Shown here: one piece after another, positions 1 to 64,000 of the stretch
Layout of the letters: each line of letters starts with the position of its first letter
Numbering within the stretch: position 1 is the stretch's first letter
Source of the DNA: Bdellovibrio sp. 22V
GTDB taxonomy: Bacteria > Bdellovibrionota > Bdellovibrionia > Bdellovibrionales > Bdellovibrionaceae
Direction of reading: 5' to 3'
NCBI RefSeq assembly: GCF_030169785.1
Contig: NZ_CP125854.1
Span: 3,410,001-3,474,000 of the forward strand
DNA length: 64,000 bases
The notes under the pieces: model-generated
The model's input: only the letters and a program-made list of their open reading frames with translations
Told to the model about the DNA's origin: nothing
The model's database searches: none
Program-made: the position numbers and the translations under genes

Positions 1-411
1 CGTACGCTCGGGCTCGGCATCGCTGATCATCGTCGCCATTTGTGCAGGCACGATCTGCCAGGACAAACCGTATTTATCACGAAGCCAGCCGCACTCTTCA
101 ATGGCGCCGCCGTCGGCAGAAAGTTTTTCCCAAAGCGTGTCGATCTCTTTTTGATTTTCGCAATTCACCATCAGAGAGATCGCATGTGAGAATTGAAAAA
201 CAGGGCCGCCATTGATCGCTACAAAATCCTGCCCCTCCAATTGAAAGTCGATGGTCATCACCGAACCCTCAGGCATTCCGGAAGCTTTCGCTCCTGATAC
301 GCCATAACGAGCGACTTTTTTTATGCGTGAGTTGCGAAATACAGAAAGGTAAAAACGGACCGCGTCTTCGGCGTTATTATCAAACCATAGATTGGGAACG
401 ATCTTCTGCAT
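1..411 (-). CDS. VOC-fold (PhnB-like) protein, 3' end outside window
   Basis: The frame is open from the window edge to an ATG at 411, preceded on the minus strand by a good ribosome site (CAGGAGAG). The 137 visible residues begin MQKIVPNLWFDNNAEDAVRF, followed by a Phe-Tyr/Ser stretch, a VMTIDFQLEGQ strand and an FVAINGGP strand. This is the pattern of the PhnB / '3-demethylubiquinone-9 3-methyltransferase' branch of the glyoxalase/bleomycin-resistance (VOC) fold, usually about 150-160 residues long. Members are small cytosolic metal-binding or ligand-binding proteins, often without known substrate, and the old methyltransferase name is misleading. The C-terminus lies beyond position 1. No operon partner is visible inside the window. 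Confidence 0.85.
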   Translation of the reverse strand, partial: MQKIVPNLWFDNNAEDAVRFYLSVFRNSRIKKVARYGVSGAKASGMPEGSVMTIDFQLEGQDFVAINGGPVFQFSHAISLMVNCENQKEIDTLWEKLSADGGAIEECGWLRDKYGLSWQIVPAQMATMISDAEPERT

Positions 412-601
412 AAGGCTCTCCTGTTGAGTCCAGAATAAAGCACAAACGAGTTTCAGAAGAATATGTACTTCGCCATCCTCCCCCCGGGAATTTCCAAATT
501 CGGACCGGTAATTATTAAGGCCTATAGAGTGTGTGTTGCAAAAATGCGTACACATTCTGCGAAATACCGACGTAGCTATGTAACCTTAACTACATTTTCA
601 C

Positions 602-629
602 CTCTTGAACTCCGATAAATATTCAAGAG
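602..629 (+). repeat. 8-bp hairpin just before the 645 ribosome site
   Basis: CTCTTGAA (602-609) and TTCAAGAG (622-629) are perfect inverted arms with a 12-base loop. They sit immediately upstream of the TAAGGAG ribosome site at about 632-637. A role in message stability or start-site access for the downstream small gene is only a possibility. Confidence 0.45.
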
Positions 630-644
630 ATTAAGGAGCTCATT

Positions 645-989
645 TTGGTACGTCTTGTTTTAGTGCTATTGCTGTCATATTGCATGGGCGCGTGCACCTT
701 ATCTGCAGAACTTTTGCAGCAAGCCAGCCAGTTTAAAGACGTTCCAGACGCGTCCTCTCCGGATTCATCCACTGTCGACGTCCCTGCCATCGTGACACGG
801 GAGAAAGGCCATCTCGTGGCTCTTCCGCGCACGAGAGTTTATCTTACCGAGAGTGTCCCGGGTCTGACATTCGCGGCAAAAACCCTGGCCATGTCTAAGT
901 TGGGCACGAGTGAAACGTCTTTGCAAAAACTTACGCAGTACAGTCGTGGCCGCCTTCGCGGCCGAGGACGCGCACATGCTCCGCACTAA
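645..989 (+). CDS. possible small exported lipoprotein
   Basis: The 114-residue frame starts at TTG 645, seven bases after a good TAAGGAG ribosome site. It begins MVRLVLVLLLSYCMGACTLS, which resembles a lipoprotein signal peptide with a Cys near residue 17. The body is Ser/Asp-rich and matches no family I know. The last 15 residues (RGRLRGRGRAHAPH) are odd and are encoded by a GC-rich palindrome (about 950-962). The neighbouring frame there reads more like normal protein, so a frameshift near 940 is possible. The stop runs directly into a terminator-like hairpin. The case rests on the signal-like N-terminus, ribosome site and terminator. Confidence 0.5.
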   Translation: MVRLVLVLLLSYCMGACTLSAELLQQASQFKDVPDASSPDSSTVDVPAIVTREKGHLVALPRTRVYLTESVPGLTFAAKTLAMSKLGTSETSLQKLTQYSRGRLRGRGRAHAPH

Positions 990-1011
990 AACGCGCCGTC
1001 GGGCGCGTTTT
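988..1011 (+). terminator. hairpin terminator after the small lipoprotein gene
   Basis: AAAACGCGCC (988-997) pairs perfectly with GGCGCGTTTT (1002-1011) across a GTCG loop. It overlaps the TAA stop of the 645 gene. The run of T is only four long, so intrinsic termination is likely but not textbook. By symmetry it could act on either strand. Confidence 0.7.
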
Positions 1012-1130
1012 ACCGCGGGCACAACCTCGCCCCTTTTCTTAATTAAATTTTCTTTGGTGATAATATTTTTGGATATTTTTGTTTCTAGATTGTTTTTTGT
1101 TTATTTGGCATTCTTTGGTTAGGAGAGGTT

Positions 1131-1676
1131 ATGTTTTTTAAGGATCTTGGTGATGGGTTTTCTGTTCGTGAGGTTTCTGCGGCGGAGTTGAGGGCTTGTT
1201 TGGCGCAAAATTTTGATTCTGTTTTTTCTAATAGGTTGGAAGTGGAGTCTGTGGCGGCTGAGAATGTGTCCAAGATGGAGAAGTTGGCTGAGCGGCGTAA
1301 AGCAGATCAGCGATTTACTTTGCGCATGGGTGTTTTCCATCAAGATCAAATGGTCGGATGGCATTTTGGTCACGCGACGGACGCTGAGACATACTATATG
1401 CAGAATTCTGCGGTATTACCTGAATACCGAGGCAAAGGACTTTATGGGGAGCTTCTTCACTGTGTGCTCGAAAAAGTAAAAATGGAGGAGTTTCAGGTCG
1501 TCACCAGCATTCATCATCCTAACAACCCTGCGGTTTTGATTCCGAAGTTAAAAGCAGGGTTCATAATAGCGGGGATGCATTTCCATGAGCGCTTTCGCTC
1601 CCTCGTCGAGCTTCGATATATTTACGATCAGGAGCGCCGTAAGAGGTTTCATCGCAGCCTAGGTTTGGAGTTTTAG
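1131..1676 (+). CDS. GNAT-family N-acetyltransferase
   Basis: This 181-residue protein starts at ATG 1131 after TTAGGAGAGGTT, a strong ribosome site. The acetyl-CoA pyrophosphate-binding motif is clear: AVLPEYRGKGLYGELL, with R100-G-K-G103, preceded by the beta-strand of residues 87-95 and followed by a long helix. An HHPNNPAV segment and a conserved-looking Phe/Ile C-terminal strand complete a GNAT fold. The acceptor substrate cannot be read from the sequence; RimJ/RimL-like or small-molecule acetylation are both open. The first 50 or so codons are remarkably poor in C on this strand, unlike the rest of the gene. It lies 99 bases upstream of ileS on the same strand. Confidence 0.85.
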   Translation: MFFKDLGDGFSVREVSAAELRACLAQNFDSVFSNRLEVESVAAENVSKMEKLAERRKADQRFTLRMGVFHQDQMVGWHFGHATDAETYYMQNSAVLPEYRGKGLYGELLHCVLEKVKMEEFQVVTSIHHPNNPAVLIPKLKAGFIIAGMHFHERFRSLVELRYIYDQERRKRFHRSLGLEF

Positions 1677-1775
1677 GCAAAAATCGCGTTGCCACATTGC
1701 GCTATAAATGTCGAGGTCCAAGTAGGTCTGAAAAGGGTGAAAATTTGTCGAAAACCTGATAGATATTGGGGACCT

Positions 1776-4700
1776 ATGACAAATGCAAACAACACCCGTA
1801 CACCTTATAATCCCGTAAAACCTGATGTCCAACTTGCGAAGCAAGAAGAGACGATTTTGGATTTTTGGGATCAAGAGAAAATTTTTGCTCAGACTTTGGA
1901 AACTCAGGGCAAAAAGACATACAACTTCTATGACGGGCCTCCGTTTGCGACGGGTCTTCCTCACTATGGGCACTTGCTTGCCGGTGTTTTGAAAGACGTT
2001 GTTCCTCGTTATTGGACGATGAAAGGCTACTCGGTGCCTCGTCGTTTTGGTTGGGACTGTCACGGTCTTCCTGTTGAGTACGAAATCAACAAGACTCACA
2101 AAATCGAAAGCCGTAAAGACGTTTTCAAAATGGGTGTCGCGAATTACAACGACGCTTGCCGCTCTATCGTTAAACGATACTCAACAGAATGGAAAACGAC
2201 AGTTCGTAGAGTCGGTCGCTGGGTTGACATGGAAAAACCTTACTTCACGATGGACGTTGAGTTCATGCAAAGTGTGTGGTGGGTGTTCCAACAGCTTTTC
2301 CAAAAAGGTTTGATCTACGAAGGCTACAAAGTTGTTCCTTACTCTGTTGGTATCTCGACATCACTTTCAAACTTTGAGGCGAATCAGAACTACAAAATGG
2401 TTCAAGATCCCGCAATCACAGTGATGTTCAAGTTGATCAATCAACAAGACACTTCGGTGCTTGCTTGGACGACGACCCCTTGGACTCTTCCTTCCAACTT
2501 GGCGTTGGCAGTGGGAGTTGATATCGACTACGTCAAAGTTCAAGAAAAAGCGACGGGCCGTAAATTGATTCTGGCGCAAGCCTTGCTTCCGTCTGTGTTT
2601 AAAAAACCGGATGAGGAAGTAGAAGTTCTGAAAATGATGAAAGGGCAAGAGCTTGTCGGTCTGACTTACGAGCCGCTTTTCCCTTACTTCGGTGATCGCG
2701 CGGATAAAGGGGCGTTCCGTATTATTACTTCCGATCACGTAACGACGGACAGTGGTACGGGTGTGGTTCACATGGCGCCTGCATTCGGTGAAGAGGACTA
2801 CTATGCGTGCGCGAAAGCAGGTATCCCGCTTGTTAATCCTGTCGATGACGACGGTATGTTCACAAGTGAAGTTCCGGACTACGCTGGTAAGCGCGTGAAA
2901 GACGCGGATAAAGATATCATCTCGGATTTGAAAAAACGCGGAAATCTTTTCAAACAAGATACGATCCAACATAGTTACCCATTCTGTTATCGCTCAGACA
3001 CTCCGCTGATCTATCGGGCGGTTTCGTCTTGGTTTGTTGCGGTTGAGAAAATCAAAGAGAACTTGGTTGCGAATAATAAAAATACGACATGGGTTCCGGA
3101 TCATCTTCGTGATGGTCGTTTCGGTAACTGGCTTGAAGGCGCTCGTGACTGGGCGATCTCTCGTAACCGTTTCTGGGGAACTCCACTTCCGATCTGGAGA
3201 AACGCTGAAGGTGAAGTGATCTGTGTTGGCTCGCGTGAAGAGCTTGAAAAACTCTCTGGCCAAAAAGTCGAAGATCTTCACATCGAGTTTGTGGATAAAA
3301 TCACAATTCCTTCGCCGACAGGTAAATCTCCATTGAAACGCGTTGATGGCGTTTTGGACTGCTGGTTTGAATCAGGTTCCATGCCTTACGCGCAGTGGGG
3401 CTTCCCGAATGCGAATGTAGAAGAGTTTAAGAAAGCTTTCCCTGCGGATTTTATCGCGGAAGGTTTGGATCAAACGCGCGGTTGGTTCTATACGTTGTCG
3501 ATCATCGGCACAGCTTTGTTCAATCAAGCGCCTTTCAAAAACGTCGTCGTGAACGGTCTTGTGCTTGCTGAAGACGGCCGCAAGATGTCTAAGAGTTTGA
3601 AGAACTACCCAGATCCGATGGAAGTTTTGAATCAGCATGGTGCGGATGCTTTGCGTTTGTACCTGATCGACTCTCCGGTTGTGAAAGCGCAAGAGTTGAA
3701 GTTCTCTGAAAAAGGCGTTTACGATATCGTTCGTAAAATCTTGCTCAGATGGTGGAACTCTTATTCGTTCTTTGCCAACTACGCGAACATCGACGGCTTC
3801 GTTCCAAAAGGGGATGCAAAAAAATCTCCGAACATCTTGGATCAGTGGGTTCTTTCTCGTTTGAACGGTTTGATCGCAAACACGCACAAAGAGATGGACG
3901 CTTATCGCTTGTACAACGTTGTTCCGCATCTTCTTCAGTTCATCGAAGATTTGACGAATACGTACATCCGTTTCAATCGTTCGTTGTTCTGGCAAGACGG
4001 CATGCCTGAAACGAAACGCTATGCTTATGAAACTTTGCACGAAGTTCTTGTGACGTTGGCGCGTTTGATGGCTCCATTTGCACCGTTCATGTCTGAAGTG
4101 ACTTATAAAAACTTGGCGCAAGTCCTTCCGAATAAGAAAGACTCTGTTCACTTGGAAAGCTTCCCGAAAGAAGATCTTTCTATGCTTCGTCCTGAATTGG
4201 AAGAGGCCGTGAAAGCAATGGATACTCTTGTGACCTTGGGACGTAATCACCGCGAGAAGATCGCCGTGAAAGCGAAGATCCCACTTAATGAAATCAAAAT
4301 CATCCACAGAAATCCGGAACTTTTGAAAACGCTTAAGATGTTTGAACCGTTCTTCATCGACGAATTGAACTTCCGTAAAGTGACGTACGATTCTCACGAA
4401 GATCAATACGTGCAAGTGACCGCGAAAGCGAACTTCCCAGTTTTGGGTAAACGTCTTGGTTCTAAGATGAAAGCCGTTGGCGGAGCGATTCAGAAATTGG
4501 ATTTAGCTTCTATCTTAAAACTTGAAAACGGTGAGACGATTCAGGTTGAAGGCGAAGACATCCAGTTGTCTGACGTTGAAATCCGTCGTGCTCCGAAAGG
4601 TGACAACGCGAATTTGTCCGTTCACCAAATCGTGTCTATCGAAGTCGATCCGACGGTGACTCCAGAGCAAGAACGTGAAGGTCTGGCTCGCGAGATCATG

Positions 4701-4949
4701 CGTAAAATCCAAGTGGCTCGTAAATCCGCAGACTTCAAGCTTGATGACAAAATCACTCTAGAAATCGCTTGTACGACGGCTTTGCGTGAGGCTTTGGAAG
4801 CTCATAAAGACATGATCGTGACAGAAACTTTGACGAAGAATTTGAATGTGATGGATGTGGCGGCTGATCCAAAAGGCACGCATACAGAAGCTTCAGATAT
4901 CGATGGCGAAGTGATTAAAGTCGGTGTGACCGCTCTTCCTCGCGCGTGA
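1776..4949 (+). CDS. ileS: isoleucine--tRNA ligase
   Basis: IleRS charges tRNA-Ile with isoleucine in the cytosol. The class I signatures are both present: HYGH at residues 63-66 (within GLPHYGHLLAGVLKDVVPRY) and KMSKS at about 603-607 (DGRKMSKSLKNYPDP). Between them lies the CP1 editing domain with a TTTPWTLPSNLAL segment. At 1057 residues it is longer than the roughly 940-residue bacterial type 1 enzyme and shows no C-terminal CxxC zinc finger, so it resembles the eukaryote-like type 2 form often linked with lower mupirocin sensitivity. That classification is inference. I chose ATG 1776 because family homology begins there; the frame is open back to a TTG at 1689. The GTG of trmO overlaps its stop codon. 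Confidence 0.97.
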   Translation: MTNANNTRTPYNPVKPDVQLAKQEETILDFWDQEKIFAQTLETQGKKTYNFYDGPPFATGLPHYGHLLAGVLKDVVPRYWTMKGYSVPRRFGWDCHGLPVEYEINKTHKIESRKDVFKMGVANYNDACRSIVKRYSTEWKTTVRRVGRWVDMEKPYFTMDVEFMQSVWWVFQQLFQKGLIYEGYKVVPYSVGISTSLSNFEANQNYKMVQDPAITVMFKLINQQDTSVLAWTTTPWTLPSNLALAVGVDIDYVKVQEKATGRKLILAQALLPSVFKKPDEEVEVLKMMKGQELVGLTYEPLFPYFGDRADKGAFRIITSDHVTTDSGTGVVHMAPAFGEEDYYACAKAGIPLVNPVDDDGMFTSEVPDYAGKRVKDADKDIISDLKKRGNLFKQDTIQHSYPFCYRSDTPLIYRAVSSWFVAVEKIKENLVANNKNTTWVPDHLRDGRFGNWLEGARDWAISRNRFWGTPLPIWRNAEGEVICVGSREELEKLSGQKVEDLHIEFVDKITIPSPTGKSPLKRVDGVLDCWFESGSMPYAQWGFPNANVEEFKKAFPADFIAEGLDQTRGWFYTLSIIGTALFNQAPFKNVVVNGLVLAEDGRKMSKSLKNYPDPMEVLNQHGADALRLYLIDSPVVKAQELKFSEKGVYDIVRKILLRWWNSYSFFANYANIDGFVPKGDAKKSPNILDQWVLSRLNGLIANTHKEMDAYRLYNVVPHLLQFIEDLTNTYIRFNRSLFWQDGMPETKRYAYETLHEVLVTLARLMAPFAPFMSEVTYKNLAQVLPNKKDSVHLESFPKEDLSMLRPELEEAVKAMDTLVTLGRNHREKIAVKAKIPLNEIKIIHRNPELLKTLKMFEPFFIDELNFRKVTYDSHEDQYVQVTAKANFPVLGKRLGSKMKAVGGAIQKLDLASILKLENGETIQVEGEDIQLSDVEIRRAPKGDNANLSVHQIVSIEVDPTVTPEQEREGLAREIMRKIQVARKSADFKLDDKITLEIACTTALREALEAHKDMIVTETLTKNLNVMDVAADPKGTHTEASDIDGEVIKVGVTALPRA

Positions 4950-5692
4950 AAAAGCTCGGGGAAGAATTCTCATTCTCTGCCATAGGCGTTGTCAGGACTC
5001 CGTTCAAAGACAAGTTCGGAGTTCCGCGGCAGCCGGGTCTTGCGGCACAGGCCAAAGGGGTGATTAAACTCAACCCCGATCCCGATCTCATCACGGCTCT
5101 TAAAAGTCTCGAAGAATTCAGTCATTTGTGGATTGTGTTCGTGTTTCATGAACATGGCGGAAGAAACTGGAAGCCGAGCATTCGTCCACCGCGCTTAGGT
5201 GGCAATCGCAAAGTCGGTGTTCTGGCTTCTCGCTCTCCACATCGTCCTAATCCGATTGGTATCTCTGCTGTTTCAATAGAAAGTATTGATCTCGAAGCGG
5301 CCGGTGGTCCCGAGATCTCTGTTGGCGGAGTGGATCTTATCGATGGAACTCCGGTCTTGGATATTAAACCCTACATTCCTTATGCAGATGCAATTCCCGA
5401 GGCAAAAGCGGGATGGGCGTCTGAACCGATTCCTCGCTTTGAAGTGAAGTTTTCTGACGCAGCGGAAGCGGAAATCAAAAAGCGCGATCCGCAAGGAGAT
5501 AAAAATCTGCGGGCTTTGATCATCAACATCCTTGAATTGGACCCTCGCCCGGCCTTTCAAAAACGTCAAGCTCCTGTGACAGATGAAAAAACGTGGGGAA
5601 GTCGCTATGGGTTTGACGTCATCGGTAACGACGTAAAATACGAAATCCGCGAAGGCTATTTCTTCGTTTACGATTTAGGTTATCAGAAATAA
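4946..5692 (+). CDS. trmO: tRNA m6t6A37 methyltransferase TrmO (TsaA family)
   Basis: TrmO uses S-adenosylmethionine to N6-methylate threonylcarbamoyladenosine at position 37 of certain tRNAs, mainly tRNA-Thr reading ACY codons. The 248-residue protein carries the family landmarks: an N-terminal AIGVVRTPF strand, GVPRQPGL at 25-32, and SRSPHRPNPIG at 95-105, followed by VDLIDGTPVLDIKPYIPYAD. This is the standard bacterial length with the C-terminal extension (FDVIGNDVKYEI). It begins with GTG inside the ileS stop (GTGA), so it is probably translated by coupling to ileS, an apt pairing of two tRNA enzymes. The C-terminal substrate-recognition part is less conserved. Confidence 0.93.
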   Translation: MKKLGEEFSFSAIGVVRTPFKDKFGVPRQPGLAAQAKGVIKLNPDPDLITALKSLEEFSHLWIVFVFHEHGGRNWKPSIRPPRLGGNRKVGVLASRSPHRPNPIGISAVSIESIDLEAAGGPEISVGGVDLIDGTPVLDIKPYIPYADAIPEAKAGWASEPIPRFEVKFSDAAEAEIKKRDPQGDKNLRALIINILELDPRPAFQKRQAPVTDEKTWGSRYGFDVIGNDVKYEIREGYFFVYDLGYQK

Positions 5693-5702
5693 CCGAATGG
5701 TT

Positions 5703-6539
5703 TTATCCAAAATAGAGATGCGGATCTTCGAAACAGCGCTCAAAGATTTTTTGTAAAGCTGCCGCGTGAACGCCATCCATAAAACGGTGGTCGAAGGTCA
5801 CGCCGATCCTGGCAACGGGACGGGCTTCCACAGTTCCCTCAGATGTGACCCAAGGACGTTGTTTGATTTGTCCTACGGTCAACAAGATAGGAACTTTCGT
5901 ATACGTCACAAGGGGAGCCCACGCGGTATCCCCGCCCATGCCGCCAATGTTTGTGATCATGATAGAGCCGAAGGCGTCGCGTGGCATTCCAGCCCACGTC
6001 AGATTGATTCCCAAGTCATAGTTTAGAAAAGAAGCGATATTAAGAACCGTGCGAATGAAAAACCACGGCACCCATTTCAGGGCGTCTACGGACTTCGTAA
6101 GTTCACTTTCAATTCCATCTTTGATAGAGCGGGAATTTTCGGTAAGAGCTTGCGCGATTTGCACGGCGCTGAGATTTTCTGCCTGGCGGACCACCACACC
6201 AGTAAGGTTGGCTTTACCGACAGGATCGTTAGGATTACCAGGAACATTCACTTGATAAAAAAGGTCGACATGTTCGCGCAGATAAATGCGATTAAAGCGG
6301 ATCATGCCGTTGATTTCGGGCCGCTCTTTCATCGCAATCGCGGCGGCTTTTCCCACAAGATGCGAAACCGTGATCTTCACACCTGTAGAGGCTTCTTTTT
6401 CTTTGATATAGGCCAAAGCTTTGCTCATGTCGATTTCGAGCAATCCATAAACTGAGGGATCTCCGGCAGTACGCCACGAGCCCATCGCGATTTTACGAAA
6501 CGCGGATCCACCTTTTGAAAGTCGCAGTTTTGGCTTCAT
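5703..6539 (-). CDS. stand-alone 2-oxoacid dehydrogenase-type acyltransferase domain
   Basis: The 278-residue protein matches the catalytic core of E2 acyltransferases (chloramphenicol-acetyltransferase fold). It has the SHLVGKAAAIAM helix, the FGSIMITNIGGMGG strand-turn, and the active-site FDHRFMDG near the end, with His251 and Asp255 of the HxxxDG motif. There is no lipoyl domain or subunit-binding domain, whereas real E2 subunits are 400-600 residues, and no E1/E3 gene lies nearby. Its acyl carrier may therefore be coenzyme A or a separate protein. A stretch at about 158-178 (LKWVPWFFIRTVLNIASFLN) is hydrophobic and may touch the membrane. The ribosome site before ATG 6539 is weak. It is convergent with trmO, 10 bases apart. 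Confidence 0.8.
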   Translation of the reverse strand: MKPKLRLSKGGSAFRKIAMGSWRTAGDPSVYGLLEIDMSKALAYIKEKEASTGVKITVSHLVGKAAAIAMKERPEINGMIRFNRIYLREHVDLFYQVNVPGNPNDPVGKANLTGVVVRQAENLSAVQIAQALTENSRSIKDGIESELTKSVDALKWVPWFFIRTVLNIASFLNYDLGINLTWAGMPRDAFGSIMITNIGGMGGDTAWAPLVTYTKVPILLTVGQIKQRPWVTSEGTVEARPVARIGVTFDHRFMDGVHAAALQKIFERCFEDPHLYFG

Positions 6540-6586
6540 AAAAAAAGACTAACAGCTTGTTCGTCATGAAGCAAACCGCCGCGGAT

Positions 6587-7432
6587 TTATTCCTTTGGCA
6601 GTGTTGCGATAAACTTCTTTCCTGTTTCGGAAAGATGGGTAAAGCGAATGCCATAACGGATGTAAACGTTCTCCGCTCCGGGAAGCTTTACTTTTCGAAC
6701 AGAGACGACTACGCCTTTGGCGTCGAATTTATTATCTGTGATGCTGTCGCTGAATTTGATCATCAGGGTTTCATTCAGGTCGCATTTTGCCGTTCGAACG
6801 ATGAGACCCATTCCGGTTCGTGAAACATCCGGGCAGAAAACTTGAAAACCACTGCCTTTACTGGAAAGAGCGATAAAAACTTTACCACAATTAAAACGTG
6901 GAGACTTGCGGCGCATCTTTACGTCAGGAAGCTTTTCACCAGAAATCTGCTTATAGTTTTCCAAAGATTTCGGAGAGAACTCTTCCCAGTCGATCAGTTT
7001 CTGCCAAGGTCCCTGCGGGCTCTTCGAGATCAAACTCGTCTCGGACAGCTTATGCTCGTGAACTAACGCTAAAATTTCCAAATACTTCAAAGGGTGGTCG
7101 CCGCGATTTTTTTCGTACCAATAAACGGGTGTAAGGATGGGAAAATTTTCTGGAGTGATAAACGCAGGTACTTGCGTGTCTTCGTTGACGTCGCTGATCA
7201 AACCGACCGCGACGTGATCGCCGTAATCGTTTTCGGAAGAGTCGCCGTCCCCGTCACTTTCTAAGTCAGAAAAGTCTGGATGTTGTGCGAGCATCATCCA
7301 TTCACCGGTTTGATTATTAAGGATCATATCGAAAAGACTGATTTTTCCTGAGCGAACGCCATCGATGACGTTTTTCTCCGTCAGAGGTCCTAGTTTTTGT
7401 TTTCCTGTCGTTAAGTAATACCCAGATGTCAT
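6587..7432 (-). CDS. GYF_2 / PilZ domain protein
   Basis: The protein is 281 residues from the ATG at 7432, which has a CGGAGA ribosome site; the frame extends 54 codons further but without support. Residues 4-50 (GYYLTTGKQKLGPLTEKNV, then W45) form a GYF_2-like domain, and residues 104-150 look like a second, weaker copy ending GPWQKLIDWEEF. An acidic linker (about 55-72) separates them. The C-terminal 100 residues are a PilZ domain with RKSPR (R175-R179, the RxxxR motif) and DVSRTG (202-207, the D/NxSxxG motif), the residues that bind cyclic di-GMP. It is therefore a likely c-di-GMP effector, with the GYF repeats as the partner-binding part; the partner is unknown. Confidence 0.85.
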   Translation of the reverse strand: MTSGYYLTTGKQKLGPLTEKNVIDGVRSGKISLFDMILNNQTGEWMMLAQHPDFSDLESDGDGDSSENDYGDHVAVGLISDVNEDTQVPAFITPENFPILTPVYWYEKNRGDHPLKYLEILALVHEHKLSETSLISKSPQGPWQKLIDWEEFSPKSLENYKQISGEKLPDVKMRRKSPRFNCGKVFIALSSKGSGFQVFCPDVSRTGMGLIVRTAKCDLNETLMIKFSDSITDNKFDAKGVVVSVRKVKLPGAENVYIRYGIRFTHLSETGKKFIATLPKE

Positions 7433-7744
7433 ATAAGTCTCCGTCAACAAGTACGTTTCAAAGGTTGGAGATTCCACATGCTTTTTCGGTAATTTCGGGA
7501 TGCTTCTTAATGGAATGCCGTGGATCGTTTCACTCTGAGACGAAAACACCCAGCTTCGAAGCGCGCAGATATGAATCCACTCTGATTCGATCAATTCACT
7601 ATAGTTTGTTCACGCGTCTTCTGTCGGGAAAGGGGAAAAATTTGCCGACGCCAAAGTCCGATTTTTTTCGCAAGCTTAATGAACTTCACTGGTTACGAAA
7701 TTCCTCTTGTAGGTTTGTCAAAGCACAATCCTTTAGGAGGAATA

Positions 7745-9133
7745 ATGAAGTTAAAAATCGGAAACTCATTTTTCTCACGTTCCAGGACAATTCTAGTTGC
7801 TGCTGCCTTTTTATCACTTGCGGCTTGTGGCGACGACCTACGACTTCCCGATGATCCAACAAATGAACAAGTGGCGGAAAGCCCTTCGACGTCTCCTGAT
7901 AAACCCGCGACGGAGACGCCCAGTGTAGAGGATGCTGAGAAAGCAGCTATTCTCAGTAAATATGACTACGTCGATCCGAACCATATCGTTCCGACGAAAT
8001 CTCTGACCGATGCGATTCTTTACTATCATCACAACAAAGCAAAAATTGATAATCCCAATTATCTTTCAATTATCAACTTTGCGCAGAGTTCAAAAGAAAA
8101 GCGTTTCTATATCATTGATATGAAATCAGGAAGCGTTTGGGCGATTCACACGTCGCACGGAAAAGGTTCGGACTCTAATCATGATGGTTATGCGGAAAAG
8201 TTTAGTAACGTTTCTGGTTCGAACGCGAGTTCGCTGGGATATTACTTAACAGCGGAAACCTACAATGGAAGCAACGGCTACTCATTGCGCTTGGACGGCT
8301 TGTCTTCGACGAATTCACGGGCGAGATCTCGCGCGATCGTTATTCACGGTGCGAGCTATGTTCAAGAGTCGAACGTGATTCAAGGCCGAAGCTGGGGATG
8401 CCCAGCAGTTGCAACGGATATTCGCACGAAAGTTATCAACATGCTTAAAGGCGGAAGTTTGATCTACGCCGTTGTGGATAAAGGCGGTACAGGGCCTATT
8501 ACTGTGCCAGCGCCGACGCCAAGCCCGACACCGACAAATCCTCCGACCTCGGGAGCGTATCAGATGTATTCATTAGCTTGGGAAACATCGAGCAAACCTG
8601 AAAGAAAAAATTGGTCGCAGTATTTGATGAAACTCGTTCTTGAAGATTGGAATTCGCTACTGAAGGGAACCAGCGACATCACAAGTTTCTGTCCGACATA
8701 CTACTCTTTGAATAACAACGAGAGAGCCAACGTGTGGGCGCAGCTTTTTGTAGGTATGGCGAGATATGAAAGCAACTACAACCCAACGTCGCGCATGCAT
8801 GAAACGACCATGGGAACAGACTATGTGACGAAGAAACCGGTTTATTCCGAAGGTCTTTTGCAGCTTTCTTATCAAGACATCGGCGGCTACAGCTTTTGTA
8901 AGTTCGATTGGAGCAAAGATAAATATTTAAGCTCTACGGATCCGAAGAAAACGATCTTGGATCCATATATCAACTTGCATTGTGGCGTCGGTATCATGGC
9001 AAAACAAATTGCCAGAAAGGGAGCGATCAAAGTGGGAAGTGGCGCGTACTGGGCCGTTCTTAAAACTTCAAGCAGCTCCAATAAGATTTCTTCGATCACT
9101 TCGATGGTGAAGTCTTTGCCGATTTGTAAATAA
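7745..9133 (+). CDS. lipoprotein with YkuD_2 L,D-transpeptidase and lysozyme-like domains
   Basis: Start ATG 7745 follows a strong TTAGGAGGAATA site. The 462-residue product has a lipoprotein signal ending LAAC, then a Thr/Pro/Ser-rich linker. Residues about 75-260 form a YkuD_2-type L,D-transpeptidase domain: H201 in IVIHGASYV and C219 in GRSWGCPAV, the catalytic His and Cys. A Pro/Thr hinge (about 258-275) leads to a C-terminal domain with GMARYESNYNP (E342) and SEGLLQLSYQD. These resemble the catalytic Glu and following motif of lysozyme-like lytic transglycosylases. It would act on peptidoglycan from the outer membrane's inner face, or on prey wall if the host is a predator. The downstream gene starts 62 bases later inside a hairpin. 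Confidence 0.85.
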   Translation: MKLKIGNSFFSRSRTILVAAAFLSLAACGDDLRLPDDPTNEQVAESPSTSPDKPATETPSVEDAEKAAILSKYDYVDPNHIVPTKSLTDAILYYHHNKAKIDNPNYLSIINFAQSSKEKRFYIIDMKSGSVWAIHTSHGKGSDSNHDGYAEKFSNVSGSNASSLGYYLTAETYNGSNGYSLRLDGLSSTNSRARSRAIVIHGASYVQESNVIQGRSWGCPAVATDIRTKVINMLKGGSLIYAVVDKGGTGPITVPAPTPSPTPTNPPTSGAYQMYSLAWETSSKPERKNWSQYLMKLVLEDWNSLLKGTSDITSFCPTYYSLNNNERANVWAQLFVGMARYESNYNPTSRMHETTMGTDYVTKKPVYSEGLLQLSYQDIGGYSFCKFDWSKDKYLSSTDPKKTILDPYINLHCGVGIMAKQIARKGAIKVGSGAYWAVLKTSSSSNKISSITSMVKSLPICK

Positions 9134-9143
9134 TCGTGTTTGC

Positions 9144-9202
9144 CCCCTCAGAAACTTAGATGACTTTCTGTTTAATGCCATCTAGCCTAAGTTCATGAGG
9201 GG
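9144..9202 (+). terminator. terminator-like hairpin overlapping the next start codon
   Basis: CCCCTCAGAAACTTAG (9144-9159) and CTAAGTTCATGAGGGG (9187-9202) pair at 14 of 16 positions and are followed by a T-rich stretch (TTCTTTTTATTATTATTTC). This looks like the rho-independent terminator of the 7745 gene. The right arm contains the ATG (9195) of the next gene, so the same structure may attenuate or hide that start. Confidence 0.65.
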
Positions 9203-10139
9203 ATTCTTTTTATTATTATTTCTAACATCTTACGCCAGTCTTGTTTGGTCCCCTCTGGCTTATTCGCAGACGACAAAGAAATCTCCCGAATCCTTGGAAG
9301 AAGAAGACGAAGACTACGTTTCTTCCAGCGAAATTTATTTGGAAGAAACAAGAAAGACCGTCTCTGCGCGTGTTTTTCGTTTGGCTGACAAAATCGACTC
9401 CCTTTTTGGTGACAGACGTTACGACGATAGAAGAAACAAAAGTACTTTACGTGTCGGGGAAAGATTCTTTTATAAAGATGGCACGACCGGAGCCGAAAAC
9501 CCTGAAGTAACACTCAACCTGTACTTGCCTAATTTGCAAAAGATTATGGATCGTTTCAAATCTTCCATCGCGGAAACGATTGAATCCGGAGATGCGCAAA
9601 GTATAGAACCCGGCGCTTACAATAGGGAAAGTCCTTGGGACTTGAATACGGAAAGTGGACTTGTTGTCGCGAATCCTTTGAACTATTACGGCCGTCTTCG
9701 TCTAAGACGTGATTTTCTGATCGAAAAAACCAACAACTCTTTTTACGTGCAAGTTGGCTGGTCAAAGTCCAATGAATGGGAACAGCAAATGGCTATAACG
9801 ACGGACTACGCGATCAACCGCGACTTGCTTTTCCGTTTTTTGAATCAAGAAGACTGGTCAATGACCAACGAAACTTTAGGGACAACACACGGGCCCTCTT
9901 TGCTTCAACAAATTTCGGAAGTCAGCGCGATCTCGTATGATCTTCGCTATATTACGGCGATCGAGAACGACGCGATTTATTCAAAGCGGGCTTTTCTGGG
10001 TGCCACTTACCGCCGTCAGTTAGATATGAAGTGGATTTTTATCGAAATAAATCCCGAGTTGGCTTGGGAGCGTGAAACGAATTTTAAACCTTTGTATAAT
10101 TTCTTTTTCAAGGTTGAATTCTTTTTTGGCCATATCTAA
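9195..10139 (+). CDS. exported protein, probably outer-membrane associated
   Basis: The 314-residue protein opens with a signal peptide (MRGFFLLLFLTSYASLVWSP, cleavage likely after LAYSQ). An acidic segment follows (SLEEEDEDYVSSSE). The second half (about 150-314) is rich in alternating aromatic/charged strands such as YYGRLRLRRDFLI, FYVQVGWSKS and FFFKVEFFFGHI. The last residue but one is not aromatic, so a beta-barrel ending is not canonical, yet strand patterning favours an outer-membrane or periplasmic beta protein. I recognise no family. The ATG lies within the right arm of the hairpin at 9144-9202 and has no obvious ribosome site. The stop overlaps the convergent 10136 gene by four bases. 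Confidence 0.75.
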   Translation: MRGFFLLLFLTSYASLVWSPLAYSQTTKKSPESLEEEDEDYVSSSEIYLEETRKTVSARVFRLADKIDSLFGDRRYDDRRNKSTLRVGERFFYKDGTTGAENPEVTLNLYLPNLQKIMDRFKSSIAETIESGDAQSIEPGAYNRESPWDLNTESGLVVANPLNYYGRLRLRRDFLIEKTNNSFYVQVGWSKSNEWEQQMAITTDYAINRDLLFRFLNQEDWSMTNETLGTTHGPSLLQQISEVSAISYDLRYITAIENDAIYSKRAFLGATYRRQLDMKWIFIEINPELAWERETNFKPLYNFFFKVEFFFGHI

Positions 10140-10897
10140 GGAAGCCTTTGCGAGATTCCTTTTTTCTTTAACAGGCTATTCCAGGAGCCGTCTTTCACGA
10201 CAGAGTCGATGATTCTATTGACCTCCGCCACTGAGATGGGACTGCCTTTTTGTTTAACCAGAACCCCAAGACGATAAATTTGATCGAAATCTTTTGAAAC
10301 TAAGAGTCGTTCTTTTACGTCGGGATTTTCCTGAAGATAAAGATCCAGATACTCTTTGGAAACAATTGCCAGCTCTGCGCGTTTATTCAGTACGGACAAA
10401 ATGTTGCCATCATGCGTGCTCGTCAGTTCAATGTTGAAATTTTTAAGAGCTTTAGGTGCTGTCGACAGGCCGACAAACTCATAATGGTATCCCTGAATGC
10501 CTTTGATTGTTTTTCCCTCTAAAGACTTGAAGTAGCTCTGATCTTTACCCTTTTCCTTAAGAGTGATGAAAACCTCGCCGCCCTCGTGGAAAATCTTGGA
10601 CGACTCGATAAGTTCGCGGCTCCAGCCCCAAGTGGAACTTTCGAAAGGAATGATCTGGAATCTTCCGTCTTTCATGTCGCTATAACGTCGAGTTGGAGAA
10701 GTCAGAACAAACGTAAAAGCATACTTCGTCTGTTTTTGATTTAAGAGTTCGATAAAGTCTAAAGTCAGGCCTTGGACATGGCCGTTTTTTCTCATAATAT
10801 AGGGAGGAAATTCATAGCCGCCGACAAGCACCGGGATGGGTTTTGCAAGTGCGGACAGACTGATAAAGAAAAAAACAATAGCGAACTTCACATTCAT
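10136..10897 (-). CDS. periplasmic solute-binding protein (SBP_bac_3 type)
   Basis: The 253-residue protein starts at ATG 10897, with an in-frame GTG directly before it. A short signal peptide (MNVKFAIVFFFISLSALAKP) leads into a family-3 solute-binding domain: VLVGGYEFPPYIMRKNGHVQ, GLTLDFIELLNQ, and a C-terminal SVAEVNRIIDSVVKDGSWNS helix. These proteins usually capture amino acids or similar compounds for an ABC transporter, but no permease or ATPase gene is adjacent. It is therefore an orphan binding protein or a sensory ligand-binding protein. The ligand cannot be predicted. It is convergent with the 9195 gene. Confidence 0.8.
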   Translation of the reverse strand: MNVKFAIVFFFISLSALAKPIPVLVGGYEFPPYIMRKNGHVQGLTLDFIELLNQKQTKYAFTFVLTSPTRRYSDMKDGRFQIIPFESSTWGWSRELIESSKIFHEGGEVFITLKEKGKDQSYFKSLEGKTIKGIQGYHYEFVGLSTAPKALKNFNIELTSTHDGNILSVLNKRAELAIVSKEYLDLYLQENPDVKERLLVSKDFDQIYRLGVLVKQKGSPISVAEVNRIIDSVVKDGSWNSLLKKKGISQRLP

Positions 10898-10952
10898 CAC
10901 GTTAGCACTCTCTTAAAGAGGGTCAATGCAATTAACTGAAGTGGGAACATTT

Positions 10953-11225
10953 ATGAAAATTAGAGCCAGCCATATTCTTGTCCAACATCAGTACGAGGCC
11001 GAAGATATTCTGCGTGCATTAAAGGATGGGAAAAGTTTCGAGGAACTAGCTCGTCAATTTTCAAAATGCCCCTCTTCCAAGGCGGGTGGAGATCTGGGAG
11101 TTTTCTCAGAGGGACGCATGGATGAAACTTTCGAAGAGGCTGCGTTTGCCTTGAAAGTTGGAGAGATTACAAGCAAACCCGTTCGAACAAAGTTTGGCTA
11201 TCACCTTATCAAAAGAACGGTCTAG
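10953..11225 (+). CDS. parvulin-type peptidyl-prolyl isomerase
   Basis: The 90-residue protein is a single rotamase domain (PpiC class). It starts MKIRASHILVQHQYEAEDIL, with FEELARQFSKCPSSKAGGDL, then LGVFSEGRMDETFEEAAFAL and a closing TKFGYHLIKRT. These are the conserved parvulin strands and loops, including the two His positions and the GDLG turn. It catalyses cis-trans isomerisation of peptidyl-prolyl bonds. Without a signal peptide it should be cytosolic, like E. coli PpiC (93 residues). I chose ATG 10953 because family members begin there; an in-frame ATG at 10926 with a fair AGAGGG site is the alternative and would add nine residues. Confidence 0.93.
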   Translation: MKIRASHILVQHQYEAEDILRALKDGKSFEELARQFSKCPSSKAGGDLGVFSEGRMDETFEEAAFALKVGEITSKPVRTKFGYHLIKRTV

Positions 11226-11273
11226 GCTGGATTTGAACAAGAAATTTTGTTCTCCGTAGATTTTCCGGTCAAG

Positions 11274-11295
11274 ATTTGAAAAACTGTTTTCAAAT
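11274..11295 (+). repeat. perfect 9-bp stem hairpin before the 11309 gene
   Basis: ATTTGAAAA (11274-11282) pairs with TTTTCAAAT (11287-11295) over a four-base loop, ending four bases before the CCGGAGGG ribosome site. A smaller inverted repeat GAACAA/TTGTTC lies at 11235-11252. Either could end the ppiase message or modulate translation of the next gene; no T tract follows. Confidence 0.5.
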
Positions 11296-11308
11296 TTCCG
11301 GAGGGTGA

Positions 11309-12118
11309 ATGAGTTTACGTCTATTAGTTGCTGGCGTTGTGGCGATGACGGGTATTTCTGCGTTCGCAGAAGAAGCTGTGAAGGATAATTCTTTTCTTAT
11401 TGAAGAAGCTTATAATCAAGAACCCGGCGTGGTTCAGTTTATTCAAGCTTATCAGTATCTCGATCCTGCACACGAATGGAACTATAGCTTTACCAGCGAA
11501 ATTCCCATCAAAGACGAAATGAATCAGTTCTCTTTCGTTATCCCAGTAATGAAACAAAACGGAGCAGCCGGCGAAGACGATCAAACGCAAATCGGCGATA
11601 TTCTTTTGAACTACAGATATCAACTGATGAACACAGACCTAGTCGCGATCGCACCCAGACTTTCGGTTATTGTTCCTACAGGCGACTACAAAAAAGGATT
11701 CGGCAACGGTGTTGCTGGTTTGCAGTTCAATCAAGCCGTTTCGTTGACGTTGAATGATAAATGGACGAATCACTGGAACGCTGGATTTACATTCACGCCA
11801 GACGCGAAAAACGCGGACGGCGATACGGCGACTCTTTTCGGTTATAACTTTGGTACGAGTGTCGTTTATAACGTGACTCCAAAGACAAATCTTCTTTGTG
11901 AATTTGCGTTCAACAGCAATGAAACCGTCGTGGCTCAAGATACAAAAGCGGCAGAGTCTACTTATTACGTTGTTCCAGGTATCCGCACTGCGTTTCAAGC
12001 GGGTCAAGAAACAGAAATCGTTCCGGGCATCGCAGCTTTATTGGGTTTAGGGCCGTCGGCCGAGAGCCATGAACGTGGTGTTCTCTTGTATCTTTCTATT
12101 GAATCAAAACTTTGGTAG
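11309..12118 (+). CDS. outer-membrane beta-barrel protein (transporter-like)
   Basis: The start follows a strong CCGGAGGGTGA site. The 269-residue product has a signal peptide (MSLRLLVAGVVAMTGISAFA) and then repeated amphipathic strands: WNYSFTSEIPIK, FSFVIPVMKQ, IGDILLNYRYQL, APRLSVIVPTGDYKKGFGNG, WNAGFTFTPDAK. It ends in LYLSIESKLW, a C-terminal aromatic residue as expected for Bam-dependent barrels. The 'IGDILLNYRYQL ... PRLSVIVPTGDY..GFGNG' pattern is typical of the phenol-degradation meta-pathway (SphA-like) outer-membrane protein family, whose members are putative substrate channels. The cargo is unknown. The chemoreceptor gene follows after only nine bases, so the two may be co-transcribed. 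Confidence 0.82.
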   Translation: MSLRLLVAGVVAMTGISAFAEEAVKDNSFLIEEAYNQEPGVVQFIQAYQYLDPAHEWNYSFTSEIPIKDEMNQFSFVIPVMKQNGAAGEDDQTQIGDILLNYRYQLMNTDLVAIAPRLSVIVPTGDYKKGFGNGVAGLQFNQAVSLTLNDKWTNHWNAGFTFTPDAKNADGDTATLFGYNFGTSVVYNVTPKTNLLCEFAFNSNETVVAQDTKAAESTYYVVPGIRTAFQAGQETEIVPGIAALLGLGPSAESHERGVLLYLSIESKLW

Positions 12119-12127
12119 TTGGTGCCT

Positions 12128-13549
12128 ATGGGTTTGACGCTTAAAAAACAGTTGTGGTTTTTGTGCGGCGGTTTTCTTTTAGTGCTGGGGGGAGTTTCGG
12201 TTCTCTCCTACGTCAACTCGACCCGGTTGATGGGGCAGTTTGACAATGTTGCCGACGTTCAGCTTCCTGCCGTTCGTAATATGACTTTAGCGGATATGAT
12301 GCACGATGGACTGCGCTCAGTGGTTCTGGCTTCTCTTCTTGCTTCTGAAAGCAATAATGCGGAGGAGCTGGCTGAAATTAAAAAAGAGACGGCACAGAAA
12401 TCAGAAGATTTCAGAAAGTATCTGACGAATCTCGAAAATCTGCCAATGAACGAAGAGACAAAGAAGGCCATCGCGGATACTAAACCGCAAATGGCGGCCT
12501 ACATTGCCCTTACGGAAAAGATTGTGGATATCTCTGCAAGTCAAGGCTACAGAGTGGCCTTAGAGGAGCTTCCTCGTTTTAATGAAAGCTTCAAAATCCT
12601 TGAAGGGAAAATGGAAACATTAGGAGAGTTGATTGAGGCCGACGCCAATACGGCTCACGAATCCGGGGGGATGTTCCGTACAATCAATCTTGTGATATCT
12701 CTTGTCGGTGGACTTTTCTGTTTGATCGGTGGAGCATGGCTCACGACGACTTTGGTTTCTCGGATGTCGGGTTTCGCCCAAAAAATTGACGGTACCGGAA
12801 ACTCCTTGGAAGAAACCAGCTCTCATCTAAATAAAGCCAGCCAGGACTTGGCGAATGGCGCAACTCAGTCAGCGGCTTCACTTGAAGAGACCGTGGCATC
12901 TCTCGAAGAACTTTCCAGTATGGTGAAGTTGAATTCTGAAAACGCAAAATCCGCATCGATGTTGTCGCAACAAAGCTTTCTCGCTTCGAAAGAGGGCGCA
13001 AAATCTTTGGATAAACTCATTCAGTCGATGGATGCGTTAAAGAATTCTGCAGCGAAGATTGAAGAAATCAGTCAGGTGATCGACGACATTGCATTTCAAA
13101 CAAATCTTCTCGCCTTAAATGCCTCAGTGGAAGCGGCCCGTGCCGGAGAGATGGGAAAAGGATTTGCGGTGGTTGCGGATGCTGTCCGCAGTCTTGCGCA
13201 AAGAAGTGCGGATTCGGCGAAAGACATCTCTAAGATGATCCAAGAAAGCGTTATGCGTATTCATGAAGGCAGCGAAGCGGCCCATCAAAGCGGCGACCTT
13301 ATGAATAAGTTTTTGGTTTCCGCCGAAAAAGTACTCGACATCAACAATCAGATTGCGGGTGCAAGCCACGAGCAAGCGCGTGGAATCACGCTGATCAGTG
13401 AGGCGATGAATAAGCTGGATCAGTCGTCGCAAAAAAATGCGCAAGTTGCACAAGAAGTGGCGCAAACAAGCGATACCATGTCGCGCCTTTCAAATGGAAT
13501 GCAAAACCTTGTTACTGAACTCCAGGTCTTGGTCGGTCGTCAGGCTTGA
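12128..13549 (+). CDS. methyl-accepting chemotaxis protein
   Basis: The 473-residue receptor has two membrane helices (about 9-28 and 185-208) bounding a periplasmic four-helix-bundle sensor of about 155 residues. A long cytoplasmic coiled coil follows. The signalling hairpin tip is canonical: [20 protein letters not shown] then [20 protein letters not shown] (about 320-360), the region that contacts CheW and CheA. Several Glu/Gln-rich heptads are candidate methylation sites. A HAMP domain is not evident: the segment after the second helix ([19 protein letters not shown]) is short. There is no C-terminal NWETF pentapeptide. I chose ATG 12128; TTG and GTG codons lie just upstream. The 3' end overlaps the convergent 13540 gene by 10 bases. 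Confidence 0.95.
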
Positions 13550-14520
13550 CGACCTTTCCAATACTCAATGGCTTGTTCAAGCAGTTGCATATTATAGCGA
13601 AGTCTTTGTTGCTCTTTTTGGAGGAGCGAATGATCTTCTTCCGGATTTTCCCCGACATTGCGTTGTTCAACACGCATTTGCTCTTGGGCTTTTTCACGCA
13701 AAGACAGCCAAAGATTACTTGCTACCGCACGATCGAACTTTTCCTGCGGTTGCATATCATCCGCAAGTTGTCGGCCCGAGTTATCAACCAATCCTCGTGA
13801 TTTAAATTGAATCTTTTCAGAAAAACGAAGACGAGCAATGGCATCAATTTTTTTGATGTATTTCATGGCCTCTTCTAATTTTCCGACATTATCGATGGAT
13901 GTTGAAAGAATGGACTCCTTCAAAAGGACGTCGCGGATAAACATCGTTCGCAACATCAAAAAGGCGTAGGCTGTGTCTTCAAAACGACGACCACCGTCCT
14001 TATAGTTGCTAACGACATAATGCTGGATAATTTCCTGAACGGTGTCCTGGGGGGTGAAACCAGCAATCACTTGCAGAGCCGTCAACTTTGCCAGCTTATA
14101 TGTATTGATCTTTTGGATCTGCTTTTTTGTATAAGCGACCTCATTACCATCATCGTCGACATCCTTTGCGGGCATCGCTTCATCGACTTCTTTAAGCCAC
14201 AGGTACGTGAGCTCAATAAGTTCTTCTGACGTTGCGGCTTCAGCAAACTTTTTTCCAAAGGGCATAAGCTTAAAAGGGACCGGCGCCAACGTATCATGGT
14301 TTTCTTCTTTTAAAAGATTTTCCATAGGAATAAGAAGGGACTGGTCATGCACGCCTTTATTTGTGGTCTGCATTTCATCCATCATCTTTTTCATATTGGC
14401 GTTCATTTGATCCATTTTTCCGGGAACTTGTTTCGTTCCATCAATGGCTTCTTTAACGTCACAGCCTGAAAGCGAGAGCATCAGAACTCCCGCTATAGTG
14501 AATTTCATCATTGATTTCAT
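13540..14520 (-). CDS. predicted lipoprotein, helical
   Basis: The 326-residue protein begins [20 protein letters not shown], a clear lipoprotein signal with lipobox LSGC, preceded by a CCGGAG ribosome site. It continues with a Met/Lys-rich segment ([17 protein letters not shown]) and is otherwise predicted helical, ending in a Gln/Glu-rich stretch ([20 protein letters not shown]). I recognise no family and see no catalytic motif. It follows the chalcone-isomerase-like gene (13-base gap) in the same direction, so the two are probably one transcript and both envelope-directed. Confidence 0.8.
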
Positions 14521-14533
14521 TAATAACTCCGGA

Positions 14534-15172
14534 TTAGCGTAGCAAATCGTTCTTTAAGGCGGCGACGCCGTCGTCAGCCGGTGTGCCCAACCAAATAGCG
14601 AAAATATCGTGAGCTAAGCCACGATCGCCTTTGATTTTTGTTTGTTTCCCAGCCGTGTCTTCGTAAATAAGAGTTTCTGATCCGTCAGAATGTTTCTGAA
14701 CAAGAACCGTCAATGATCCGCCGGAAGCAGCATCACCGCCATTTTTTACAGCGTCTAAGAAAGTTTTAATTGTCGTATTTTTTAAGTCCACTTTATTTAC
14801 ACTAAGAGCGTCACGGAAAGATGTTTGCACCTTATCAGCTTCGACGGTTCTTAGAAATGTCATTTGGATGGCCGTGATGCTGCTGTCCTCGAGGGACTTT
14901 AAGGCTTCTTTGTCTTTTTTAATAAAGCGTTCTGGACTGCTCACCAGAACTTGCGCCACGTAAACATTGACCTTGGAGAATAACACTTTCTTCCAACGTA
15001 ATCCTCCGCCGACAGTTCCAAGAGCGGATTTTTCGCTGCCAAGAGTGACCTCCGCTGACTTTGAAATATTCACGCCTTCGATAGAGCGTGCTCCTTTTTC
15101 CAACTTCAACAATGAAGCTTCGGCATGAAGAGTCAGGGCCAAAAGAGGTGCGACGACAAATGCAAATTTCAT
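14534..15172 (-). CDS. exported chalcone isomerase-like protein
   Basis: A signal peptide (MKFAFVVAPLLALTLHAEAS) is followed by a domain of about 190 residues. Its landmarks are GLRWKKVLFSKVNVYVAQVL near 60-80, a central ALSVNKVDLKNTTIKTFLD helix, and HDIFAIWLGTPADDGVAAL near the C-terminus. This is the pattern of the bacterial chalcone-isomerase-like family (relatives of fatty-acid-binding FAPs rather than true flavonoid enzymes). The motif Ser/Ala-I-W-L-G-x-P-x-D at the end is diagnostic. Likely role: binding or transport of a lipid-like ligand in the periplasm; enzyme activity is not expected. The ATG has an AAAAAGGAGA ribosome site. It leads the two-gene unit with the 13540 lipoprotein. 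Confidence 0.82.
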   Translation of the reverse strand: MKFAFVVAPLLALTLHAEASLLKLEKGARSIEGVNISKSAEVTLGSEKSALGTVGGGLRWKKVLFSKVNVYVAQVLVSSPERFIKKDKEALKSLEDSSITAIQMTFLRTVEADKVQTSFRDALSVNKVDLKNTTIKTFLDAVKNGGDAASGGSLTVLVQKHSDGSETLIYEDTAGKQTKIKGDRGLAHDIFAIWLGTPADDGVAALKNDLLR

Positions 15173-15331
15173 AGGGTTCTCCTTTTTGTAAAGAAGCTTT
15201 GATAGGAGATCTGTGGCCGCAAGTCCCTTTAAGAATAGGTAATTTAGATTTCGGTCTTGTCATTCGTTCGCGAACGGCGGTCACGATAAAGTTTTAGGCT
15301 CAGGAAAAGTGTCTTTAAGAACGGAGTGATC

Positions 15332-16588
15332 GTGAAACCCGCAATTTTTACATGGATGCTTCTAGGGTTGATGTCTTTGTCTATTCCGACGAAGGCGCAA
15401 TCGACACAGTGGCCGAGCGCTGATGAATCGGGTACAGAGTCGGCCTCTGTCGTAAACTCTGATTCTGAGGAAAGTATCCTTCCGATTATTCCTGACAAAG
15501 AACTCAAGACAAAAACTATCAGATTACTTCTCAATGAGGCCATGAACTTAAGGCACGAAAAAGAAGACGTGCTTGAGTTCAAGGTGCAGCTTCCGGTGGG
15601 AACTCAGATAGAAATTCCCGAGAACTACGAAATTAGAAATGCGGATTTTCGAAACTCCAGCGGCGGAGTAGAAAGATCTAGCACTGGGTTTATCTATAAC
15701 GTCAAAGTGGTGTCCGTCACAGAACAATATAAATCAGAGTTTCCCGAAAGCAAAATCGCAGAAATCAATCAGACCGAGGGCGGTCTTTATATCTTTGCTT
15801 CTATCGTAGAAAGCATCCAAGGCACGAAAGGCAACTTCGCGCACATTCTTGCGGAGCAACCTTCGCCCGGCTTTCTTAAGTTTTACTCTTCAACGGGACG
15901 GCCTAAGTTTTCATACAAAAAATCTTTGAAGAAACGATTCGGAGCTCATCTTAATAAAGAAATCAATCCCGAATCATTGCCGGAAGCCGAGCGGGAAAAG
16001 TGGCAGAGAATTTATAACGAGCTCAAAAAAGCCGTTGATAGAACGCGACCGACACCGAAGTCTTATTTAATGATGGACAGGGAGAACGCAAAAAAATGGT
16101 CGATTCATTTTGAGCGAAGAGGAATCATCGCCACTCGTGGAGCGTGGACCATTGCGACGCGGGCGACGGCCGTTCGTCATGGCTTTGCCAGTGTTCCTTG
16201 CGCTGAGTTTCAGTCGGAACTTTTACGTCAGGCTTACCAACGCGCGGGCTATCGAGTGACGGATGATTTCAACAAGGCAAAAGGAAATAAGCTGATCTGG
16301 TACAACACGGCCTCTGTTGCGAATTTTTCGCGGGCATTGTATTTGGCGGGATGGGTGCCGTGGAATTCCGCGCTGTTCAAGCCGCCACTTGGTGCGTTCA
16401 TGATGAATGCATCGGGATTGTCGCCGGGCCATACTTATATTTCTGCGGGGGATGACGGTATGCTTATTGTCGACAATGGTTCTCCGCAAGGTCGTGACTT
16501 ACGAAAGTCGACGGAAAGAACCATTTCGATCATGTATCAAACAGGGGTTTTCTTTTTACCGCCGGGAATTACGCCGAGCGCTTGGTAA
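15332..16588 (+). CDS. exported protein with a papain-like Cys/His arrangement
   Basis: I chose GTG 15332, five bases after ACGGAG; another GTG lies at 15326. The 418-residue product has a signal peptide (MKPAIFTWMLLGLMSLSIPT, cleavage near KAQ). The middle third contains an SH3-like segment (VLEFKVQLPVGTQIEIPENY). The C-terminal third has FASVPCAEFQSELLRQAYQR (C290) and SGLSPGHTYISAGDDGML (H367) with IVDNGSP after it. This Cys-helix ... His-strand spacing resembles NlpC/P60 or CHAP cysteine peptidases. Family membership is unproven; peptidoglycan hydrolysis is a reasonable guess. No other homology is recognised. The stop overlaps the convergent exporter gene by 20 bases. Confidence 0.75.
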   Translation: MKPAIFTWMLLGLMSLSIPTKAQSTQWPSADESGTESASVVNSDSEESILPIIPDKELKTKTIRLLLNEAMNLRHEKEDVLEFKVQLPVGTQIEIPENYEIRNADFRNSSGGVERSSTGFIYNVKVVSVTEQYKSEFPESKIAEINQTEGGLYIFASIVESIQGTKGNFAHILAEQPSPGFLKFYSSTGRPKFSYKKSLKKRFGAHLNKEINPESLPEAEREKWQRIYNELKKAVDRTRPTPKSYLMMDRENAKKWSIHFERRGIIATRGAWTIATRATAVRHGFASVPCAEFQSELLRQAYQRAGYRVTDDFNKAKGNKLIWYNTASVANFSRALYLAGWVPWNSALFKPPLGAFMMNASGLSPGHTYISAGDDGMLIVDNGSPQGRDLRKSTERTISIMYQTGVFFLPPGITPSAW

Positions 16589-17456
16589 GGGTCAGAACAT
16601 TTCCCAGCAAGCACAGGACCACGCCAATCAGGATATAAGGTGTCCACTGGAAATTTTCAAAGAAACTAGAAAGCACAAGAGCAATGACCGGAGAGATAAC
16701 GCTGGTATAAGCGGCTTTCTCGGCGCCAATTTTTCCCGCTAAAGACAAATAAGCTCCAAAAGCAATAACCGAACCAAAGAGAGCCAAGTAAAACAAAGCT
16801 CCCAAGAAACGCGCGTTCAGTGGAATGGCAAGACTATCTCCATGAATCAAGGCGACCAGTAAAGTAAAGAGACTTCCATAGAGCATTCCAAACGTATTTG
16901 TCACGACGACAGGAATTCTTAGCTGATAACTTTTTTGCGCGACCATATTGCCAGAAGAAGCGGACAGAGTGGCCAGGAACCCGACAAGCAATCCCAGAAT
17001 TGTTTTCGAATTCGGATCAAAGTGCAGAATCTCGTTGAGGAAAATAAAGACAATACCCAAGCCGCCTAACAGCGAGCCCGCGATCACATTTTTGGTGATG
17101 GGCTTTTTGAAGAACAATCGCATGCCGAACATATTGTAGTAAACCAGCACTGTGAAACTTAAGGCGACTAAGCCTGACGAAATCATCGTCTCGGCAATAT
17201 AGGTCAGCATGTAATTTACCGAGAACATGAAAATGCCCTGTGCAGCGAACAGCACGTGCTCGCGTCTTCCATAGCGCAGATCTTGTTTTTTCCAAAAGCA
17301 GAACAAAAACAGAAGCGTTGCCGAAAGAAGAAAACGCCAGAAAACAGATGTAATTGGTGAAGCCGCATCGATTTGAAAGGTGATTACGAGCCAGGTCGAG
17401 CCCCAGATCAAAGTGCATATAGAGTACAGAATGAGGTTTTCAAACTTCGACGGCAT
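16569..17456 (-). CDS. EamA/DMT-family exporter
   Basis: The 295-residue protein has ten predicted membrane helices in two repeats of the EamA type. It begins LILYSICTLIWGSTWLVITF (the conserved WGS/TW turn) followed by PITSVFWRFLLSATLLFLF, and its second repeat includes GLLVGFLATLSASSGNMVAQ and GSVIAFGAYLSLAGKIGAEK. It closes with AYTSVISPVIALVLSSFFEN. Such drug/metabolite transporters move amino acids or other small metabolites across the inner membrane by proton exchange; the substrate cannot be inferred. The ribosome site before ATG 17456 is weak. It is convergent with, and overlaps, the 15332 gene. Confidence 0.92.
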   Translation of the reverse strand: MPSKFENLILYSICTLIWGSTWLVITFQIDAASPITSVFWRFLLSATLLFLFCFWKKQDLRYGRREHVLFAAQGIFMFSVNYMLTYIAETMISSGLVALSFTVLVYYNMFGMRLFFKKPITKNVIAGSLLGGLGIVFIFLNEILHFDPNSKTILGLLVGFLATLSASSGNMVAQKSYQLRIPVVVTNTFGMLYGSLFTLLVALIHGDSLAIPLNARFLGALFYLALFGSVIAFGAYLSLAGKIGAEKAAYTSVISPVIALVLSSFFENFQWTPYILIGVVLCLLGNVLTLTKRSA

Positions 17457-17580
17457 GGAGATTTTGTAACAGAATGTCCAGTTCGCGTCACTGCAATAGT
17501 GTCACTGTACAATATGAGTAATACTTGCGCGCCATCAGAGCATAATAAATGTGAAAGCGATTTCAGGAAGGAGGTATCCC

Positions 17581-17754
17581 ATGTTAAGAGCCGCGATTAT
17601 ATTCTTCGTAATAGCAATTGTTGCTTTTATCTTTGGAGCTTCAGGTATCGCCGGAATGTCCATGGAAATTGGAAGAATCCTGCTCATGGTATTCCTAGCT
17701 CTAGCGATCATAAGCTTTCTTATTAATCTCATGGGGCGACCGAGACATCGTTGA
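17581..17754 (+). CDS. DUF1328 (YtjA-like) small membrane protein
   Basis: The 57-residue protein starts at ATG 17581 after a near-perfect GGAAGGAGGT ribosome site. The sequence MLRAAIIFFVIAIVAFIFGA, followed by SGIAGMSMEIGRILLMVFLA and LIINLMGRP-like ending, gives two membrane helices. This is the standard length and pattern of the DUF1328/YtjA family, which is widespread, often stress-induced and of unknown function. The strong ribosome site suggests high expression. It is a single-gene unit closed by the hairpin at 17771-17799. Confidence 0.92.
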   Translation: MLRAAIIFFVIAIVAFIFGASGIAGMSMEIGRILLMVFLALAIISFLINLMGRPRHR

Positions 17755-17770
17755 CGACGCTCGCATAAAC

Positions 17771-17799
17771 AAAAAAGCCCCGGAGAACCGGGGCTTTTT
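17771..17799 (+). terminator. bidirectional rho-independent terminator
   Basis: AAAAAGCCCCGG (17772-17783) pairs with CCGGGGCTTTTT (17788-17799) around an AGAA loop. There is a T run on each strand, so it ends both the DUF1328 gene and, on the minus strand, the glnB-glnA-GcvH-like unit, whose last stop is at 17802. Confidence 0.93.
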
Positions 17800-17801
17800 G
17801 C

Positions 17802-18206
17802 TTAATCTTCATCATCTTCGTAATCGTCGTCTTCATCCTCGTCGTCGTCATCATCATCATCTTCGTCTTCTTCGTCCTCATCGTAGTCTTCATCAGCTTC
17901 GATGCGGATCAACCAACCCTCTTCGTACGGGTCTTCCATGATGATGGATGGTTCGTCGACAACTTGACTGTTCACTTCAATCACGGTTCCAGAAACAGGC
18001 GAGTAAATATCCAATGGACCGTCATCTGTTTCCAAAGTACCAATAACGACGTCAGCATCCACTTTTTCCTGTTCAGCAGGAAGTTCAACAGAGCTGATCT
18101 CTTCGAAATCTTCAAGACCATCTTCGTTGATGCCAATAGTGATCACGCCATCTTCTTGGCGGATCCATAAATAACCCATGAAATTTCTAACGTCGTCTGA
18201 TGCCAT
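17802..18206 (-). CDS. GcvH-like protein without lipoyl lysine, acidic tail
   Basis: The 134-residue protein starts at ATG 18206 after TAGGAATA; the frame extends 13 codons upstream. Residues 10-103 align well with glycine-cleavage H protein: YLWIRQEDGVITIGINEDG, then LDIYSPVSGTVIEVNS and DPYEEGWLIRIE. In true GcvH the lipoylated Lys sits in an E-S-V-K-A-A-S-D-I-Y context; here the aligned stretch is E59-T-D-D62-G-P-L-D-I-Y, so the lysine is an Asp. Lipoylation at the normal site is therefore impossible. Residues 104-134 are almost only Asp/Glu. It is the last gene of a unit after glnB and glnA, 32 bases downstream of glnA. No gcvT or gcvP is present. A structural or regulatory role near glutamine synthetase is a guess. 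Confidence 0.85.
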   Translation of the reverse strand: MASDDVRNFMGYLWIRQEDGVITIGINEDGLEDFEEISSVELPAEQEKVDADVVIGTLETDDGPLDIYSPVSGTVIEVNSQVVDEPSIIMEDPYEEGWLIRIEADEDYDEDEEDEDDDDDDDEDEDDDYEDDED

Positions 18207-18238
18207 CTGTATATTCCTAGTTGATGCCGGAGGCAGTT

Positions 18239-19654
18239 TTAACAATCGTAATATAAATGGAACTCATATGGAACAGGTCTTTGTTGTACAGGTCGAACTT
18301 CTTTGTCGATTTTGTACTGGACCCAAGTCTCAATGAGGTCTTCAGTAAATACGTCGCCTTTTTTCAGGAATCCGCAGTTCTCTTTCAAGTGATTCAAGCT
18401 TTCTTCCAAAGTGCCTGGAACAGAAGGAATCGCGGCTGCCTCTTGCGGAGGTAGACCGTAGATGTCTTTATCCAATGGATCGCCCGGGTGAATTTTATTG
18501 ATGATTCCATCAAGTCCCGCCATCAAGATCGCTGCTTCCGCCAAGTAAATGTTCGCTCCAGGATCTGGCGTGCGGAATTCAATACGTTTTGCTTTTGGAT
18601 TGGGCCCGGAGTTTGGAATTCTCATCGCTGCTGAACGGTTCTTAAAGCTGTAAGCCAATTTTGTCGGAGCTTCGAAACCAGGAACCAAACGTTTATAAGA
18701 ATTTGTCGTCGGATTGATGATACCACAAAGCGCCGGTGCATGTTTCAAAACGCCACCGATATAGTAAAGGGCCATTTCAGAAAGACCCGCATACTTGTTG
18801 CCGGCGAAAAGATTTTTTCCGTCTTTCCACAATGACATATGGATGTGCATTCCGGAACCGTTGTCGCCAAAAAGAGGCTTCGGCATAAACGTCGCTGTTT
18901 TGCCATAACGTTTCGCCACGTTCTTTACGATGTATTTGAACCACATCATTTTATCGCCCATGTTCAAAGCTGTATCGAAGCGGAAGTTGATCTCGCCTTG
19001 ACCTGCAGTTGCAACTTCATGGTGATGACGTTCTACTTGCATGCCGCATCTTTCAAGCTCAAGACAAATTTCAGAGCGAAGATCTTGTTGGGAATCCGTC
19101 GGAAGCGCCGGGAAATATCCTTCTTTGCCACGGATTTTATAGCCTAAATTTTTTCCGCCTTCATCGCGACCTGTATTCCAAACTGCTTCATCGCTGTCTA
19201 CCATGTAGAAAGCCGAATTGCTTGTTTGTTCGTAGCGAACATCATCAAAGATAAAGAACTCCGCTTCGGGTCCGAAGTAAGCTGTGTCGGCAATCCCTGT
19301 TGACTGCATGTAAGCAATCGCCTTTTTCACCACTTGGCGTGGATCGCGATTGTAAGGTTGTAGCGTTTCTGGCAGGCAGACATCACAGATGATAGACAAA
19401 GTTGGAACCTGCATGAAAGGATCCATCATTGCTGACGCAGGATCCGGCATGATCACCATGTCAGACTCTTCGATCCCTCTCCATCCGCGAATGGAGCTTC
19501 CGTCGAAACCGAATCCATTCTCAAATGCATCTTCAGTTAGTTGATGCAAGGGAACTGTTAAGTGTTGCCAAGTTCCGATCATGTCACAGAACTTGAGGTC
19601 TACCATCTTCGCGCCTTTTTCATTGGCGAACTTAAGAACGTCTTTTCCTGTCAT
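18239..19654 (-). CDS. glnA: glutamine synthetase, type I
   Basis: GlnA makes glutamine from glutamate, ammonia and ATP in the cytosol. The 471-residue length is that of the bacterial GSI dodecamer. Visible landmarks: [20 protein letters not shown] (the family N-terminal signature), the [13 protein letters not shown] metal-binding Glu, [18 protein letters not shown] (ATP-binding region), and [10 protein letters not shown] with the [20 protein letters not shown] stretch. The Tyr of [10 protein letters not shown] (Y399) is the equivalent of the adenylylation site, so control by GlnE-type modification is plausible (GSI-beta type). The ATG has a CGGAGG ribosome site. It lies 24 bases after glnB in the same direction, the classic PII-GS pairing. 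Confidence 0.97.
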
Positions 19655-19678
19655 TTTGGCCTCCGGGGCGTAAAAAAT

Positions 19679-20065
<387 letters not shown>

Positions 20066-20266
20066 TTAGCAAAGGAATCGAAGAAAGCAAAAACTGTTAA
20101 AGTCATTTAATTTTTTTAATTATCGAATAACGCAAAACAGTAAGTGTCACCTCTATGAAAAAAATGAAAGACCGCCAGAAACTGGCTTGCGGAGGTATGT
20201 GGTTTTTGGTACACACGGGACCTCTTTTTGGAAAAGCCACTATTGTTGTCGTGCTCGGGGGGGATA

Positions 20267-20869
20267 ATGACTACAACACGTTTTTTCTTCTACGGTTCTT
20301 TGTGCGAGGGGATGGTTCACTTCGCAAAAATCCAAAATTTCGTGGAATCTTCAGTATTTGCGAGAGTTAAGGCGACAGCCTATCGTCTCAAGGTAGGTTT
20401 CCCAGCGATCGTCAAGGGCGGCTCGGACTTGGTTCCGGGGCAGATCGTCGAACTCAAAGGCTCGGAGATTCTTTTGAGTCTTCTTGATGAGTTTTTTGGC
20501 TTCAACCGCCACGATCAGGATAAGAGCCTTTACTCTAGAGAAGAGATCGAAGTTTATCCGGAAGGCTCTTCGCAACCAGTGAAAGCTTGGATTTACTTTT
20601 TGAATCCATTAAAACTGCCGGTGAGTGCCACAGTGATTCCTGGCGGAGACTGGCAAAGATCGATGGCGGAGCAACCGACATTGACTTCCAAGTTGACGGA
20701 CAGACAAATCACTTACATTCAAAAGTTGGGACGTTCTACTGGCCGAGAGATTGTTCCTATTGATCTCACTTTGTATCGTGAGTTGATGAACTTAGAGTTG
20801 ATCGTCGATAAAGGTCGCCGTTTGGCTCTCTCTAAACTCGGCCAAGAGGTTTATAAGCATCTTGCCTGA
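20267..20869 (+). CDS. gamma-glutamylcyclotransferase-like (AIG2/GGCT) protein
   Basis: I chose ATG 20267, which follows a run of seven Gs; the frame is open 13 codons upstream. The 200-residue protein starts MTTTRFFFYGSLCEGMVHFA, holding the YGSL motif that binds the gamma-glutamyl group in the GGCT fold. It continues with ARVKATAYRLKVGFPAIVKG, VPGQIVELKGSEILLSLLDE and a Tyr/Arg segment (KSLYSREEIEVYPE). The C-terminal 65 residues have no obvious counterpart. Possible roles are gamma-glutamylamine breakdown or glutathione turnover; the exact substrate is unknown. The stop overlaps the TTG start of trmL, so the two are likely translated together. Confidence 0.78.
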   Translation: MTTTRFFFYGSLCEGMVHFAKIQNFVESSVFARVKATAYRLKVGFPAIVKGGSDLVPGQIVELKGSEILLSLLDEFFGFNRHDQDKSLYSREEIEVYPEGSSQPVKAWIYFLNPLKLPVSATVIPGGDWQRSMAEQPTLTSKLTDRQITYIQKLGRSTGREIVPIDLTLYRELMNLELIVDKGRRLALSKLGQEVYKHLA

Positions 20870-21341
20870 TTCACAGAAATTATTCCGAATTGTATTGATC
20901 GAGCCCGAAATTCCACAAAATACGGGGAATATCGGGCGCACATGTGTGGCCACGAACTGTGAGCTGCACATCGTGGGAAAAATGGGTTTCGAAATCAACG
21001 ACACCAACCTCAAACGCGCGGGCCTCGATTACTGGCCTCACCTTACCTGGCATCGTCACGAAACTTTCGCCGATTGGTGGAAACTCGTCGAAGACCCATC
21101 GCGAATCTGGCTTTTCACGACGAAAACCAAACGCACCTACTTTGACCCTGAATACAAACATGGCGACTGGTTCGTCTTTGGTAAAGAAACCAAAGGACTC
21201 GATCCAGATCTTCTTTTACAACATCCGAATCAAACGGTCACCATTCCCATGATCGGCGAAGGCGCTAGAAGCCTCAACCTAGCCACTAGTGTTGCCATCG
21301 CCGCCTACGAAGGCGTTCGACAGCTCAACTATTCAAAGTAA
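20862..21341 (+). CDS. trmL: tRNA (cytidine(34)-2'-O)-methyltransferase, TrmL
   Basis: TrmL methylates the ribose of the wobble nucleotide of certain leucine tRNAs with S-adenosylmethionine. The 159-residue SPOUT domain shows LIEPEIPQNTGNIGRTCVAT, the trefoil-knot residues FGKETKGLDPDLL, and IPMIGEGARSLNLATSVAIA. These are the three SPOUT signatures, all in place and of standard length. It begins with TTG 20862, inside the stop of the preceding gene. There is no other start before the homology region, so translational coupling is likely. The downstream 624 bases hold no gene. Confidence 0.93.
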   Translation: MPDSQKLFRIVLIEPEIPQNTGNIGRTCVATNCELHIVGKMGFEINDTNLKRAGLDYWPHLTWHRHETFADWWKLVEDPSRIWLFTTKTKRTYFDPEYKHGDWFVFGKETKGLDPDLLLQHPNQTVTIPMIGEGARSLNLATSVAIAAYEGVRQLNYSK

Positions 21342-21364
21342 TTCCATAACTCCCTGGCGCGAAC

Positions 21365-21520
21365 GCAATCCGAGAGCGAGAGCTCCTGGCTTCCCCTCGC
21401 TGCGGATGGCACGCCCTCCAGGCTCAGTTGCCGCCGCACTGACGTGCGGTTCGCGACATCGTGTCGCCGGCAAAGGCCCTCCTTCGGAGGTGAATCCAGG
21501 AGCTCTCGCTCTCGGATTGC
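21365..21520 (+). repeat. palindromic repeat element, copy 1
   Basis: A perfect 25-base inverted repeat bounds it: 21365-21389 (GCAATCCGAGAGCGAGAGCT plus CCTGG) and 21496-21520. Inside are three more perfect hairpins: CCGCAC/GTGCGG (21434-21449), CGACA/TGTCG (21454-21466) and CCTCC/GGAGG (21478-21490). Such nested pairing suggests a folded RNA or a REP/MITE-like element. It shares the module at 21408-21428 with copy 2. Confidence 0.85.
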
Positions 21521-21674
21521 TCGGCCTGTGATTTATTAAAATATTTTAAAACTCTGAGCTTTTTCCGCAGGCGCATGGAGGAAAAAGGGAAGGGAAATTT
21601 CGTTTCAAAAATCTTTGGAGGAGTTTTTCGAATTAATTTTTTCTGATCTTTGTAGTGTCTTGAATGTTGTTTCA

Positions 21675-21834
21675 TCGAGATTCTGGCTTGCTACTTTTAT
21701 ACTTTGCAGTCCGTAGAGAGGCCTTCAGCGGGGCCCGGACGGCCCGAACCGCCGAAGGCGGCGCTGACTGAGCCTGGACGGCGTGCCTCACGTAGCGACA
21801 GCAAAGTATAAAATGGAAATGCAGAATCCCTCGA
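21675..21834 (-). repeat. palindromic repeat element, copy 2 (opposite orientation)
   Basis: Outer arms TTTTATACTTTGC (21695-21707) and GCAAAGTATAAAA (21801-21813) match perfectly, with further pairing GATTCTG/CAGAATC outside them (21679-21685, 21822-21828). Inside are CCGCC/GGCGG (21749-21761) and GGGCC/GGCCC (21731-21745). On the minus strand, 21767-21787 matches the 21408-21428 module of copy 1 at 20 of 21 positions. The outer arms differ between copies, so the shared module is the conserved core. Confidence 0.8.
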
Positions 21835-21965
21835 TCGAAGTCACGGCTTAGGTCGAGCACAACGATAAGCTTACAATTTTATTAATATAATCCGTCCAAT
21901 GACGCAGTCTGGAATTGCCCCCTTGCCTTGCCGCTTATCATTGTTTGGGTCTATTCTCTAAGACT

Positions 21966-24638
21966 ATGGTTACACAAATTCTCACAAAAATATTCGGAAC
22001 GAAGCACGACCGTGAAATGAAAAAGATCCAACCTATCGTGGATCGAATCAATGCTCTTGAGCCAAAGATGGCGGCACTCACGGATGAACAACTTAAAGCC
22101 AAGACACCTGAGTTTCAGGAGCGTTTGAAAAAAGGCGAAACAGTTGATGACATCTTGCCAGAGGCCTTTGCGGTTTGTCGTGAAGCTTCGAAGCGCGTTT
22201 TGGGAATGCGCCACTACGACGTGCAAATGATCGGTGGTATTATTCTTAATCGCGGCAACGTTGCCGAGATGAGAACGGGTGAAGGTAAAACTCTTGTGGC
22301 GACATTGCCGGTTTACCTCAATGCTTTGACTGGAAAAGGTGTTCACGTTGTCACTGTGAATGACTACCTCGTAAAACGTGATGCCGAGTGGATGGGTCGC
22401 TTGTACGGTTGGTTGGGTCTTACGACAGGCGTGATTGTGCATGGCTTGAATGACCAGCAACGTAAGCAAATGTACGCTTGCGATATCACTTACTGTACAA
22501 ACAATGAAATCGGTTTCGACTATCTTCGCGACAACATGAAGTTCGATCTTGCTGACTACGTTCAGCGCGGTCACCATTTTGCGATTGTGGATGAGTGTGA
22601 CTCGATCTTGATCGACGAAGCTCGTACGCCGCTAATTATCTCAGGTCCTGCGGAAGCTTCCACAGATAAATACTATGCCGTGAACGCTATCATTCCTCAC
22701 TTGAAGCGCGACGTGCATTTCACGATGGAAGAAAAAACGAAGACAGCGTCTTTGACAGATGAAGGAAACGCGAAGGTGGAAGAACTAATGGGTCTTTCGA
22801 ACCTTTACGATCCGCAAAACATCGAAATTCTTCATCACGTATATCAAGGCTTGAAAGCGCACTACCTCTACCGTCGCGACGTTGAATACATGATCAAAGA
22901 CGGTGAAATCGTGATCGTGGATGAATTCACGGGACGTTTGATGCCGGGTCGTCGCTGGAGTGACGGTCTTCACCAAGCGATCGAAGCAAAAGAAAATGTG
23001 GAAGTGAAGTCCGAGAACCAAACTTTGGCGACAATCACTTTCCAAAACTACTTCCGCATGTACGATAAACTTTCGGGCATGACGGGTACAGCGGACACAG
23101 AAGCTGTCGAGTTTAAAAAAATCTACAAACTTGATGTGAACGTGATCCCGACAAATAAACCGATTCAACGTAAAGACCAAGAAGACGTTGTTTATAAGTC
23201 TGAGAAAGCAAAATACAAAGCGATCACAGCAGATATCAAAGAGCGTATCGCGAAAGGCCAACCGATTCTTGTCGGTACAGAGTCCATCGAGAAGTCCGAG
23301 TCTTTGAGTTCTTATCTTCGTAAAGAAGGTGTGAAGCACGAAGTCCTCAATGCAAAACACCATGAGCGCGAAGCGGAAATCGTTGCGCAAGCGGGCCGTA
23401 AAGGTGCTGTGACTATCGCAACGAATATGGCCGGTCGTGGTACTGACATCATGCTTGGCGGTAACGCCGAGATGTTGGCGAAAGCGGCTGTAGGTAATGA
23501 CGATTCTCCAGAGTACCAAGAGATGCTAGCGAAGCTAAAACCACAAGTTGAGGCTGAGCGCGCGGAAGTCAGATCTTTGGGCGGTCTTTATATCGTCGGT
23601 ACCGAAAGACACGAATCTCGTCGTATTGATAATCAGCTTCGTGGTCGTGCCGGCCGTCAAGGGGATCCGGGTGAGTCTCGCTTCTATCTTTCTTTGGAAG
23701 ATAAATTGATGAGAATCTTCAACGGTGAGCGTATCCAAAAGATCATGGAAATGCTTAATATTCCTGAAGACGAACCAATCACAGCGAAAATGGTAACGAA
23801 TGCAATCGAAGGCGCGCAACGCAAAGTGGAAGGCCACAACTTCGATATTCGTAAAAACTTGATGGAGTACGACTCCGTCATGAACCAACAAAGAAATGCG
23901 ATCTACGGAATGCGTAGAAAAGTTCTTGAAGGTCAAGAGATCGAAAGAACGACTTTGGATTGGTTGGGTGACGTTGTTTCCAATCTTCTTGATACTTACG
24001 TTCCAGAGAACGGCAAAAAAGAAGAGTGGAGCCTTGACGGTTTGAACAACTCTTTGGCGCAAACTTTCGGCTTCAAAGTTGATTTCGAAAAAATGCCGAT
24101 CAATTCCGACACTGTGACTGAAGCAGTTAAAAACGGTGTGAAAGAAGTTTTCGAACGTCAAAAAACGTCCATGGGTCCTTTCTTTGAACAGGTTCAGAAA
24201 ATGATTCTTCTTCAAAGCATCGACCATCACTGGAAGAACCACTTGTACGTGATCGATAAGTTGAAAGAGGGTATCGGTTTGCGCGGTTACGCCCAAAAAG
24301 ATCCTTTGATCGAGTATAAAAAAGAAGCTTTCAAAGCTTTTGAAACTTTGAACAACACGATCAAAAACGATGCGATTGAAAAAGTCATGCGCGTTCAACT
24401 TGTAGCTCAGCAGTCTGAAGAACAAGTTTTGGAAAGCCTGCGCCCTGAAGAAGCCGATTTAGATGAATTGGATTATTCTTCTTCGACAGAAGCTGACATC
24501 GGTCACTCGTTGCCTGACGTTGGTGTGTCTGAAGAGCCGAAGCGCAAAATGACCTTCCAAAGCGGACCTCGTGAAGACCGTCCGATGAATCGCGAAGAGC
24601 GTCGTCGTACTGAAAAGCAAGGTAAAGGAAAAAGATAA
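21966..24638 (+). CDS. secA: preprotein translocase ATPase SecA
   Basis: SecA drives export of unfolded proteins through SecYEG. I chose ATG 21966, giving 890 residues; the frame opens 17 codons earlier. Visible parts: the Walker A region MRTGEGKT (102-109), the DECD box near 208-211 ([20 protein letters not shown]), the preprotein cross-linking domain, the second helicase part with [18 protein letters not shown], and [20 protein letters not shown]. The helical scaffold and two-helix finger follow. The C-terminal tail ends in a basic stretch ([16 protein letters not shown]) and lacks the usual zinc-binding SEC-C motif (CxCxSGKKxKxCH). The next gene, joined at the stop codon, encodes a protein with an N-terminal zinc ribbon. 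Confidence 0.97.
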
Positions 24639-25460
24639 TTGATCCCTTGTCCGAGTTGCCAACAGCCGGTAGAGATTCTTGATAAACACATGGGGACGCT
24701 GTTCACGTGTCCCCATTGCAATGCGGTTTATTTTATCGACTGGAATGGGCAACCGGAGCTCGCTCAACATGAAGTTGAAGAAGAGCAACCGATTGAAAAT
24801 CCCCAAGACATTCAAGCTGGAACTGATTTCGAAGGTGGTGCCTCTTTTGAGGGAGGAGTTGCTTTCGAACCACCTCAACAAGACTTCAACACTTTCGGCG
24901 GGGCTCCTGATTATTCCGCACCTGTTGAACAGGAAGGATATGTCGGAGATATTCCGCAGCAAGTTCCTGAAGAGATGGCACCGCAAGAAGATCCTTATTT
25001 AGCGCCAGCTGAAGAGATTCCACCTGGTTCTGTCATCGAAACTCCTGGTGAAATGAGTGCTGAAGCAGGTATGGAAGCTTATTCAACAGAAGAAGCTCCT
25101 TACGATTTCAGTCAGACTTTGGATCGCGTGCAAGAGCCGACTCCCGCACCGGCAAGCACTCCGGATACTCCTGATTTTTCTGACGTCACTGATTTTGCGA
25201 ATGCCAATACATCGGCAGGGCCTCTGACATATTCCGTGATCATTGATGGCATCGAATCAAGTCATCTTTTATTGCAGTTGCGTGAAGCTATGACAGACTC
25301 ACGTTTTGGCTGGGATGTCGCTGAATTGCTTTCTCACGTCGGCGGAGGACGACTCGTATTAAAGGGTCTGACTCCGGCTAAAGCCTCAGTCCTAATCAAC
25401 CGAATTAAGTATCTGCCTTTTAAAATTTCTTGGAGGCAAGATGTGCTCTCAAGTTCTTAA
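24639..25460 (+). CDS. zinc-ribbon protein coupled to secA
   Basis: The TTG start follows directly on the secA stop. The 273-residue product has an N-terminal zinc ribbon with C4-P-S-C7 and C24-P-H-C27, similar to MJ0042-type ribbons. A long Glu/Pro/Ala-rich, probably disordered linker follows (about 40-195). The C-terminal 75 residues form a compact domain: VIIDGIESSHLLLQLREAMT, LLSHVGGGRLVLKGLTPAKA and INRIKYLPFKISW. I do not recognise the C-terminal domain. The coupling with secA suggests a role in export or envelope assembly, but that is only context. The 3' end overlaps the next gene by 20 bases. Confidence 0.78.
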   Translation: MIPCPSCQQPVEILDKHMGTLFTCPHCNAVYFIDWNGQPELAQHEVEEEQPIENPQDIQAGTDFEGGASFEGGVAFEPPQQDFNTFGGAPDYSAPVEQEGYVGDIPQQVPEEMAPQEDPYLAPAEEIPPGSVIETPGEMSAEAGMEAYSTEEAPYDFSQTLDRVQEPTPAPASTPDTPDFSDVTDFANANTSAGPLTYSVIIDGIESSHLLLQLREAMTDSRFGWDVAELLSHVGGGRLVLKGLTPAKASVLINRIKYLPFKISWRQDVLSSS

Positions 25461-26016
25461 GTTATCGTTAATCTTTTTGACATACGGCTCAGTGGCTTTT
25501 GCCAGTGGTGGGGAAAGTGCTCCGGCCAAAGAAGAGCCCAAAGAAATCAAGACGAGTGAAGAATCTTACGCCGTCGTGCAAGCTCGCGTCGCCGCCTTGG
25601 AGGCGAAAATTCGTTCTGGTGAAACCGAAATCGCCAAACTGATCACCGCAAAACAAAGTGCCAAAGATGCGGCCCAAGTGAATGAAGTCATCAGGCAGAT
25701 GATCACGATTCACAAAGATCTTGAGCACAACATCAAAGAATACGACCAACAAAGAGCTCTTTTGAAATATCGTTATCCAGAAAAGGGCCTTGCAGAAAAG
25801 CGCGAGTACGAAAGAATTGAACTGAAATCCATCGAAGAAATGGAAAGCCAGGTAAGTCTTAGCGCCTCTTTAAATAAAACCCTGCGCAAGGTGCGAACTC
25901 AATACGAAGCGCCTGAAGTGTCTGCAGAAGCCGCGAAAGACGCGCAAACAGAGCTGAAAAAGAAGCAGGATAAAAAGCAGCCGTCTCTGATTGATCCTGT
26001 CATTTTGCAAAAATAG
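25441..26016 (+). CDS. exported coiled-coil protein
   Basis: ATG 25441 follows TTGGAGGCAAG, inside the end of the preceding gene. The 191-residue protein has a signal peptide (MCSQVLKLSLIFLTYGSVAF, cleavage near FAS). It is then predicted as one continuous alpha-helix rich in Glu, Lys, Ala and Gln (VVQARVAALEAKIRSGETEI and so on), ending in a Lys/Gln-rich tail (KKKQDKKQPSLIDP). No family is recognised. As third gene of the secA unit and exported, it probably acts in the periplasm as a scaffold or adaptor; this is inference only. Confidence 0.8.
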   Translation: MCSQVLKLSLIFLTYGSVAFASGGESAPAKEEPKEIKTSEESYAVVQARVAALEAKIRSGETEIAKLITAKQSAKDAAQVNEVIRQMITIHKDLEHNIKEYDQQRALLKYRYPEKGLAEKREYERIELKSIEEMESQVSLSASLNKTLRKVRTQYEAPEVSAEAAKDAQTELKKKQDKKQPSLIDPVILQK

Positions 26017-26133
26017 TCTTTAAAAGTAACTGTTATTGAATAACCAATTTTTGATAAACAGTTTGTTGTTAATGCCGCGTATCAATAAAAACTTGTTAAA
26101 GTTTACAATTTTTCCAGTAAAAACATACGCTTT

Positions 26134-26152
26134 CCCTTTTTAAACAAAAGGG
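26134..26152 (+). terminator. weak hairpin in the intergenic region before the surface-protein cluster
   Basis: CCCTTTT (26134-26140) pairs with AAAAGGG (26146-26152) across TAAAC, followed by TCCCTTTT and a run of A. It may end the secA unit. The surrounding 26017-26243 is A+T-rich and should hold the promoter of the downstream cluster; I could not assign clear -35/-10 boxes. Confidence 0.4.
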
Positions 26153-26243
26153 TCCCTTTTAAAAAAATATTCGGCGCTTGCGTTTTGGTAGGTTCGGAAA
26201 TTACCGTCTTGTAAACAAGAAAAATTTAGTTTGCGAGGTCCTA

Positions 26244-28682
26244 ATGGTTCGATTTTTTGCAACGCTGATTATTCTCATAGTCGCAAGTCTTACAACGCAT
26301 GCGGAAGATTTAATAACGTTAAGCTCTGATAAAGCTGGCTATGTTCTTGGAGAAAGAGCATTTTTAAAAGTGAAAATTAACTCTCAGCCGCTCAATCCAG
26401 ACAACGAATATTACTTTCAGTCGACTTTTCAGGATGAAGGGCAAAAAATAGTTATGCTATCTGATACTGAAGCATTCGCAGTATCAAATCCTCTTGATGA
26501 TTTCTCTTCGAAGATTTGGGAAGTCAGTCTTTATATTCAGAATAAAAAGAGGGCTGAGGAGTATAACGCAACTATCGCGTTCTTCAGACAAAAGAATCTC
26601 GAAATCGATGAAAAATTAAATAAGGAAACGTCGCAATCCAATCGAGACATTCTCACACAGCAAAAAATTCGAAACGAACAGATTATTGTTAATAGCCAAG
26701 CTAAGCTGCAAGCAGGGAGAACATTTCTTCAGACAAAAACTTTGATTCTTACTCTAGATACGCTGTCGCCAATTTTAAAAAAATCATTTGTGGATCCAAC
26801 AATCGAAATTACTCCTGATGATCCTTCAAAGGTTTATGATTTAGGTGAAGTTGCTAAGTTCAATGTCGCTATTTCCAATGCCACAACTGACACGGAACTA
26901 ATTGTTAAAGGAGAAGTTCCAACTCATCAGGGAAGAATTCCAATTATACTTACTAAATCGACAGCAGCAAACGGAAGTATTGACTTTACGACTGCAACTT
27001 TGAATACAGGCGATGAAGGACGACGAAAGTTTATCGCGAATGTTAGCTATAGATCTCGTAGTGAGGCCGCATACTATCGCAATATTGTTATTCAATCTGA
27101 AACAAGAAAAGGCGAATACATTATACTTAAAAGTAAAACTCAAGACGAAAGAAAAAAGGCGTACTATGATATGTTAATTGCCGAGCTGGATAGGGCGATC
27201 GTATATAATAACGAAAAGTTACATGCGCTTTTGGTGAAAATTAACGACAACTCAGAGTTGGCATTTCGTGTCCGCGATCCAAATTTGATTATAGGCTTTG
27301 TTCTTGATGTTCCGACTGCGGATTTACAAGAGGGTAGCTCTACTGCGAAATTGAAAATTAAGCTCAATTACGAACCTGACGGGAATATCTTCGTAGATAT
27401 TACTCCAAATCAAACACCTCGTATAGATATAGCGTGGCCTTCCTCATTAATGTTTACTCCAGAGAATTGGAACGAGTATCAGGAGGTCCCTATTGAGGCA
27501 ATTGCTGATGATTATTTTGAGGGAACTCATTCCGGTGAAGTCACTATTTCATCAAGTGGGCCGGACTATGATGGACTCACCGCTGGTCCGTTCTCCTTCA
27601 ATATTCTAGATAAACAATATTCTTATGTGGGCTTGTCGCTGAATTCGACGTCTGCCTGTGCAATTAAAGGCAAAAGACTGGTTTGTTGGGGCGATGGTTT
27701 TGACTACGTCTTAGGAAATGGCTCTCAAAATACATTGTCAGTGCCCACAGTCGTGACGAACTATAATGAAATAACAAAAATCGGAAGCGGTTATCATCAC
27801 CGGTGTTTTATTAATGATGGGGCTGCTTATTGTTGGGGACAAAACGGTAAAGGGCAAATTGGTGTTGGAGGATATGCTTCGCATGTGACAACGCCGACTC
27901 TTGTTCCTGGTTTGGACTCTGGTGTGACTGATATTGCCGGAGGTTCATATCATACGTGCGCGATTAAGTGGGGCACAGTTTACTGTTGGGGTGATAATTC
28001 CACTTATCAAATGGGAAAAGGTGGCTCGGCGACCTACGATACGCCTCAGAGCGTCTCTTTGCCTATTACTCCAGTTATGTTGTCGATCGGTGCTAATAAT
28101 ACCTGCGCAGTCTCGGCCGCGGGGACAGCCTATTGCTGGGGAGAGGGCGTGAGTGGAAGTATGGGAATGGGCAACACGGCCACGTGGATAAATCCAACCC
28201 TATCAACTCATATCACAGGCGTGATTTCGATTACATCAAGTCCTTTAATGAATGTTCGGTGTTTTAATAACGGAACTAGAATGAAGTGTGTTGGTAGTAA
28301 TGGATGGCGACAGATTGGTAATTCAGCCGCCACTGCAAATATTTACACTGTACCCCAAGAAGTTGAAATACCTAGCGCTCCTTCGAGCATGGCATCTTCA
28401 GGATTTGCTCATGTCTGTGGGGTCTTCAACGGATCTGCCTACTGTTGGGGGAGCGTCGGTTTGAATATGGGTCTGCTAGGAAATGGTACTGCCGGTGGAA
28501 GTGCTACTCCGCAACTTGTCTCTAACGTTGTTCCTCCTGTTAGTGAAATCTCTGCCAGCACTTATCAGACCTGTTTGACCGATCAAGTTGGTACCAAATG
28601 TTGGGGAAGCTCGACTGTGCTCGGTGACGGCTCCGGTCAATCTTCAAATATCCCAGTCCAAATATTAGAACCGACACTTTAA
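26244..28682 (+). CDS. exported protein: two beta/coiled-coil modules, Calx-beta-like, RCC1-like propeller
   Basis: From ATG 26244 the product has 812 residues with a signal peptide (MVRFFATLIILIVASLTTHA). Residues about 22-180 and 188-350 are two copies of a beta-sandwich module with an inserted helical hairpin (FFRQKNLEIDEKLNKETSQS and similar). A Calx-beta-like domain follows (about 370-460: NWNEYQEVPIEAIADDYFEG, then HSGEVTISSSGPDYDG). Residues from about 465 to the end are seven RCC1-like repeats, each with CxxxxxxxxCWG (for example C472...CWG) and a GxGG/LGNG turn, the number needed for a closed seven-bladed propeller. The Cys pairs may be disulfides. It is the first of five consecutive exported proteins of the same type; function unknown. 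Confidence 0.85.
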   Translation: MVRFFATLIILIVASLTTHAEDLITLSSDKAGYVLGERAFLKVKINSQPLNPDNEYYFQSTFQDEGQKIVMLSDTEAFAVSNPLDDFSSKIWEVSLYIQNKKRAEEYNATIAFFRQKNLEIDEKLNKETSQSNRDILTQQKIRNEQIIVNSQAKLQAGRTFLQTKTLILTLDTLSPILKKSFVDPTIEITPDDPSKVYDLGEVAKFNVAISNATTDTELIVKGEVPTHQGRIPIILTKSTAANGSIDFTTATLNTGDEGRRKFIANVSYRSRSEAAYYRNIVIQSETRKGEYIILKSKTQDERKKAYYDMLIAELDRAIVYNNEKLHALLVKINDNSELAFRVRDPNLIIGFVLDVPTADLQEGSSTAKLKIKLNYEPDGNIFVDITPNQTPRIDIAWPSSLMFTPENWNEYQEVPIEAIADDYFEGTHSGEVTISSSGPDYDGLTAGPFSFNILDKQYSYVGLSLNSTSACAIKGKRLVCWGDGFDYVLGNGSQNTLSVPTVVTNYNEITKIGSGYHHRCFINDGAAYCWGQNGKGQIGVGGYASHVTTPTLVPGLDSGVTDIAGGSYHTCAIKWGTVYCWGDNSTYQMGKGGSATYDTPQSVSLPITPVMLSIGANNTCAVSAAGTAYCWGEGVSGSMGMGNTATWINPTLSTHITGVISITSSPLMNVRCFNNGTRMKCVGSNGWRQIGNSAATANIYTVPQEVEIPSAPSSMASSGFAHVCGVFNGSAYCWGSVGLNMGLLGNGTAGGSATPQLVSNVVPPVSEISASTYQTCLTDQVGTKCWGSSTVLGDGSGQSSNIPVQILEPTL

Positions 28683-28709
28683 TTATTTAGAAAAACGGAG
28701 TTTTTTACC

Positions 28710-29270
28710 ATGAAAAATTTTTTTAGCCTTCTGTTTATATCTCTAATGGTTTTTGGATTACAAGTGCGTGCTGATGGAACTCATTCTTTTGAAAAGATAA
28801 TGAGCACGCTTATAGATTTTGAATTAATGCCCACACAGCCCGGGCCATCTGATCATGTCACTATATATATTAGACCGAATACTACGTTTCAAACTCCGGG
28901 TATGACCGATATTATACTACAGGCAAAACTTGACGGTAATGATTTCTCATTGGTACGCCCTTTGAACGACGTTTGGATTTTTGCTTCGTTGCCATTTGAG
29001 GTGGCTGGGAATCATATTCTCGAAGTGAGTTATTACTTGGAAGATAAGCCTCAAGCAGATGCTCTAAGAGCGGCCATAGGGGTTTTAGATACGGAAATTA
29101 GTAAACTTCAGACTGATCTTCTTCTGGAAGAAGATGATGACATGAAAGTTGTTATACAGACGGCAATTGACGACAAAACTGCAGAGAGAATCGCTGCAGT
29201 CACAACTCTAGAAAATCTTAAAACTTTTGTCGGATCGGAAACTTTCACCTTTTCCGTGGCATCGAATTAA
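28710..29270 (+). CDS. exported protein: single beta/helical-hairpin module
   Basis: The 186-residue protein begins MKNFFSLLFISLMVFGLQVR, a signal peptide, at ATG 28710, 27 bases after the previous stop. It consists of one module of the cluster type: LIDFELMPTQPGPSDHVTIY strand region, ILEVSYYLEDKPQADALRAA leading into a charged helical hairpin (IGVLDTEISKLQTDLLLEED), and a closing strand FVGSETFTFSVA. The same ending TKTLILTL / GQETLSFVV appears in the neighbouring paralogues. It matches no family I know. The 3' end is ten bases before the GTG of the next gene. Confidence 0.8.
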   Translation: MKNFFSLLFISLMVFGLQVRADGTHSFEKIMSTLIDFELMPTQPGPSDHVTIYIRPNTTFQTPGMTDIILQAKLDGNDFSLVRPLNDVWIFASLPFEVAGNHILEVSYYLEDKPQADALRAAIGVLDTEISKLQTDLLLEEDDDMKVVIQTAIDDKTAERIAAVTTLENLKTFVGSETFTFSVASN

Positions 29271-29280
29271 TGGAGGAATA

Positions 29281-30330
29281 GTGAAAAAAATTAGCATTAT
29301 TCTGGTATCCTATTTGTTGGTCTTCTTTAATCATGCAGCGTTCGGAGCGCCTCAGATTCTGACTTTAGAATCTGATAACAGTTCTTATGGAATAGGACAA
29401 AGGGCGCTCTTAAGAGCTAAAATTAATGTAAAACCCAATAAGCCAAATCAAGAGGTCATATTAGTATCAACTTTGGATGGAAATCCCTTGGAGGTGTTAA
29501 GTTTTTCATCTCGATATGGATACAGCCTTACCGCGCAATTATCGACGGTGGGTATGTCTAACTGGACAGTTCGGGCATATGTGCAAGATAAAAACAAAGC
29601 TTTAGAATATGAAAAAATCATTCTTTATTATCAAAAAGAGAATATCGATATCGAAGACGCTCTCGCTAAAGAAACAGATCATGAAATCAGGAATTATCTC
29701 ACAACGACAAAAATAAGAAATCTTGCAATTATCAACAACACTAAAGCGAGAATTTCAGAAAATAGAATCTTTCTGGGACAAGAGACTCTATCTTTTGTAG
29801 TAAGTTTTGTTGTTGGCCAAGCATTAGGGTTAAACCCATATGCACGAATTGAATCTGACCGCGAATCGCAAATCTATAATGTGGGTGAACGAGCAAACTT
29901 CTTTGCAGAACTGCTCACAGATATTACAAGTGCAGAGGGCTATCACGAAATTTATATGGATGGGAAGATCGAAAGCAGCGGAAGCATGCCTGAGCTTGTA
30001 GTTAAAATGAAGCGTATATCCGAAAAGACATTTTCATTTCAGAGTCCTATCTTTACCAGTGCTGACTTGGGAACCAGAAGATTTGTGGTCACGGTGAAAA
30101 CGCGACCTAAAAAACAAGCGGACTCAATCCGTGAAGCAATTCGATCTGTAAGAGATTTGAAATTACAGTATCAGAGTGCTCAAAATCAATCGTTTGATCC
30201 AATGGATAAAATCTACTACCAAAATAGAATCAATATGCTTCAAGTATATGAAACGAACTTGCCTAGTCATCTCAATGAAATTTTGACTACATTTATTTCA
30301 AATTTGGGCCTCCGTTTTGATGTTCAATAA
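29281..30330 (+). CDS. exported protein: two beta/helical-hairpin modules
   Basis: I chose GTG 29281, behind a TGGAGGAATA site; the longer frame to 29227 would overlap the previous gene. The 349-residue product has a signal peptide (MKKISIILVSYLLVFFNHAA). Its first module begins PQILTLESDNSSYGIGQRAL and closes GQETLSFVVSFVV. The second begins RIESDRESQIYNVGERANFF and includes ADSIREAIRSVRDLKLQYQS. Both are close in plan to the two modules of the 26244 protein ('ITLSSDKAGYVLGERAFLKV'), with the same Y-x-x-G-E/Q-R-A signature. It lacks a propeller or enzymatic domain. Probably a structural partner of its neighbours. Confidence 0.82.
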   Translation: MKKISIILVSYLLVFFNHAAFGAPQILTLESDNSSYGIGQRALLRAKINVKPNKPNQEVILVSTLDGNPLEVLSFSSRYGYSLTAQLSTVGMSNWTVRAYVQDKNKALEYEKIILYYQKENIDIEDALAKETDHEIRNYLTTTKIRNLAIINNTKARISENRIFLGQETLSFVVSFVVGQALGLNPYARIESDRESQIYNVGERANFFAELLTDITSAEGYHEIYMDGKIESSGSMPELVVKMKRISEKTFSFQSPIFTSADLGTRRFVVTVKTRPKKQADSIREAIRSVRDLKLQYQSAQNQSFDPMDKIYYQNRINMLQVYETNLPSHLNEILTTFISNLGLRFDVQ

Positions 30331-30344
30331 GAACGGGAGAAACA

Positions 30345-33300
30345 ATGTTACTGAAAAATAAGTTTTCAATTGGCACACGCTCCATGATCCTTTTCGCTGC
30401 TATAATTGCATTGTCTGGTGGATTTGCTTTTGCCAAGAAGGGGTTTTTTTCTTTTCTAGATAAATATGTTGCTATTTCCCTCGATCGTTCCGACGGCGCA
30501 TATTTAGTTGATGAAAATGCAATTATTAAAGTGGAAGCAAAAAAGAAACCAGTTAATTCTAATCTTAAACTTGTTGTTGAAGCTTATAAAATTATCGGTT
30601 CGGATAAAGTAAGTCTTAAGCCAAGTGTAGATCAAGGTATTTATCTTGCTCAGTTTTCCTCTAAGGTAGATGGTGCTGAAGCTATAACGGTGGAAGTTTT
30701 CATTGAGAATGAAAAGTTGCGAAATGACCTCTCTAAAAGAATTGCGGAGACAGAAAAATTAATTGCTGATTTGAATGGAGCTATCGCAGTAAATCCTACG
30801 CCTGACAAAATTAAGAGGCGCGATGATTTAGAAGCTATTCTTCCCTTACTGCGTGATCAGTATAATGATACTAGAAAACTAGTACAAACTGAAGTTGTAA
30901 ACTACGTAACGATTCCTAATGATACTGAGCTCTCAATTTTTACTCCTATTGCCGATGCAAAAATTGTGAGTGGATCCATTGAAGTAAAGGGCATATTTAC
31001 CACGACGGTGCCTGGAGTAAAGTTATATGTCGATTCCCAGGAAGTTCTCGGTGCAAAGTCCGGTCAGGAATTCTTACATACGTTCAACGAAGAGGGTATA
31101 GGAAAATTGCAGACGCGTATCGAGGTAAAAAGGGGAAATTTTCTATTAAAACGGGTCGCAGTTCCGTATTTAGTTATTCCTGACGGAGGAAAAAATTTAG
31201 ATGTTGGTTCTTCTGGTGGAACTGTTGAGATGACTGATCCGTCAAGTCCAATTGTTGGAGCAAAGGTTGTATTGCCACCAAATGCAATGCCCGAAAATAA
31301 CGAGATCATTATTGCTGAGTCTCCTCATGGGATGATGGTACCCGCCGGCAATGTTGTTATCAGCAAGGATTATATTTTTTATCCTTATTTTATGCACTTT
31401 AATGAAGATGTGACGGTGACCATTCCAATTGATGCTTCAAAAATTCCAGCAGGAAGATCTTACGCTGAAGCTAAGGTGCTGGCCCGAATTAACGGTGCAT
31501 GGGTGGAGCTACCTGTAGACAGTTCTACTTCGGGATTTGTAACGTTTAAAACGAGAGATTTCGAATACGACTCTCTTCAAATAGTTATCCCGATGCCTTT
31601 GAAGTCAGGGGAATTGCGTATCATTAGTAATGTCGCAGGCGCGACGATTTATGTGGACGGGCTGAGTGAAGGATTTCAAACCCCTTGGACTCTATCTGGA
31701 ATGACAAACGAACAGCATGATATTAAAATATATGCTCCCGGTTATAATGAGTTTTTTCAAAAAATTGATTATAACGGTCCATCGACCTTAAATGTCCAAT
31801 TGACGCCGTTAAGAAAAGTCGGAATTCCAAAAATCGAAACCGCAACAGTGTCTGACGGTATGACCGTTTCCAATTCCTTAATACAGATTCCAGGTAATAT
31901 TAGTTTAAATGGAGTACCTTCAAATGATGGATTTTTAGTTGTTTCAATGAATGGAAGTGATTCGCTTCAGACAGTTTTGCCAAATGGAGCATTTGCGGCT
32001 GTAGTTCCACTATTTGAAGGAGAAAACATTGTAGAACTAAGGTATACCGTCAATGGAATAACTTCTATTAAAGGTCCTTTTCGTATTATTCGTAACGCTC
32101 AAAGTACCTTCGATCACTTGGCTCAGTATCCGTTTGCATATGAAGTAGATTTAAAAAGCAAAGAGACTAGAATAGCAAAACTTGGTCTGTTAGAAAGTTT
32201 TAAAGTTCCTAAATCGGATATATTATTCTCCGAGAATACGAGAAATCAAGAAATTCGCGTCGTAATGTCATGGACTAAATCAGACACTGATGTTGACATG
32301 CATATTTATGATCCTTTTGGGGGCCATGCTTGGTATGGAGATTTGGGAGGAGTAGCTGGAGGTGTTCTTGACCATGATGATACTGACGGCTTTGGACCAG
32401 AGACTTTTGTTTTACCCAAACCTCGCCCCGGAGTTTATCGAGTGCGAGCACAGTACTACTCGGATCATGGGAATGGTTCCACGACCGTTCAGTTCAGAAT
32501 CTATTTAGGTGGGAAACTACTTGCAACTTTATCAAGAGGAATGTCATCCGGTGGATCTTGGGATGCTTATGAAATCGAAATCACAGATGAAATTGCAATT
32601 AAGGACGTAATTTCTATATCTGGTAGATCGACAGAAGCGAGGAGGGTTGAATGTAACAATCGGACGGATGGTATCTGTATTAATGGCAAATTTACTACTC
32701 ACGCTGGCGAAAATATTCTTTTACCCAAAGTAGAAGTTGATGATTCTGTTCCCGATGCCGATATTTCGTTTGTAGTTTCTGAATTGAGTTACGGCACCTC
32801 AATTCCTGTCTCTTCGAGAGGGAGAAATGCGAGAGTTAGTCTTCCTATGAGACAGGAGGCTGGATTCGCTAGTATTGGTAAGCCTCTTCTATATAAGATT
32901 GTAGCTAAGACTTCATCGTCAGAGTCTCCGCCCTTCTACGTAGTCCAAGACACTAGATCTCAGATTCGACAGGAGTATATTGATTTGAGAGAAAAAACAA
33001 AAGGTGCCCCGGAAGATGAGCGTTTTGAGGTTGCAGTGCCAACGTACAGTGAAATTAACGATGGAACAAATTTCCCGGGTCCAAACTTTTATACATATTC
33101 TGATTTTTTAAAAAATACTATATTTGGGAATTATGGATTAGTTTTAAATTCACGACAGTATGCTAATGAAGTAAACCTTGCTTTTAGAAATAAGTATAAC
33201 CCAGCTGGCCGGATTATACTGACATCTGGCTGGAGAAATCCTAGGAAAAACTATTCGACTCCAAGACGAGCATTAAACAGTGGGCATCAAACCGGAAACT

Positions 33301-33506
33301 CTATCGATCTCGTTCCTCCAAAGTCAGATTTGCCGAAGGTTTACGGGCGACATCTGGGAGTAATAAATCTTATGAAAGATTTATGTGATGTCTCATTTGC
33401 TGGAATTCGCGATAATGTACTAGTAATGGTGCATGGTGGAGATCATGTGCATATTCAGAGAAACTCCGGAAAGAAGGTTTCTTTATGCTATAGGCACAAG
33501 ATATAA
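30345..33506 (+). CDS. large exported multidomain protein with C-terminal LAS-type peptidase
   Basis: The 1053-residue protein starts at ATG 30345 after GGGAGAAACA. After the signal peptide (to about 34) comes a cluster-type module with helical insert (about 40-195), an Ig-like domain, a ZU5-like domain (about 283-425: GGTVEM, KVVLPPNAMPENNEIIIAES), a PEGA domain (about 421-490: GATIYVDGLSEGFQTPWTLS), another Ig-like domain, a DUF2135/YfaP-like domain (about 635-745: VVMSWTKSDTDVDMHIYDPF) and a peptidase domain (about 915-1045). The last has SGWRNPRKN, SGHQTGNSIDL and GDHVHIQ, giving H981, D988 and H1036 as zinc ligands, as in M15/MepA (LAS) enzymes that cut peptide bonds next to D-amino acids in peptidoglycan. 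Likely substrate: cell wall peptide. Confidence 0.85.
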   Translation: MLLKNKFSIGTRSMILFAAIIALSGGFAFAKKGFFSFLDKYVAISLDRSDGAYLVDENAIIKVEAKKKPVNSNLKLVVEAYKIIGSDKVSLKPSVDQGIYLAQFSSKVDGAEAITVEVFIENEKLRNDLSKRIAETEKLIADLNGAIAVNPTPDKIKRRDDLEAILPLLRDQYNDTRKLVQTEVVNYVTIPNDTELSIFTPIADAKIVSGSIEVKGIFTTTVPGVKLYVDSQEVLGAKSGQEFLHTFNEEGIGKLQTRIEVKRGNFLLKRVAVPYLVIPDGGKNLDVGSSGGTVEMTDPSSPIVGAKVVLPPNAMPENNEIIIAESPHGMMVPAGNVVISKDYIFYPYFMHFNEDVTVTIPIDASKIPAGRSYAEAKVLARINGAWVELPVDSSTSGFVTFKTRDFEYDSLQIVIPMPLKSGELRIISNVAGATIYVDGLSEGFQTPWTLSGMTNEQHDIKIYAPGYNEFFQKIDYNGPSTLNVQLTPLRKVGIPKIETATVSDGMTVSNSLIQIPGNISLNGVPSNDGFLVVSMNGSDSLQTVLPNGAFAAVVPLFEGENIVELRYTVNGITSIKGPFRIIRNAQSTFDHLAQYPFAYEVDLKSKETRIAKLGLLESFKVPKSDILFSENTRNQEIRVVMSWTKSDTDVDMHIYDPFGGHAWYGDLGGVAGGVLDHDDTDGFGPETFVLPKPRPGVYRVRAQYYSDHGNGSTTVQFRIYLGGKLLATLSRGMSSGGSWDAYEIEITDEIAIKDVISISGRSTEARRVECNNRTDGICINGKFTTHAGENILLPKVEVDDSVPDADISFVVSELSYGTSIPVSSRGRNARVSLPMRQEAGFASIGKPLLYKIVAKTSSSESPPFYVVQDTRSQIRQEYIDLREKTKGAPEDERFEVAVPTYSEINDGTNFPGPNFYTYSDFLKNTIFGNYGLVLNSRQYANEVNLAFRNKYNPAGRIILTSGWRNPRKNYSTPRRALNSGHQTGNSIDLVPPKSDLPKVYGRHLGVINLMKDLCDVSFAGIRDNVLVMVHGGDHVHIQRNSGKKVSLCYRHKI

Positions 33507-33520
33507 AATTGGAGCTTTTG

Positions 33521-34009
33521 ATGACGAAAGTACTTATTTGTTTATTTTGTCTATGTTTATCGATGCCTTCTGCTGCAAAAAATAACGAAGTCCGCAAAGA
33601 GAACGTGAAAGATGATTTTGATGTTCAGTATGTTTCAAGGGCTAAGGCTGCTACTCCGTCTGATGAATACGAAGAGATGGGGTGTTCATGTGCGGTAAAA
33701 AAAGAAGGAAAGAGAATTATTACGACAAATCTCACGCTTGAACATGGCGATGCGTATGTACAGATCAATAATAAAAGATATCGTCTCAAGTTTATAAGTA
33801 GTAAGGAAGCCGGAAAGAACAGATTCATTTCCAAATATTCAAACGGAAAGTACGATTTAAATCTGACTTGTAACACTAAAAAAGTAACGTATCCCCCGCC
33901 GTGCGAAGAAAGTGGCTGCACCGGAATTGACTACTTTTGTGATGCAGAATTTTCAAATGGAAAACAGAAAAGCACTTTTTCAGGTTTAAAGGGAGAGTGT
34001 GGTTGCTAA
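33521..34009 (+). CDS. small exported cysteine-rich protein
   Basis: From ATG 33521, 12 bases after a GGAG site, the product has 162 residues with a signal peptide (MTKVLICLFCLCLSMPSAAK). The body has about eight cysteines, several as pairs: MGCSCAVKK, LTCNTKK, PPPCEESGCTGIDYFC, and a final GECGC. These look like an extracellular, disulfide-stabilised domain. No family is recognised. It is the last gene of the unusual cluster, 14 bases after the peptidase gene, and shares its A+T-rich composition. It could be an inhibitor, chaperone or binding partner of the peptidase; there is no evidence for any of these. Confidence 0.78.
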   Translation: MTKVLICLFCLCLSMPSAAKNNEVRKENVKDDFDVQYVSRAKAATPSDEYEEMGCSCAVKKEGKRIITTNLTLEHGDAYVQINNKRYRLKFISSKEAGKNRFISKYSNGKYDLNLTCNTKKVTYPPPCEESGCTGIDYFCDAEFSNGKQKSTFSGLKGECGC

Positions 34010-34095
34010 TATGTTTACAACCAGGGTATCAACTAGTTGACCCCGCAGTCATAAGAAAGTAATATATTCGTATTACCCAAGAAATAGGAGGGCTG

Positions 34096-34146
34096 ATGAT
34101 TGTAAAATTCTTTAATCCAAACCATGGCTCTCTTGGTCGTTCTTAA
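34096..34146 (+). CDS. possible 16-residue peptide with strong ribosome site
   Basis: ATAGGAGGGCTG precedes ATG 34096, and the frame encodes MIVKFFNPNHGSLGRS before TAA at 34144-34146. The ribosome site is as good as any in the window, yet the frame is only 17 codons. It could be a leader peptide for rsgA, the remains of a lost gene, or chance. It lies 81 bases before rsgA. Confidence 0.3.
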   Translation: MIVKFFNPNHGSLGRS

Positions 34147-34193
34147 TTTCTATTTTTGAATTAATAATTTAAATCCACGAGAGCTCCGCTTTT

Positions 34194-34213
34194 ATTTTTT
34201 AAATTTAAAAAAT
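34194..34213 (+). repeat. 20-bp A/T palindrome before rsgA
   Basis: ATTTTTTAAATTTAAAAAAT is a perfect palindrome ending three bases before the GGAG of rsgA. An all-A/T palindrome can form by chance in A+T-rich DNA, but its position between promoter and start makes a regulatory or melting role possible. Confidence 0.4.
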
Positions 34214-34226
34214 TTGGAGTTATTGC

Positions 34227-35315
34227 GTGAATTTATATTCAAAGCTCATCCCTTTGGGGTGGGACGCATTTTTTGAACAACAATTAGAATCATCCACTGA
34301 GCATTGGCAACTGGGCCGAGTTATCGGGCAAGAGCGAGATTTGTACCGCGTGGCTTTCGCGGAAGATGACGTCGTGTGGGCGCAGCTTTCGGGTCGCTTT
34401 CGTCACGACAATGAGCTTTCGGCCGGAGCATTTCCGGCCGTGGGTGATTGGGTGGCGTGTAAGAACGAAGAAAATCAAGACAGAGCCTTGATTCAAAAAG
34501 TTCTTGAACGTCGTTCGTGCTTTTATCGGAAAGACCCTCAAGAAGGTGTGCAAGTCGTTGCCGCGAACATGGATGTTGTATTTATCGTGACCTCCATGAA
34601 TCGCGATATGAACTTGAAACGCTTGGATCGCTATTTGAGCATGGCCTGGGACAGCGGCGCTTCACCGGTTTTGGTTCTAAGCAAAATGGATCTTGCTGAA
34701 GATCCTGCCGCTTTTATTCAAGAGCTGGAAGAAACTTATATCGGCGTCCCGATTCATGGAGTGAGCGTTCTTGAGCCCGACACTTGTGAAGTGCTTAAGA
34801 ACTATTTGCGTCCAGGAAAAACGGTCGTGCTTATGGGATCCTCCGGAGTCGGGAAATCCACTTTGACGAATTTCTTTTTAGGAGAAAATACGATCAAAAC
34901 ACAAAACGCGCGAGAAGACGACGATCGCGGGCGGCACACAACGACCTCTCGATTCTTATATCAGTTGCGTGAAGGTGCTTTGCTTATGGATACGCCGGGA
35001 ATGAGGCAGCTTGCTCTCGTCGACCAAGAAGAGGGTTTGCACGATCTCTTTGAAGACATCATTGCGATCGGTTCGACTTGCCGGTTCCGCGATTGCGCTC
35101 ATCAGGGTGAACCTGGATGTTCTATTCGGGCCGCCCTGGAAGATGGTTCCTTGCCGGAAGACAGATGGGAAAGTTATCTGAAACTTCAAAAGGAAGTCGC
35201 CTACCAGGAAGCTCGAGGAGATCGCCAAAAGCAGGCGGAGGATCGAAAAAAATGGAAAAAGATTTCTAAGGATCTTCGTGTGCGAATCAAACAGAAAGGC
35301 CGGGGGGAGATTTAA
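34227..35315 (+). CDS. rsgA: ribosome small-subunit GTPase RsgA
   Basis: RsgA helps late maturation of the 30S subunit by GTP-dependent release of RbfA. The 362-residue protein shows the circular permutation of the family: OB-fold first, then G4 as LSKMDL (152-155, with Ser in place of the usual Asn), G1 as GSSGVGKST (204-212), G3 as DTPG (255-258), and the C-terminal zinc knuckle with C285, C290, H292 and C298. The G2-like region REDDDRGRHTTTSR is normal. The start is GTG 34227 behind TTTGGAGT. It follows the unusual cluster but is a core housekeeping gene with normal composition. The stop lies inside a small GC hairpin. Confidence 0.96.
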   Translation: MNLYSKLIPLGWDAFFEQQLESSTEHWQLGRVIGQERDLYRVAFAEDDVVWAQLSGRFRHDNELSAGAFPAVGDWVACKNEENQDRALIQKVLERRSCFYRKDPQEGVQVVAANMDVVFIVTSMNRDMNLKRLDRYLSMAWDSGASPVLVLSKMDLAEDPAAFIQELEETYIGVPIHGVSVLEPDTCEVLKNYLRPGKTVVLMGSSGVGKSTLTNFFLGENTIKTQNAREDDDRGRHTTTSRFLYQLREGALLMDTPGMRQLALVDQEEGLHDLFEDIIAIGSTCRFRDCAHQGEPGCSIRAALEDGSLPEDRWESYLKLQKEVAYQEARGDRQKQAEDRKKWKKISKDLRVRIKQKGRGEI

Positions 35316-35321
35316 CCCCGG
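35300..35321 (+). terminator. possible terminator overlapping the rsgA stop
   Basis: CCGGGG (35300-35305) pairs with CCCCGG (35316-35321), spanning the TAA stop, then CTCCTTTG. The stem is short and the T tract poor, so I give it low weight. Confidence 0.35.
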
Positions 35322-35435
35322 CTCCTTTGAGTAAGGCCAACGATCATTACTTTTATTGTGCCAAAATGAGACAAAAGAAAGTGGCAGCCTTTAACGGATC
35401 CGAGTAAACTGGTACCTTAGAAGAATGGGGGAACT

Positions 35436-35879
35436 ATGCTCCGATATTTGGCTATTCCTGTCGTTATAATCAGTCTTTTGACGACAGCATGTCAGACATC
35501 CATGTTGAAGCAGTTTTCTAAGATCGAACCAGGAATGGAAAAGGACGACGTTCTACGATTGATGGGTTCTCCCAAGCAAACGCAACGCTTTCACGGTAAA
35601 GATCGTTGGTCTTACGTTTTCTACGACAATCGCATAAAATTCGAAAAAGAAGTGCAATTCTTTGAGGGCAACGCGATCTACGTGGGTGATAAGTGGCAGC
35701 CGGAAAAAGATAAGACCGCAGCCGCTATCGACGGCATCAACGATCAAAAGAACCAACAGATCGACGAGCAAATTGCCAAGGACGTTGAGGCACATCGCCG
35801 TTCTTATGAGGCTTATGAAAAAGAAGCCAAGGGCGAAGACAAAGTTCGTTATGTTCCCGATTTCGAAGCTATTCGCTAG
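35436..35879 (+). CDS. BamE/SmpA-OmlA-like lipoprotein
   Basis: The 147-residue protein starts at ATG 35436 after GGGGGAACT. It has a lipoprotein signal with LTTAC and then the SmpA/OmlA core: FSKIEPGMEKDDVLRLMGSP, WSYVFYDNRIKFEKEVQFFE. This is the BamE fold (helix-helix-beta sheet, 'GMTKxxVxxxLGxP' motif). BamE stabilises the Bam complex that inserts outer-membrane barrels. The C-terminal 55 residues are an added helical, charged tail (DGINDQKNQQIDEQIAKDVE) not found in E. coli BamE. It could therefore be true BamE or a related lipoprotein. The 3' end overlaps the convergent 35869 gene by 11 bases. Confidence 0.85.
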   Translation: MLRYLAIPVVIISLLTTACQTSMLKQFSKIEPGMEKDDVLRLMGSPKQTQRFHGKDRWSYVFYDNRIKFEKEVQFFEGNAIYVGDKWQPEKDKTAAAIDGINDQKNQQIDEQIAKDVEAHRRSYEAYEKEAKGEDKVRYVPDFEAIR

Positions 35880-36555
35880 CTTTTAGAATGAGGGGCTGTC
35901 CTAGAACGGAAATCACTTCATAGCCGTTGATGGATAAAGTGTTCTCGGGATTTTTTCCGTAGAATTTAACTCCGATCCAAGTCCACTCTGTAGGCCAAAA
36001 TTCCACGACATTTCTAAAAAAAACTTTGCCTTGTTCGCGGCTTCCGGGAACGGAAGCGGTGAATTCAAATTGCTGCAAAGGACTTTTTAGAATCGTTGCA
36101 AATGGAATGGCAGCGGCTTCCAGGTGGTGTTGGTCTTCACTGATAAGGCATGGCGTACGGACGACCATTTGCGGAATCTCTCCCGAAAAAGCGACACCTT
36201 CTGCCGCGAAGATCAAGTCGACTGTCGGATATTCTTCGCAAACAAAAACTTTCGCACCGTCGGCGTTTTTTAAAAGAAATGAACCTAAGACAACGCCGGG
36301 TCCTTCAGAGGTCTCTATCGGATGGGCGTCTTTGAGCACCTGATATTTAAAGGCCTTTTTAAATTCTTCCGGAGAGGCTTCAGAAAGATCGTGTTCCACT
36401 GTCATTTCGGATGAATTCGAGGAACCGTCGGAGGCGACCTTCCGTAATGGAGACAGTTTTTTCTCCAAAGTCATCAATGCAAACGGCAAAGCCGCGAGCA
36501 GAAGAATCAGACTCATCATGCGCGAAGTTTTTTGAAGCGGAGTTTTCTTTTTCAT
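35869..36555 (-). CDS. membrane-anchored protein coupled to a protease gene
   Basis: The 228-residue protein has one N-terminal membrane helix (about 14-30: MSLILLLAALPFALMTL) and then a predicted periplasmic domain with mixed strands: GVVLGSFLLKNADGAKVFVC, VDLIFAAEGVAFSGEIPQMV, FEFTASVPGS and WIGVKFYGKN. There are two Cys residues. No family is recognised. Its ATG lies one base after the stop of the metalloprotease gene in the same direction, so translation is probably coupled and the two proteins likely act together, for example as protease and inhibitor or anchor. That pairing is inference. Confidence 0.75.
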   Translation of the reverse strand: MKKKTPLQKTSRMMSLILLLAALPFALMTLEKKLSPLRKVASDGSSNSSEMTVEHDLSEASPEEFKKAFKYQVLKDAHPIETSEGPGVVLGSFLLKNADGAKVFVCEEYPTVDLIFAAEGVAFSGEIPQMVVRTPCLISEDQHHLEAAAIPFATILKSPLQQFEFTASVPGSREQGKVFFRNVVEFWPTEWTWIGVKFYGKNPENTLSINGYEVISVLGQPLILKASE

Positions 36556-36556
36556 C

Positions 36557-37195
36557 TTAGTACTCGCATTTAATTGTTTCGCGGTCGGCAGCCGTTAATA
36601 CGTCTCGTTTCAAAGCCCCATTGAGAACAGCCCACATCACGCTGGGAACGGTACTTCGGTGTTTTAATCCTAAAACGTGTCCCAACTCGTGAATCAGCAG
36701 ACTTTCAAGGTGGACGTCTTTATAGGATTGATATTCGTCGATAAAAAAATTGAAGTATTTATTGTCGATGGCAACGTCAGCTTCATAAAGCTCGTTCGCG
36801 CGCCAATAAAGATTCGTGAGCCCTTGCATGTTCTTCTGCGCTTCAGGCCATTCCTGTAACCAGTGAACTGTGTTCACAGAGTCTCGCTTTGTTTCGTCCG
36901 TCAAAGTCTTTTCAGAGCGTACGAAGTTAAAGAGCGTCATGCCAGCAGCATCATTCCAGTGCGAGGCCGCTTTGCGAAGAACCTCTTCGTATTCAGTAGG
37001 AAAGCTTTTGTGGAGTTCGAGAGTCACAGGAATATTCTTTTTCCATGACACTCTTTGCCCGTAGGCGTTTTGCACAAATCCACAATCTGTTTCAGCGGCA
37101 CTTGCGAGATTGTCGGCGTCACCGGGCCCCAATGTAATGCCGTTTTGGCATGCGCATAAAGCCAACAATGTAATGAACAGAAAGCATTTGTACAT
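36557..37195 (-). CDS. matrixin-like metalloprotease lipoprotein
   Basis: The 212-residue protein has a lipoprotein signal (MYKCFLFITLLALCAC, Cys16). The zinc site is complete: HELGHVLGLKH with H169, E170, H173 and H179, and the Met-turn VPSVMWAV with M187, as in M10A (matrixin) and related metzincins. The catalytic domain is compact (about 50-205), with no visible prodomain cysteine switch and no hemopexin repeats. It would cut proteins at the cell envelope or outside. The start has a GAGAGAC ribosome site. The next gene begins one base after its stop. Matrixin-like lipoproteins of this kind are known from several predatory and gliding bacteria. Confidence 0.88.
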   Translation of the reverse strand: MYKCFLFITLLALCACQNGITLGPGDADNLASAAETDCGFVQNAYGQRVSWKKNIPVTLELHKSFPTEYEEVLRKAASHWNDAAGMTLFNFVRSEKTLTDETKRDSVNTVHWLQEWPEAQKNMQGLTNLYWRANELYEADVAIDNKYFNFFIDEYQSYKDVHLESLLIHELGHVLGLKHRSTVPSVMWAVLNGALKRDVLTAADRETIKCEY

Positions 37196-37269
37196 GTCTC
37201 TCAGTTTACACGAGATTTTTTAGCATATCTTTGGGAACTTTTCGGACCTCGACAAAGGTAAAGGTCCTT

Positions 37270-39486
37270 TTAGAAGTAAGAATCCGCCCAATCAATCAAA
37301 GTACTATTGATCCAGGAAATTTTTTCTTGGGCCGTGATCCTGCGTCCCTGTTTTAGGAAGTTTAAAACCTCACTGCGCAATTCGTTGGCGGTCGCCTCGT
37401 GTAAAATCAGCACGCCGCTTTCAGTGTCATGAATGAAACTGCGGCGATTTAAATTGACGCTGCTTACGAAACTAAGTTTGCGATCAATCACCAAGAGTTT
37501 TGCATGCAGGATCGACTTTTCGTCGGACCATTCGTAGATTTCGACGTTGGCAAGGTGGCGATTCACCCCTTGCTTATTCACGTCCTCCGCGATTTGCGGA
37601 GTACCGTCACCAGCCAGACGTATTCTTGTCATCACTTTCACCTTCACGCCTCTTTGCACGGCGCGATCCAAAGCCGCACTAATAGCGACAGAGGGACGGA
37701 AGTAAGGAGTCGTGATAAGAAGCTCTGACTGAGCGGAGTCGATCATCTCGATATAAAATTTTTCAAGTTGATAACCGTCAAAATAGGGCAAGGACATGAT
37801 ATGCCGAACCAACGGATAAAGCTTGGGCAGGTTCGATAAGCGAGAAACCTGATTACTTGAGGCCTGCTGCGGAATATTGATATTTGTTGAGCGGAAGCGT
37901 TGAGTTTCAGGATCTCTCATCCAGAACGATAACATTTGCGCTAAAACGGATTTTACAAAAGGAGCGCCGCGAATTTCGACTTCGAAATCGTTGTAATAGA
38001 TGTACGCTTCTTCGCCTTCACCGTAGTTCTTTAAATACTTGTAGGCTTTATAAAAAGGCGTGTCAGAGAAAATATAAGAGTCGCGGATGTTTCTGCCACC
38101 TGTAATTAGAAAGTTATCTGAAGGTTTTTTAGAAGAATGCCCAATGATAAGTTTGGTGTGATTCACGCGGTGAAATTTATCGAGCCAGCCGCCATCTTCT
38201 TTCTCAGAGAGACGGTATTTGTAGTATTGAACCTTCACGTTCGGCATACCAATTTGCAGCCACTCCAAAATACGTTTGTCTTTTTTTGTCATGGTGACTT
38301 CTGGGACAAGAATACGGATCTGCGTTCCACGAGAAGCGTGATAACGAAGAGCCCGAGCTAAGACCATTCCATGGAAGTCGGCGGAGAAATTTAAAGATGA
38401 GACCCAAATAATATCGAACTGCGGAGCTTTATCGAAACTCAGTTTCGCCATCGGGTTCTTATTGTCAAAGTCCTTACGAGCCAAAGGTGATCCCGTCAGC
38501 GACATGATCTTGCGATTCATCGACACATACGGGTCGCGCAGGTTCACCCATTTGTCGAACGTTTGTGTGCAGGTCACGAAATTATAATCTTGCTGCCAAA
38601 AGAAGCTGGTTGGGTTGTTGCCGAAATCACCGGAAGGTCTTGCGCAGACATCGATCTGGTTTGTCAGCTTCAACCACTCTGTTGAAAGATCGCTCAGCTC
38701 TTTCAAAGCAAAGCCATGTGTCCACGTTTTATCTTTTTCCGGATCAAAGAAGTAAAACTGGCAGTTGCGCACGAAAGGAGAAAAACGCACGCTCACTTTT
38801 TGTCCGTTCACTTGGTTGTAATACCAATTGAAGTCAAAAGAGCGTCCTTTCTTTTCATTTGAGAAAAAGAGAAATGGATCGTCATAAATAAACTCGGCAT
38901 CGCATGTAAGGCGAGCCTTCAAATACTCTTGTCCTTTGTTGCTGTCGTCGCGAAAATGCGGCGGATTTTTAGGTGGCAGCATATTTCGAAAGCGCAGGGA
39001 ATAGCTTTTATAAAAACGATGTTCCAGCGGAAAAGGATTTACTCCAACGCCAAGTCTAAAATCGTCCCAGTTATGCACTTCAATAATCTCTTCTTTTTCA
39101 AAGAGCACAGGACGAAATGTTGCTTCAAACCAGGGGCCTAAGCCGGACCACTCGCGCAGATGCAGCTTGTTGCTCATAGTTTCAATGTGTTGATTTCTCT
39201 CTTGGACCAACTGACTCAAAGCCGCGCGAGCTTGCGGATCGCGCAGAGCTTTTTCCCCGAAAGCTGGGATGTGACTTGCTCCCTGTGTCGTCGAGCTTTG
39301 AGTTTGGAATAATTCCTGACTTTTGCGCCAGTCGTTATTCCAAAACCGTGACAACTCTAGATCAATCTCCTGAATGCGGTTGATTCTTTGATCGTCATAC
39401 ATTTCGGAACTGGGACTGCGCTGTACGTTGGTACAAGAAATAAGAAGAGAGCATAGAATGAAGACACAGAAACCGAACACGTTCAT
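37270..39486 (-). CDS. phospholipase D-family lipoprotein
   Basis: I chose ATG 39486; TTG 39495 is an alternative. The 738-residue product has a lipoprotein signal (MNVFGFCVFILCSLLISC). The C-terminal half has two phospholipase D half-sites. The second is a complete HxKxxxxD: H661-A-K663-L-L-V-I-D668, followed by SSVNLNRRS. The first reads H443-T-K445-L-I-I-G-H450, so the acidic residue is His. The N-terminal 350 residues form an unknown domain. PLD enzymes cleave or exchange phosphodiester head groups (cardiolipin synthases, phospholipases, nucleases). As an outer-membrane or periplasmic lipoprotein it may act on phospholipid; the substrate is unknown. Confidence 0.88.
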   Translation of the reverse strand: MNVFGFCVFILCSLLISCTNVQRSPSSEMYDDQRINRIQEIDLELSRFWNNDWRKSQELFQTQSSTTQGASHIPAFGEKALRDPQARAALSQLVQERNQHIETMSNKLHLREWSGLGPWFEATFRPVLFEKEEIIEVHNWDDFRLGVGVNPFPLEHRFYKSYSLRFRNMLPPKNPPHFRDDSNKGQEYLKARLTCDAEFIYDDPFLFFSNEKKGRSFDFNWYYNQVNGQKVSVRFSPFVRNCQFYFFDPEKDKTWTHGFALKELSDLSTEWLKLTNQIDVCARPSGDFGNNPTSFFWQQDYNFVTCTQTFDKWVNLRDPYVSMNRKIMSLTGSPLARKDFDNKNPMAKLSFDKAPQFDIIWVSSLNFSADFHGMVLARALRYHASRGTQIRILVPEVTMTKKDKRILEWLQIGMPNVKVQYYKYRLSEKEDGGWLDKFHRVNHTKLIIGHSSKKPSDNFLITGGRNIRDSYIFSDTPFYKAYKYLKNYGEGEEAYIYYNDFEVEIRGAPFVKSVLAQMLSFWMRDPETQRFRSTNINIPQQASSNQVSRLSNLPKLYPLVRHIMSLPYFDGYQLEKFYIEMIDSAQSELLITTPYFRPSVAISAALDRAVQRGVKVKVMTRIRLAGDGTPQIAEDVNKQGVNRHLANVEIYEWSDEKSILHAKLLVIDRKLSFVSSVNLNRRSFIHDTESGVLILHEATANELRSEVLNFLKQGRRITAQEKISWINSTLIDWADSYF

Positions 39487-39530
39487 AGTCTTCAAATCGG
39501 GTTATGTAGTGAAAAAGTTTAGGAATTCAT

Positions 39531-39576
39531 GCGAGCTTTCTCAAATTGAGGCAATCAAATTTTGAGCAAAGCTCGC
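39531..39576 (-). terminator. long imperfect hairpin between two minus-strand genes
   Basis: GCGAGCTTT (39531-39539) pairs with AAAGCTCGC (39568-39576), and the pairing continues inward (CTCAAATT with AATTTTGAG, with two bulges). It lies 50 bases after the stop of the 39626 gene on the minus strand and before the PLD gene. A terminator is likely, though the T tract after it is poor. Confidence 0.55.
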
Positions 39577-39625
39577 CGAGGATTTCATAGCGAGCAATGA
39601 TTCGCCATGAAAGTCTGAAAGAATA

Positions 39626-40147
39626 CTAGTTGTAGAAGTCTGCGATCTCGTCGTCGTTACGGATGTAAGTTTTGAAATCTGCGGATACAAAGCTTGTTTC
39701 CTGGATCACGCCTTCAGCACAACCAGAAAGGCTTGCGTCACTTTCTCCGTCAAAATCACATTCGCCAATGTACCAAGCCTTTTCAGTGTAATGGATTTTG
39801 TAGCCGATAAGATCATTGGAATAAAAGATACCAATAACTTCAGTCAGCTCTGTATTGCCATCAGAGATATAGTCGCCCTCAAGAATAGTGTCTACCCAAA
39901 TGGAGGCTTGCTCGACAGCGATCTTTTGCAAGATTTTTAAATCGCGTTGCGAAAGCAAAAGGTGTTGTTTCTTGCCGTCAGTGAAAAGAACGGCTTCACG
40001 GAAAGGTTTCGAACATTCATCAGCGCAGTTGGCTTTGTAGTTGTCCATCATTTCCATAAACTTGCGCGCGCCAACGAAGTACTCATCAGCTTGAGCTTGC
40101 AAAGAAATAGCCATCGTCATGAAAATAGCGCCTAGTATAGCTTTCAT
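39626..40147 (-). CDS. exported protein of unknown function
   Basis: The 173-residue protein follows a very good CGGAGGTTTCG ribosome site. It has a signal peptide (MKAILGAIFMTMAISLQAQA) and four cysteines in the mature part: NCADECSKPF near the N-terminus and GECDF...LSGCAEG near the C-terminus, likely two disulfides. The rest is a mixed alpha/beta domain (LLLSQRDLKILQKIAVEQAS, GIFYSNDLIGYKIHYTEKAW). It belongs to no family I can name. It stands alone between hairpins, so probably a single-gene unit. Confidence 0.78.
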   Translation of the reverse strand: MKAILGAIFMTMAISLQAQADEYFVGARKFMEMMDNYKANCADECSKPFREAVLFTDGKKQHLLLSQRDLKILQKIAVEQASIWVDTILEGDYISDGNTELTEVIGIFYSNDLIGYKIHYTEKAWYIGECDFDGESDASLSGCAEGVIQETSFVSADFKTYIRNDDEIADFYN

Positions 40148-40233
40148 CGAAACCTCCGAATTGGAGGCAACATATAGCTCTCGAAGCGGCGAATGTATAA
40201 TCCAAAATCTTAATGATATTATGCGCCCAAAGC

Positions 40234-41721
40234 CTAGAGCGGGGCTTCCGTGAGTTTTCGCTTTAAAACTTTCCCACTGTCCCCTTTGGGGAGGGCTTGT
40301 AGGAACACGAAATGCTTTGGAATTTTGAATTTTGCCAGGTTTTGCACGCAGTGATTGTGCAGATCATCAATGCTTAGGCTGCTATCCTTTGCAACGACAA
40401 AGGCTTTGCCGACTTCGCCCCATTTTTCATCGGGAACGCCAATGACAGCGGCCTCTAGAACGGATGGATGGGAGCGCAGGATTTGTTCGATCTCTGGAGG
40501 ATAGACGTTTTCGCCTCCAGAAATGAACATGTCCTTTTTACGGCCGACGACGTAATAGTAACCTTCAGAGTCGCGACGGACGAGGTCACCGGTGTAGAGC
40601 CAACCATCTTGGATCGTTTCGTGAGTGGCCTTTTCATTTTGCCAATAGCCGTGCATGCACATCGGGCCTTTTAAAACGAGTTCGCCGATTTCGTCAGCGG
40701 CAAGTTCTTTGCCGTCGTTATCGACGACTTTGGCTTCAATATAAAAATTAGGAAATCCGATGGAGCCAATTTTGCGAAGAGCGTCCTCTTCATTCAAAGA
40801 AAAAACATTGGGACCGAATTCAGTCAGACCGTAACCTTGACGAACAGGCACGCCTTTTTTATCCCACACCTTGATCAGCTCAATCGGCATAGGTTCCCCG
40901 CCGACGATGGCATAGCGAATTTTAGACAGATCCGTTTTTTCAAAAAGCGGTGAACGCACCATCATGTCCATTGTCGTTGGTACGCCAAAAAGCAATGTCG
41001 CCTTTTCTTGTTCGCTCAACGAAAGAATTTGATCTGCGTCGAATTTCTTAAGGAAAACGACTTTAGCGCCACGGTGTATGAACGGTGTCGTTAAAACATT
41101 CCACCCGCCCGTGTGAAAGAATGGCAAAAAGATCACAGTGCAATCTGTCTGCGAGATGTTCAGGCGAAACGTCGTATTGATCGAGTTCCAAAAAATCATT
41201 TTGTAAGTAAGAATCGCGCCTTTAGGAGATCCCGTAGTTCCCGAGGTGTACAGAATCATCGCGGGATCTTCTTCCGTCGATGTAAATGGAACTTCTATTT
41301 CTGTTTTATTCACTTCTAAAGCGCGAGCAAAATCAGAGAGTAATAAAGCCGTCAGTGATTTTACATTGGGAAGATTTTCAATAATTTCGCGATAGGCTTC
41401 TTGAAACAAAATCAGCTTTGGAGCCGCATCCGTGACAATGTGATTCACTTCTCGTTGCGTAAGACGAAAATTAATAGGAACAAGAATCGCACCCAGGCGT
41501 TGTAGAGCAAAGAACAAGAAAACATACTCAAGCTCATTGGTCGCTAAAGCGGCAACACGGTCGCCTTTTCTGATTCCGAATTCCTTTTGCAGGAAGGAAG
41601 CTCCACGATTGGCCAAAGCGAAAAACTGCGCGTAAGAAAACTCACGGCCCGTTTCGCCATCTTTGATCGCGATATTTTTTGGGGAATATAAATTCCAGCG
41701 CTTCAGCCAATCCAGTTCCAT
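40234..41721 (-). CDS. acyl-CoA synthetase (AMP-forming)
   Basis: The 495-residue protein belongs to the ANL adenylating superfamily. It has the P-loop YTSGTTGSPKGAI (158-170), the GYGLTEFGPNV adenine-binding region, and the hinge/TGD motif DGWLYTGDLVRRDSEGYYYV followed by GRKKDMFISGGENVYPPEIE. The catalytic Lys near the C-terminus is in PKGDSGKVLKRKL. It activates a carboxylic acid, probably a fatty acid, as acyl-AMP and then CoA thioester. Its length and the FIHRGAKVVFLKKF middle suit medium- or long-chain fatty acid ligases. The ATG has GAGG at a proper distance. It lies 13 bases after a KASIII-like gene in the same direction, so the two probably form one lipid-metabolism unit. Confidence 0.92.
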   Translation of the reverse strand: MELDWLKRWNLYSPKNIAIKDGETGREFSYAQFFALANRGASFLQKEFGIRKGDRVAALATNELEYVFLFFALQRLGAILVPINFRLTQREVNHIVTDAAPKLILFQEAYREIIENLPNVKSLTALLLSDFARALEVNKTEIEVPFTSTEEDPAMILYTSGTTGSPKGAILTYKMIFWNSINTTFRLNISQTDCTVIFLPFFHTGGWNVLTTPFIHRGAKVVFLKKFDADQILSLSEQEKATLLFGVPTTMDMMVRSPLFEKTDLSKIRYAIVGGEPMPIELIKVWDKKGVPVRQGYGLTEFGPNVFSLNEEDALRKIGSIGFPNFYIEAKVVDNDGKELAADEIGELVLKGPMCMHGYWQNEKATHETIQDGWLYTGDLVRRDSEGYYYVVGRKKDMFISGGENVYPPEIEQILRSHPSVLEAAVIGVPDEKWGEVGKAFVVAKDSSLSIDDLHNHCVQNLAKFKIPKHFVFLQALPKGDSGKVLKRKLTEAPL

Positions 41722-41734
41722 AAAACCTCAGAGA

Positions 41735-42733
41735 CTACGTATCGTAGCCCCACTCCAATGCAAGAGCTGCCATGCTCATACCACCGCCTGATCCCAACAT
41801 AAAGACCAAGTCACCTTTTTTCATTTTCTTTTGGCGGGCGGCATCGGCGATGGCCATGCCAATAGAGGCAGAGCCCGTATAACCGAAGCGATCCATAACG
41901 TAATGAGCACGGTCGCGAGGCAAATCTAATTTATCCAGAGTCTCATAAATGCTTTGCACGTTGAATTGCGTGATAAAGAAGTGCTGGATGTCGGAAGCCT
42001 TCTTGTGGAGGCGATCCAAAAGCACGTTAGTCAAGCGCGGCCAGTGGATTCCGTTTGTCTCTGGCGGAATGCGTTTTGGGAAAGCTAAAAGCTGACCTTT
42101 GTTTTCAATCACTTGATGAGTGATCGGCTGAGCAGTGCCTCCCGCGTAAATGCCCATGTAGTCATGATATTGGCCATCCGTATACATTTGGCTGTCCAAG
42201 AATCCCTGAGTGTCTTTGGCAGGTTGAATGACGACAGCGCCGGCTCCGTCGGCAAAAAGAGAAGCGATTTTGTAATCGTCGAAATTCAAATACTTACTCA
42301 TGCCGTAAGCGCCCACGACAAGAATGTTTTTATATTTATTATCAGTGCCGATGTACTTCGTCGCGATATCGCAACCAACGACGAAACCAGCGCAAGCGGT
42401 GTTGATGTCGTAAGTTCCTGCATTCGTCGCGCCCATGCGATAAGCGACAACGGAAGCCGTTGATGGAGAAAGATAGTCTGGCGTGTCCGTTGAGACGATG
42501 ATGAGATCCAAATCTTTCGCCGTAATACCGGCGTTTTTCATCGCTTCTTCGGCGGCGGGAATAATAAGATCGGACGTACGCTGATCGGCGTTCATCCAGC
42601 GGCGCTCTTTAATATTTCTTTGTTCGCTTAAGAAAGTTCCGATGTCTTTTTTGTAAAGTTCATCGAAGTATTGATTCGAAATCACGCGCTCTGGCGCGTA
42701 CATTCCTGTTCCTGCAATTGTCGCTTTTCTCAT
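41735..42733 (-). CDS. KASIII-like condensing enzyme with altered active site
   Basis: I chose ATG 42733 after AAAGGATGG; the longer frame lacks support. The 332-residue protein has the thiolase fold of FabH: MRKATIAGTGMYAPERVISN at the start, and DINTACAGFVVG with the nucleophilic Cys114. FabH's catalytic His (HQANxRI) is Thr255 here (ITQFNVQSI), and the catalytic Asn (GNTSAAS) is Tyr285 (GYTGSASIG). FabH-type decarboxylative condensation needs His and Asn, so the enzyme may do acyl transfer or head-to-head condensation instead. It precedes the acyl-CoA synthetase gene and is divergent from the FabG-like gene. Neither change looks like a sequencing error, as the frame and surroundings are intact. 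Confidence 0.88.
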   Translation of the reverse strand: MRKATIAGTGMYAPERVISNQYFDELYKKDIGTFLSEQRNIKERRWMNADQRTSDLIIPAAEEAMKNAGITAKDLDLIIVSTDTPDYLSPSTASVVAYRMGATNAGTYDINTACAGFVVGCDIATKYIGTDNKYKNILVVGAYGMSKYLNFDDYKIASLFADGAGAVVIQPAKDTQGFLDSQMYTDGQYHDYMGIYAGGTAQPITHQVIENKGQLLAFPKRIPPETNGIHWPRLTNVLLDRLHKKASDIQHFFITQFNVQSIYETLDKLDLPRDRAHYVMDRFGYTGSASIGMAIADAARQKKMKKGDLVFMLGSGGGMSMAALALEWGYDT

Positions 42734-42796
42734 AGTCCATCCTTTGCGAATGAACCCATCTACAAAGTATTTTTCGGCGTTTGGCAAGAAAAGAAA

Positions 42797-42816
42797 AATA
42801 GAGCTTTGGCTCTATT
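42797..42816 (+). promoter_or_regulatory. perfect palindrome between divergent lipid genes
   Basis: AATAGAGC (42797-42804) and GCTCTATT (42809-42816) form an 8-bp perfect inverted repeat with a TTTG centre. It lies between the divergent starts of the KASIII-like (42733) and FabG-like (42880) genes. The 20-base size and position suit an operator for a dimeric repressor acting on both genes. A short RNA hairpin is the alternative. Confidence 0.5.
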
Positions 42817-42879
42817 CACAGAGCGAAAAAATGCGATTTTCTTTGACGGCACTAGGAGAGTTCGGGGTAAGCCTTGTGT

Positions 42880-43629
42880 ATGAAAAATATTAATTTCGAT
42901 TTCAAAAATAAAAATGCTGTCGTTACTGGTGGTGCTGCCGGTATCGGTTTTCAAATCACGCAAAGTTTTCTTGAAGCGGGCGGAAACGTAGCGATTTGGG
43001 ATTACTCTGAACAAGCTTTGCAAAATGCAAAAACGGAATTGGCAAAGTATGGTTCGCAAGTGCACATTGCACAGATTGATGTGACAAATCGTGACTCCGT
43101 TGCGAAAGCGGCAGCCTCATTGCCTTGGGCTGTGGATATCCTTGTGAATAACGCGGGAATCACGCGTGATAAATCTTTCGCGAAAATGAATCCCGAAGAT
43201 TGGGATGCAGTTATTTCGACAAACCTCACTGGTTTGTTCAACGTGACGAAAACTCTTTTAGAAAAATTTAATGCGAACTCGAACCACAAACGCATTATTA
43301 ATATTTCGTCTGTGGTGGGGCTTTACGGTAACTTCGGGCAAACGAACTACGCGGCAGCTAAAGCCGGTGTGATCGGGATGACGAAAACATGGGGTAAAGA
43401 ATTGGGCCGCAAGGGTTTCACATCCAACGCCATTGCTCCTGGTTTTATTATGACGGCAATGACGAAAGCGATGCCTAAAGAAGTTCTTGAAGGGATGGCG
43501 GCTAAAGTTCCCGTAACTCGTCTTGGGGAAACGGAAGATATTGCAAACGCCGTTTTGTTCTTGGCAAGCGAGCAGGCTAGTTATATTAACGGCACCGTTC
43601 TTAGCGTCGATGGCGGGATCGTATTATAG
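42880..43629 (+). CDS. short-chain dehydrogenase, FabG-like
   Basis: The 249-residue protein is a classical SDR of the beta-ketoacyl-ACP/acetoacetyl-CoA reductase type. It has the nucleotide-binding TGGAAGIG (16-23), NNAGITRDKSFAKM, and the Ser...YAAAKAG catalytic stretch (NISSVVGLYGNFGQTNYAAA). The C-terminus ends GTVLSVDGGIVL as in FabG. NADPH-dependent reduction of a 3-oxoacyl thioester is likely. I chose ATG 42880; a TTG two codons earlier is possible and a GGGGTAAG site serves either. It is divergent from the KASIII/synthetase pair and is followed by two hydrolase genes on the same strand. Confidence 0.93.
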   Translation: MKNINFDFKNKNAVVTGGAAGIGFQITQSFLEAGGNVAIWDYSEQALQNAKTELAKYGSQVHIAQIDVTNRDSVAKAAASLPWAVDILVNNAGITRDKSFAKMNPEDWDAVISTNLTGLFNVTKTLLEKFNANSNHKRIINISSVVGLYGNFGQTNYAAAKAGVIGMTKTWGKELGRKGFTSNAIAPGFIMTAMTKAMPKEVLEGMAAKVPVTRLGETEDIANAVLFLASEQASYINGTVLSVDGGIVL

Positions 43630-43689
43630 GCCCTTTTGCATCTGAACCTTTTTGAGCGATTTATTTTTTAAGAAAAAACGGGGGATTTT

Positions 43690-44691
43690 ATGAAATCAGT
43701 TTTGTTAGCGGTTTTTGTAGCGGTCTCTGCTTTGTTTGTTTCGATAGAGTCTTTGGCCCAAGCCGAAGCGTTTAAAGGGTTCGTTGCAGTTTCTGCACAG
43801 CGAGAGCTTTTTGTAGATTATGTTCCGGCAGAAAAAGGACAACCCACAGTTGTTCTTGTGAATGGCCTTACTTACAGCACTCGCCAGTGGAATAATTTTG
43901 TCGATGCTTTGACAAATAAAGGTGTGGGCGTTCTTCGTTACGATCCATTTGGACAAGGACAAACGCTTTTAAAGTATGCGCCGATTGTGGCTCCGATTCC
44001 TTATAAGGATCAGGTGCAGGATCTTAAGGCGCTTTTGGAAAAAATGAAATTAAAAGGTCCATTTAATATTGTTGGACTGTCTTATGGTGGCGGTATTGCC
44101 GCAGGCTTTACCGCTGCTTATCCAAACCTTGTGAAGAACCTTGTTATGATGGCGCCTTTCACGCGTCCCCTGGATGGACAGGACACATGGATCAAATCAC
44201 AAATCTGGGCCACTCGTCAGATTTTTCCGTTTAACAAAATGACGGACGATGAATTGTACGATTACTATCTTCACCAAATTATCTATGCGACATACCCGCA
44301 AGCAGAGCCCGTCGTTTTGGAGAACCCTTTCAAACTCGAAGCGACTTTCCGTTTGGTGCAAGGTATTCGCAAATTCCGTCCAGTTGATGTGACTGCGGCG
44401 ATTCCCGCAAAATCATTGCACTTGATGATTGCTCGTCAAGATCAGTACATCAATACAAGCGTTCTTGATGAATACTGGGATGCAGTTCCTGCGGATTCTC
44501 GTGCGAGCCGTCTTTATATCAATGGTTCTGAGCACAAGATGGTTGAGGCTGTCCCTAATTTCACGGCGGCGTGGGTTTATGAAATCGTCAGCGGAAATAA
44601 AAAACTTTTCGCAGGCCGTGATTTCGAAGGTTACCCTTTCCGCGGTGAAGTTCGCACTGGAGACGAAAGCATTCAAGTGGGTCGCGAATGA
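43690..44691 (+). CDS. exported alpha/beta hydrolase
   Basis: The 333-residue protein has a signal peptide (MKSVLLAVFVAVSALFVSIE, cleavage near LAQ). It has an alpha/beta-hydrolase fold with the oxyanion strand VVLVNGLTYSTRQW, the nucleophile elbow GLSYGGG (S131), and C-terminal Asp/His candidates in ARQDQYINTS and GSEHKMVE. Substrates of this wide family include esters, lactones and lipids. As a periplasmic enzyme beside fatty-acid genes it may act on lipid esters. The next gene starts within its stop (ATGA overlap). Confidence 0.88.
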   Translation: MKSVLLAVFVAVSALFVSIESLAQAEAFKGFVAVSAQRELFVDYVPAEKGQPTVVLVNGLTYSTRQWNNFVDALTNKGVGVLRYDPFGQGQTLLKYAPIVAPIPYKDQVQDLKALLEKMKLKGPFNIVGLSYGGGIAAGFTAAYPNLVKNLVMMAPFTRPLDGQDTWIKSQIWATRQIFPFNKMTDDELYDYYLHQIIYATYPQAEPVVLENPFKLEATFRLVQGIRKFRPVDVTAAIPAKSLHLMIARQDQYINTSVLDEYWDAVPADSRASRLYINGSEHKMVEAVPNFTAAWVYEIVSGNKKLFAGRDFEGYPFRGEVRTGDESIQVGRE

Positions 44692-45464
44692 TCAACGTCG
44701 AGATCAAAGAAGGCCTTGCTCCCGAAAACATTTTCTTCATTCATGGAAATCTAGCGTCCAACCGCTGGTGGTATCCATCGGAAGAGATTTGGAAAAATTC
44801 GGCGAAGAATAAAAATTATTCCGGCGCTTTGATCTATGCCGAGTTTCGCGGTTGCGGAAAAAGTGTTTTGCCCAAAGATGCCGGCGAAGTCGATCTGCAC
44901 CTCTTTGCTGAAGACTTTATCGCTGTGATTAAAAAGTTAAACCGCGGGCCGGTACATCTGGTAGGTCACTCCACCGGGGGTTTAATTGCAGCCCTCATGT
45001 TGGCCAAAGAACCAGATCTATTTAAGAAAGCGGTGTTGCTGGATCCGGTCGGTGCGACGGGAGTGACGTTTGATCGCTCCATGATTTCTGCTTTTGAGCA
45101 GATGAAAACAGACCGTCAGCTAACGGCGGCTGTGATCGGTTCCACGATTCATAATAATAACTCTGAATCGGAGTTCTTTCAGAACGTCATCGTTGAAGAT
45201 GCTTTTTATGGAGTGAAATCAGTAGGGCATTGGGTGCTTGAAGCCCTTGATGGGCTTGATGTTCGCGATGAATTGAAGAAAGTTTCCCATGAAGTTTTGG
45301 TGTTGCATGGAGAACACGATCTGCTTCTTTCACGCACTGAGTCCGAAGCTTTGGCGGGGCTTTTTTCGCGAGGAAAATTTCAGATTATTCCCGATCAGGG
45401 GCATTGCCCGAATGTTGAGTCGCCAGAAAAGTTTGTGAACATCACTCGGAGTTTCCTTTTCTAG
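44688..45464 (+). CDS. cytosolic alpha/beta hydrolase
   Basis: The 258-residue protein overlaps the stop of the preceding gene by four bases (ATGA), so translation is coupled. It has no signal peptide. The fold is clear: FFIHGNLASNRWW (oxyanion HG), the nucleophile GHSTGG (S95), VLHGEHDLLLS with the catalytic Asp, and DQGHCPNVESPEKF with the catalytic His. It is not a close paralogue of its partner. The two hydrolases plus reductase, condensing enzyme and ligase resemble the gene set of head-to-head condensation pathways, but the assignment is weak. Confidence 0.9.
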   Translation: MINVEIKEGLAPENIFFIHGNLASNRWWYPSEEIWKNSAKNKNYSGALIYAEFRGCGKSVLPKDAGEVDLHLFAEDFIAVIKKLNRGPVHLVGHSTGGLIAALMLAKEPDLFKKAVLLDPVGATGVTFDRSMISAFEQMKTDRQLTAAVIGSTIHNNNSESEFFQNVIVEDAFYGVKSVGHWVLEALDGLDVRDELKKVSHEVLVLHGEHDLLLSRTESEALAGLFSRGKFQIIPDQGHCPNVESPEKFVNITRSFLF

Positions 45465-45611
45465 ACTTCCGCAACAATTTTGCGCCGCAGTAAAGTATCT
45501 CCGCGGGCCCGGCTTAAATGGTTGCCGTGCCTACGGTTTTCCGGTACTTATCGAACATACATTACAATATTGTGACAAAACTACTTTGCGTCTCCTTGGG
45601 AGTGTCGGCCT

Positions 45612-46148
45612 ATGTCTGAAGTTAGAGATGAGTATAATCGTTCTGGTTTGCTTGCGTTTGCTTTTTCAATGGCATTCGTTTTTGCATTCTTCTTCTACCT
45701 CGTTGTAGTGAATAAGGGCGTTGATCTCGCTGAAAACGTTATTGATCCAAATGCTCCTGCAGCAGAAGGCGCAGCTCCCGTATTTGATATCGCTCAAGTG
45801 AAAGAGCCATGGGTTTCTACTCCTGAAATGGTTGCTTACGGTAAAAAGTTCTTCGCTACAAACTGCGCGATGTGCCACGGTAACGAAGGTAAAGGTGACG
45901 GCGCTGCTGGTGCGGCTTTGAATCCGAAACCACGCAACTTGGTTGAAGGTAAATGGACTCAAGGTGAAGGCTTGATCAATCACTTCAAAGTTTTGCAAAA
46001 CGGTATCAAGGGTACGTCTATGGCGGCTTACTCTCATTTCAAGCCAGCGGACCGTTGGGCTGTTCTTCATTTTATTGAATCGATCACTGAAAATAAATCT
46101 AAAGACGATCCTGCTAAAGTTGCTGAGTTTGCAAAAACAGCACAATAA
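45612..46148 (+). CDS. membrane-anchored cytochrome c
   Basis: The 178-residue protein has one N-terminal membrane helix (about 13-33) and a periplasmic cytochrome c domain. The heme site is CAMCH (C85, C88, H89), and the distal Met is probably in GIKGTSMAAYSHFKP. It is the first gene of the oxidase operon, after a GGGAGTG ribosome site. It should carry electrons to the oxidase from the bc-type complex or another donor. The 14-base gap to the SCO gene supports co-transcription. A c-type heme also occurs in CoxB, so two cytochromes c feed this oxidase. Confidence 0.92.
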   Translation: MSEVRDEYNRSGLLAFAFSMAFVFAFFFYLVVVNKGVDLAENVIDPNAPAAEGAAPVFDIAQVKEPWVSTPEMVAYGKKFFATNCAMCHGNEGKGDGAAGAALNPKPRNLVEGKWTQGEGLINHFKVLQNGIKGTSMAAYSHFKPADRWAVLHFIESITENKSKDDPAKVAEFAKTAQ

Positions 46149-46162
46149 TTAGGGATTTATAA

Positions 46163-47038
46163 ATGCTAACAAGAACGCTTGTTTTGAAAACAAAAACAAT
46201 GGGAACGGCTCTCTCTTTTGCCGTTCTCGTTTCGTTTTCAGCCAACGTTCAAGCTTATGACGGCAAGCCAGCACCGATGGTGGCGAGCGAACAACCCAAA
46301 GAACTCGAAGGCATTGGTATCGACGAGAAATTGGGTGGCAAAGTTGATTTCACTCTTAAAGTTAAAGACGACAACGGACAGGAAGTGACGTTGGGTTCTT
46401 TCTTCGACGGAAAGCACCCGGTTATTATTTCGCCCGTTTATTTTTCTTGTCCGGGCCTTTGCAACTTCCATCTCAATGGTCTTACAGATGCATTGAAGTT
46501 GATGGAAAAAGACTGGACTGTGGGAAAGAAATATAAAGTTCTTTCCGTGAGTTTTGATTCGAAAGAGACTCCCGATCTGGCGGCGAAGAAAAAAGAGACT
46601 TACATGAAGCTCTATGAACGCCCGGGTGCTGAAACTGGTTGGCACTTTCTCACGGCGGATGAGTCCGCTGTTCAGGCGATCACGCAGTCTCTTGGTTTTA
46701 AGTTTAAGTGGGACGAAGCTTCTAAAGAGTGGGCGCACGCCTCTGCGGCAGTGATCATCACTCCTGACGGCACGATCTCACGTTATTTGCCTGGGATTAT
46801 GTTTAATCCGCAGGATATCAAGCTGGCTTTGAATGAAGCGACCGAAGGTAAAATCGGAAACTTCGTCGACAACTTGGTTTTGTATTGTTTTAAGTATGAC
46901 CCACATCAGAGCAAGTACACTTTGGCTGCTTTCAATCTTATGAAAGTAGGCGGAGCGGTGATGGTTCTGGTGATGGTTTTATGGTTATTGCCGGTTTACA
47001 TTCGTTCACGCAGATCGAATAAGTCGGCGGGGAGATAA
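46163..47038 (+). CDS. SCO1/SenC-type copper chaperone
   Basis: SCO proteins deliver copper to the CuA centre of cytochrome oxidase. The 291-residue protein has a signal peptide (cleavage near VQA), then a thioredoxin-like SCO domain with CPGLC (C96, C100) and the conserved His in EWAHASAAV (about 192), the three copper ligands. A C-terminal membrane helix (VGGAVMVLVMVLWLLPVYIR) is unusual, as most SCO proteins are anchored at the N-terminus. It lies between the cytochrome c and coxB genes, six bases before coxB. Confidence 0.93.
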   Translation: MLTRTLVLKTKTMGTALSFAVLVSFSANVQAYDGKPAPMVASEQPKELEGIGIDEKLGGKVDFTLKVKDDNGQEVTLGSFFDGKHPVIISPVYFSCPGLCNFHLNGLTDALKLMEKDWTVGKKYKVLSVSFDSKETPDLAAKKKETYMKLYERPGAETGWHFLTADESAVQAITQSLGFKFKWDEASKEWAHASAAVIITPDGTISRYLPGIMFNPQDIKLALNEATEGKIGNFVDNLVLYCFKYDPHQSKYTLAAFNLMKVGGAVMVLVMVLWLLPVYIRSRRSNKSAGR

Positions 47039-47044
47039 AGGTAC

Positions 47045-48001
47045 ATGATGTGGTTTAATATTGCGAAGGCCCAATCCTTCATGCCATCGCAGGGAACCGA
47101 GATTGCAAAGCAGGTGGACAATCTGTACGGTTTCTTGTTGATTACAAGTTTTATTGCCTGCGTGCTTGTCATCGGCGGGATGCTTTACTTTGCTTGGAAG
47201 TACAAGCGTAAATCTCCAAACGATAAAACGGCTTATATCTCTCACAACACGTTCTTGGAGTTCTTGTGGTCATTCATTCCACTTGTGATCTTCCTTGGTG
47301 TGTTTGCCTGGGGTTGGTTCATTTACCATGACATGAGAACAATGCCTAAGAACGCTCTTGAGATTAACGTTCTTGGTAAGCAATGGGCTTGGGAAATCGA
47401 ATACAAAAACGGTTACAAGACTGTGAATGAAGTTGTTGTTCCTATTAATGAGGACGTAAAACTTCTTCTTTCTTCCAGCGACGTGATCCACTCTTTCTAC
47501 GTACCTTCCTTCCGTATCAAACAAGACGCGGTTCCAGGCCGTTATACAGCTTTGTGGTTCCGTGCCGAGAAGTTGGGTGAATTCCACATCTTCTGTACAG
47601 AGTACTGCGGAACTTCTCACTCTGGCATGATCGGTAAGTTGAAGGTTGTTTCTCGTGAAGACTTCGACAAATACCTAGAGCAAGGACAAGAAGAAAGAAA
47701 TCTTCCATTGGCGAAAAAGGGTGAAAAACTTTTCGCGGTGAAAGCTTGTGCTTCTTGCCACTCTGTAGACTCTCCGGCGGTTAAAGTAGGTCCTTCTCTC
47801 TTTAAGTTGTTCGGTAAAGAAGAAGTTATGGATGATGGAGCAAAAATTCTCGCTGATGAAAACTATCTTCGCGAATCCATCCTCGAGCCAAATAAACATG
47901 TCGTTAAAAATTTCCCTAAAGGCGTAATGCCAACTTTCCAAGGGCAATTGAACGAAAATGAACTTAATGCGCTCATCGAGTACATTAAGGAAATGAAATA
48001 A
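47045..48001 (+). CDS. coxB: cytochrome c oxidase subunit II with fused cytochrome c
   Basis: CoxB holds the dinuclear CuA centre. The 318-residue subunit has two N-terminal membrane helices (about 28-49 and 75-95), a cupredoxin domain with VIHSFYVPSF and CTEYCGTSHSGM (the CuA Cys, Glu, His, Met ligands), and a C-terminal cytochrome c domain with CASCH (C235, C238, H239) and a likely Met ligand in GVMPTFQG. The fusion defines caa3-type oxidases. The start is a double ATG. It is followed 11 bases later by coxA. Confidence 0.96.
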   Translation: MMWFNIAKAQSFMPSQGTEIAKQVDNLYGFLLITSFIACVLVIGGMLYFAWKYKRKSPNDKTAYISHNTFLEFLWSFIPLVIFLGVFAWGWFIYHDMRTMPKNALEINVLGKQWAWEIEYKNGYKTVNEVVVPINEDVKLLLSSSDVIHSFYVPSFRIKQDAVPGRYTALWFRAEKLGEFHIFCTEYCGTSHSGMIGKLKVVSREDFDKYLEQGQEERNLPLAKKGEKLFAVKACASCHSVDSPAVKVGPSLFKLFGKEEVMDDGAKILADENYLRESILEPNKHVVKNFPKGVMPTFQGQLNENELNALIEYIKEMK

Positions 48002-48012
48002 GGAGACTCGCT

Positions 48013-49620
48013 ATGGCAGCAACACACGCTCACGGCGACAACTACATTAATCACGAAAAAGGCCTCTGGTCTTGGTTAACGACTGTAGACCACAAACGTA
48101 TCGGTCTTATGTACATGATCACGGTTATGTTCTTCTTCCTCGTTGGGGGTATCATGGCCCTCTTGCTACGTTTGGAGCTTTTTGCGCCAAATGCGGCGGC
48201 GAACGTTGGCGGAGTTCTTAAAAACGGAGACGTTTACAACCAAGTTCTTACTTATCACGGCGCGATCATGGTTTTCATGGTTATCGTTCCTGGTATTCCG
48301 GCGATCTTGGGTAACTTCTTCTTGCCTCTTCATATCGGGGCGAAAGACGTGGCTTTCCCGAAGATCAACTTGGCAAGCTGGTACTGCTTTATGGCAGGTG
48401 CGGCTCTCGCGATTTTGACTTTCTTCTTTAAGAAAATCGACACAGGTTGGACGTTCTATACTCCTTACTCAATCAAAACCGGCACTGCGACAGTGATGAT
48501 GGTTTTGGGTGCGTTCATTATGGGTATGTCCTCTGTATTGACAGGTTTGAACTTCATCGTGACTGTTCACAAATTGAGAGCTCCTGGCATGACAATGCAC
48601 AGAATGCCTTTGTTTGTATGGGCACTTTACTCAACAGCGATCTTGCAATTGTTGGCGACACCAGTTCTTGGTATCACTTTGTTGCTTCTTGCGGCTGAGA
48701 AATTGTTCGGGGTTGGTATCTTCGATCCGGCTCTTGGCGGTGACCCGGTATTGTTCCAACACTTCTTCTGGTTCTACTCGCATCCAGCGGTTTACATCAT
48801 GATCATCCCAGCGATGGGTGTTGTGTCTGAATTGATCACAACGTTCTCTCGCAAAGTGATCTTCGGTTATACGGCGATTGCATACTCTTCTTTGGGTATC
48901 GCGGCGGTGTCCTTCTTCGTTTGGGGTCACCACATGTTCGTATCTGGTCAGTCTGAAACAGCAGGTATCTTGTTCTCGTTCATCACGATGCTTGTCGGTG
49001 TTCCAACGGCGATCAAGATGTTCAACTGGGTAGCAACTATGTACAAAGGTTCTATCTCTTTTGATTCTCCAATGCTTTTCGCTTTGGGCTTCTTGTTCTT
49101 GTTCGCTATCGGTGGTGTGACAGGAATCATGCTTGCGACTCTTCCAATCGACGTTCACTTCCACGATACTTACTTCGTGGTGGCGCACTTCCACTACGTG
49201 ATGGTGGGTGGTACTTTGATGGCGTTGATGGGTGGTTTCTACTACTGGTTCCCAAAAATGTTCGGAAAGATGTTCAACGAAAACGTAGCTCGCTTGTCTT
49301 TCGTATTCATCTTCATCGGCTTCAACGTGACATTCTTCCCTCAATTCATCTTGGGTGCGATGGGCATGCCACGTCGTTATTTCGATTACATTCCGGCTTA
49401 TGAGCAATTGAACAAGATCTCCACTGTAGGCTCTTGGTTGATCCTCACTGGTTTCTTGTTGGGCCTTTGGGCGATTGTTCAAGGTTTAAGAAAAGGCGAA
49501 AAAGCGCCAATGAATCCTTGGAATTCAAAAACTTTGGAGTGGCAGACTCCGTCTCCTCCTCCACATGACAACTTCAACGTAGAACCAATCGTAACTGCGG
49601 GGCCTTATGAGTACAGATAA
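48013..49620 (+). CDS. coxA: cytochrome c oxidase subunit I, A2-type
   Basis: CoxA carries low-spin heme and the heme-CuB oxygen site. The 535-residue, 12-helix protein has YHGAIMVFM (heme ligand His), HPAVYI and WGHHM (CuB ligands) and HFHYVMVGG (heme ligands). The helix VI motif is YSHPAVY (Y255-S256-H257) in place of the Glu-containing xGHPEVY of A1 oxidases, so it is an A2-type enzyme, where a Tyr-Ser pair replaces the Glu in the proton channel. It reduces O2 to water and pumps protons. The start follows AAGGAG, and the stop overlaps coxC by 14 bases. Confidence 0.97.
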   Translation: MAATHAHGDNYINHEKGLWSWLTTVDHKRIGLMYMITVMFFFLVGGIMALLLRLELFAPNAAANVGGVLKNGDVYNQVLTYHGAIMVFMVIVPGIPAILGNFFLPLHIGAKDVAFPKINLASWYCFMAGAALAILTFFFKKIDTGWTFYTPYSIKTGTATVMMVLGAFIMGMSSVLTGLNFIVTVHKLRAPGMTMHRMPLFVWALYSTAILQLLATPVLGITLLLLAAEKLFGVGIFDPALGGDPVLFQHFFWFYSHPAVYIMIIPAMGVVSELITTFSRKVIFGYTAIAYSSLGIAAVSFFVWGHHMFVSGQSETAGILFSFITMLVGVPTAIKMFNWVATMYKGSISFDSPMLFALGFLFLFAIGGVTGIMLATLPIDVHFHDTYFVVAHFHYVMVGGTLMALMGGFYYWFPKMFGKMFNENVARLSFVFIFIGFNVTFFPQFILGAMGMPRRYFDYIPAYEQLNKISTVGSWLILTGFLLGLWAIVQGLRKGEKAPMNPWNSKTLEWQTPSPPPHDNFNVEPIVTAGPYEYR

Positions 49621-50272
49621 TTCACACGGCGCAATTCGTTCTGCTCACGTGTCTCATCACTTTAAGAATGCGACACAAGAGTATGATAGCGGTAAGCAAG
49701 GTATTTGGTTGTTCATGGTCACTGAGATCCTCATGTTCGGAGCGATCTTGGTGGGCTACGCGATCTTCCATCATCTTTATCCTGAGATGTTTGAAGAAGG
49801 CGCGAAGTCTCTTGATTGGAGAATGGGTTTCATCAATACGCTGGTGTTGATCTTCTCTTCTTTCACAATGGCGATTTCGATCTCTTTCGTGCAAAGAAAT
49901 GAAACGAAGAAAGCGGCCATGGCGTTGGCGACAACGGTTCTTTGCGGCGCGATCTTTATGGTGATCAAGTACTTCGAATACAGCCACAAATTCCACTTGG
50001 GTCTTTATCCAGGTCGTTTCTTGGATGTTGCGAAGGTAGGTGCTGAGCACGCGAACCTTGGTATGTACTTCGGTTTCTATTACGCGATGACGGGTCTTCA
50101 CGGTATCCACGTTTTGGTGGGTATGGGCTTGATCACTTGGTTGTTGATCAGAACGATCCGTGGCGATTTCCATGCTCAATACTGGTTGCCAGTTGAGGGT
50201 GTTGGTATCTTCTGGCACATCGTCGACTTGATCTGGATCTTCTTGTTCCCTCTTCTCTATTTGGTGGGGTAA
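49607..50272 (+). CDS. coxC: cytochrome c oxidase subunit III
   Basis: The 221-residue protein has five predicted membrane helices, the short form of subunit III found in caa3-type oxidases. It contains GIWLFMVTEILMFGAILVGY, then NTLVLIFSSFTMAISISFVQ, FGFYYAMTGLHGIHVLVGMG and GIFWHIVDLIWIFLFPLLYL. These are hallmark segments of the CoxC/COX3 family. It stabilises the proton-pumping core. The ATG lies inside the end of coxA, so translation is coupled. CoxD follows four bases after its stop. Confidence 0.96.
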   Translation: MSTDNSHGAIRSAHVSHHFKNATQEYDSGKQGIWLFMVTEILMFGAILVGYAIFHHLYPEMFEEGAKSLDWRMGFINTLVLIFSSFTMAISISFVQRNETKKAAMALATTVLCGAIFMVIKYFEYSHKFHLGLYPGRFLDVAKVGAEHANLGMYFGFYYAMTGLHGIHVLVGMGLITWLLIRTIRGDFHAQYWLPVEGVGIFWHIVDLIWIFLFPLLYLVG

Positions 50273-50276
50273 TAAA

Positions 50277-50615
50277 ATGGCGAGCAATAATTCTCAAAAC
50301 GATTTGAATACACTTCATCCGCACATCACACCTATGTCCACTTATCTTAAAGTGGCGGGTGCTTTGTTCGGTTTGACTTTCTTGACAGTAATCGCGCATC
50401 AGTTCCATGTACAAATGGGAGCTTTTGCTGGACCGGTTGCTTTCTTGATCGCTGCGATTAAAGCGGCGTTCGTTATTTTGTACTTCATGCACTTGAAGGA
50501 CGACACAAACATGAACCGTGTTATTTTCGGTACAGGTTTCTTCTTCCTTCTTGTTCTTTTCATCTTCAGCGTTGCGGATATTGCAACTCGCGTGACTGAA
50601 GTTAGCCCTTTATAA
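50277..50615 (+). CDS. coxD: cytochrome c oxidase subunit IV
   Basis: The 112-residue protein belongs to the prokaryotic COX4 family. It has three membrane helices (about 20-37, 47-68 and 80-102), and the conserved core LIAAIKAAFVILYFMHLKDD is easily seen. It assists assembly or stability of the oxidase and has no cofactor. It is four bases after coxC and five before ctaB, in the standard caa3 order. Confidence 0.94.
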   Translation: MASNNSQNDLNTLHPHITPMSTYLKVAGALFGLTFLTVIAHQFHVQMGAFAGPVAFLIAAIKAAFVILYFMHLKDDTNMNRVIFGTGFFFLLVLFIFSVADIATRVTEVSPL

Positions 50616-50619
50616 GATC

Positions 50620-51498
50620 GTGTTAAAAACATACGCGGATCTTACTAAGTTTGGCATAGTCGTGTTTTCGGTCCTCACGGGCTTAGCCGGCTATGCCACT
50701 GGTTTCCAGATCGAACAGGCTTTCGACTGGAAGATCTTCCTTGAAACTCTTCTCGGTATTTACTTTCTTAGCTCCGGCTCTTTGGCTTTGAATCAAGTTC
50801 AAGAGTGGAAGCTCGATCAAAAAATGCCTCGTACATCCAAGCGTCCGATTGCTGCTGGTAAAATTAAACCGGCTGCCGCAGGAATTTTGGCTGTGAGTTT
50901 CATTGTCGTAGGTTTGCAGCTTCTTTTCACTTTGCAACCTGTGGCGGGTTGGGTTGGTTTGGTTTGTATTTTCCTCTACAACGTGGCGTACACGATGTAC
51001 TGGAAACGTCGTTGGGTTTTCGCGGCGGTACCCGGCGCGATTCCGGGGGCGCTGCCCGTAACGATTGGTTATGCGGTTGCGAATCCTGATATCTTCAACT
51101 CGGAATCTTTGTATTTATTTTTGATTATGTTCTTGTGGCAAATGCCGCATTTCTGGGTTTTGGCGATTCGTTTTAAAGAAGACTACGCCAAAGGAGGCAT
51201 TCCGACTTTGCCCGTGGCTTTGGGCATGGAACGCACACTCTTCCAAATCGGCCTGTACACTTTCGTTTACGTCGGTGTTGCATTAGCCGCGCCGATGTTC
51301 GTGCATGCGAGCTGGTTGTTCGTGCTTCTCACGTTCCCATTCTGTTTCAAACTTCTTCAAGAGTTCTATCGTTACTACAAATCCAACGGCACTGAACGTT
51401 GGTTTGCCTTCTTCATGTGGCTCAACGTTTCGATGCTGGTTTTCCTAGTGATTCCAGTTATCGACAAATGGAACTTCTTATTTATTCATTCGAACTAG
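50620..51498 (+). CDS. ctaB: protoheme IX farnesyltransferase
   Basis: CtaB (CyoE) attaches farnesyl to heme b, giving heme O, for the oxidase. The 292-residue, nine-helix UbiA-family protein has the first Asp-rich motif NQVQEWKLDQKMPRTSKRPI and the second-loop segment RFKEDYAKGGIPTLPVALGM. It starts with GTG 50620, five bases after coxD. No heme A synthase (CtaA) gene lies in the window, so whether heme A or O is used cannot be read here. It closes the oxidase operon. Confidence 0.96.
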   Translation: MLKTYADLTKFGIVVFSVLTGLAGYATGFQIEQAFDWKIFLETLLGIYFLSSGSLALNQVQEWKLDQKMPRTSKRPIAAGKIKPAAAGILAVSFIVVGLQLLFTLQPVAGWVGLVCIFLYNVAYTMYWKRRWVFAAVPGAIPGALPVTIGYAVANPDIFNSESLYLFLIMFLWQMPHFWVLAIRFKEDYAKGGIPTLPVALGMERTLFQIGLYTFVYVGVALAAPMFVHASWLFVLLTFPFCFKLLQEFYRYYKSNGTERWFAFFMWLNVSMLVFLVIPVIDKWNFLFIHSN

Positions 51499-51566
51499 AT
51501 CGAATGAATAAGGCCCATCTTAAATTTTGGTGTAGAAAATGAACCAAAGCTTGCTAAAGGCGAGGA

Positions 51567-51586
51567 AGCGCTCTGGCGAGAGCGCT
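51567..51586 (-). repeat. hairpin at the end of the maiA-like gene
   Basis: AGCGCTCT (51567-51574) and AGAGCGCT (51579-51586) pair perfectly over GGCG and overlap the TAG stop of the minus-strand gene. It lies between convergent genes. No T tract follows on either side, so it may be a processing or partial termination site. Confidence 0.4.
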
Positions 51587-52244
51587 ATTTACCTTTGAAT
51601 TCTTCCGGGGTGTCGATTTGTTTGAATGGGTGAGCTTTTTGGAAGCTTTCCAGTTTTTGGCAGTTCTCAAAGATCTTTGTTAAGGTTGGATACTTCGATG
51701 TGTCGACTTTGAATCTTTGGCAAGTCACCATTTGCGGAATCAAAAACAGATCGGCCATCGTGATCGTGTCGCCGAAAGAATACTTGCCTGAAAACTCCTG
51801 CAAAGTCGTTTCAAGTGTTTCAAGTCCTTGGGGCAGCCAGTGTTGCGCCCACTCTTCTTTTTGTTCTTGAGTGTAGCCGTGCTTTGTTTCCAAGTATTTC
51901 AGGGTTTTTAGATTGCACATGGGGTGCATGAAGGAGTTGATGACTTCACAGACCTGGCGAATGCGCGCTTTCAGGTAAGCATCTTTGGGTAGAAGAGCGG
52001 GTTCAGGAGCAACCTCATCAAGATACTCCATGATCGCAAAAGATTCTGGGATCGCTTTTCCATTGTGAATCAATGTGGGAACACCGCCCAGAGGATTGAT
52101 CTTTAAATATTCAGGAGAGCGCTGTTCGCTTTTTAATAAGTTAATGGGCTTGTACTCGAAAGCCAGGCCTTTCACATGCATTGCAAGGCGTACGCGGTAA
52201 GAGGTGGAACTTCGAAAATAGTTGTAAAGTACTATTGAGGACAT
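51585..52244 (-). CDS. maiA: maleylacetoacetate isomerase-like glutathione transferase
   Basis: From ATG 52244, after TAGGAGTC, the product has 219 residues. It is a zeta-class glutathione S-transferase: YFRSSTSYRVRLAMHVKGLA near the N-terminus carries the SSCSxRVR-type motif (with SSTS here), then NPLGGVPTLIHNGKAIPESF and a C-terminal helical domain ending ITMADLFLIPQM. In tyrosine catabolism MaiA converts maleylacetoacetate to fumarylacetoacetate with glutathione. An FAH-family gene, the next step of that pathway, lies 1.4 kb away on the other strand. No homogentisate dioxygenase is in the window. A general glutathione transferase remains possible. Confidence 0.85.
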   Translation of the reverse strand: MSSIVLYNYFRSSTSYRVRLAMHVKGLAFEYKPINLLKSEQRSPEYLKINPLGGVPTLIHNGKAIPESFAIMEYLDEVAPEPALLPKDAYLKARIRQVCEVINSFMHPMCNLKTLKYLETKHGYTQEQKEEWAQHWLPQGLETLETTLQEFSGKYSFGDTITMADLFLIPQMVTCQRFKVDTSKYPTLTKIFENCQKLESFQKAHPFKQIDTPEEFKGK

Positions 52245-52306
52245 ATACTGACTCCTATTGACAGTGATTTCATTCTTGTTTTTTTCGTCAGTCAAAGGAC
52301 TTTTCG

Positions 52307-53032
52307 ATGCCGAATAGATTTATCTTTTCGCTGCGTTTTTCCACAAAAGTTTTTTTAAAACTCGGAATTTTAGCTTTGGCCATGATTGTGTTCATGAGCC
52401 TTTTCCGCCTTAACCTGTATTTTCTATCTGTTTTTCATGCCACACCCGATGCGGATGTTGTTGAAATAGCGCACTCATTTTTGGCGGGTTTCCGCTTTGA
52501 TCTTTTGATCTTCGGATTCCTTTTTATTCCGCTTTACTTTGTTTTAATGATTCAGGCGTTCACAGAGAGTTGGCCAAAAACTCTTTTTGTTTTTTACAAA
52601 GGCTACTTCATTGTTGTGTGGTTCTTGATTTGTGTTTTGAACTTTGTCGACTTCTTTCATTTCTCACGTTACGGCGTGCGTATGCGTTTTCAAGACTATA
52701 TTGGGTGGAATTTGGATACACTGGTGGAGCAGGCGAAACTCTTGCAGCCAAACCAGGTATGGATCTTCAGCATCATCACAGTTCTTCTTTTCAGCCTCGG
52801 GTATACACTAACAAAGAGCCTGAAGTTTGGAGAATGGAAGGATGAATACTCGCCGCAAAAAGGGTCGAAGTTGGAAGTTGCTCTGCGCGTTCTGCTTCCT
52901 CTGATCGTGATTATTTTGGCCGCTCGCGGAACCGTGGAGCCGCATCATTTGGCTTTGGAGCACAGCGAAGTGTCGAATACGAAGGCTATAAACGAAATGG
53001 CCTTAAATGCTGTGTGGTGTTTTGATAAATAG
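52307..53032 (+). CDS. membrane domain of an LtaS-type protein, sulfatase domain missing
   Basis: The 241-residue protein has five predicted membrane helices (starting KVFLKLGILALAMIVFMSLF and SFLAGFRFDLLIFGFLFIPL) and a periplasmic loop. The pattern FHFSRYGVRMRFQDYIGWN and the final ARGTVEPHHLALEHSEVSNT, then KAINEMALNAVW, matches the N-terminal part of LTA-synthase / phosphoglycerol-transferase proteins, in which this segment leads into a sulfatase-like domain of about 350 residues. Here the frame ends at WCFDK, and only 51 bases separate it from the next gene, so the enzyme domain is gone. It is either a remnant or a domain kept for another use. No trace of the sulfatase is visible downstream. 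Confidence 0.7.
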   Translation: MPNRFIFSLRFSTKVFLKLGILALAMIVFMSLFRLNLYFLSVFHATPDADVVEIAHSFLAGFRFDLLIFGFLFIPLYFVLMIQAFTESWPKTLFVFYKGYFIVVWFLICVLNFVDFFHFSRYGVRMRFQDYIGWNLDTLVEQAKLLQPNQVWIFSIITVLLFSLGYTLTKSLKFGEWKDEYSPQKGSKLEVALRVLLPLIVIILAARGTVEPHHLALEHSEVSNTKAINEMALNAVWCFDK

Positions 53033-53083
53033 AACGACTTGTGGGACTATTTTGACGGCCTTTTTTGGCTCGGGAGGAATTTC

Positions 53084-53647
53084 ATGAAAAAACTAGCTCT
53101 AGCACTTATCGCTTCTGTGGGAATGATGTCTTCAGTCGCGTTGGCAGATATTGATTACGGTCTCGAAGTAGGTATTCGTTCTCAGTCCGGAGACGTTGAC
53201 GGAGCTGGATTCTCTACCTCTTCTCAAATGGGATTTCAATTCGGTGCAACGGCCCATTTTCCTATCAGTGGTCCATGGCACGTAAGAACAGGCATGCTTT
53301 ATACACAAAGACCTCTTGTGGTTGAGACGGATGCCACTGGTGACGAAAATAAAATCACAATGAACTATCTCGATATCCCTGTTGCATTGATGTACAAGTT
53401 CGAAGAATACGCAGGTGTGTTTGCCGGAATTTCTTTGGGTATGAATCTTGATAAATCTTGCGATGCCACAGGCTGCTCTGTGAGGGATGTAAAATCTCCG
53501 CTGACTCCGCTTCTTATCGGTGCTGCATTTAAGTTTGCTCCGAATTTGGGTGTGTCTTTGTATTATGAAAATGCAAGCGGTGATGCTGCGGAAGGTTTGA
53601 AAGACTACCGTGCTGTCGGCGCTAACTTGATGATCACTTTTGACTAA
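53084..53647 (+). CDS. outer-membrane beta-barrel protein
   Basis: The ATG 53084 follows CGGGAGGAATTTC. The 187-residue protein has a signal peptide (MKKLALALIASVGMMSSVAL, cleavage near ADI) and eight or so amphipathic strands: YGLEVGIRSQSGDVDGAGF, MGFQFGATAHFPISGPWHVR, and ending GANLMITFD. It resembles the OmpW/OmpA-like eight-stranded barrels ('porin family, beta-barrel domain'). One Cys pair (SCDATGCSV) is in a loop. Function is unknown; small-molecule passage or adhesion are usual for the fold. Confidence 0.82.
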   Translation: MKKLALALIASVGMMSSVALADIDYGLEVGIRSQSGDVDGAGFSTSSQMGFQFGATAHFPISGPWHVRTGMLYTQRPLVVETDATGDENKITMNYLDIPVALMYKFEEYAGVFAGISLGMNLDKSCDATGCSVRDVKSPLTPLLIGAAFKFAPNLGVSLYYENASGDAAEGLKDYRAVGANLMITFD

Positions 53648-53656
53648 GGATTTTTC

Positions 53657-54637
53657 GTGAAACTGGGTTCTTTAAAATCTGCTCAATCTCTTGATGGTGA
53701 ACTATGTGTTGTCAGCCGCGATTTAAAAACGGCGGTGAAGGCAACACATATCGCTCCCAGCTTGCGTGAAGCTCTTGAGAAATGGTCAGAGAAAGAAGCT
53801 TCGCTGCAAAAGATTTACAGCGATCTGAACGAGGGAAAGGCAGCCAATGCTTTTCCTGTTCAAGAAGAGAATTTCCATTCAGCATTGCCACGCACGTGGT
53901 TGTTTGCCGACGGCTCTGCTTTTATTTATCATATCAAACTTGTGCGTATGGCGCGTAAAGCTCCGCTTCCAGAGACACTGGAAACTGTTCCTTTGATGTA
54001 TCAAGGAGAGTGTGGTCAGTTCTTGGCTCCGACGGAAGATATTCCGCAAAGAGATTTCGCTCACGGGACCGACTTTGAAGGTGAAGTGGGTGTTGTTACC
54101 GATTTCGTTCCGATGGGTGTGACACCTGAACAAGCTTTGAAACATATCAAACTTTTTGTGATGATTAACGACGTTTCTTTGCGCGGGCTTATTCCTGAAG
54201 AGCTGGCGCAAGGTTTTGGTTTCTTCCAAAGTAAGCCGGCTTCAGCCTTGGGACCTTTCACGGTGACAGCCGATGAGTTCGGCGACGCATGGAAAGAGGG
54301 CCGAGTTCATTTGCCATTGCACGTGAAGTACAATGGTCAGTTCTTTGGAAAAGCAAATGCAGGAGCTATGCACTTTCACTTCGGTCAGCTTATCGCGCAC
54401 GCAGCGAAAACACGCAACCTAGCGGCAGGCTCTGTGATCGGCAGTGGAACTGTTTCAAACGATAACCACGAAAATGGTTCAAGCTGTTTAGCAGAAAAAA
54501 GAATGATCGAGCAAATTGAAACGGGTTCGATCAAGACGCCATTTATGAAATCAGGCGACACCGTTGAGATGCAGATGTTGGATCAAAAAGGGCAAAGTAT
54601 TTTTGGTCGAATCTTTCAAAAGGTGAAGGCTGTTTAG
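53657..54637 (+). CDS. fumarylacetoacetate hydrolase-family protein
   Basis: GTG 53657 starts a 326-residue protein nine bases after the preceding stop. The FAH fold is recognised by FEGEVGVVTDF with D139, E141 and E143 (metal ligands), FVMINDVSLRGLIPEELAQG, FFQSKPASALGPFTVTADEF, and GSGTVSNDNHENGSSCLAEK. The C-terminus has the SGDTVEMQMLDQ strand. In tyrosine breakdown FAH splits fumarylacetoacetate to fumarate and acetoacetate. With the maiA-like gene it suggests a homogentisate route, though other FAH-family members act on different diketones. Residue length fits the bacterial short form. Confidence 0.88.
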   Translation: MKLGSLKSAQSLDGELCVVSRDLKTAVKATHIAPSLREALEKWSEKEASLQKIYSDLNEGKAANAFPVQEENFHSALPRTWLFADGSAFIYHIKLVRMARKAPLPETLETVPLMYQGECGQFLAPTEDIPQRDFAHGTDFEGEVGVVTDFVPMGVTPEQALKHIKLFVMINDVSLRGLIPEELAQGFGFFQSKPASALGPFTVTADEFGDAWKEGRVHLPLHVKYNGQFFGKANAGAMHFHFGQLIAHAAKTRNLAAGSVIGSGTVSNDNHENGSSCLAEKRMIEQIETGSIKTPFMKSGDTVEMQMLDQKGQSIFGRIFQKVKAV

Positions 54638-54656
54638 CCTTCACCCCTTTTCTTCT

Positions 54657-55229
54657 TTAGAGAGCTTGGATCACTCCGCAAGCAATACGAGCGCCGGCAT
54701 TTCCCGCTGGCTGAGATTTTAAATCATCTTTATCTTTGTGAATGATTACAGCTTTACCGATGATGCTGTCAGCACCGGGCTTCATCGTCATTCCTTGAAC
54801 AACGAGAGCTGTGTTAGCTTTGCCTTTGTTGTCGGCCATAAGATTGCCAAAATCGCCCACGTGGCGCTTGTCTGAGGTCAAAGAACCATGGTTGCTTGCA
54901 TGGGGATTGAAGTGCCCGCCTGCAGAGGTAAAGTCACTCGCAGAGCAATCTCCTGTTTCATGAATGTGAAAGCCGTGAGGTCCTGGTTTAAGGCCTTCAA
55001 CCATTGTCTCGACCTTCATTCGGCCGTCTTCTTCAGTAAAATGAATAATACCTTTTACTTTTGCAGCGGATGCAGATTTTAACACGGCTTGCGCGCGAGT
55101 CGGCGCTTGTGCTGTTGTTGCAGTAGGTTCTGATGTACCGCCTGCCGTCTTGTTCTCTGTGCCACGCTGAAATTGAGCACAAGCTGAAAGTGAAAGAACG
55201 GCGAAACCGGCGATGATTTTATTCTTCAT
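54657..55229 (-). CDS. sodC: Cu/Zn superoxide dismutase lipoprotein
   Basis: SodC dismutates superoxide in the periplasm. From ATG 55229, after AAGGAGATATGC, the product has 190 residues. A lipoprotein signal ends LSAC, followed by a Thr/Ala-rich linker. The metal site is complete: GFHIHETGDC (Cu His pair plus the structural Cys), GGHFNPHASNHG (His ligands), HVGDFGNL (Zn His/Asp), and the catalytic Arg in GARIACGVI. The longer frame to 55304 is unlikely because the ribosome site and lipobox fit 55229. Confidence 0.95.
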   Translation of the reverse strand: MKNKIIAGFAVLSLSACAQFQRGTENKTAGGTSEPTATTAQAPTRAQAVLKSASAAKVKGIIHFTEEDGRMKVETMVEGLKPGPHGFHIHETGDCSASDFTSAGGHFNPHASNHGSLTSDKRHVGDFGNLMADNKGKANTALVVQGMTMKPGADSIIGKAVIIHKDKDDLKSQPAGNAGARIACGVIQAL

Positions 55230-55290
55230 GCATATCTCCTTGATGAGTATCGACATGAAAAATATCTTACTCCTCTCAGAGATGATGTCA

Positions 55291-55413
55291 TTACCGATTC
55301 GCAAGATAAGTCAGAATACCGACTAAAATAATTGTTAGCAGATAAAAATAAATGACGACACGGCCCAATCTGATTTTTGAAGCCAGGAGGGCTCTCGTAG
55401 CTAAAGTTGTCAT
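55291..55413 (-). CDS. 40-residue membrane peptide
   Basis: This short frame has a strong TAGGAGGTTCTT ribosome site before ATG 55413. The peptide begins MTTLATRALLASKIRLGRVV and continues as one membrane helix, IYFYLLTIILVGILTYLA, ending NR. The first 18 residues are positively charged, so the N-terminus should stay inside the cell. It lies 62 bases upstream of sodC in the same direction. Known 40-residue membrane peptides regulate transporters or act as toxins, but I see no antitoxin-like pairing. No homologue is known to me. Confidence 0.6.
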   Translation of the reverse strand: MTTLATRALLASKIRLGRVVIYFYLLTIILVGILTYLANR

Positions 55414-55565
55414 AAGAACCTCCTACATTGTTAATTATCCCACAAAGGTAAAAGGCCTCTCCAATAGATATTATCTAATGAACCCATAGATAAAAGCTTT
55501 GGGTCGTTATGCATTGACAGCTCAACGAAGGGCCTAGGAAGCTTAAAAGATGCAAGGAGTATTCG

Positions 55566-58500
55566 ATGTTTGGCTTCCTCTGGTCCGCTCTTGTCGCTGT
55601 GTCATTTGCTCAGGAAAAAATTCAAGTTACGAACGTTACACCACAAGGATATGTGTCTTCTGTCGAACAGGTTCGCGTTGAATTTTCTCATCCGATGGTG
55701 AAGTTCGGCGACATTAAACTCGATTCTCCTGTAAAAAGTGATTGTTTCAAAAATGGCCAAGGGAGATGGATAGATACTCGCAACTGGGTTTACGACTTCA
55801 ATGAACCTTTGCGCGGCGGGTATGCATGTTCTCTGTCAGCACTGGGACAAAAATTTCAGTTTAATACGGGCGGTCCCCACGTTCTAAGTACATTTCCTCC
55901 GACATATAAAGCTATTGATCCGCAACAATATTTCGTATTGATGCTGGATGCTCCGGTTAAAAAAGAGTCTATAGAGAAAGGCGCGTATTTTGTAGTAGAG
56001 GGATTGGGAGACCGTCTACCTGCCCAGCTTGTTGATGGATCTGAAGCCGCGAAGATAAAAGCGGCTGCAGAATCTGAATACAAATACGACAAGGAAAGTT
56101 TCAAAGGTGATTTCGTTGTCGTGAAGTCGACTCGGGCTTTTCCTCCAGGCGGACGTTTAAGCCTTGTTTGGTCAAAACAAATTCAGTCTGTTTCAGGAAG
56201 CTCGTCTCCCGAAGACGTCAATTTCGAGTTTAAAGTTGAGGAACCTTTTAAGGCGGAGTTCTCCTGTGATCGCGAGGCCCCGGGTAAGCCTTGTGTGCCG
56301 ATCTTAGGAATGCGTTTGACTTTCACGGCCCCGGTTAAAATCAGTGAAGCGAAAAAAATCTATCTTGAAGGTCCGGATAAGAAAAAGATATTTGCAAATC
56401 TCACGGAAGAAGCCACGCAAGAGACAGCGAACTACCTTGAGTTTAAAGGTCCTTTTGCAAAGAATACTTCCTACAAGCTTGTGATCCCGACTGATTTGAA
56501 AGATGAAGAGAATCGATCTCTCGCGAATAAGGCGCAGTTTCCTTTGACGGTGAAAACAGGTGAAGATCCGTCCCTTCTAAAATTCACAGGAACTTTCGGA
56601 GTCATTGAGGCGGGGCCGGAAGCCGCCTTGGCCGTGACGTTGCGAAGAGTGGAAAAAAGTCTTCAGACAAGATTTTCGGGCTGGACAGGGCAATGGACGG
56701 CTGCGGACTTTAAAAAAATTGTGAGTGCTCTCAATCAGATTCAGAAAGATCCAACAAGTGAAGAGCGTCTTGCTTTATGGAAGAATACACCTTTTGAGAA
56801 AATTCAGGTGCAAAAACCTTTAAAGGCTTCGGATACGGAAGTTGTTGGTATTCCTCTTAAGAAGACGGGATTCTACGCCGTCGAGATGGAAAGTTCCCTC
56901 CTGGGACAAAGTCTTTTGAATAAGAAGGCGCCATTTTATGTAAGAACCGCGGCTCTAGTGACGAAGATGGCGGTTCACATTAAACACAACGGAAATGAAG
57001 CTTGGGTTTGGGTTACAGAACTTAAAAATTCGCAAGCCGTCTCTGGCGCCAACGTCAAAATTTATGACCTGAACGGAGATTTTGTTGCTCAGGCCACGAC
57101 AGATAGTAAGGGTCTTGCTTACATTCAATTTAAAAATCCGGTTTCGAAATGGCCTCGCAACGAAAACAGTTTTTATTATGACGGATTTTACGCTGTCGCG
57201 GAAAAGGCCGGAGATTTTAGTTTCACCCACACATCCTGGGACAGTGGAATTGAATCTTGGCGTTATCAGCTGGGTGGCTATGATGAGGGCTCGCCTTTAA
57301 TCGGTCATGCGGTTGTCGATAGAACCTTACTAAGACCGGGCGAAACACTTTCAGCAAAAATCGTTCTTCGTAAAACCGCCGCTCGAGGGCTTGAGATGCC
57401 TTCAGCTAGTGAGTGGCCGACAACTCTGATTGTGAATCACGATTCAGGCCTGCAATCGTTTAAACTTCCTTTGAAATGGGATCAGAAAAAAGGGTTTGCT
57501 CTTGTGCAATGGCATATTCCTGTCGGTGCGAAACTGGGCCGTTGGAGTCTGACAATAGAGAAGAAGAATCCCGCGCTTTCTCTGAATGTGGGTGAGGTTT
57601 CCGTCGAAAGTTTCCGTGTTCCGTTAATTCAAGTGAGAATGGATGCGACGAAGCCCGTGTTTGTTCAGGAGAAGAATGTTGGAATTCAAATCTCGGGAGT
57701 TTACTTTGCAGGCGGTCCAGCTTCTGAACTTCCAATGAAAATGAGTTGGAGTGTCGAACCCGATTTCTTTTTAGCCCAGGACGAGGATCTGCGTGATTTT
57801 TCGTTTGCGAATGGCGTTGTTAAAGAGGGGCTGTTTAGATCGGGAGAAGATGAAACCGCCCGACACATTCCTCAAAGCGGCGCTGAGAATATTAAATTAA
57901 GCAATCAAGGCCAAGCGGTCGTGGAAATCAAAGGATTAAAATATGGGTCAGGACCCCAGCGCTTGCGCACGGACGTAGAGTATAAAGATCCTAATGGCGA
58001 AATTCAAAATGCCGTTCGATCTTTTTCTCTGTGGCCAGCGAATGTCGTGCTGGGAATTAAATCCAAGTCATGGTGGGCGACAGCGGATCTCGTCGAATTC
58101 GAAGTCGTCGCTTTGGATTTAATGCAAAGACCTTTGGTTAAACAAAAGGTGCAAGTCGATCTTTATACAAGTCGCTATTACACACATAGAAAACGTCTTG
58201 TTGGTGGATTTTACGCTTACGAAGACTTTCAAGAATATCGCAAGATCGGGGAGCTGTGTAAGGGGGAAACCAATGACAAAGGTTTATTCAGCTGTGCGGG
58301 AAAATCGAAAGTGTCGGGCTCCGTTATTGCCGTTGTCACAACAAAAGATAAGGACGGTCGCGAGAGTGCTGCGAACGTAACTCAGTGGATCTTGCGCACG
58401 GGTGAAACGCAGTGGTTTGGCTCTGACGATCACGATCGTGCCGACTTAGTACCTTTCAAGAAATCTTATGAGCCCGGTGAAACTGCCGAGTTTCAACTAC

Positions 58501-61025
58501 GCACGCCGTTCCCACAGGCCAAAGTTCTTGTGACGGTAGAACGAGAAGGCGTTCTTTCTACAGAGATCGTTGACGTTAAAGGAGACCGCCCTATCATCCG
58601 TGTTCCTATCAAGAAAGAATATGCCCCGAATGTTGTGGTTTCCGCATTCGCAATTCGCGGTCGACTGAATGATCCTAAACCGACGGCGTTGGTGGATTTA
58701 GGAAAGCCCGCCTTCAAACTTGGTATGACAAATATCAAGGTAGGCCGCAAAGAGAATACTTTGAAAGTGTCTGTTCAAACCGACAGGAAAAAGTATAAAG
58801 CGCGTGAAAAAGCGACCGTGACTGTTAAAGTTCAAGATGCGCAAGGAAAGCCAGCGGCTCAAAGTGATGTGGCTTTAATCGCCGTCGACGAAGGACTGTT
58901 AGAGCTTCGAGATAATAGTTCATGGAATCTTTTAGATGCAATGATGAAGCCGCGCGCCCACCTTGTGCAAATGGCGACAGCGCAAACTCTTGTCGTGGGT
59001 AAACGCCATTTCGGTTTGAAAGCCGTGCCTATCGGCGGTGATGGTGGTGGTGCTCTTCGCCGTGAATTATTCGATACGCTTCTTTATTGGAACCCGTCCG
59101 TCAAACTCAACGCTCAAGGAGAAGCCAAAGTCGAAATAAAACTAAATGACTCTACGACGAGCTTCCGTATTGTGGCTGTAGCTATTCAAGGTAAAGACCA
59201 ATTTGGCACGGGATGGACGTCGATTCAAAGTTCCCAAGATATTATGATCCTCCCGGGACTTGCAGGAGTTGCAAGAACCGGCGATGAATTCTTAGCAGGA
59301 TTTACCATCCGGAATGCCTCTGAACAGACTCAGAGCTTGGACGTTTCTTTGCAAGTTCACCCTCTGACGGAAAAGTTTTCGTCGCAAAAAATGACTTTGA
59401 AACCGCAAGAAACAAAAGAGGTTTTCTGGAAGATCAAAGTTCCTGAATCCGTGAAAACCCTTGACTACGTGCTGACCGCGAAAAATGCGCAGGGGAAAGC
59501 GGTTGATGAAATCAAAAAATCTCAAGCAGTTCTGCCTTTGCGTTCTGCAACGATTTATCAAAGTCAGTGGGGAGCATGGCCGGAGTTTAATAAACTTTCT
59601 TTGCAGCAGCCAGCGGGCGCGGAACGAGGTCAAAGTTCTATCCTCGTCGAAGTGCAAGAAGGTTTAGGTGGAAGCCTTCTCGGTTTAAAGGATTTCTGGG
59701 AAAACTATTCATACACTTGCTTAGAACAGCAAGTTTCACGGGCCGTTTCTTTGAATGATAAAAAGTTGTGGAAAAAGATCGAAGAAAAACTCGATGTCTA
59801 TGTCGGAAGCGACGGGCTTTTGCAGTTTTTCCCGGCCAATACGCAAAAAGGAAATCTCAATCTCACGGCCTATATTCTAAATATTGCGCATGAGGCAGGT
59901 TTTGCATTCAGTGAAGAGAATGAAAGCAGGCTTTTAGACACGTTAACCGCTTATGCCGAAGGGCGTTTGAAAGAAGATGTCGAGTTCTCTCGAGCTGATG
60001 AGGTTCTAAAAAAAGTGACAGTTTTTGAAACGCTTTCTCGGTATCGCCGTTTTAACGTGGACTGGCTTTCGACGGTAGAGTTTCAAGGAAATCAATGGCC
60101 GCTTTACACTCTTGTTGAGTGGTATCAAATTCATCAGTGGGAAAAAAGCATTCCCGAGCGCGAAAAGAAATTGGCGGATATCGAAAAGATTTTACGCAAT
60201 CGGTTTTATTTCTCCGCGAAAAAGTTGCAGCTTCGCGAAGAAGATCGTGAGGCAATGCCATGGTTGATGCGAGATTCAGAGGGCGCACTTTTACGTTTGA
60301 TCTTGGCTTCAATGAACTCACCAAGTTGGAAAACAGATGTACCTCGTCTTTATCAAGGAGCCCTTGACCGTCAGAAGAACGGCGCTTGGATGCTAACTTC
60401 AGACAATGCCTGGGGCCGCCTCGCAATGAGAAAAATCAACGAAGCCTATAGCAGCGGGAAAGTTCAAGGAACATTCAGCGCTCAACTGGATAATGAAAAA
60501 GGTTCTTACACTTGGAGCAAAGGGCCTTCGGGAAGTTTCGAGCTTCCTTGGAAGGAGGAAAAAGCCAATTTAGTTTTGCAACAAGAAGGTTCTGGCAAAC
60601 CATGGATCACAGTTTCTGCGAAGGCCGCGATTCCCGTGACTCAACCGGTGTTTGCGGGCTTTACAGTAACAAAAACGGTTTCTCCCGTAACACAAAAGAA
60701 AAAAGGTGTTTGGAGTGTCGGCGACATCGCGAAAGTGACTTTGCGAGTCCAGGCTAAAGCCCCTCAATCTTGGGTTGTCGTCGAAGATCCCATTCCGGTG
60801 GGTGCTCGCGTGACGGAAAGTTCTTGGGCGACTGCGATTGAGCGTAAAGAAGAAATGGTTCGCTTCTATTACTCTTGGTTTGATGCTTCGTCGGAAGTGA
60901 TTGAATACACGATTCGCTTTAACCAAGCGGGAACGTATCGCATGCCAAAAACTCATGTGGAAGCGATGTACAGTCCGGATCTTTATGCGGATTTACCAGA
61001 AGGCGTTTGGAAGGTTGAAGAGTGA
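55566..61025 (+). CDS. bacterial alpha-2-macroglobulin
   Basis: The 1819-residue protein starts at ATG 55566 after GCAAGGAGTATTCG. It has a signal peptide (MFGFLWSALVAVSFAQ) without a lipobox. Tandem MG beta-domains fill the N-terminal two thirds, with a bait-region-like part near 1100-1200. The thioester motif is present: YTCLEQQVSRAV with C1385, in the TED helical domain, followed by a CUB-like and receptor-domain-like C-terminus. Bacterial A2Ms trap foreign proteases by covalent linkage after bait cleavage. The next gene, pbpC, overlaps its stop, the usual yfhM-pbpC partnership thought to protect the periplasm when the wall is repaired. Confidence 0.95.
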   Translation: MFGFLWSALVAVSFAQEKIQVTNVTPQGYVSSVEQVRVEFSHPMVKFGDIKLDSPVKSDCFKNGQGRWIDTRNWVYDFNEPLRGGYACSLSALGQKFQFNTGGPHVLSTFPPTYKAIDPQQYFVLMLDAPVKKESIEKGAYFVVEGLGDRLPAQLVDGSEAAKIKAAAESEYKYDKESFKGDFVVVKSTRAFPPGGRLSLVWSKQIQSVSGSSSPEDVNFEFKVEEPFKAEFSCDREAPGKPCVPILGMRLTFTAPVKISEAKKIYLEGPDKKKIFANLTEEATQETANYLEFKGPFAKNTSYKLVIPTDLKDEENRSLANKAQFPLTVKTGEDPSLLKFTGTFGVIEAGPEAALAVTLRRVEKSLQTRFSGWTGQWTAADFKKIVSALNQIQKDPTSEERLALWKNTPFEKIQVQKPLKASDTEVVGIPLKKTGFYAVEMESSLLGQSLLNKKAPFYVRTAALVTKMAVHIKHNGNEAWVWVTELKNSQAVSGANVKIYDLNGDFVAQATTDSKGLAYIQFKNPVSKWPRNENSFYYDGFYAVAEKAGDFSFTHTSWDSGIESWRYQLGGYDEGSPLIGHAVVDRTLLRPGETLSAKIVLRKTAARGLEMPSASEWPTTLIVNHDSGLQSFKLPLKWDQKKGFALVQWHIPVGAKLGRWSLTIEKKNPALSLNVGEVSVESFRVPLIQVRMDATKPVFVQEKNVGIQISGVYFAGGPASELPMKMSWSVEPDFFLAQDEDLRDFSFANGVVKEGLFRSGEDETARHIPQSGAENIKLSNQGQAVVEIKGLKYGSGPQRLRTDVEYKDPNGEIQNAVRSFSLWPANVVLGIKSKSWWATADLVEFEVVALDLMQRPLVKQKVQVDLYTSRYYTHRKRLVGGFYAYEDFQEYRKIGELCKGETNDKGLFSCAGKSKVSGSVIAVVTTKDKDGRESAANVTQWILRTGETQWFGSDDHDRADLVPFKKSYEPGETAEFQLRTPFPQAKVLVTVEREGVLSTEIVDVKGDRPIIRVPIKKEYAPNVVVSAFAIRGRLNDPKPTALVDLGKPAFKLGMTNIKVGRKENTLKVSVQTDRKKYKAREKATVTVKVQDAQGKPAAQSDVALIAVDEGLLELRDNSSWNLLDAMMKPRAHLVQMATAQTLVVGKRHFGLKAVPIGGDGGGALRRELFDTLLYWNPSVKLNAQGEAKVEIKLNDSTTSFRIVAVAIQGKDQFGTGWTSIQSSQDIMILPGLAGVARTGDEFLAGFTIRNASEQTQSLDVSLQVHPLTEKFSSQKMTLKPQETKEVFWKIKVPESVKTLDYVLTAKNAQGKAVDEIKKSQAVLPLRSATIYQSQWGAWPEFNKLSLQQPAGAERGQSSILVEVQEGLGGSLLGLKDFWENYSYTCLEQQVSRAVSLNDKKLWKKIEEKLDVYVGSDGLLQFFPANTQKGNLNLTAYILNIAHEAGFAFSEENESRLLDTLTAYAEGRLKEDVEFSRADEVLKKVTVFETLSRYRRFNVDWLSTVEFQGNQWPLYTLVEWYQIHQWEKSIPEREKKLADIEKILRNRFYFSAKKLQLREEDREAMPWLMRDSEGALLRLILASMNSPSWKTDVPRLYQGALDRQKNGAWMLTSDNAWGRLAMRKINEAYSSGKVQGTFSAQLDNEKGSYTWSKGPSGSFELPWKEEKANLVLQQEGSGKPWITVSAKAAIPVTQPVFAGFTVTKTVSPVTQKKKGVWSVGDIAKVTLRVQAKAPQSWVVVEDPIPVGARVTESSWATAIERKEEMVRFYYSWFDASSEVIEYTIRFNQAGTYRMPKTHVEAMYSPDLYADLPEGVWKVEE

Positions 61026-63046
61026 GAAAGAAGCGTCTGATCTACGGCTTGTTAGGTTTTAGCTTGTGCTGTGCAAGTGCAGCGGTTCTTCTTTGGCCGC
61101 CGCCAGAAACTCCGTCGTATGATCAAGTTAGAAATACGTATAAAAGCTCCGAACTTTATGTTTTGGATCGCAACGGTAAACTGCTCCATCAACAGCGCCA
61201 TAATCAAAACGGACGCTCTTTTGCTTGGGTTGGTTTACAAGACGTTTCGCCGGCGCTGCAGAAGGCGGTACTTAAATCTGAAGACGCTCGCTTTTTTGAA
61301 CATAGTGGGGTGGATGCCGGAGCGTTAGGAGCTTCTCTTTATCAGCGATTGTTTAAAAACTCTCCGCGTGGCGGCAGTACAATCAGCATGCAGCTGACAA
61401 AACTTCTCGCCAAGAATCGCAATGTCTATGAAGGATATCTTGGCAAAGCTCGGCAGATAGCTCATGCACTTCTTCTGGAAAGAAGCTGGAGCAAAAAGCA
61501 AATCCTTGAAGCCTATATCAACTTAATTCCTTTTCGTGGAGAGTTTAAAGGCATCAGCAGTATCTCGTGGGCGCTGTTTGATAAAATGCCTTCGGGACTT
61601 ACGAAGACTGAGTCGACCTTGTTAGCCGTTCTTATTCGCGCACCCAATGCGAAAAGTGCGGAGTGGTCTAAACGTGCCTGTCGGCAAGAACCGGAACTTT
61701 GTACGCTTTTTGCCAAAGATGTCGAGATTCTTTCTTTGCGAGGTTTTACGCCCACTCATCAGGAGGCTCTGCATTTGGCGCAAAGGCTGTCGCGAACTCA
61801 TAGCAGCGGCTTTCTTGCGTCGACCGTCGATAAAGATTTGCAGTTATTTATACAGCAAACGGTGCGCGCACAAATTCGTAAGATCGCCGAACAGAATGTG
61901 CGAGATGCCGCCGTTCTGGTTGTCGAAAATAAAACGGGAGAAGTGTGGGCTTATGTAGGCGGTTCTGGAGAAAATCCAGAAGCGTTCTATGTCGATGGCA
62001 TTCAGGCTCTTCGCCAGGCCGGATCCACGCTGAAACCCTTTTTGTACGCCACAGCTTTTGAAAATAATATTTTGCATGCAAACTCGTGGATCGAAGACTC
62101 AGCGGTCGATATTGTTTTTGACAGAGGAGTTTACAAACCCTTGAATCATGATCGGCAGTTTTATGGATGGGTGCCTGTAAAAACCGCGTTGGGATCTTCT
62201 TTAAATGTTCCCGCCGTGAAAGTTTTTAAACTTCTTAATGATGATTCTTTTTGGACGAAATTATCCAATCTCCATTTCCGCAAGCTTCAGGAGCCGGAAC
62301 ACTATGGGCCCGCTTTGGCTTTGGGTGTCGCCGATGTGACATTAGAAGATTTAACGAATGCTTATCGGACACTCGCGAATAACGGTTTCTATTCTGAAAT
62401 TTCGTTTGAGAAAAAACCGGCAAAAGTGGAGCTGGGACGGGCGGTGTTCACTTCGCCAGCGGTGCAAGAAGTACGAAAGATTTTATCAGAGAATCAAAAC
62501 AGAGCTTTGGGCTTTGGTTTGGAATCTTCATTGGCTCTGGCGGGAACAGCGGTAAAGACCGGAACGAGTAAAGATATGCGTGATAATTGGTGTATCGGAT
62601 TCAATGATCGTTTCACTGTGGGTGTTTGGGTCGGAAATTTTTCTGGTGAGCCGATGTGGAATGTTATGGGAATCTCGGGAGCAGCACCTATATGGCGAAA
62701 TGTCATGATGTGGCTTCAGGAAAAATACCCTAGCGAAGTCAAGTCGTCGCTGGCTCAAGCTGAATCACCGCCAATAGAGAATCCACAGAAGTATCCACAG
62801 GCGCGAATTCTTTATCCGCAAGATGGAATGATTTTGGCGCTCGACCCTGCGATTCCGGCGGTAAATCAAAAAATGCCTTTGATTGCGGAATCTCTTTCAG
62901 GAAGAAAAACTTTTTGGAAAATAAATGGCGGAAAATTGATCTCGGCTTCGTCATCCTACCTGTGGACTCCGGCGACCGGGAAACACACCTTTGAGCTCTA
63001 CGAAAATTCAGAACTCAAAGGTCGTGTGCAGGTGCTAGTAAAATAA
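61022..63046 (+). CDS. pbpC: penicillin-binding protein 1C
   Basis: PbpC is a class A PBP with glycosyltransferase and transpeptidase domains. The 674-residue protein has one N-terminal membrane helix (LIYGLLGFSLCCASAAVLLW). The transglycosylase domain has KSEDARFFEHSGVD (catalytic E87) and RGGSTISMQLTK. The transpeptidase has GSTLKPF (S335-x-x-K338), SSLN and KTGTS (K512). A C-terminal BiPBP_C-like beta domain (PQARILYPQDGMILALDPAI) follows. The GTG start lies within the A2M stop (GTGA), indicating coupling. Length is a little under E. coli PbpC (770). Confidence 0.95.
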   Translation: MRKKRLIYGLLGFSLCCASAAVLLWPPPETPSYDQVRNTYKSSELYVLDRNGKLLHQQRHNQNGRSFAWVGLQDVSPALQKAVLKSEDARFFEHSGVDAGALGASLYQRLFKNSPRGGSTISMQLTKLLAKNRNVYEGYLGKARQIAHALLLERSWSKKQILEAYINLIPFRGEFKGISSISWALFDKMPSGLTKTESTLLAVLIRAPNAKSAEWSKRACRQEPELCTLFAKDVEILSLRGFTPTHQEALHLAQRLSRTHSSGFLASTVDKDLQLFIQQTVRAQIRKIAEQNVRDAAVLVVENKTGEVWAYVGGSGENPEAFYVDGIQALRQAGSTLKPFLYATAFENNILHANSWIEDSAVDIVFDRGVYKPLNHDRQFYGWVPVKTALGSSLNVPAVKVFKLLNDDSFWTKLSNLHFRKLQEPEHYGPALALGVADVTLEDLTNAYRTLANNGFYSEISFEKKPAKVELGRAVFTSPAVQEVRKILSENQNRALGFGLESSLALAGTAVKTGTSKDMRDNWCIGFNDRFTVGVWVGNFSGEPMWNVMGISGAAPIWRNVMMWLQEKYPSEVKSSLAQAESPPIENPQKYPQARILYPQDGMILALDPAIPAVNQKMPLIAESLSGRKTFWKINGGKLISASSSYLWTPATGKHTFELYENSELKGRVQVLVK

Positions 63047-63047
63047 C

Positions 63048-63455
63048 TTAGATATCGTAGTGAAATACAACGGGCATCTGTAAATCAGGATGCAGGCTGA
63101 GTTTTACGGGACAGTTTAAAGCGATAGTCTCAAGTTTTTTGCGGTAGTCATGCGGCACGCTTTGCGGCAGATGAAGTGCCACTGTGAGTTTCACAATACG
63201 ACGTGGATTCACGCCCATTTCTTTTTCCACGTTCACACGAGAACCTTTTAGCTCAATGCCATCTTTATCGGCAGCAATCGCCATAACCGTCAGCATACAG
63301 CTTCCAGTCGCTGCACCGACAAGATCCGTCGGAGAGAACGCTTCGCCTTTACCGTTATTATCTTTTGGAGCATCCGTACTGATGTGGGCGTTTGATGGAC
63401 CGTGCGTGATTTCGCAGTGTTTTTCGCCTTGATATAAGGCCGTCATTTTTACCAT
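63048..63455 (-). CDS. OsmC-like peroxiredoxin
   Basis: From ATG 63455, after TTGAGGAGTT, the product has 135 residues. It is an OsmC/Ohr-fold protein with the two conserved cysteines: C53 in AATGSCMLTVMAI and C115 in LNCPVKLSLHP. These form the peroxidatic and resolving pair that reduces organic hydroperoxides. The sequence FSPTDLVGAATGSC and GEAFSPTD pattern fits the YhfA/OsmC branch. It begins two bases after the convergent pbpC stop on the other strand. Confidence 0.92.
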   Translation of the reverse strand: MVKMTALYQGEKHCEITHGPSNAHISTDAPKDNNGKGEAFSPTDLVGAATGSCMLTVMAIAADKDGIELKGSRVNVEKEMGVNPRRIVKLTVALHLPQSVPHDYRKKLETIALNCPVKLSLHPDLQMPVVFHYDI

Positions 63456-63507
63456 GTTAGAACTCCTCAAAGCTCCAACATGGACTCAAAATTCAGAACC
63501 GTCAATC

Positions 63508-64000
63508 CTAGGAGGACATTTCCTCGATGATTTTACGGAGGCGCATTTCCGACGATTTAGACATATCAGCGTAGATTTTTCTTAGGTGAGTCGAACGAAC
63601 GGGATCGTTTTTAGAAGCCTTCATTTCTCGACCAAACTTAAGTGCGGCACAAACGCTTTCGATCACCAGTTTTCGTTTGGAGTCCTTGGTAATGAAATCA
63701 AAAGCGCCCAGAGAAAGAGCTTCTAGCGCGCGAGAGTGATCGCCATGCGCCGTTAACACAACAAAAGGAGTCATCTGTCCCAAAGAGCGAACGTAAGCTA
63801 AAAACTTAAGACCGTTCATTTGTGGCATTTCGATATCAGACAGAATGGTATCGAACTCTTGGGCTTTTACGTATTGCAGAGCTGCCGCACCGTTTTCGGC
63901 TTCCACGATTTCATCGACAAATTCTTTTAAGAAATGTTTGAGAAGCTCACGAATATCAGAGTCGTCTTCTACGATTAACAGACGGCTTTTTTCTTCTGAA
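63508..64000 (-). CDS. response regulator receiver protein, 5' end outside window
   Basis: The frame runs to the right edge; no start codon is visible in the window, and in-frame coding continues to position 64000. The visible 163 or so residues include the receiver landmarks: LLIVEDDSD (the acidic pair), LSDIEMPQMNG (the phospho-acceptor Asp), VVLTAHGD (Thr switch) and GAFDFITKD (conserved Lys). It then has a helical tail of about 45 residues ending RLRKIIEEMSS. This is a receiver-only (CheY-like) protein with a short helical extension and no DNA-binding domain, so it probably works by protein contacts. The cognate kinase is not in view. Confidence 0.9.
   Translation of the reverse strand, partial: SEEKSRLLIVEDDSDIRELLKHFLKEFVDEIVEAENGAAALQYVKAQEFDTILSDIEMPQMNGLKFLAYVRSLGQMTPFVVLTAHGDHSRALEALSLGAFDFITKDSKRKLVIESVCAALKFGREMKASKNDPVRSTHLRKIYADMSKSSEMRLRKIIEEMSS

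Follow-up and report, generated by a model that had tools for sequence, protein, structure and literature searches.

Five consecutive genes (g1 to g5), set in a block richer in A+T than its surroundings, were found to encode exported proteins, four of which (g1 to g4) share one domain of about 155 residues, hereafter called the module, in six copies (two in g1, one in g2, two in g3 and one in g4). The module is an undescribed domain family. What is new here is that it occurs in eight clusters, a variant of Rhs-type polymorphic toxin islands, and that all seven clusters outside the window adjoin an Rhs/YD-repeat polymorphic-toxin-like gene; by the window we mean the whole stretch of 64,000 nucleotides that was analysed (bases 3410001-3474000 of a 3.60 Mb single-contig genome). 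The explanation that we prefer, and to which we give about an even chance, is that g1-g5 form a multi-subunit effector cassette of the polymorphic-toxin kind, gained by horizontal transfer and exported by the Sec route. Observations of four sorts are brought together in it, namely the shared domain with its predicted fold, co-inheritance, the linkage to Rhs genes and the insertion.

The gene row and its shared module

The five genes lie on the + strand, span positions 26244-34009 of the window and are separated by gaps of 27, 10, 14 and 14 bases, as close as the earlier note on this DNA had stated, and it is this spacing that suggests a single transcript for g1-g5; promoter and terminator scans of the row gave nothing better than shuffled sequences. 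A signal-like (Sec-type) start, judged by eye, was present in all five. The features referred to in the text are as follows.

26017..34085, no strand: inserted AT-rich block, approximate extent; outside it the flanks match a cluster-free locus of the relative G020
26244..28682, +: g1, 812 aa, with signal sequence, two modules, a further beta domain and an RCC1 beta-propeller
26292..26774, +: g1 module copy 1 (M1), from profile-profile comparison and tree
26793..27275, +: g1 module copy 2 (M2), from profile-profile comparison and tree
27606..28679, +: g1 RCC1-type beta-propeller (Pfam RCC1 2.8e-30, WD40_RLD 6.7e-35)
28710..29270, +: g2, 186 aa, with signal sequence and one module (class G2)
29281..30330, +: g3, 349 aa, with signal sequence, two modules and nothing else; GTG start after GGAGG
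29338..29814, +: g3 module copy 1 (M1), from AlphaFold2, profile-profile comparison and tree
29833..30327, +: g3 module copy 2 (M2), from AlphaFold2, profile-profile comparison and tree
30345..33506, +: g4, 1053 aa, with signal sequence, N4 module, ZU5-like, PEGA and DUF2135-like parts and a C-terminal M15-type peptidase region (likely)
30435..30944, +: g4 N-terminal module (N4), from profile-profile comparison and tree
31608..31805, +: g4 PEGA domain (Pfam 4.2e-12)
32898..33503, +: g4 C-terminal peptidase region (likely), with its motif kept in the relative G016 and a profile link to a Peptidase_M15_3 protein of G093
about 33279-33308 (SxHxxGxxxD) and about 33444-33452 (HxH), +: g4 candidate zinc ligands, from the motif
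33521..34009, +: g5, 162 aa, small exported Cys-rich protein, 14 bases after g4, candidate immunity protein

The GC contents of g1-g5 (0.374-0.420) and their GC3 values (0.306-0.358) were each lower than those of all 44 other ORFs of at least 150 aa in the window (GC 0.460, sd 0.018; GC3 0.480, sd 0.047), as expected from the AT-richness relative to both flanks that had been noted from the letters. In most relatives the 191-aa gene found upstream of the row is directly followed by the bamE-like gene with no cluster between them, and in G020, which has no cluster at this place, rsgA follows the 191-aa gene after 411 bases. Because the leader of the G020 rsgA matches the window from about 34085, the insert was taken to extend from about 26017 to 34085. 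No clean junction or mobility gene was found at the insert. The acquisition proposed earlier is thus supported both by composition and by cluster-free loci with adjoining flanks in relatives, and the comparison indicates that the five-gene block was acquired and inserted between genes that adjoin each other in relatives. A phage origin was rejected, since the PHROGs matches were to RCC1 and weak unknowns only, and a defence system was likewise rejected after a PADLOC search of the cluster returned no match.

Four module classes were distinguished: M1 and M2 (copies 1 and 2 of the double-module proteins), G2 (g2-type) and N4 (g4-type). In profile-profile comparisons these classes aligned with one another over about 155 columns with probabilities ranging from 69 to 99.5% (M1-G2 99.5%, E 3e-22; M1-M2 98.7%, E 3e-15; M2-G2 98.5%; M1-N4 92.5%, E 6e-8; M2-N4 81%; G2-N4 69%), while control stretches of the same proteins (RCC1, PKD, DUF2135) gave about 0%; the value for the G2-IPT control pair was set aside, as residues shared by its two overlapping stretches had inflated it. 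Hence the single plan that the earlier note had seen in four consecutive proteins, two of them carrying it twice, was borne out, although the motif Y-x-x-G-E/Q-R-A given there as the start of the module does not hold for g2, which lacks it. An AlphaFold2 model of g3 built with 14 homologues (pLDDT 88.9) displayed two beta-sandwiches, each with two 27-residue helices between its last two strands; in the first half, strands are followed by helices 85-111 and 115-141 and by a closing strand (144-156), and the plan recurs in the second half. The module is accordingly predicted to be an Ig-like beta-sandwich into which a helical hairpin is inserted ahead of the final strand, in agreement with the strands, hairpin and closing strand described from the sequence, and the folds of the modules did not prove to be unrelated. 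Neither g2 nor g3 matched any Pfam, NCBIfam, PHROGs or PADLOC model, so that for the module the earlier statement that no described system has this content holds, and among the top 50 Foldseek matches listed against the PDB only generic tandem Ig-like hits were seen (query TM at most 0.25). The propeller that one protein had been said to gain is the RCC1 region of g1, whose repeats score well above the Pfam cut-off (105 bits against 21.7).

Module clusters and Rhs genes in relatives

Within the genus (Bdellovibrio-like), the module was present in 7 of 24 genomes, our own included, and always in clusters, with no single scattered module gene; the picture of genes alone and scattered in relatives with normal composition was therefore not what was found. 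Outside the genus its sole occurrence was a single IS-flanked fragment, in a second genus of the family, and a match in G065 was rejected as a coiled-coil artefact. Each of the eight clusters contains at least one single-module (G2-type) and at least one double-module (M1-M2-type) protein, a G2-type gene lying directly 5' of an M1-M2-type gene in all eight. Six clusters have a protein of 745-768 aa that begins with the G2 module; the one that was scanned contains IPT and PKD domains.

In a tree of 38 modules each class fell on one side of a branch (support 97/93 for M2, 100/98 for G2, 97/89 for N4 and only 55/42 for M1), and the same cluster pairings recurred in each class (window-G005, G002-G015 and G020-G008), indicating that the module set has been inherited together. 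The closest cluster, that of G005, has the order g1, g1, g2, g3, an 832-aa protein starting with an N4 module, Rhs and a 169-aa ORF; the window's g1 is 30-31% identical over its full length to the two consecutive G005 genes and its g2 is 35% identical to its positional counterpart. Comparison of the two rows places g4 and g5 of the window where G005 has the N4 protein, the Rhs gene and the small ORF.

An RHS-associated core was present in all seven clusters of relatives, at 0.7-7.6 kb, measured from the Rhs core to the listed module gene. As each genome has 1-4 Rhs loci, covering 0.5-1.6% of the genome at that radius, the crude chance product for such nearness in 7/7 clusters is 3.5e-15, a value that makes the case look stronger than it is, since some clusters share ancestry; the linkage of modules and Rhs genes is not due to chance. 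The Rhs gene is co-directional with the cluster in six of the seven and divergent in one of the two G002 clusters. In the Rhs tree the G002-G015 and G002-G020 pairings recur, as would be expected of a co-inherited set of interacting parts. Rhs tips differ between these loci, being YkuD-like in G008, where a small ORF with a signal sequence follows, and bearing an HExxH-like stretch in G001. No module gene was present at the other Rhs loci retrieved from the genus, and so the modules mark one subset of Rhs loci and Rhs proteins need no modules. In the window itself there was no Rhs core, neither as a hit among the Rhs cores of the genome nor as core motifs in six frames; for this reason the window copy is an outlier of its kind, and we do not assign it to the Rhs class. 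The earlier guess of an extracellular assembly or prey-directed complex gains from the Rhs toxin-like linkage at the seven other loci, while assembly and delivery are what we infer.

These loci could also be read in a different way, with the modules building a surface adhesin or matrix complex for attachment to prey or to surfaces, the nearness of Rhs genes reflecting shared acquisition islands and g4 trimming the wall for anchoring. RCC1, Ig-like, IPT/TIG, PKD and PEGA domains are indeed typical of surface proteins, and Bdellovibrio Rhs proteins have been connected with pili and with signalling for growth instead of with killing (PMC3818213, PMC4267844). However, the tight gene order and the co-inheritance with Rhs genes, co-directional in 6/7 loci, together with the resemblance of the Rhs tips to polymorphic toxin tips, argue against this possibility, which we regard as unlikely but worth keeping in view. 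We give still less weight to the idea that the module proteins work in the periplasm as chaperones or escorts, folding Rhs or g4, holding it and seeing to its export, and stay outside the delivered complex: a cargo gene is always nearby in relatives, and g2 and g3 consist of modules alone, with a helical hairpin that could cradle cargo, but large additional domains (RCC1, IPT, PKD), which would not be expected in chaperones, are present in several of the module proteins, and g4 itself bears a module.

The g4 tip and the proposed mechanism

The last 200 residues of g4 contain SxHxxGxxxD and HxH, both conserved in its single full homologue, that of G016, as is the tip as a whole. The match of g4 to Pfam Peptidase_M15_3 (E 0.14, 12.8 bits) fell below the curated cut-off of 23.2, and a profile of the two tips matched a G093 protein (E 2.1e-5) that is itself a clear M15_3 member (Pfam 3e-13). 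PDB sequence searches with the tip, as a single sequence or as a profile, retrieved nothing, and an AlphaFold2 model made from only two sequences reached a pLDDT of 36. On motif and bridging homologue, the g4 tip is likely an M15-type peptidoglycan peptidase; of the cell-wall peptidase announced in the earlier note, the M15-like character thus stands, without a Pfam match of its own above threshold. The G016 homologue shares residues 196-1048 of g4 (38%) and not the module, has a different N-terminus and is not accompanied by g1-g3 partners. Since the effector part of g4 sits there on a different N-terminus, the module would be a swappable attachment, and it has either been fused to an independent effector or lost from one. 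For the ZU5-like part, a function as autopeptidase was rejected, since the G016 homologue does not keep the HF residues of g4. For g5 no homologue was detected among 100 relatives; its signal sequence, its orphan status and its place directly downstream of the g4 tip make it a possible immunity protein.

M15 peptidases commonly act on the cell wall of their owner, and with five exported genes in one row the cluster might serve the predator's own cell as a wall-remodelling complex (g4 as peptidase, g5 as regulator) for growth inside prey, but it is patchy, AT-rich, inserted and absent from most of the genus, unlike housekeeping wall genes, and relatives carry different cargo, so that we consider this very improbable.

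Under the preferred reading, that of an exported effector cassette, the module would act as a docking part through which the subunits bind each other, with g2 and g3, made of one and two modules respectively, as structural subunits and the RCC1 propeller of g1 probably recognising a surface, as a receptor-binding part. The active, toxic tip would be the M15-type peptidoglycan peptidase of g4; in relatives the cargo would be the Rhs/YD-shell protein with its variable toxin-like tip, a role that g4 may have taken over here. Protection of the owner would fall to g5. The complex would either stay exposed on the cell surface or be set free from it, directed at prey or at rival predators; no delivery machinery for it was identified. 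More tentatively, and as a doubtful extension, the clusters may represent a new class of Sec-exported toxin-display machine of predatory bacteria, in which several subunits, joined by Ig/helical-hairpin modules into a surface complex, bear RCC1 propellers as target receptors and a cargo that can be exchanged, either Rhs shells or a fused peptidoglycan peptidase.

These results bear on prey recognition and attack by Bdellovibrio-type predators, or on their fights with kin, as well as on the role of their Rhs proteins, and provide a defined domain family, a fixed partner set, a co-inheritance pattern and a candidate pair of peptidase and immunity protein (g4 tip and g5). We propose that, in such predators, Rhs-type effectors act together with an exported complex of module proteins whose cargo may be swapped.

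Comparison with known systems

A literature search found no described system of this make-up, and in the literature searched RCC1 repeats turned up solely in sequences that carry an RTX toxin annotation (PMC5941755). The plan of the module recalls domains N and S of GlgE (PDB 5cgm), in which a beta-sandwich has an associated helix bundle and both make dimer contacts (PMC4663749), but GlgE is a cytosolic enzyme and its TM-score as a Foldseek hit was only 0.24, and the likeness is an analogy of plan only. The g4 tip resembles peptidase M15 (Pfam Peptidase_M15_3) in the order of SxHxxGxxxD and HxH and in its profile link through G093, and differs in its sub-threshold Pfam score.

In Tc (ABC) toxin complexes a YD shell encloses the tip and there are separate subunits, one of them with a propeller. 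The clusters are similar in having a YD shell with a tip (the Rhs proteins of relatives) and a separate propeller-bearing subunit; unlike in Tc complexes, the RCC1 propeller is here on a separate Sec-exported protein, and the clusters that were read contained no evident TcA-like gene.

The Bd0108/Bd0109 hit locus and other Bdellovibrio Rhs genes have been discussed as regulators of pili or growth (PMC3818213, PMC4267844). They share with the present clusters exported Rhs proteins of the same genus, as inferred, and a small exported partner, whereas that partner is disordered and no modules, RCC1 or PEGA proteins are described there. B. bacteriovorus bd1290-bd1292 is a pilin-Rhs arrangement (PMC3818213), and a similar one was observed in several relatives and in our own genome, where an Rhs gene beside a pilin-like gene (L068) belongs to this other Bdellovibrio type; on this likeness the genus is here named Bdellovibrio-like.

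The general class is that of the Rhs/YD-repeat polymorphic toxin systems (Zhang et al. 2012, PMC3482391), in which peptidoglycan-directed tips and ZU5 domains are known. The window departs from it in having no Rhs gene, in that separate subunits share a docking-type domain not found described there, and in that exchange of the g4 tip is not shown. It agrees with it in being an AT-rich, patchy island of modular exported proteins with a C-terminal tip and a small downstream ORF, and in relatives Rhs core proteins adjoin the same modules.

Modules and flanks of the cluster

In the module tree, the first modules of g1 (window 26292-26774) and g3 (window 29338-29814), two of the five exported genes, paired together with support of 99/94, whereas the second modules of the same two genes clustered with their counterparts from a relative's genome, G005. 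For the first modules, gene conversion inside the cluster is possible.

The leader preceding rsgA (window 34085-34230) is about 86% conserved relative to G020, a relative that is cluster-free at the insertion site; it encodes a short ORF, MIVKFFNPNHGSLGRS, and contains complementary GCUCUC/GAGAGC stretches with T-rich sequence after them, so that it may represent an attenuator. In the window the folding of this leader did not reach significance (z -0.9); it was more significant in G020 (z -2.3). Also beside the insertion site lies a peptidase gene that, together with its neighbour, is kept there in relatives:

Window 36557-37195, - strand: matrixin-like zinc peptidase, small and exported (Pfam Peptidase_M10, 1.6e-9)

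Outside the genus, the sole module-like fragment was found in G049, where it and an IS-like element adjoin a tandem:

L143 7061-10529: related exported proteins in tandem, roughly 210 aa long

Most genomes of the genus were also found to carry strongly expanded RCC1-repeat proteins, with up to 51 matching stretches per genome.

Rhs tips and tip cassettes

Three loci bear on the tips of Rhs genes:

L067 8201-8965 (own genome): short Rhs-core ORF of 254 aa with a detached tip, then a small ORF
L018 11-1161 (G008): Rhs core whose tip resembles YkuD (weak match, E 0.006)
L015 16009-17742 (G002): IS-like transposase pair splitting, within its tip region, the Rhs gene that adjoins the module cluster

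The first of these resembles an orphan Rhs tip cassette. In G008, a 184-aa ORF carrying a signal sequence comes after the Rhs core, and we regard the YkuD-like tip and this ORF as a candidate periplasmic toxin-immunity pair. L088 bears a tip closely similar to the YkuD-like one.

A second type of Rhs locus

Another kind of Rhs locus lacks modules and has the order pilin-like gene, small gene, Rhs:

L068 (own genome 2704000-2723999): second-type Rhs locus; others are L072, L082, L087, L089 and L090

Conserved genus-wide, these loci have dnaJ close by, and several of them also neighbour clp genes. Their arrangement resembles the pilin-Rhs genes bd1290-bd1292 of Bdellovibrio bacteriovorus (PMC3818213).

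Follow-up and report, generated by a model that had tools for sequence, protein, structure and literature searches.

Gene E of Bdellovibrio sp. 22V may encode an exported peptidoglycan peptidase directed at prey or rivals and belong to a polymorphic effector island in a form without RHS, in which the small neighbouring gene F is the candidate immunity gene, a reading that is given about an even chance of being right. The gene lies in the window, the stretch of 64,000 nucleotides analysed here (contig NZ_CP125854.1, positions 3,410,001 to 3,474,000), as an intact open reading frame at 30345..33506 that starts with ATG, contains zero internal stops and translates into 1053 amino acids; like all genes and domains given below by window coordinates, it is on the + strand. 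A preliminary description had seen in it a wall-cutting zinc peptidase preceded by binding or scaffold domains, and a peptidase of this kind with adhesion-like domains ahead is well supported by sequence features. That description did not mention the mobile cluster, the module common to its genes, the association with RHS genes in sister genomes or the small exported gene F.

E begins with a predicted signal peptide (about residues 1-30; 30345..30434), which according to a hydropathy script lacks a lipobox Cys and is the sole delivery-related feature visible in the protein. The top 19-residue hydrophobic stretch beyond it averages just 1.21 in a hydropathy scan, so that the earlier suggestion of a tethered enzyme finds no support in E. 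Residues 44-187 (30474..30905) form an Ig-like module that includes a helical hairpin, recognised by hhalign and a whole-genome profile search, and are followed by a ZU5-like region (about residues 288-362; 31206..31430), mapped by pairwise alignment from a Pfam ZU5 match on the ortholog in Bdellovibrio sp. UBA4095, a PEGA domain (residues 422-487; 31608..31805; PF08308, E=4.2e-12), a DUF2135-like core (about residues 676-701; 32370..32447), placed mainly by the score of the ortholog, and a LAS/M15_3-like zinc peptidase domain (about residues 891-1048; 33015..33488), placed by profile-profile comparison, the motif in the ortholog and a residue check. Of the three middle domains, all named beforehand, PEGA can be assigned with certainty from its sequence, scoring 46.2 bits in E and 39.5 in the ortholog over a Pfam cut-off of 20.8, whereas ZU5 and DUF2135 are borderline assignments. 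ZU5 (PF00791) is absent from the Pfam matches of E and reaches 20.8 bits against a required 21 in the ortholog; because this lies below the cut-off, the region is named ZU5-like only. DUF2135 (PF09906) reaches 22.1 bits in the ortholog against a cut-off of 22.0 and 14.2 bits (E=0.049) in the E segment. RHS/YD repeats or an RHS core are absent from E in a Pfam scan. The N-terminal 900 residues had been taken for binding or scaffold domains, which agrees with the binding-type domains present, domains that might aim the enzyme at a particular surface as was proposed, but not with the first 190 residues, a module common to neighbouring genes rather than a generic scaffold.

The motifs SGWRNPRKN, H981-x6-D988 and DHVH with H1036, reported previously, were recovered by script at the same residues (S961, G962, W963, R964, N965, P966, R967, N969, H981, D988, H1034 and H1036). 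H-x6-D with a downstream HxH is not very rare by chance, as 100,000 shuffles of E's last 170 residues produced it 728 times, but together with SG[YWF]RxPxxN, a pattern composed after the match had already been seen, it arose in none of 100,000. When E and its ortholog were compared by hhalign with Peptidase_M15_3 (PF08291; LAS-type zinc D-Ala-D-Ala peptidases), represented by members of E's own phylum (11 rows from 34 M15_3 places, picked for reaching the end of the model), the score was 50.2 bits (probability 95.0) over 43 columns that cover SGWRNPRKN and H981-D988; 200 column shuffles of this comparison peaked at 22.5 bits, while E alone scored 44.2 and the ortholog alone 40.6. SG(Y/W)RxPxxN, H-x6-D and HxH follow one another in E as they do in the family, but where the family has HIHCD E carries HVHI(Q/E), and it has a longer stretch between D988 and HxH and bears the domain as the tail of a 1053-aa protein. 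The proposed M15/MepA-type assignment holds as a likeness to M15_3, the closest known family, rather than to MepA, which belongs to MEROPS M74. Since E scores below the Pfam cut-off for PF08291 (12.8 bits against 23.2, E=0.13), it is described as a divergent relative and not filed as a member.

This low Pfam score, together with an AlphaFold2 model of the domain that was poor (mean pLDDT 39.8, from the two sequences of E and its ortholog) and left the fold unmodelled, is compatible with a non-catalytic peptidoglycan binder, E then being an adhesin. Such a role is very unlikely, because zinc and motif residues should disappear from a relic that only binds, whereas H-x6-D, HxH and SG(W/Y)RxPxxN are kept in both relatives at only 34% identity in this domain; even the C-terminal HVH, which lies outside the stretch aligned by hhalign, is kept in the ortholog.

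The head module of E is common to the three upstream genes (26244-30330), all of which encode signal-peptide-like N-termini as judged by hydropathy. B (26244..28682) has two modules (module match E=6.2e-54) and then an RCC1 beta-propeller region (Pfam E=3.5e-30, match coordinates counted from a TTG at 26178), C (28710..29270) has one module (E=1.5e-51), and D (29281..30330), with a GTG start, has two (E=1.2e-54 and 2.0e-7). By hhalign the module of E matches that of its neighbours with 57.3 bits, whereas 60 shuffles never exceeded 15.6, and a profile built without E retrieved it with E=1.4e-11 in a whole-genome search. Attachments seen on module proteins are RCC1, IPT/PKD-like and Calx-beta-like, the latter two judged by eye. 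An 832-aa protein of genome G005 (P0003) was discarded as a homologue of E (BLAST E=0.17, not significant); it does match the head-module profile (39.1 bits; E=4e-4 in the whole-genome search). The first module of D gives a predicted fold with mean pLDDT 89.1. The best Foldseek matches of the module are in GlgE domain N with the inserted domain S (PDB 4u2z, 5vt4, 5cgm; E=1.4e-6 to 1.1e-4; domain limits from an excerpt of PMC4663749), with which it has in common a beta-sandwich and a helical insert ahead of the last strand. GlgE differs in being a cytosolic glucan enzyme, in its 8-13% sequence identity to the module, in having four insert helices where the module has two, and in an rmsd of 7.9-9.6 in VIA alignments over 127-139 residues (most of the module); as generic Ig-like folds crowd both the VIA and the Foldseek lists, the comparison is limited here to topology.

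The run from B to F is a low-GC insertion between conserved genes, with approximate ends at 26017..34032 that were placed from junction reads and alignments with genome G020, in which gene A and the region upstream of rsgA are contiguous. There the site is empty, with secA, a Zn-ribbon gene, A, rsgA and a bamE-like gene in one line and 407 bp between A and rsgA. GC is 0.37-0.42 in B-F compared with 0.459 in secA and 0.492 in rsgA. The successive gaps from B to F, of 27, about 10, 14 and 14 bp, suggest a single transcription unit; because a promoter and terminator scan returned sites no more frequent than in shuffles, no operon claim is drawn from that scan. F (33521..34009) starts 14 bp past E with GGAG ahead of its ATG and encodes a small, Cys-rich protein of 162 aa (11 Cys; N-terminal hydrophobic peak 2.94), which by position and predicted export is a candidate for the adjacent cognate immunity protein. 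It was found in one of 59 genomes, its own, with no homologue in the 58 others. Rfam gave no match within 24000-36000, PADLOC no anti-phage defence match among the five proteins E, F, B, C and D, PHROGs only weak matches of unknown function, and a PDB sequence search nothing useful. A phage origin of E was rejected, tblastn against 50,697 phage records giving no match, as was a viral one, scans of viral contigs with E, the LAS alignment, a G011 lipoprotein and the M15_3 alignment having confirmed none.

A search for the architecture in other genomes, as the preliminary description had advised, yielded one full-length relative, that of UBA4095 (G016), which is 38% identical across residues 196-1048 of E and keeps the zinc motif; present in two of 24 genus genomes, E is accessory. 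Partial matches in G030, G032 and G054 were left out of the ortholog count, and the G011 lipoprotein (L063), LAS-like and aligning at the motif, was rejected as a relative (10.9 bits, not significant). The N-terminus of the UBA4095 protein differs (head-module comparison score 10.9, probability 0.1), no RHS gene lies within the 19 kb read around it and a homologue of F is absent from that genome, in which a 64-residue module match (E=7.9e-4) was left out of the cluster count. Because the ortholog occurs without module cluster, RHS gene or F, the trunk and tip of E are not tied to this cluster, nor F to the trunk; in both cases in which the trunk was found it bears the LAS tip, and variation of the tip, a hallmark of polymorphic toxins, was not seen on it. 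An ortholog with neither cluster nor F is also what might be seen if E were a prey-wall processing enzyme without an immunity partner, a large secreted adhesin-hydrolase to which F and the module genes are mere neighbours, and Bdellovibrio is known, from excerpted sources, to secrete prey-directed wall enzymes. This is nevertheless rather improbable, given a head module common to E and three adjacent genes and gene gaps that suggest one transcription unit.

Outside the window, module clusters were found seven times in six genomes of the genus, and all seven adjoin an RHS/YD-repeat gene (two of these genes being cut by a contig start). The RHS tips vary, and an immunity-like small gene stands directly behind the tip in five of the seven, the one behind a YkuD/Tlde1-like tip being predicted to be exported; the remaining two have no clear immunity gene, G001 lacking one and the first G002 cluster being broken near a transposase. 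In the present cluster E occupies the place of the RHS protein and F follows, the three Rhs_assc_core matches of this genome being far from the window (503545-504784 and 2713603). Since the sister clusters pair a variable-tip RHS cage with the same modules, E resembles a warhead carrier that does without RHS in an island of their type.

Wall hydrolases go with many envelope assemblies, and E could instead serve the predator's own envelope in housekeeping or surface remodelling, for example by clearing a way through the wall where B, C and D build a pilus- or adhesin-like structure, the RHS neighbours elsewhere then being pilus-related. According to excerpts of PMC3818213 and PMC4267844, Bd0109, an RHS protein of Bdellovibrio, acts together with Bd0108 to regulate the pilus, and HD100 has two RHS genes that adjoin pilus genes. 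E, however, is an accessory, inserted gene of low GC, the ORFs of 26000-38000 (Pfam scan of part of these) include none recognised as a pilus gene, and the RHS tips beside module clusters differ, usually with a small gene behind, all of which makes such a role unlikely.

As part of an effector island, E would act as the effector in a Bdellovibrio gene cluster that is accessory and has moved horizontally. B, C, D, E and F would all be exported by Sec, the common modules would associate, possibly through their helical hairpins, and B, C, D and E would form or join a single complex, either extracellular or in the envelope. The ZU5-PEGA-DUF2135 stalk of E might then touch the target, its zinc domain would cleave peptidoglycan peptide bonds, probably of prey or of a rival predator, and F, the exported product of the following gene, would protect the wall of the producer itself. 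A broader and more doubtful proposal, though a possible one, is that of a mobile Bdellovibrio delivery platform used on predators and prey alike, in which module proteins would co-assemble into a surface scaffold presenting or passing on exchangeable warheads, each with its immunity gene; in most cases the warhead would be a variable-tip RHS cage, here a cage-free stalk with a LAS peptidase, and the platform would move from one chromosomal site to another.

The RHS class of polymorphic toxin systems, as covered by an excerpt of Zhang et al. 2012 (PMC3482391), resembles E in combining an exported multidomain protein, a C-terminal enzyme, a small gene right behind and a mobile accessory cluster. 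Tips described for these systems include peptidoglycan-targeting peptidases and L,D-peptidases, but the terms VanY, D-Ala-D-Ala and DD-peptidase are absent from that excerpt (PMC3482391). E differs from RHS toxins in having the ZU5-PEGA-DUF2135 stalk instead of RHS repeats and a tip not seen to vary on its trunk. Two wall peptidases of Bdellovibrio, Bd3459 and Bd0816, are PBP4-type serine enzymes, unlike E, a predicted zinc LAS-type protein. These DD-endopeptidases are nonetheless comparable to E and the candidate F as predator wall peptidases paired with a self-protection protein, Bd3460, which inhibits prey-directed endopeptidases and has an ankyrin-based fold where F is small, Cys-rich and exported (excerpt of PMC4686830).

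How predators deliver wall-cutting or toxic enzymes while avoiding self and mutual harm is a largely open question, for which the cluster offers a concrete, testable system with a defined insertion site, a common module, exchangeable effectors and a candidate immunity gene. Bdellovibrio RHS genes, treated mainly as pilus control in the excerpts of PMC3818213 and PMC4267844, are thereby marked as possible weapons, and E-type proteins may represent a kind of weapon so far overlooked in a predatory bacterium, because E sits in an inserted cluster whose relatives in sister genomes adjoin interchangeable toxin genes.

The window (G000:C1:3410001-3474000) lies within a complete 3.6 Mb genome of the genus Bdellovibrio, and the open reading frame at 30345-33506 (+), here termed E, is intact and encodes 1053 residues. 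The preliminary description had placed a LAS-type zinc peptidase behind ZU5-like, PEGA and DUF2135-like domains. Every residue that it named was found at exactly the position claimed and the PEGA domain is certain by Pfam, whereas the ZU5 and DUF2135 calls are borderline at the Pfam cut-offs and come from the ortholog, not from E itself. This ortholog, the sole full-length relative found (38% identity), belongs to Bdellovibrio sp. UBA4095 (G016). The Pfam Peptidase_M15_3 model reached just E=0.13 on the isolated C-terminus of E, and M15_3 proteins were therefore gathered for profile comparison, yielding a set of 11 aligned proteins of the same phylum from 34 places listed. In profile-profile comparison, E and the ortholog together matched this alignment at 50.2 bits with a probability of 95.0, while 200 column shuffles gave no more than 22.5 bits and the reversed alignment 11.4 bits; taken singly, E scored 44.2 and the ortholog 40.6 bits. 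SGWRNPRKN and H981-x6-D988 fall within the aligned stretch, the HxH lies downstream of it after an intervening stretch that is longer in E, and all these positions are conserved in the ortholog (domain identity 34%). Presumably H981, D988 and H1036 would be the zinc ligands and H1034 the base, as in LAS enzymes. The LAS fold is not shown by the model, since AlphaFold2 run on two sequences, E and the ortholog, gave a pLDDT of 39.8 for this domain.

At its N-terminus, E carries a module shared with the upstream genes B, C and D (26244-30330). A profile of 22 rows from neighbouring and sister genes, E left out, matched residues 44-187 at 57.3 bits (hhalign), 60 shuffles in which the two halves were not mixed reaching no more than 15.6 bits, and a whole-genome search with the module profile lacking E retrieved E at 1.4e-11. 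Neither the N-terminus of the ortholog nor the coiled-coil neighbour A matched this profile (for A 11.9 bits, with a longer segment 19.1 bits, probability 1.8). The copy in D gave a confident AlphaFold2 model (mean pLDDT 89.1, six window copies as input), a beta-sandwich whose last strand is preceded by an inserted hairpin of two helices. Its top PDB matches in Foldseek were GlgE enzymes, in which, according to the available part of PMC4663749, domain N (residues 1-122 and 205-220) holds the inserted helical domain S (123-204) and provides most dimer contacts. Because VIA-align returned Z values of ~10-12 to many Ig-like domains over ~80-90 residues, only the general fold of the modelled module is secure.

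Five genes, B to F, stand in a row on the same strand, separated by gaps of 27, ~10, 14 and 14 bp. B encodes two modules plus an RCC1 region, C a single module and D again two; after E comes F, which encodes a 162-aa small exported Cys-rich protein (33521-34009, +). The GC content of these genes is 0.37-0.42 versus 0.459 for secA and 0.492 for rsgA. In the related genome G020 (RsgA-like protein 82% identical to that of the window), secA, a Zn-ribbon gene, A, rsgA and a bamE-like gene are collinear, A and rsgA being just 407 bp apart; homology to G020 breaks at the 3' end of A and is regained close to window position 34033, which makes the B-F run an insertion or replacement. The same site in another relative, G008, holds a different 321-aa gene. 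The exported protein A (25441-26016), which has the Zn-ribbon gene on one side and the insertion on the other, keeps its position in G020 and G008, and a small exported protein with a HExxHxxGxxH-type metalloprotease motif (by eye) is encoded at 36557-37195 (-) and also near rsgA in G008.

Relatives across most of the length of E occur in 2/24 genomes of the genus, its own included. Any match to E was seen in five among 59 relatives, three of them short; a profile of E and its ortholog, run on 66 family genomes, brought up one partial match beyond the two sequences themselves, and the LAS domain alone was found in 2/143 class genomes. Scanning a species-genome collection gave 75 pattern matches and one confirmed locus, that of UBA4095; E was not found in phage records and viral contigs. 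In UBA4095, the gene right after the ortholog (L030:10768-11685) resembles a stand-alone Ig and ZU5-like protein, similar by eye in make-up to the E stalk.

The module profile located clusters in G000, the window's own genome, and in the related genomes G001, G002 (two), G005, G008, G015 and G020, a short G016 match being left out of the count. An RHS/YD-repeat gene adjoins the module genes or lies within a few kilobases in all seven clusters outside the window. Pfam RHS or YD-shell models marked six of these seven genes, the first G002 gene not being in the Pfam scan; contig starts truncate the G001 and G008 pieces, which lie below the Pfam YD-shell cut-off and above the NCBIfam core cut-off. 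No RHS gene was found near the window cluster, the three core matches of this genome being at 503545-504784 and 2713603. The G005 counterpart of E's place reads D, a module-headed large protein, then the RHS gene; this 832-aa protein (P0003, L023:4422-6920) joins the same head module to another body and has no Pfam match.

The RHS tips beside module clusters vary. A small gene directly follows the tip in 5/7 clusters. By eye, the product was classed as exported for G008, as a membrane protein for G005 and the second G002 cluster, and as soluble-looking for G020, while G015 has small candidates of both kinds, membrane and exported; G001 has none, and the first G002 cluster is interrupted near a transposase. 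The G008 tip resembles YkuD/Tlde1 L,D-transpeptidase effectors (E=0.0024 and 0.14, under cut-offs); a gap of 2 bp separates it from the gene of a 184-aa exported protein (L027:11-604 and 607-1161, G008:C19), and the two are likely an effector-immunity pair. In G001 (L029:28-777, G001:C17), the tip bears a HExxH-type motif (by eye) and the next gene encodes a 745-aa module protein. G002 has two module-linked RHS genes, one of which stops abruptly past the core alongside an IS3-like transposase (family by eye), with a module cluster nearby (L024:14538-15290, 15781-18999). A single G015 RHS protein (L026:697-4878) bears two stacked core/tip segments, an arrangement that suggests tip displacement through recombination.

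The literature examined, including PMC11656739 and PMC3482391 and with most subscription papers outside its scope, yielded no description of the module, the cluster or a stalk of this kind ending in a LAS tip, which is not proof of absence; RHS, RCC1, PEGA and M15 do not appear in the available portion of the main text of PMC11656739. The chief rival reading gives E a pilus- or surface-related role, and ranks as such because the RHS protein Bd0109 has been linked to pilus regulation in the accessible parts of PMC3818213 and PMC4267844. Were E instead a wall-directed toxin, it would need a periplasmic guard, and F, exported and 14 bp 3' of E, would be suitably placed in both location and compartment. 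A precedent, in the available text of PMC4686830, is Bd3460, which shields Bdellovibrio from its own prey-directed endopeptidases. Because F has no homologue in 58 other genomes, that with the E ortholog among them, its candidate immunity role is one that we infer. The most economical account is that E would be an exported, RHS-free effector whose warhead is a wall peptidase and whose gene belongs to a mobile island.
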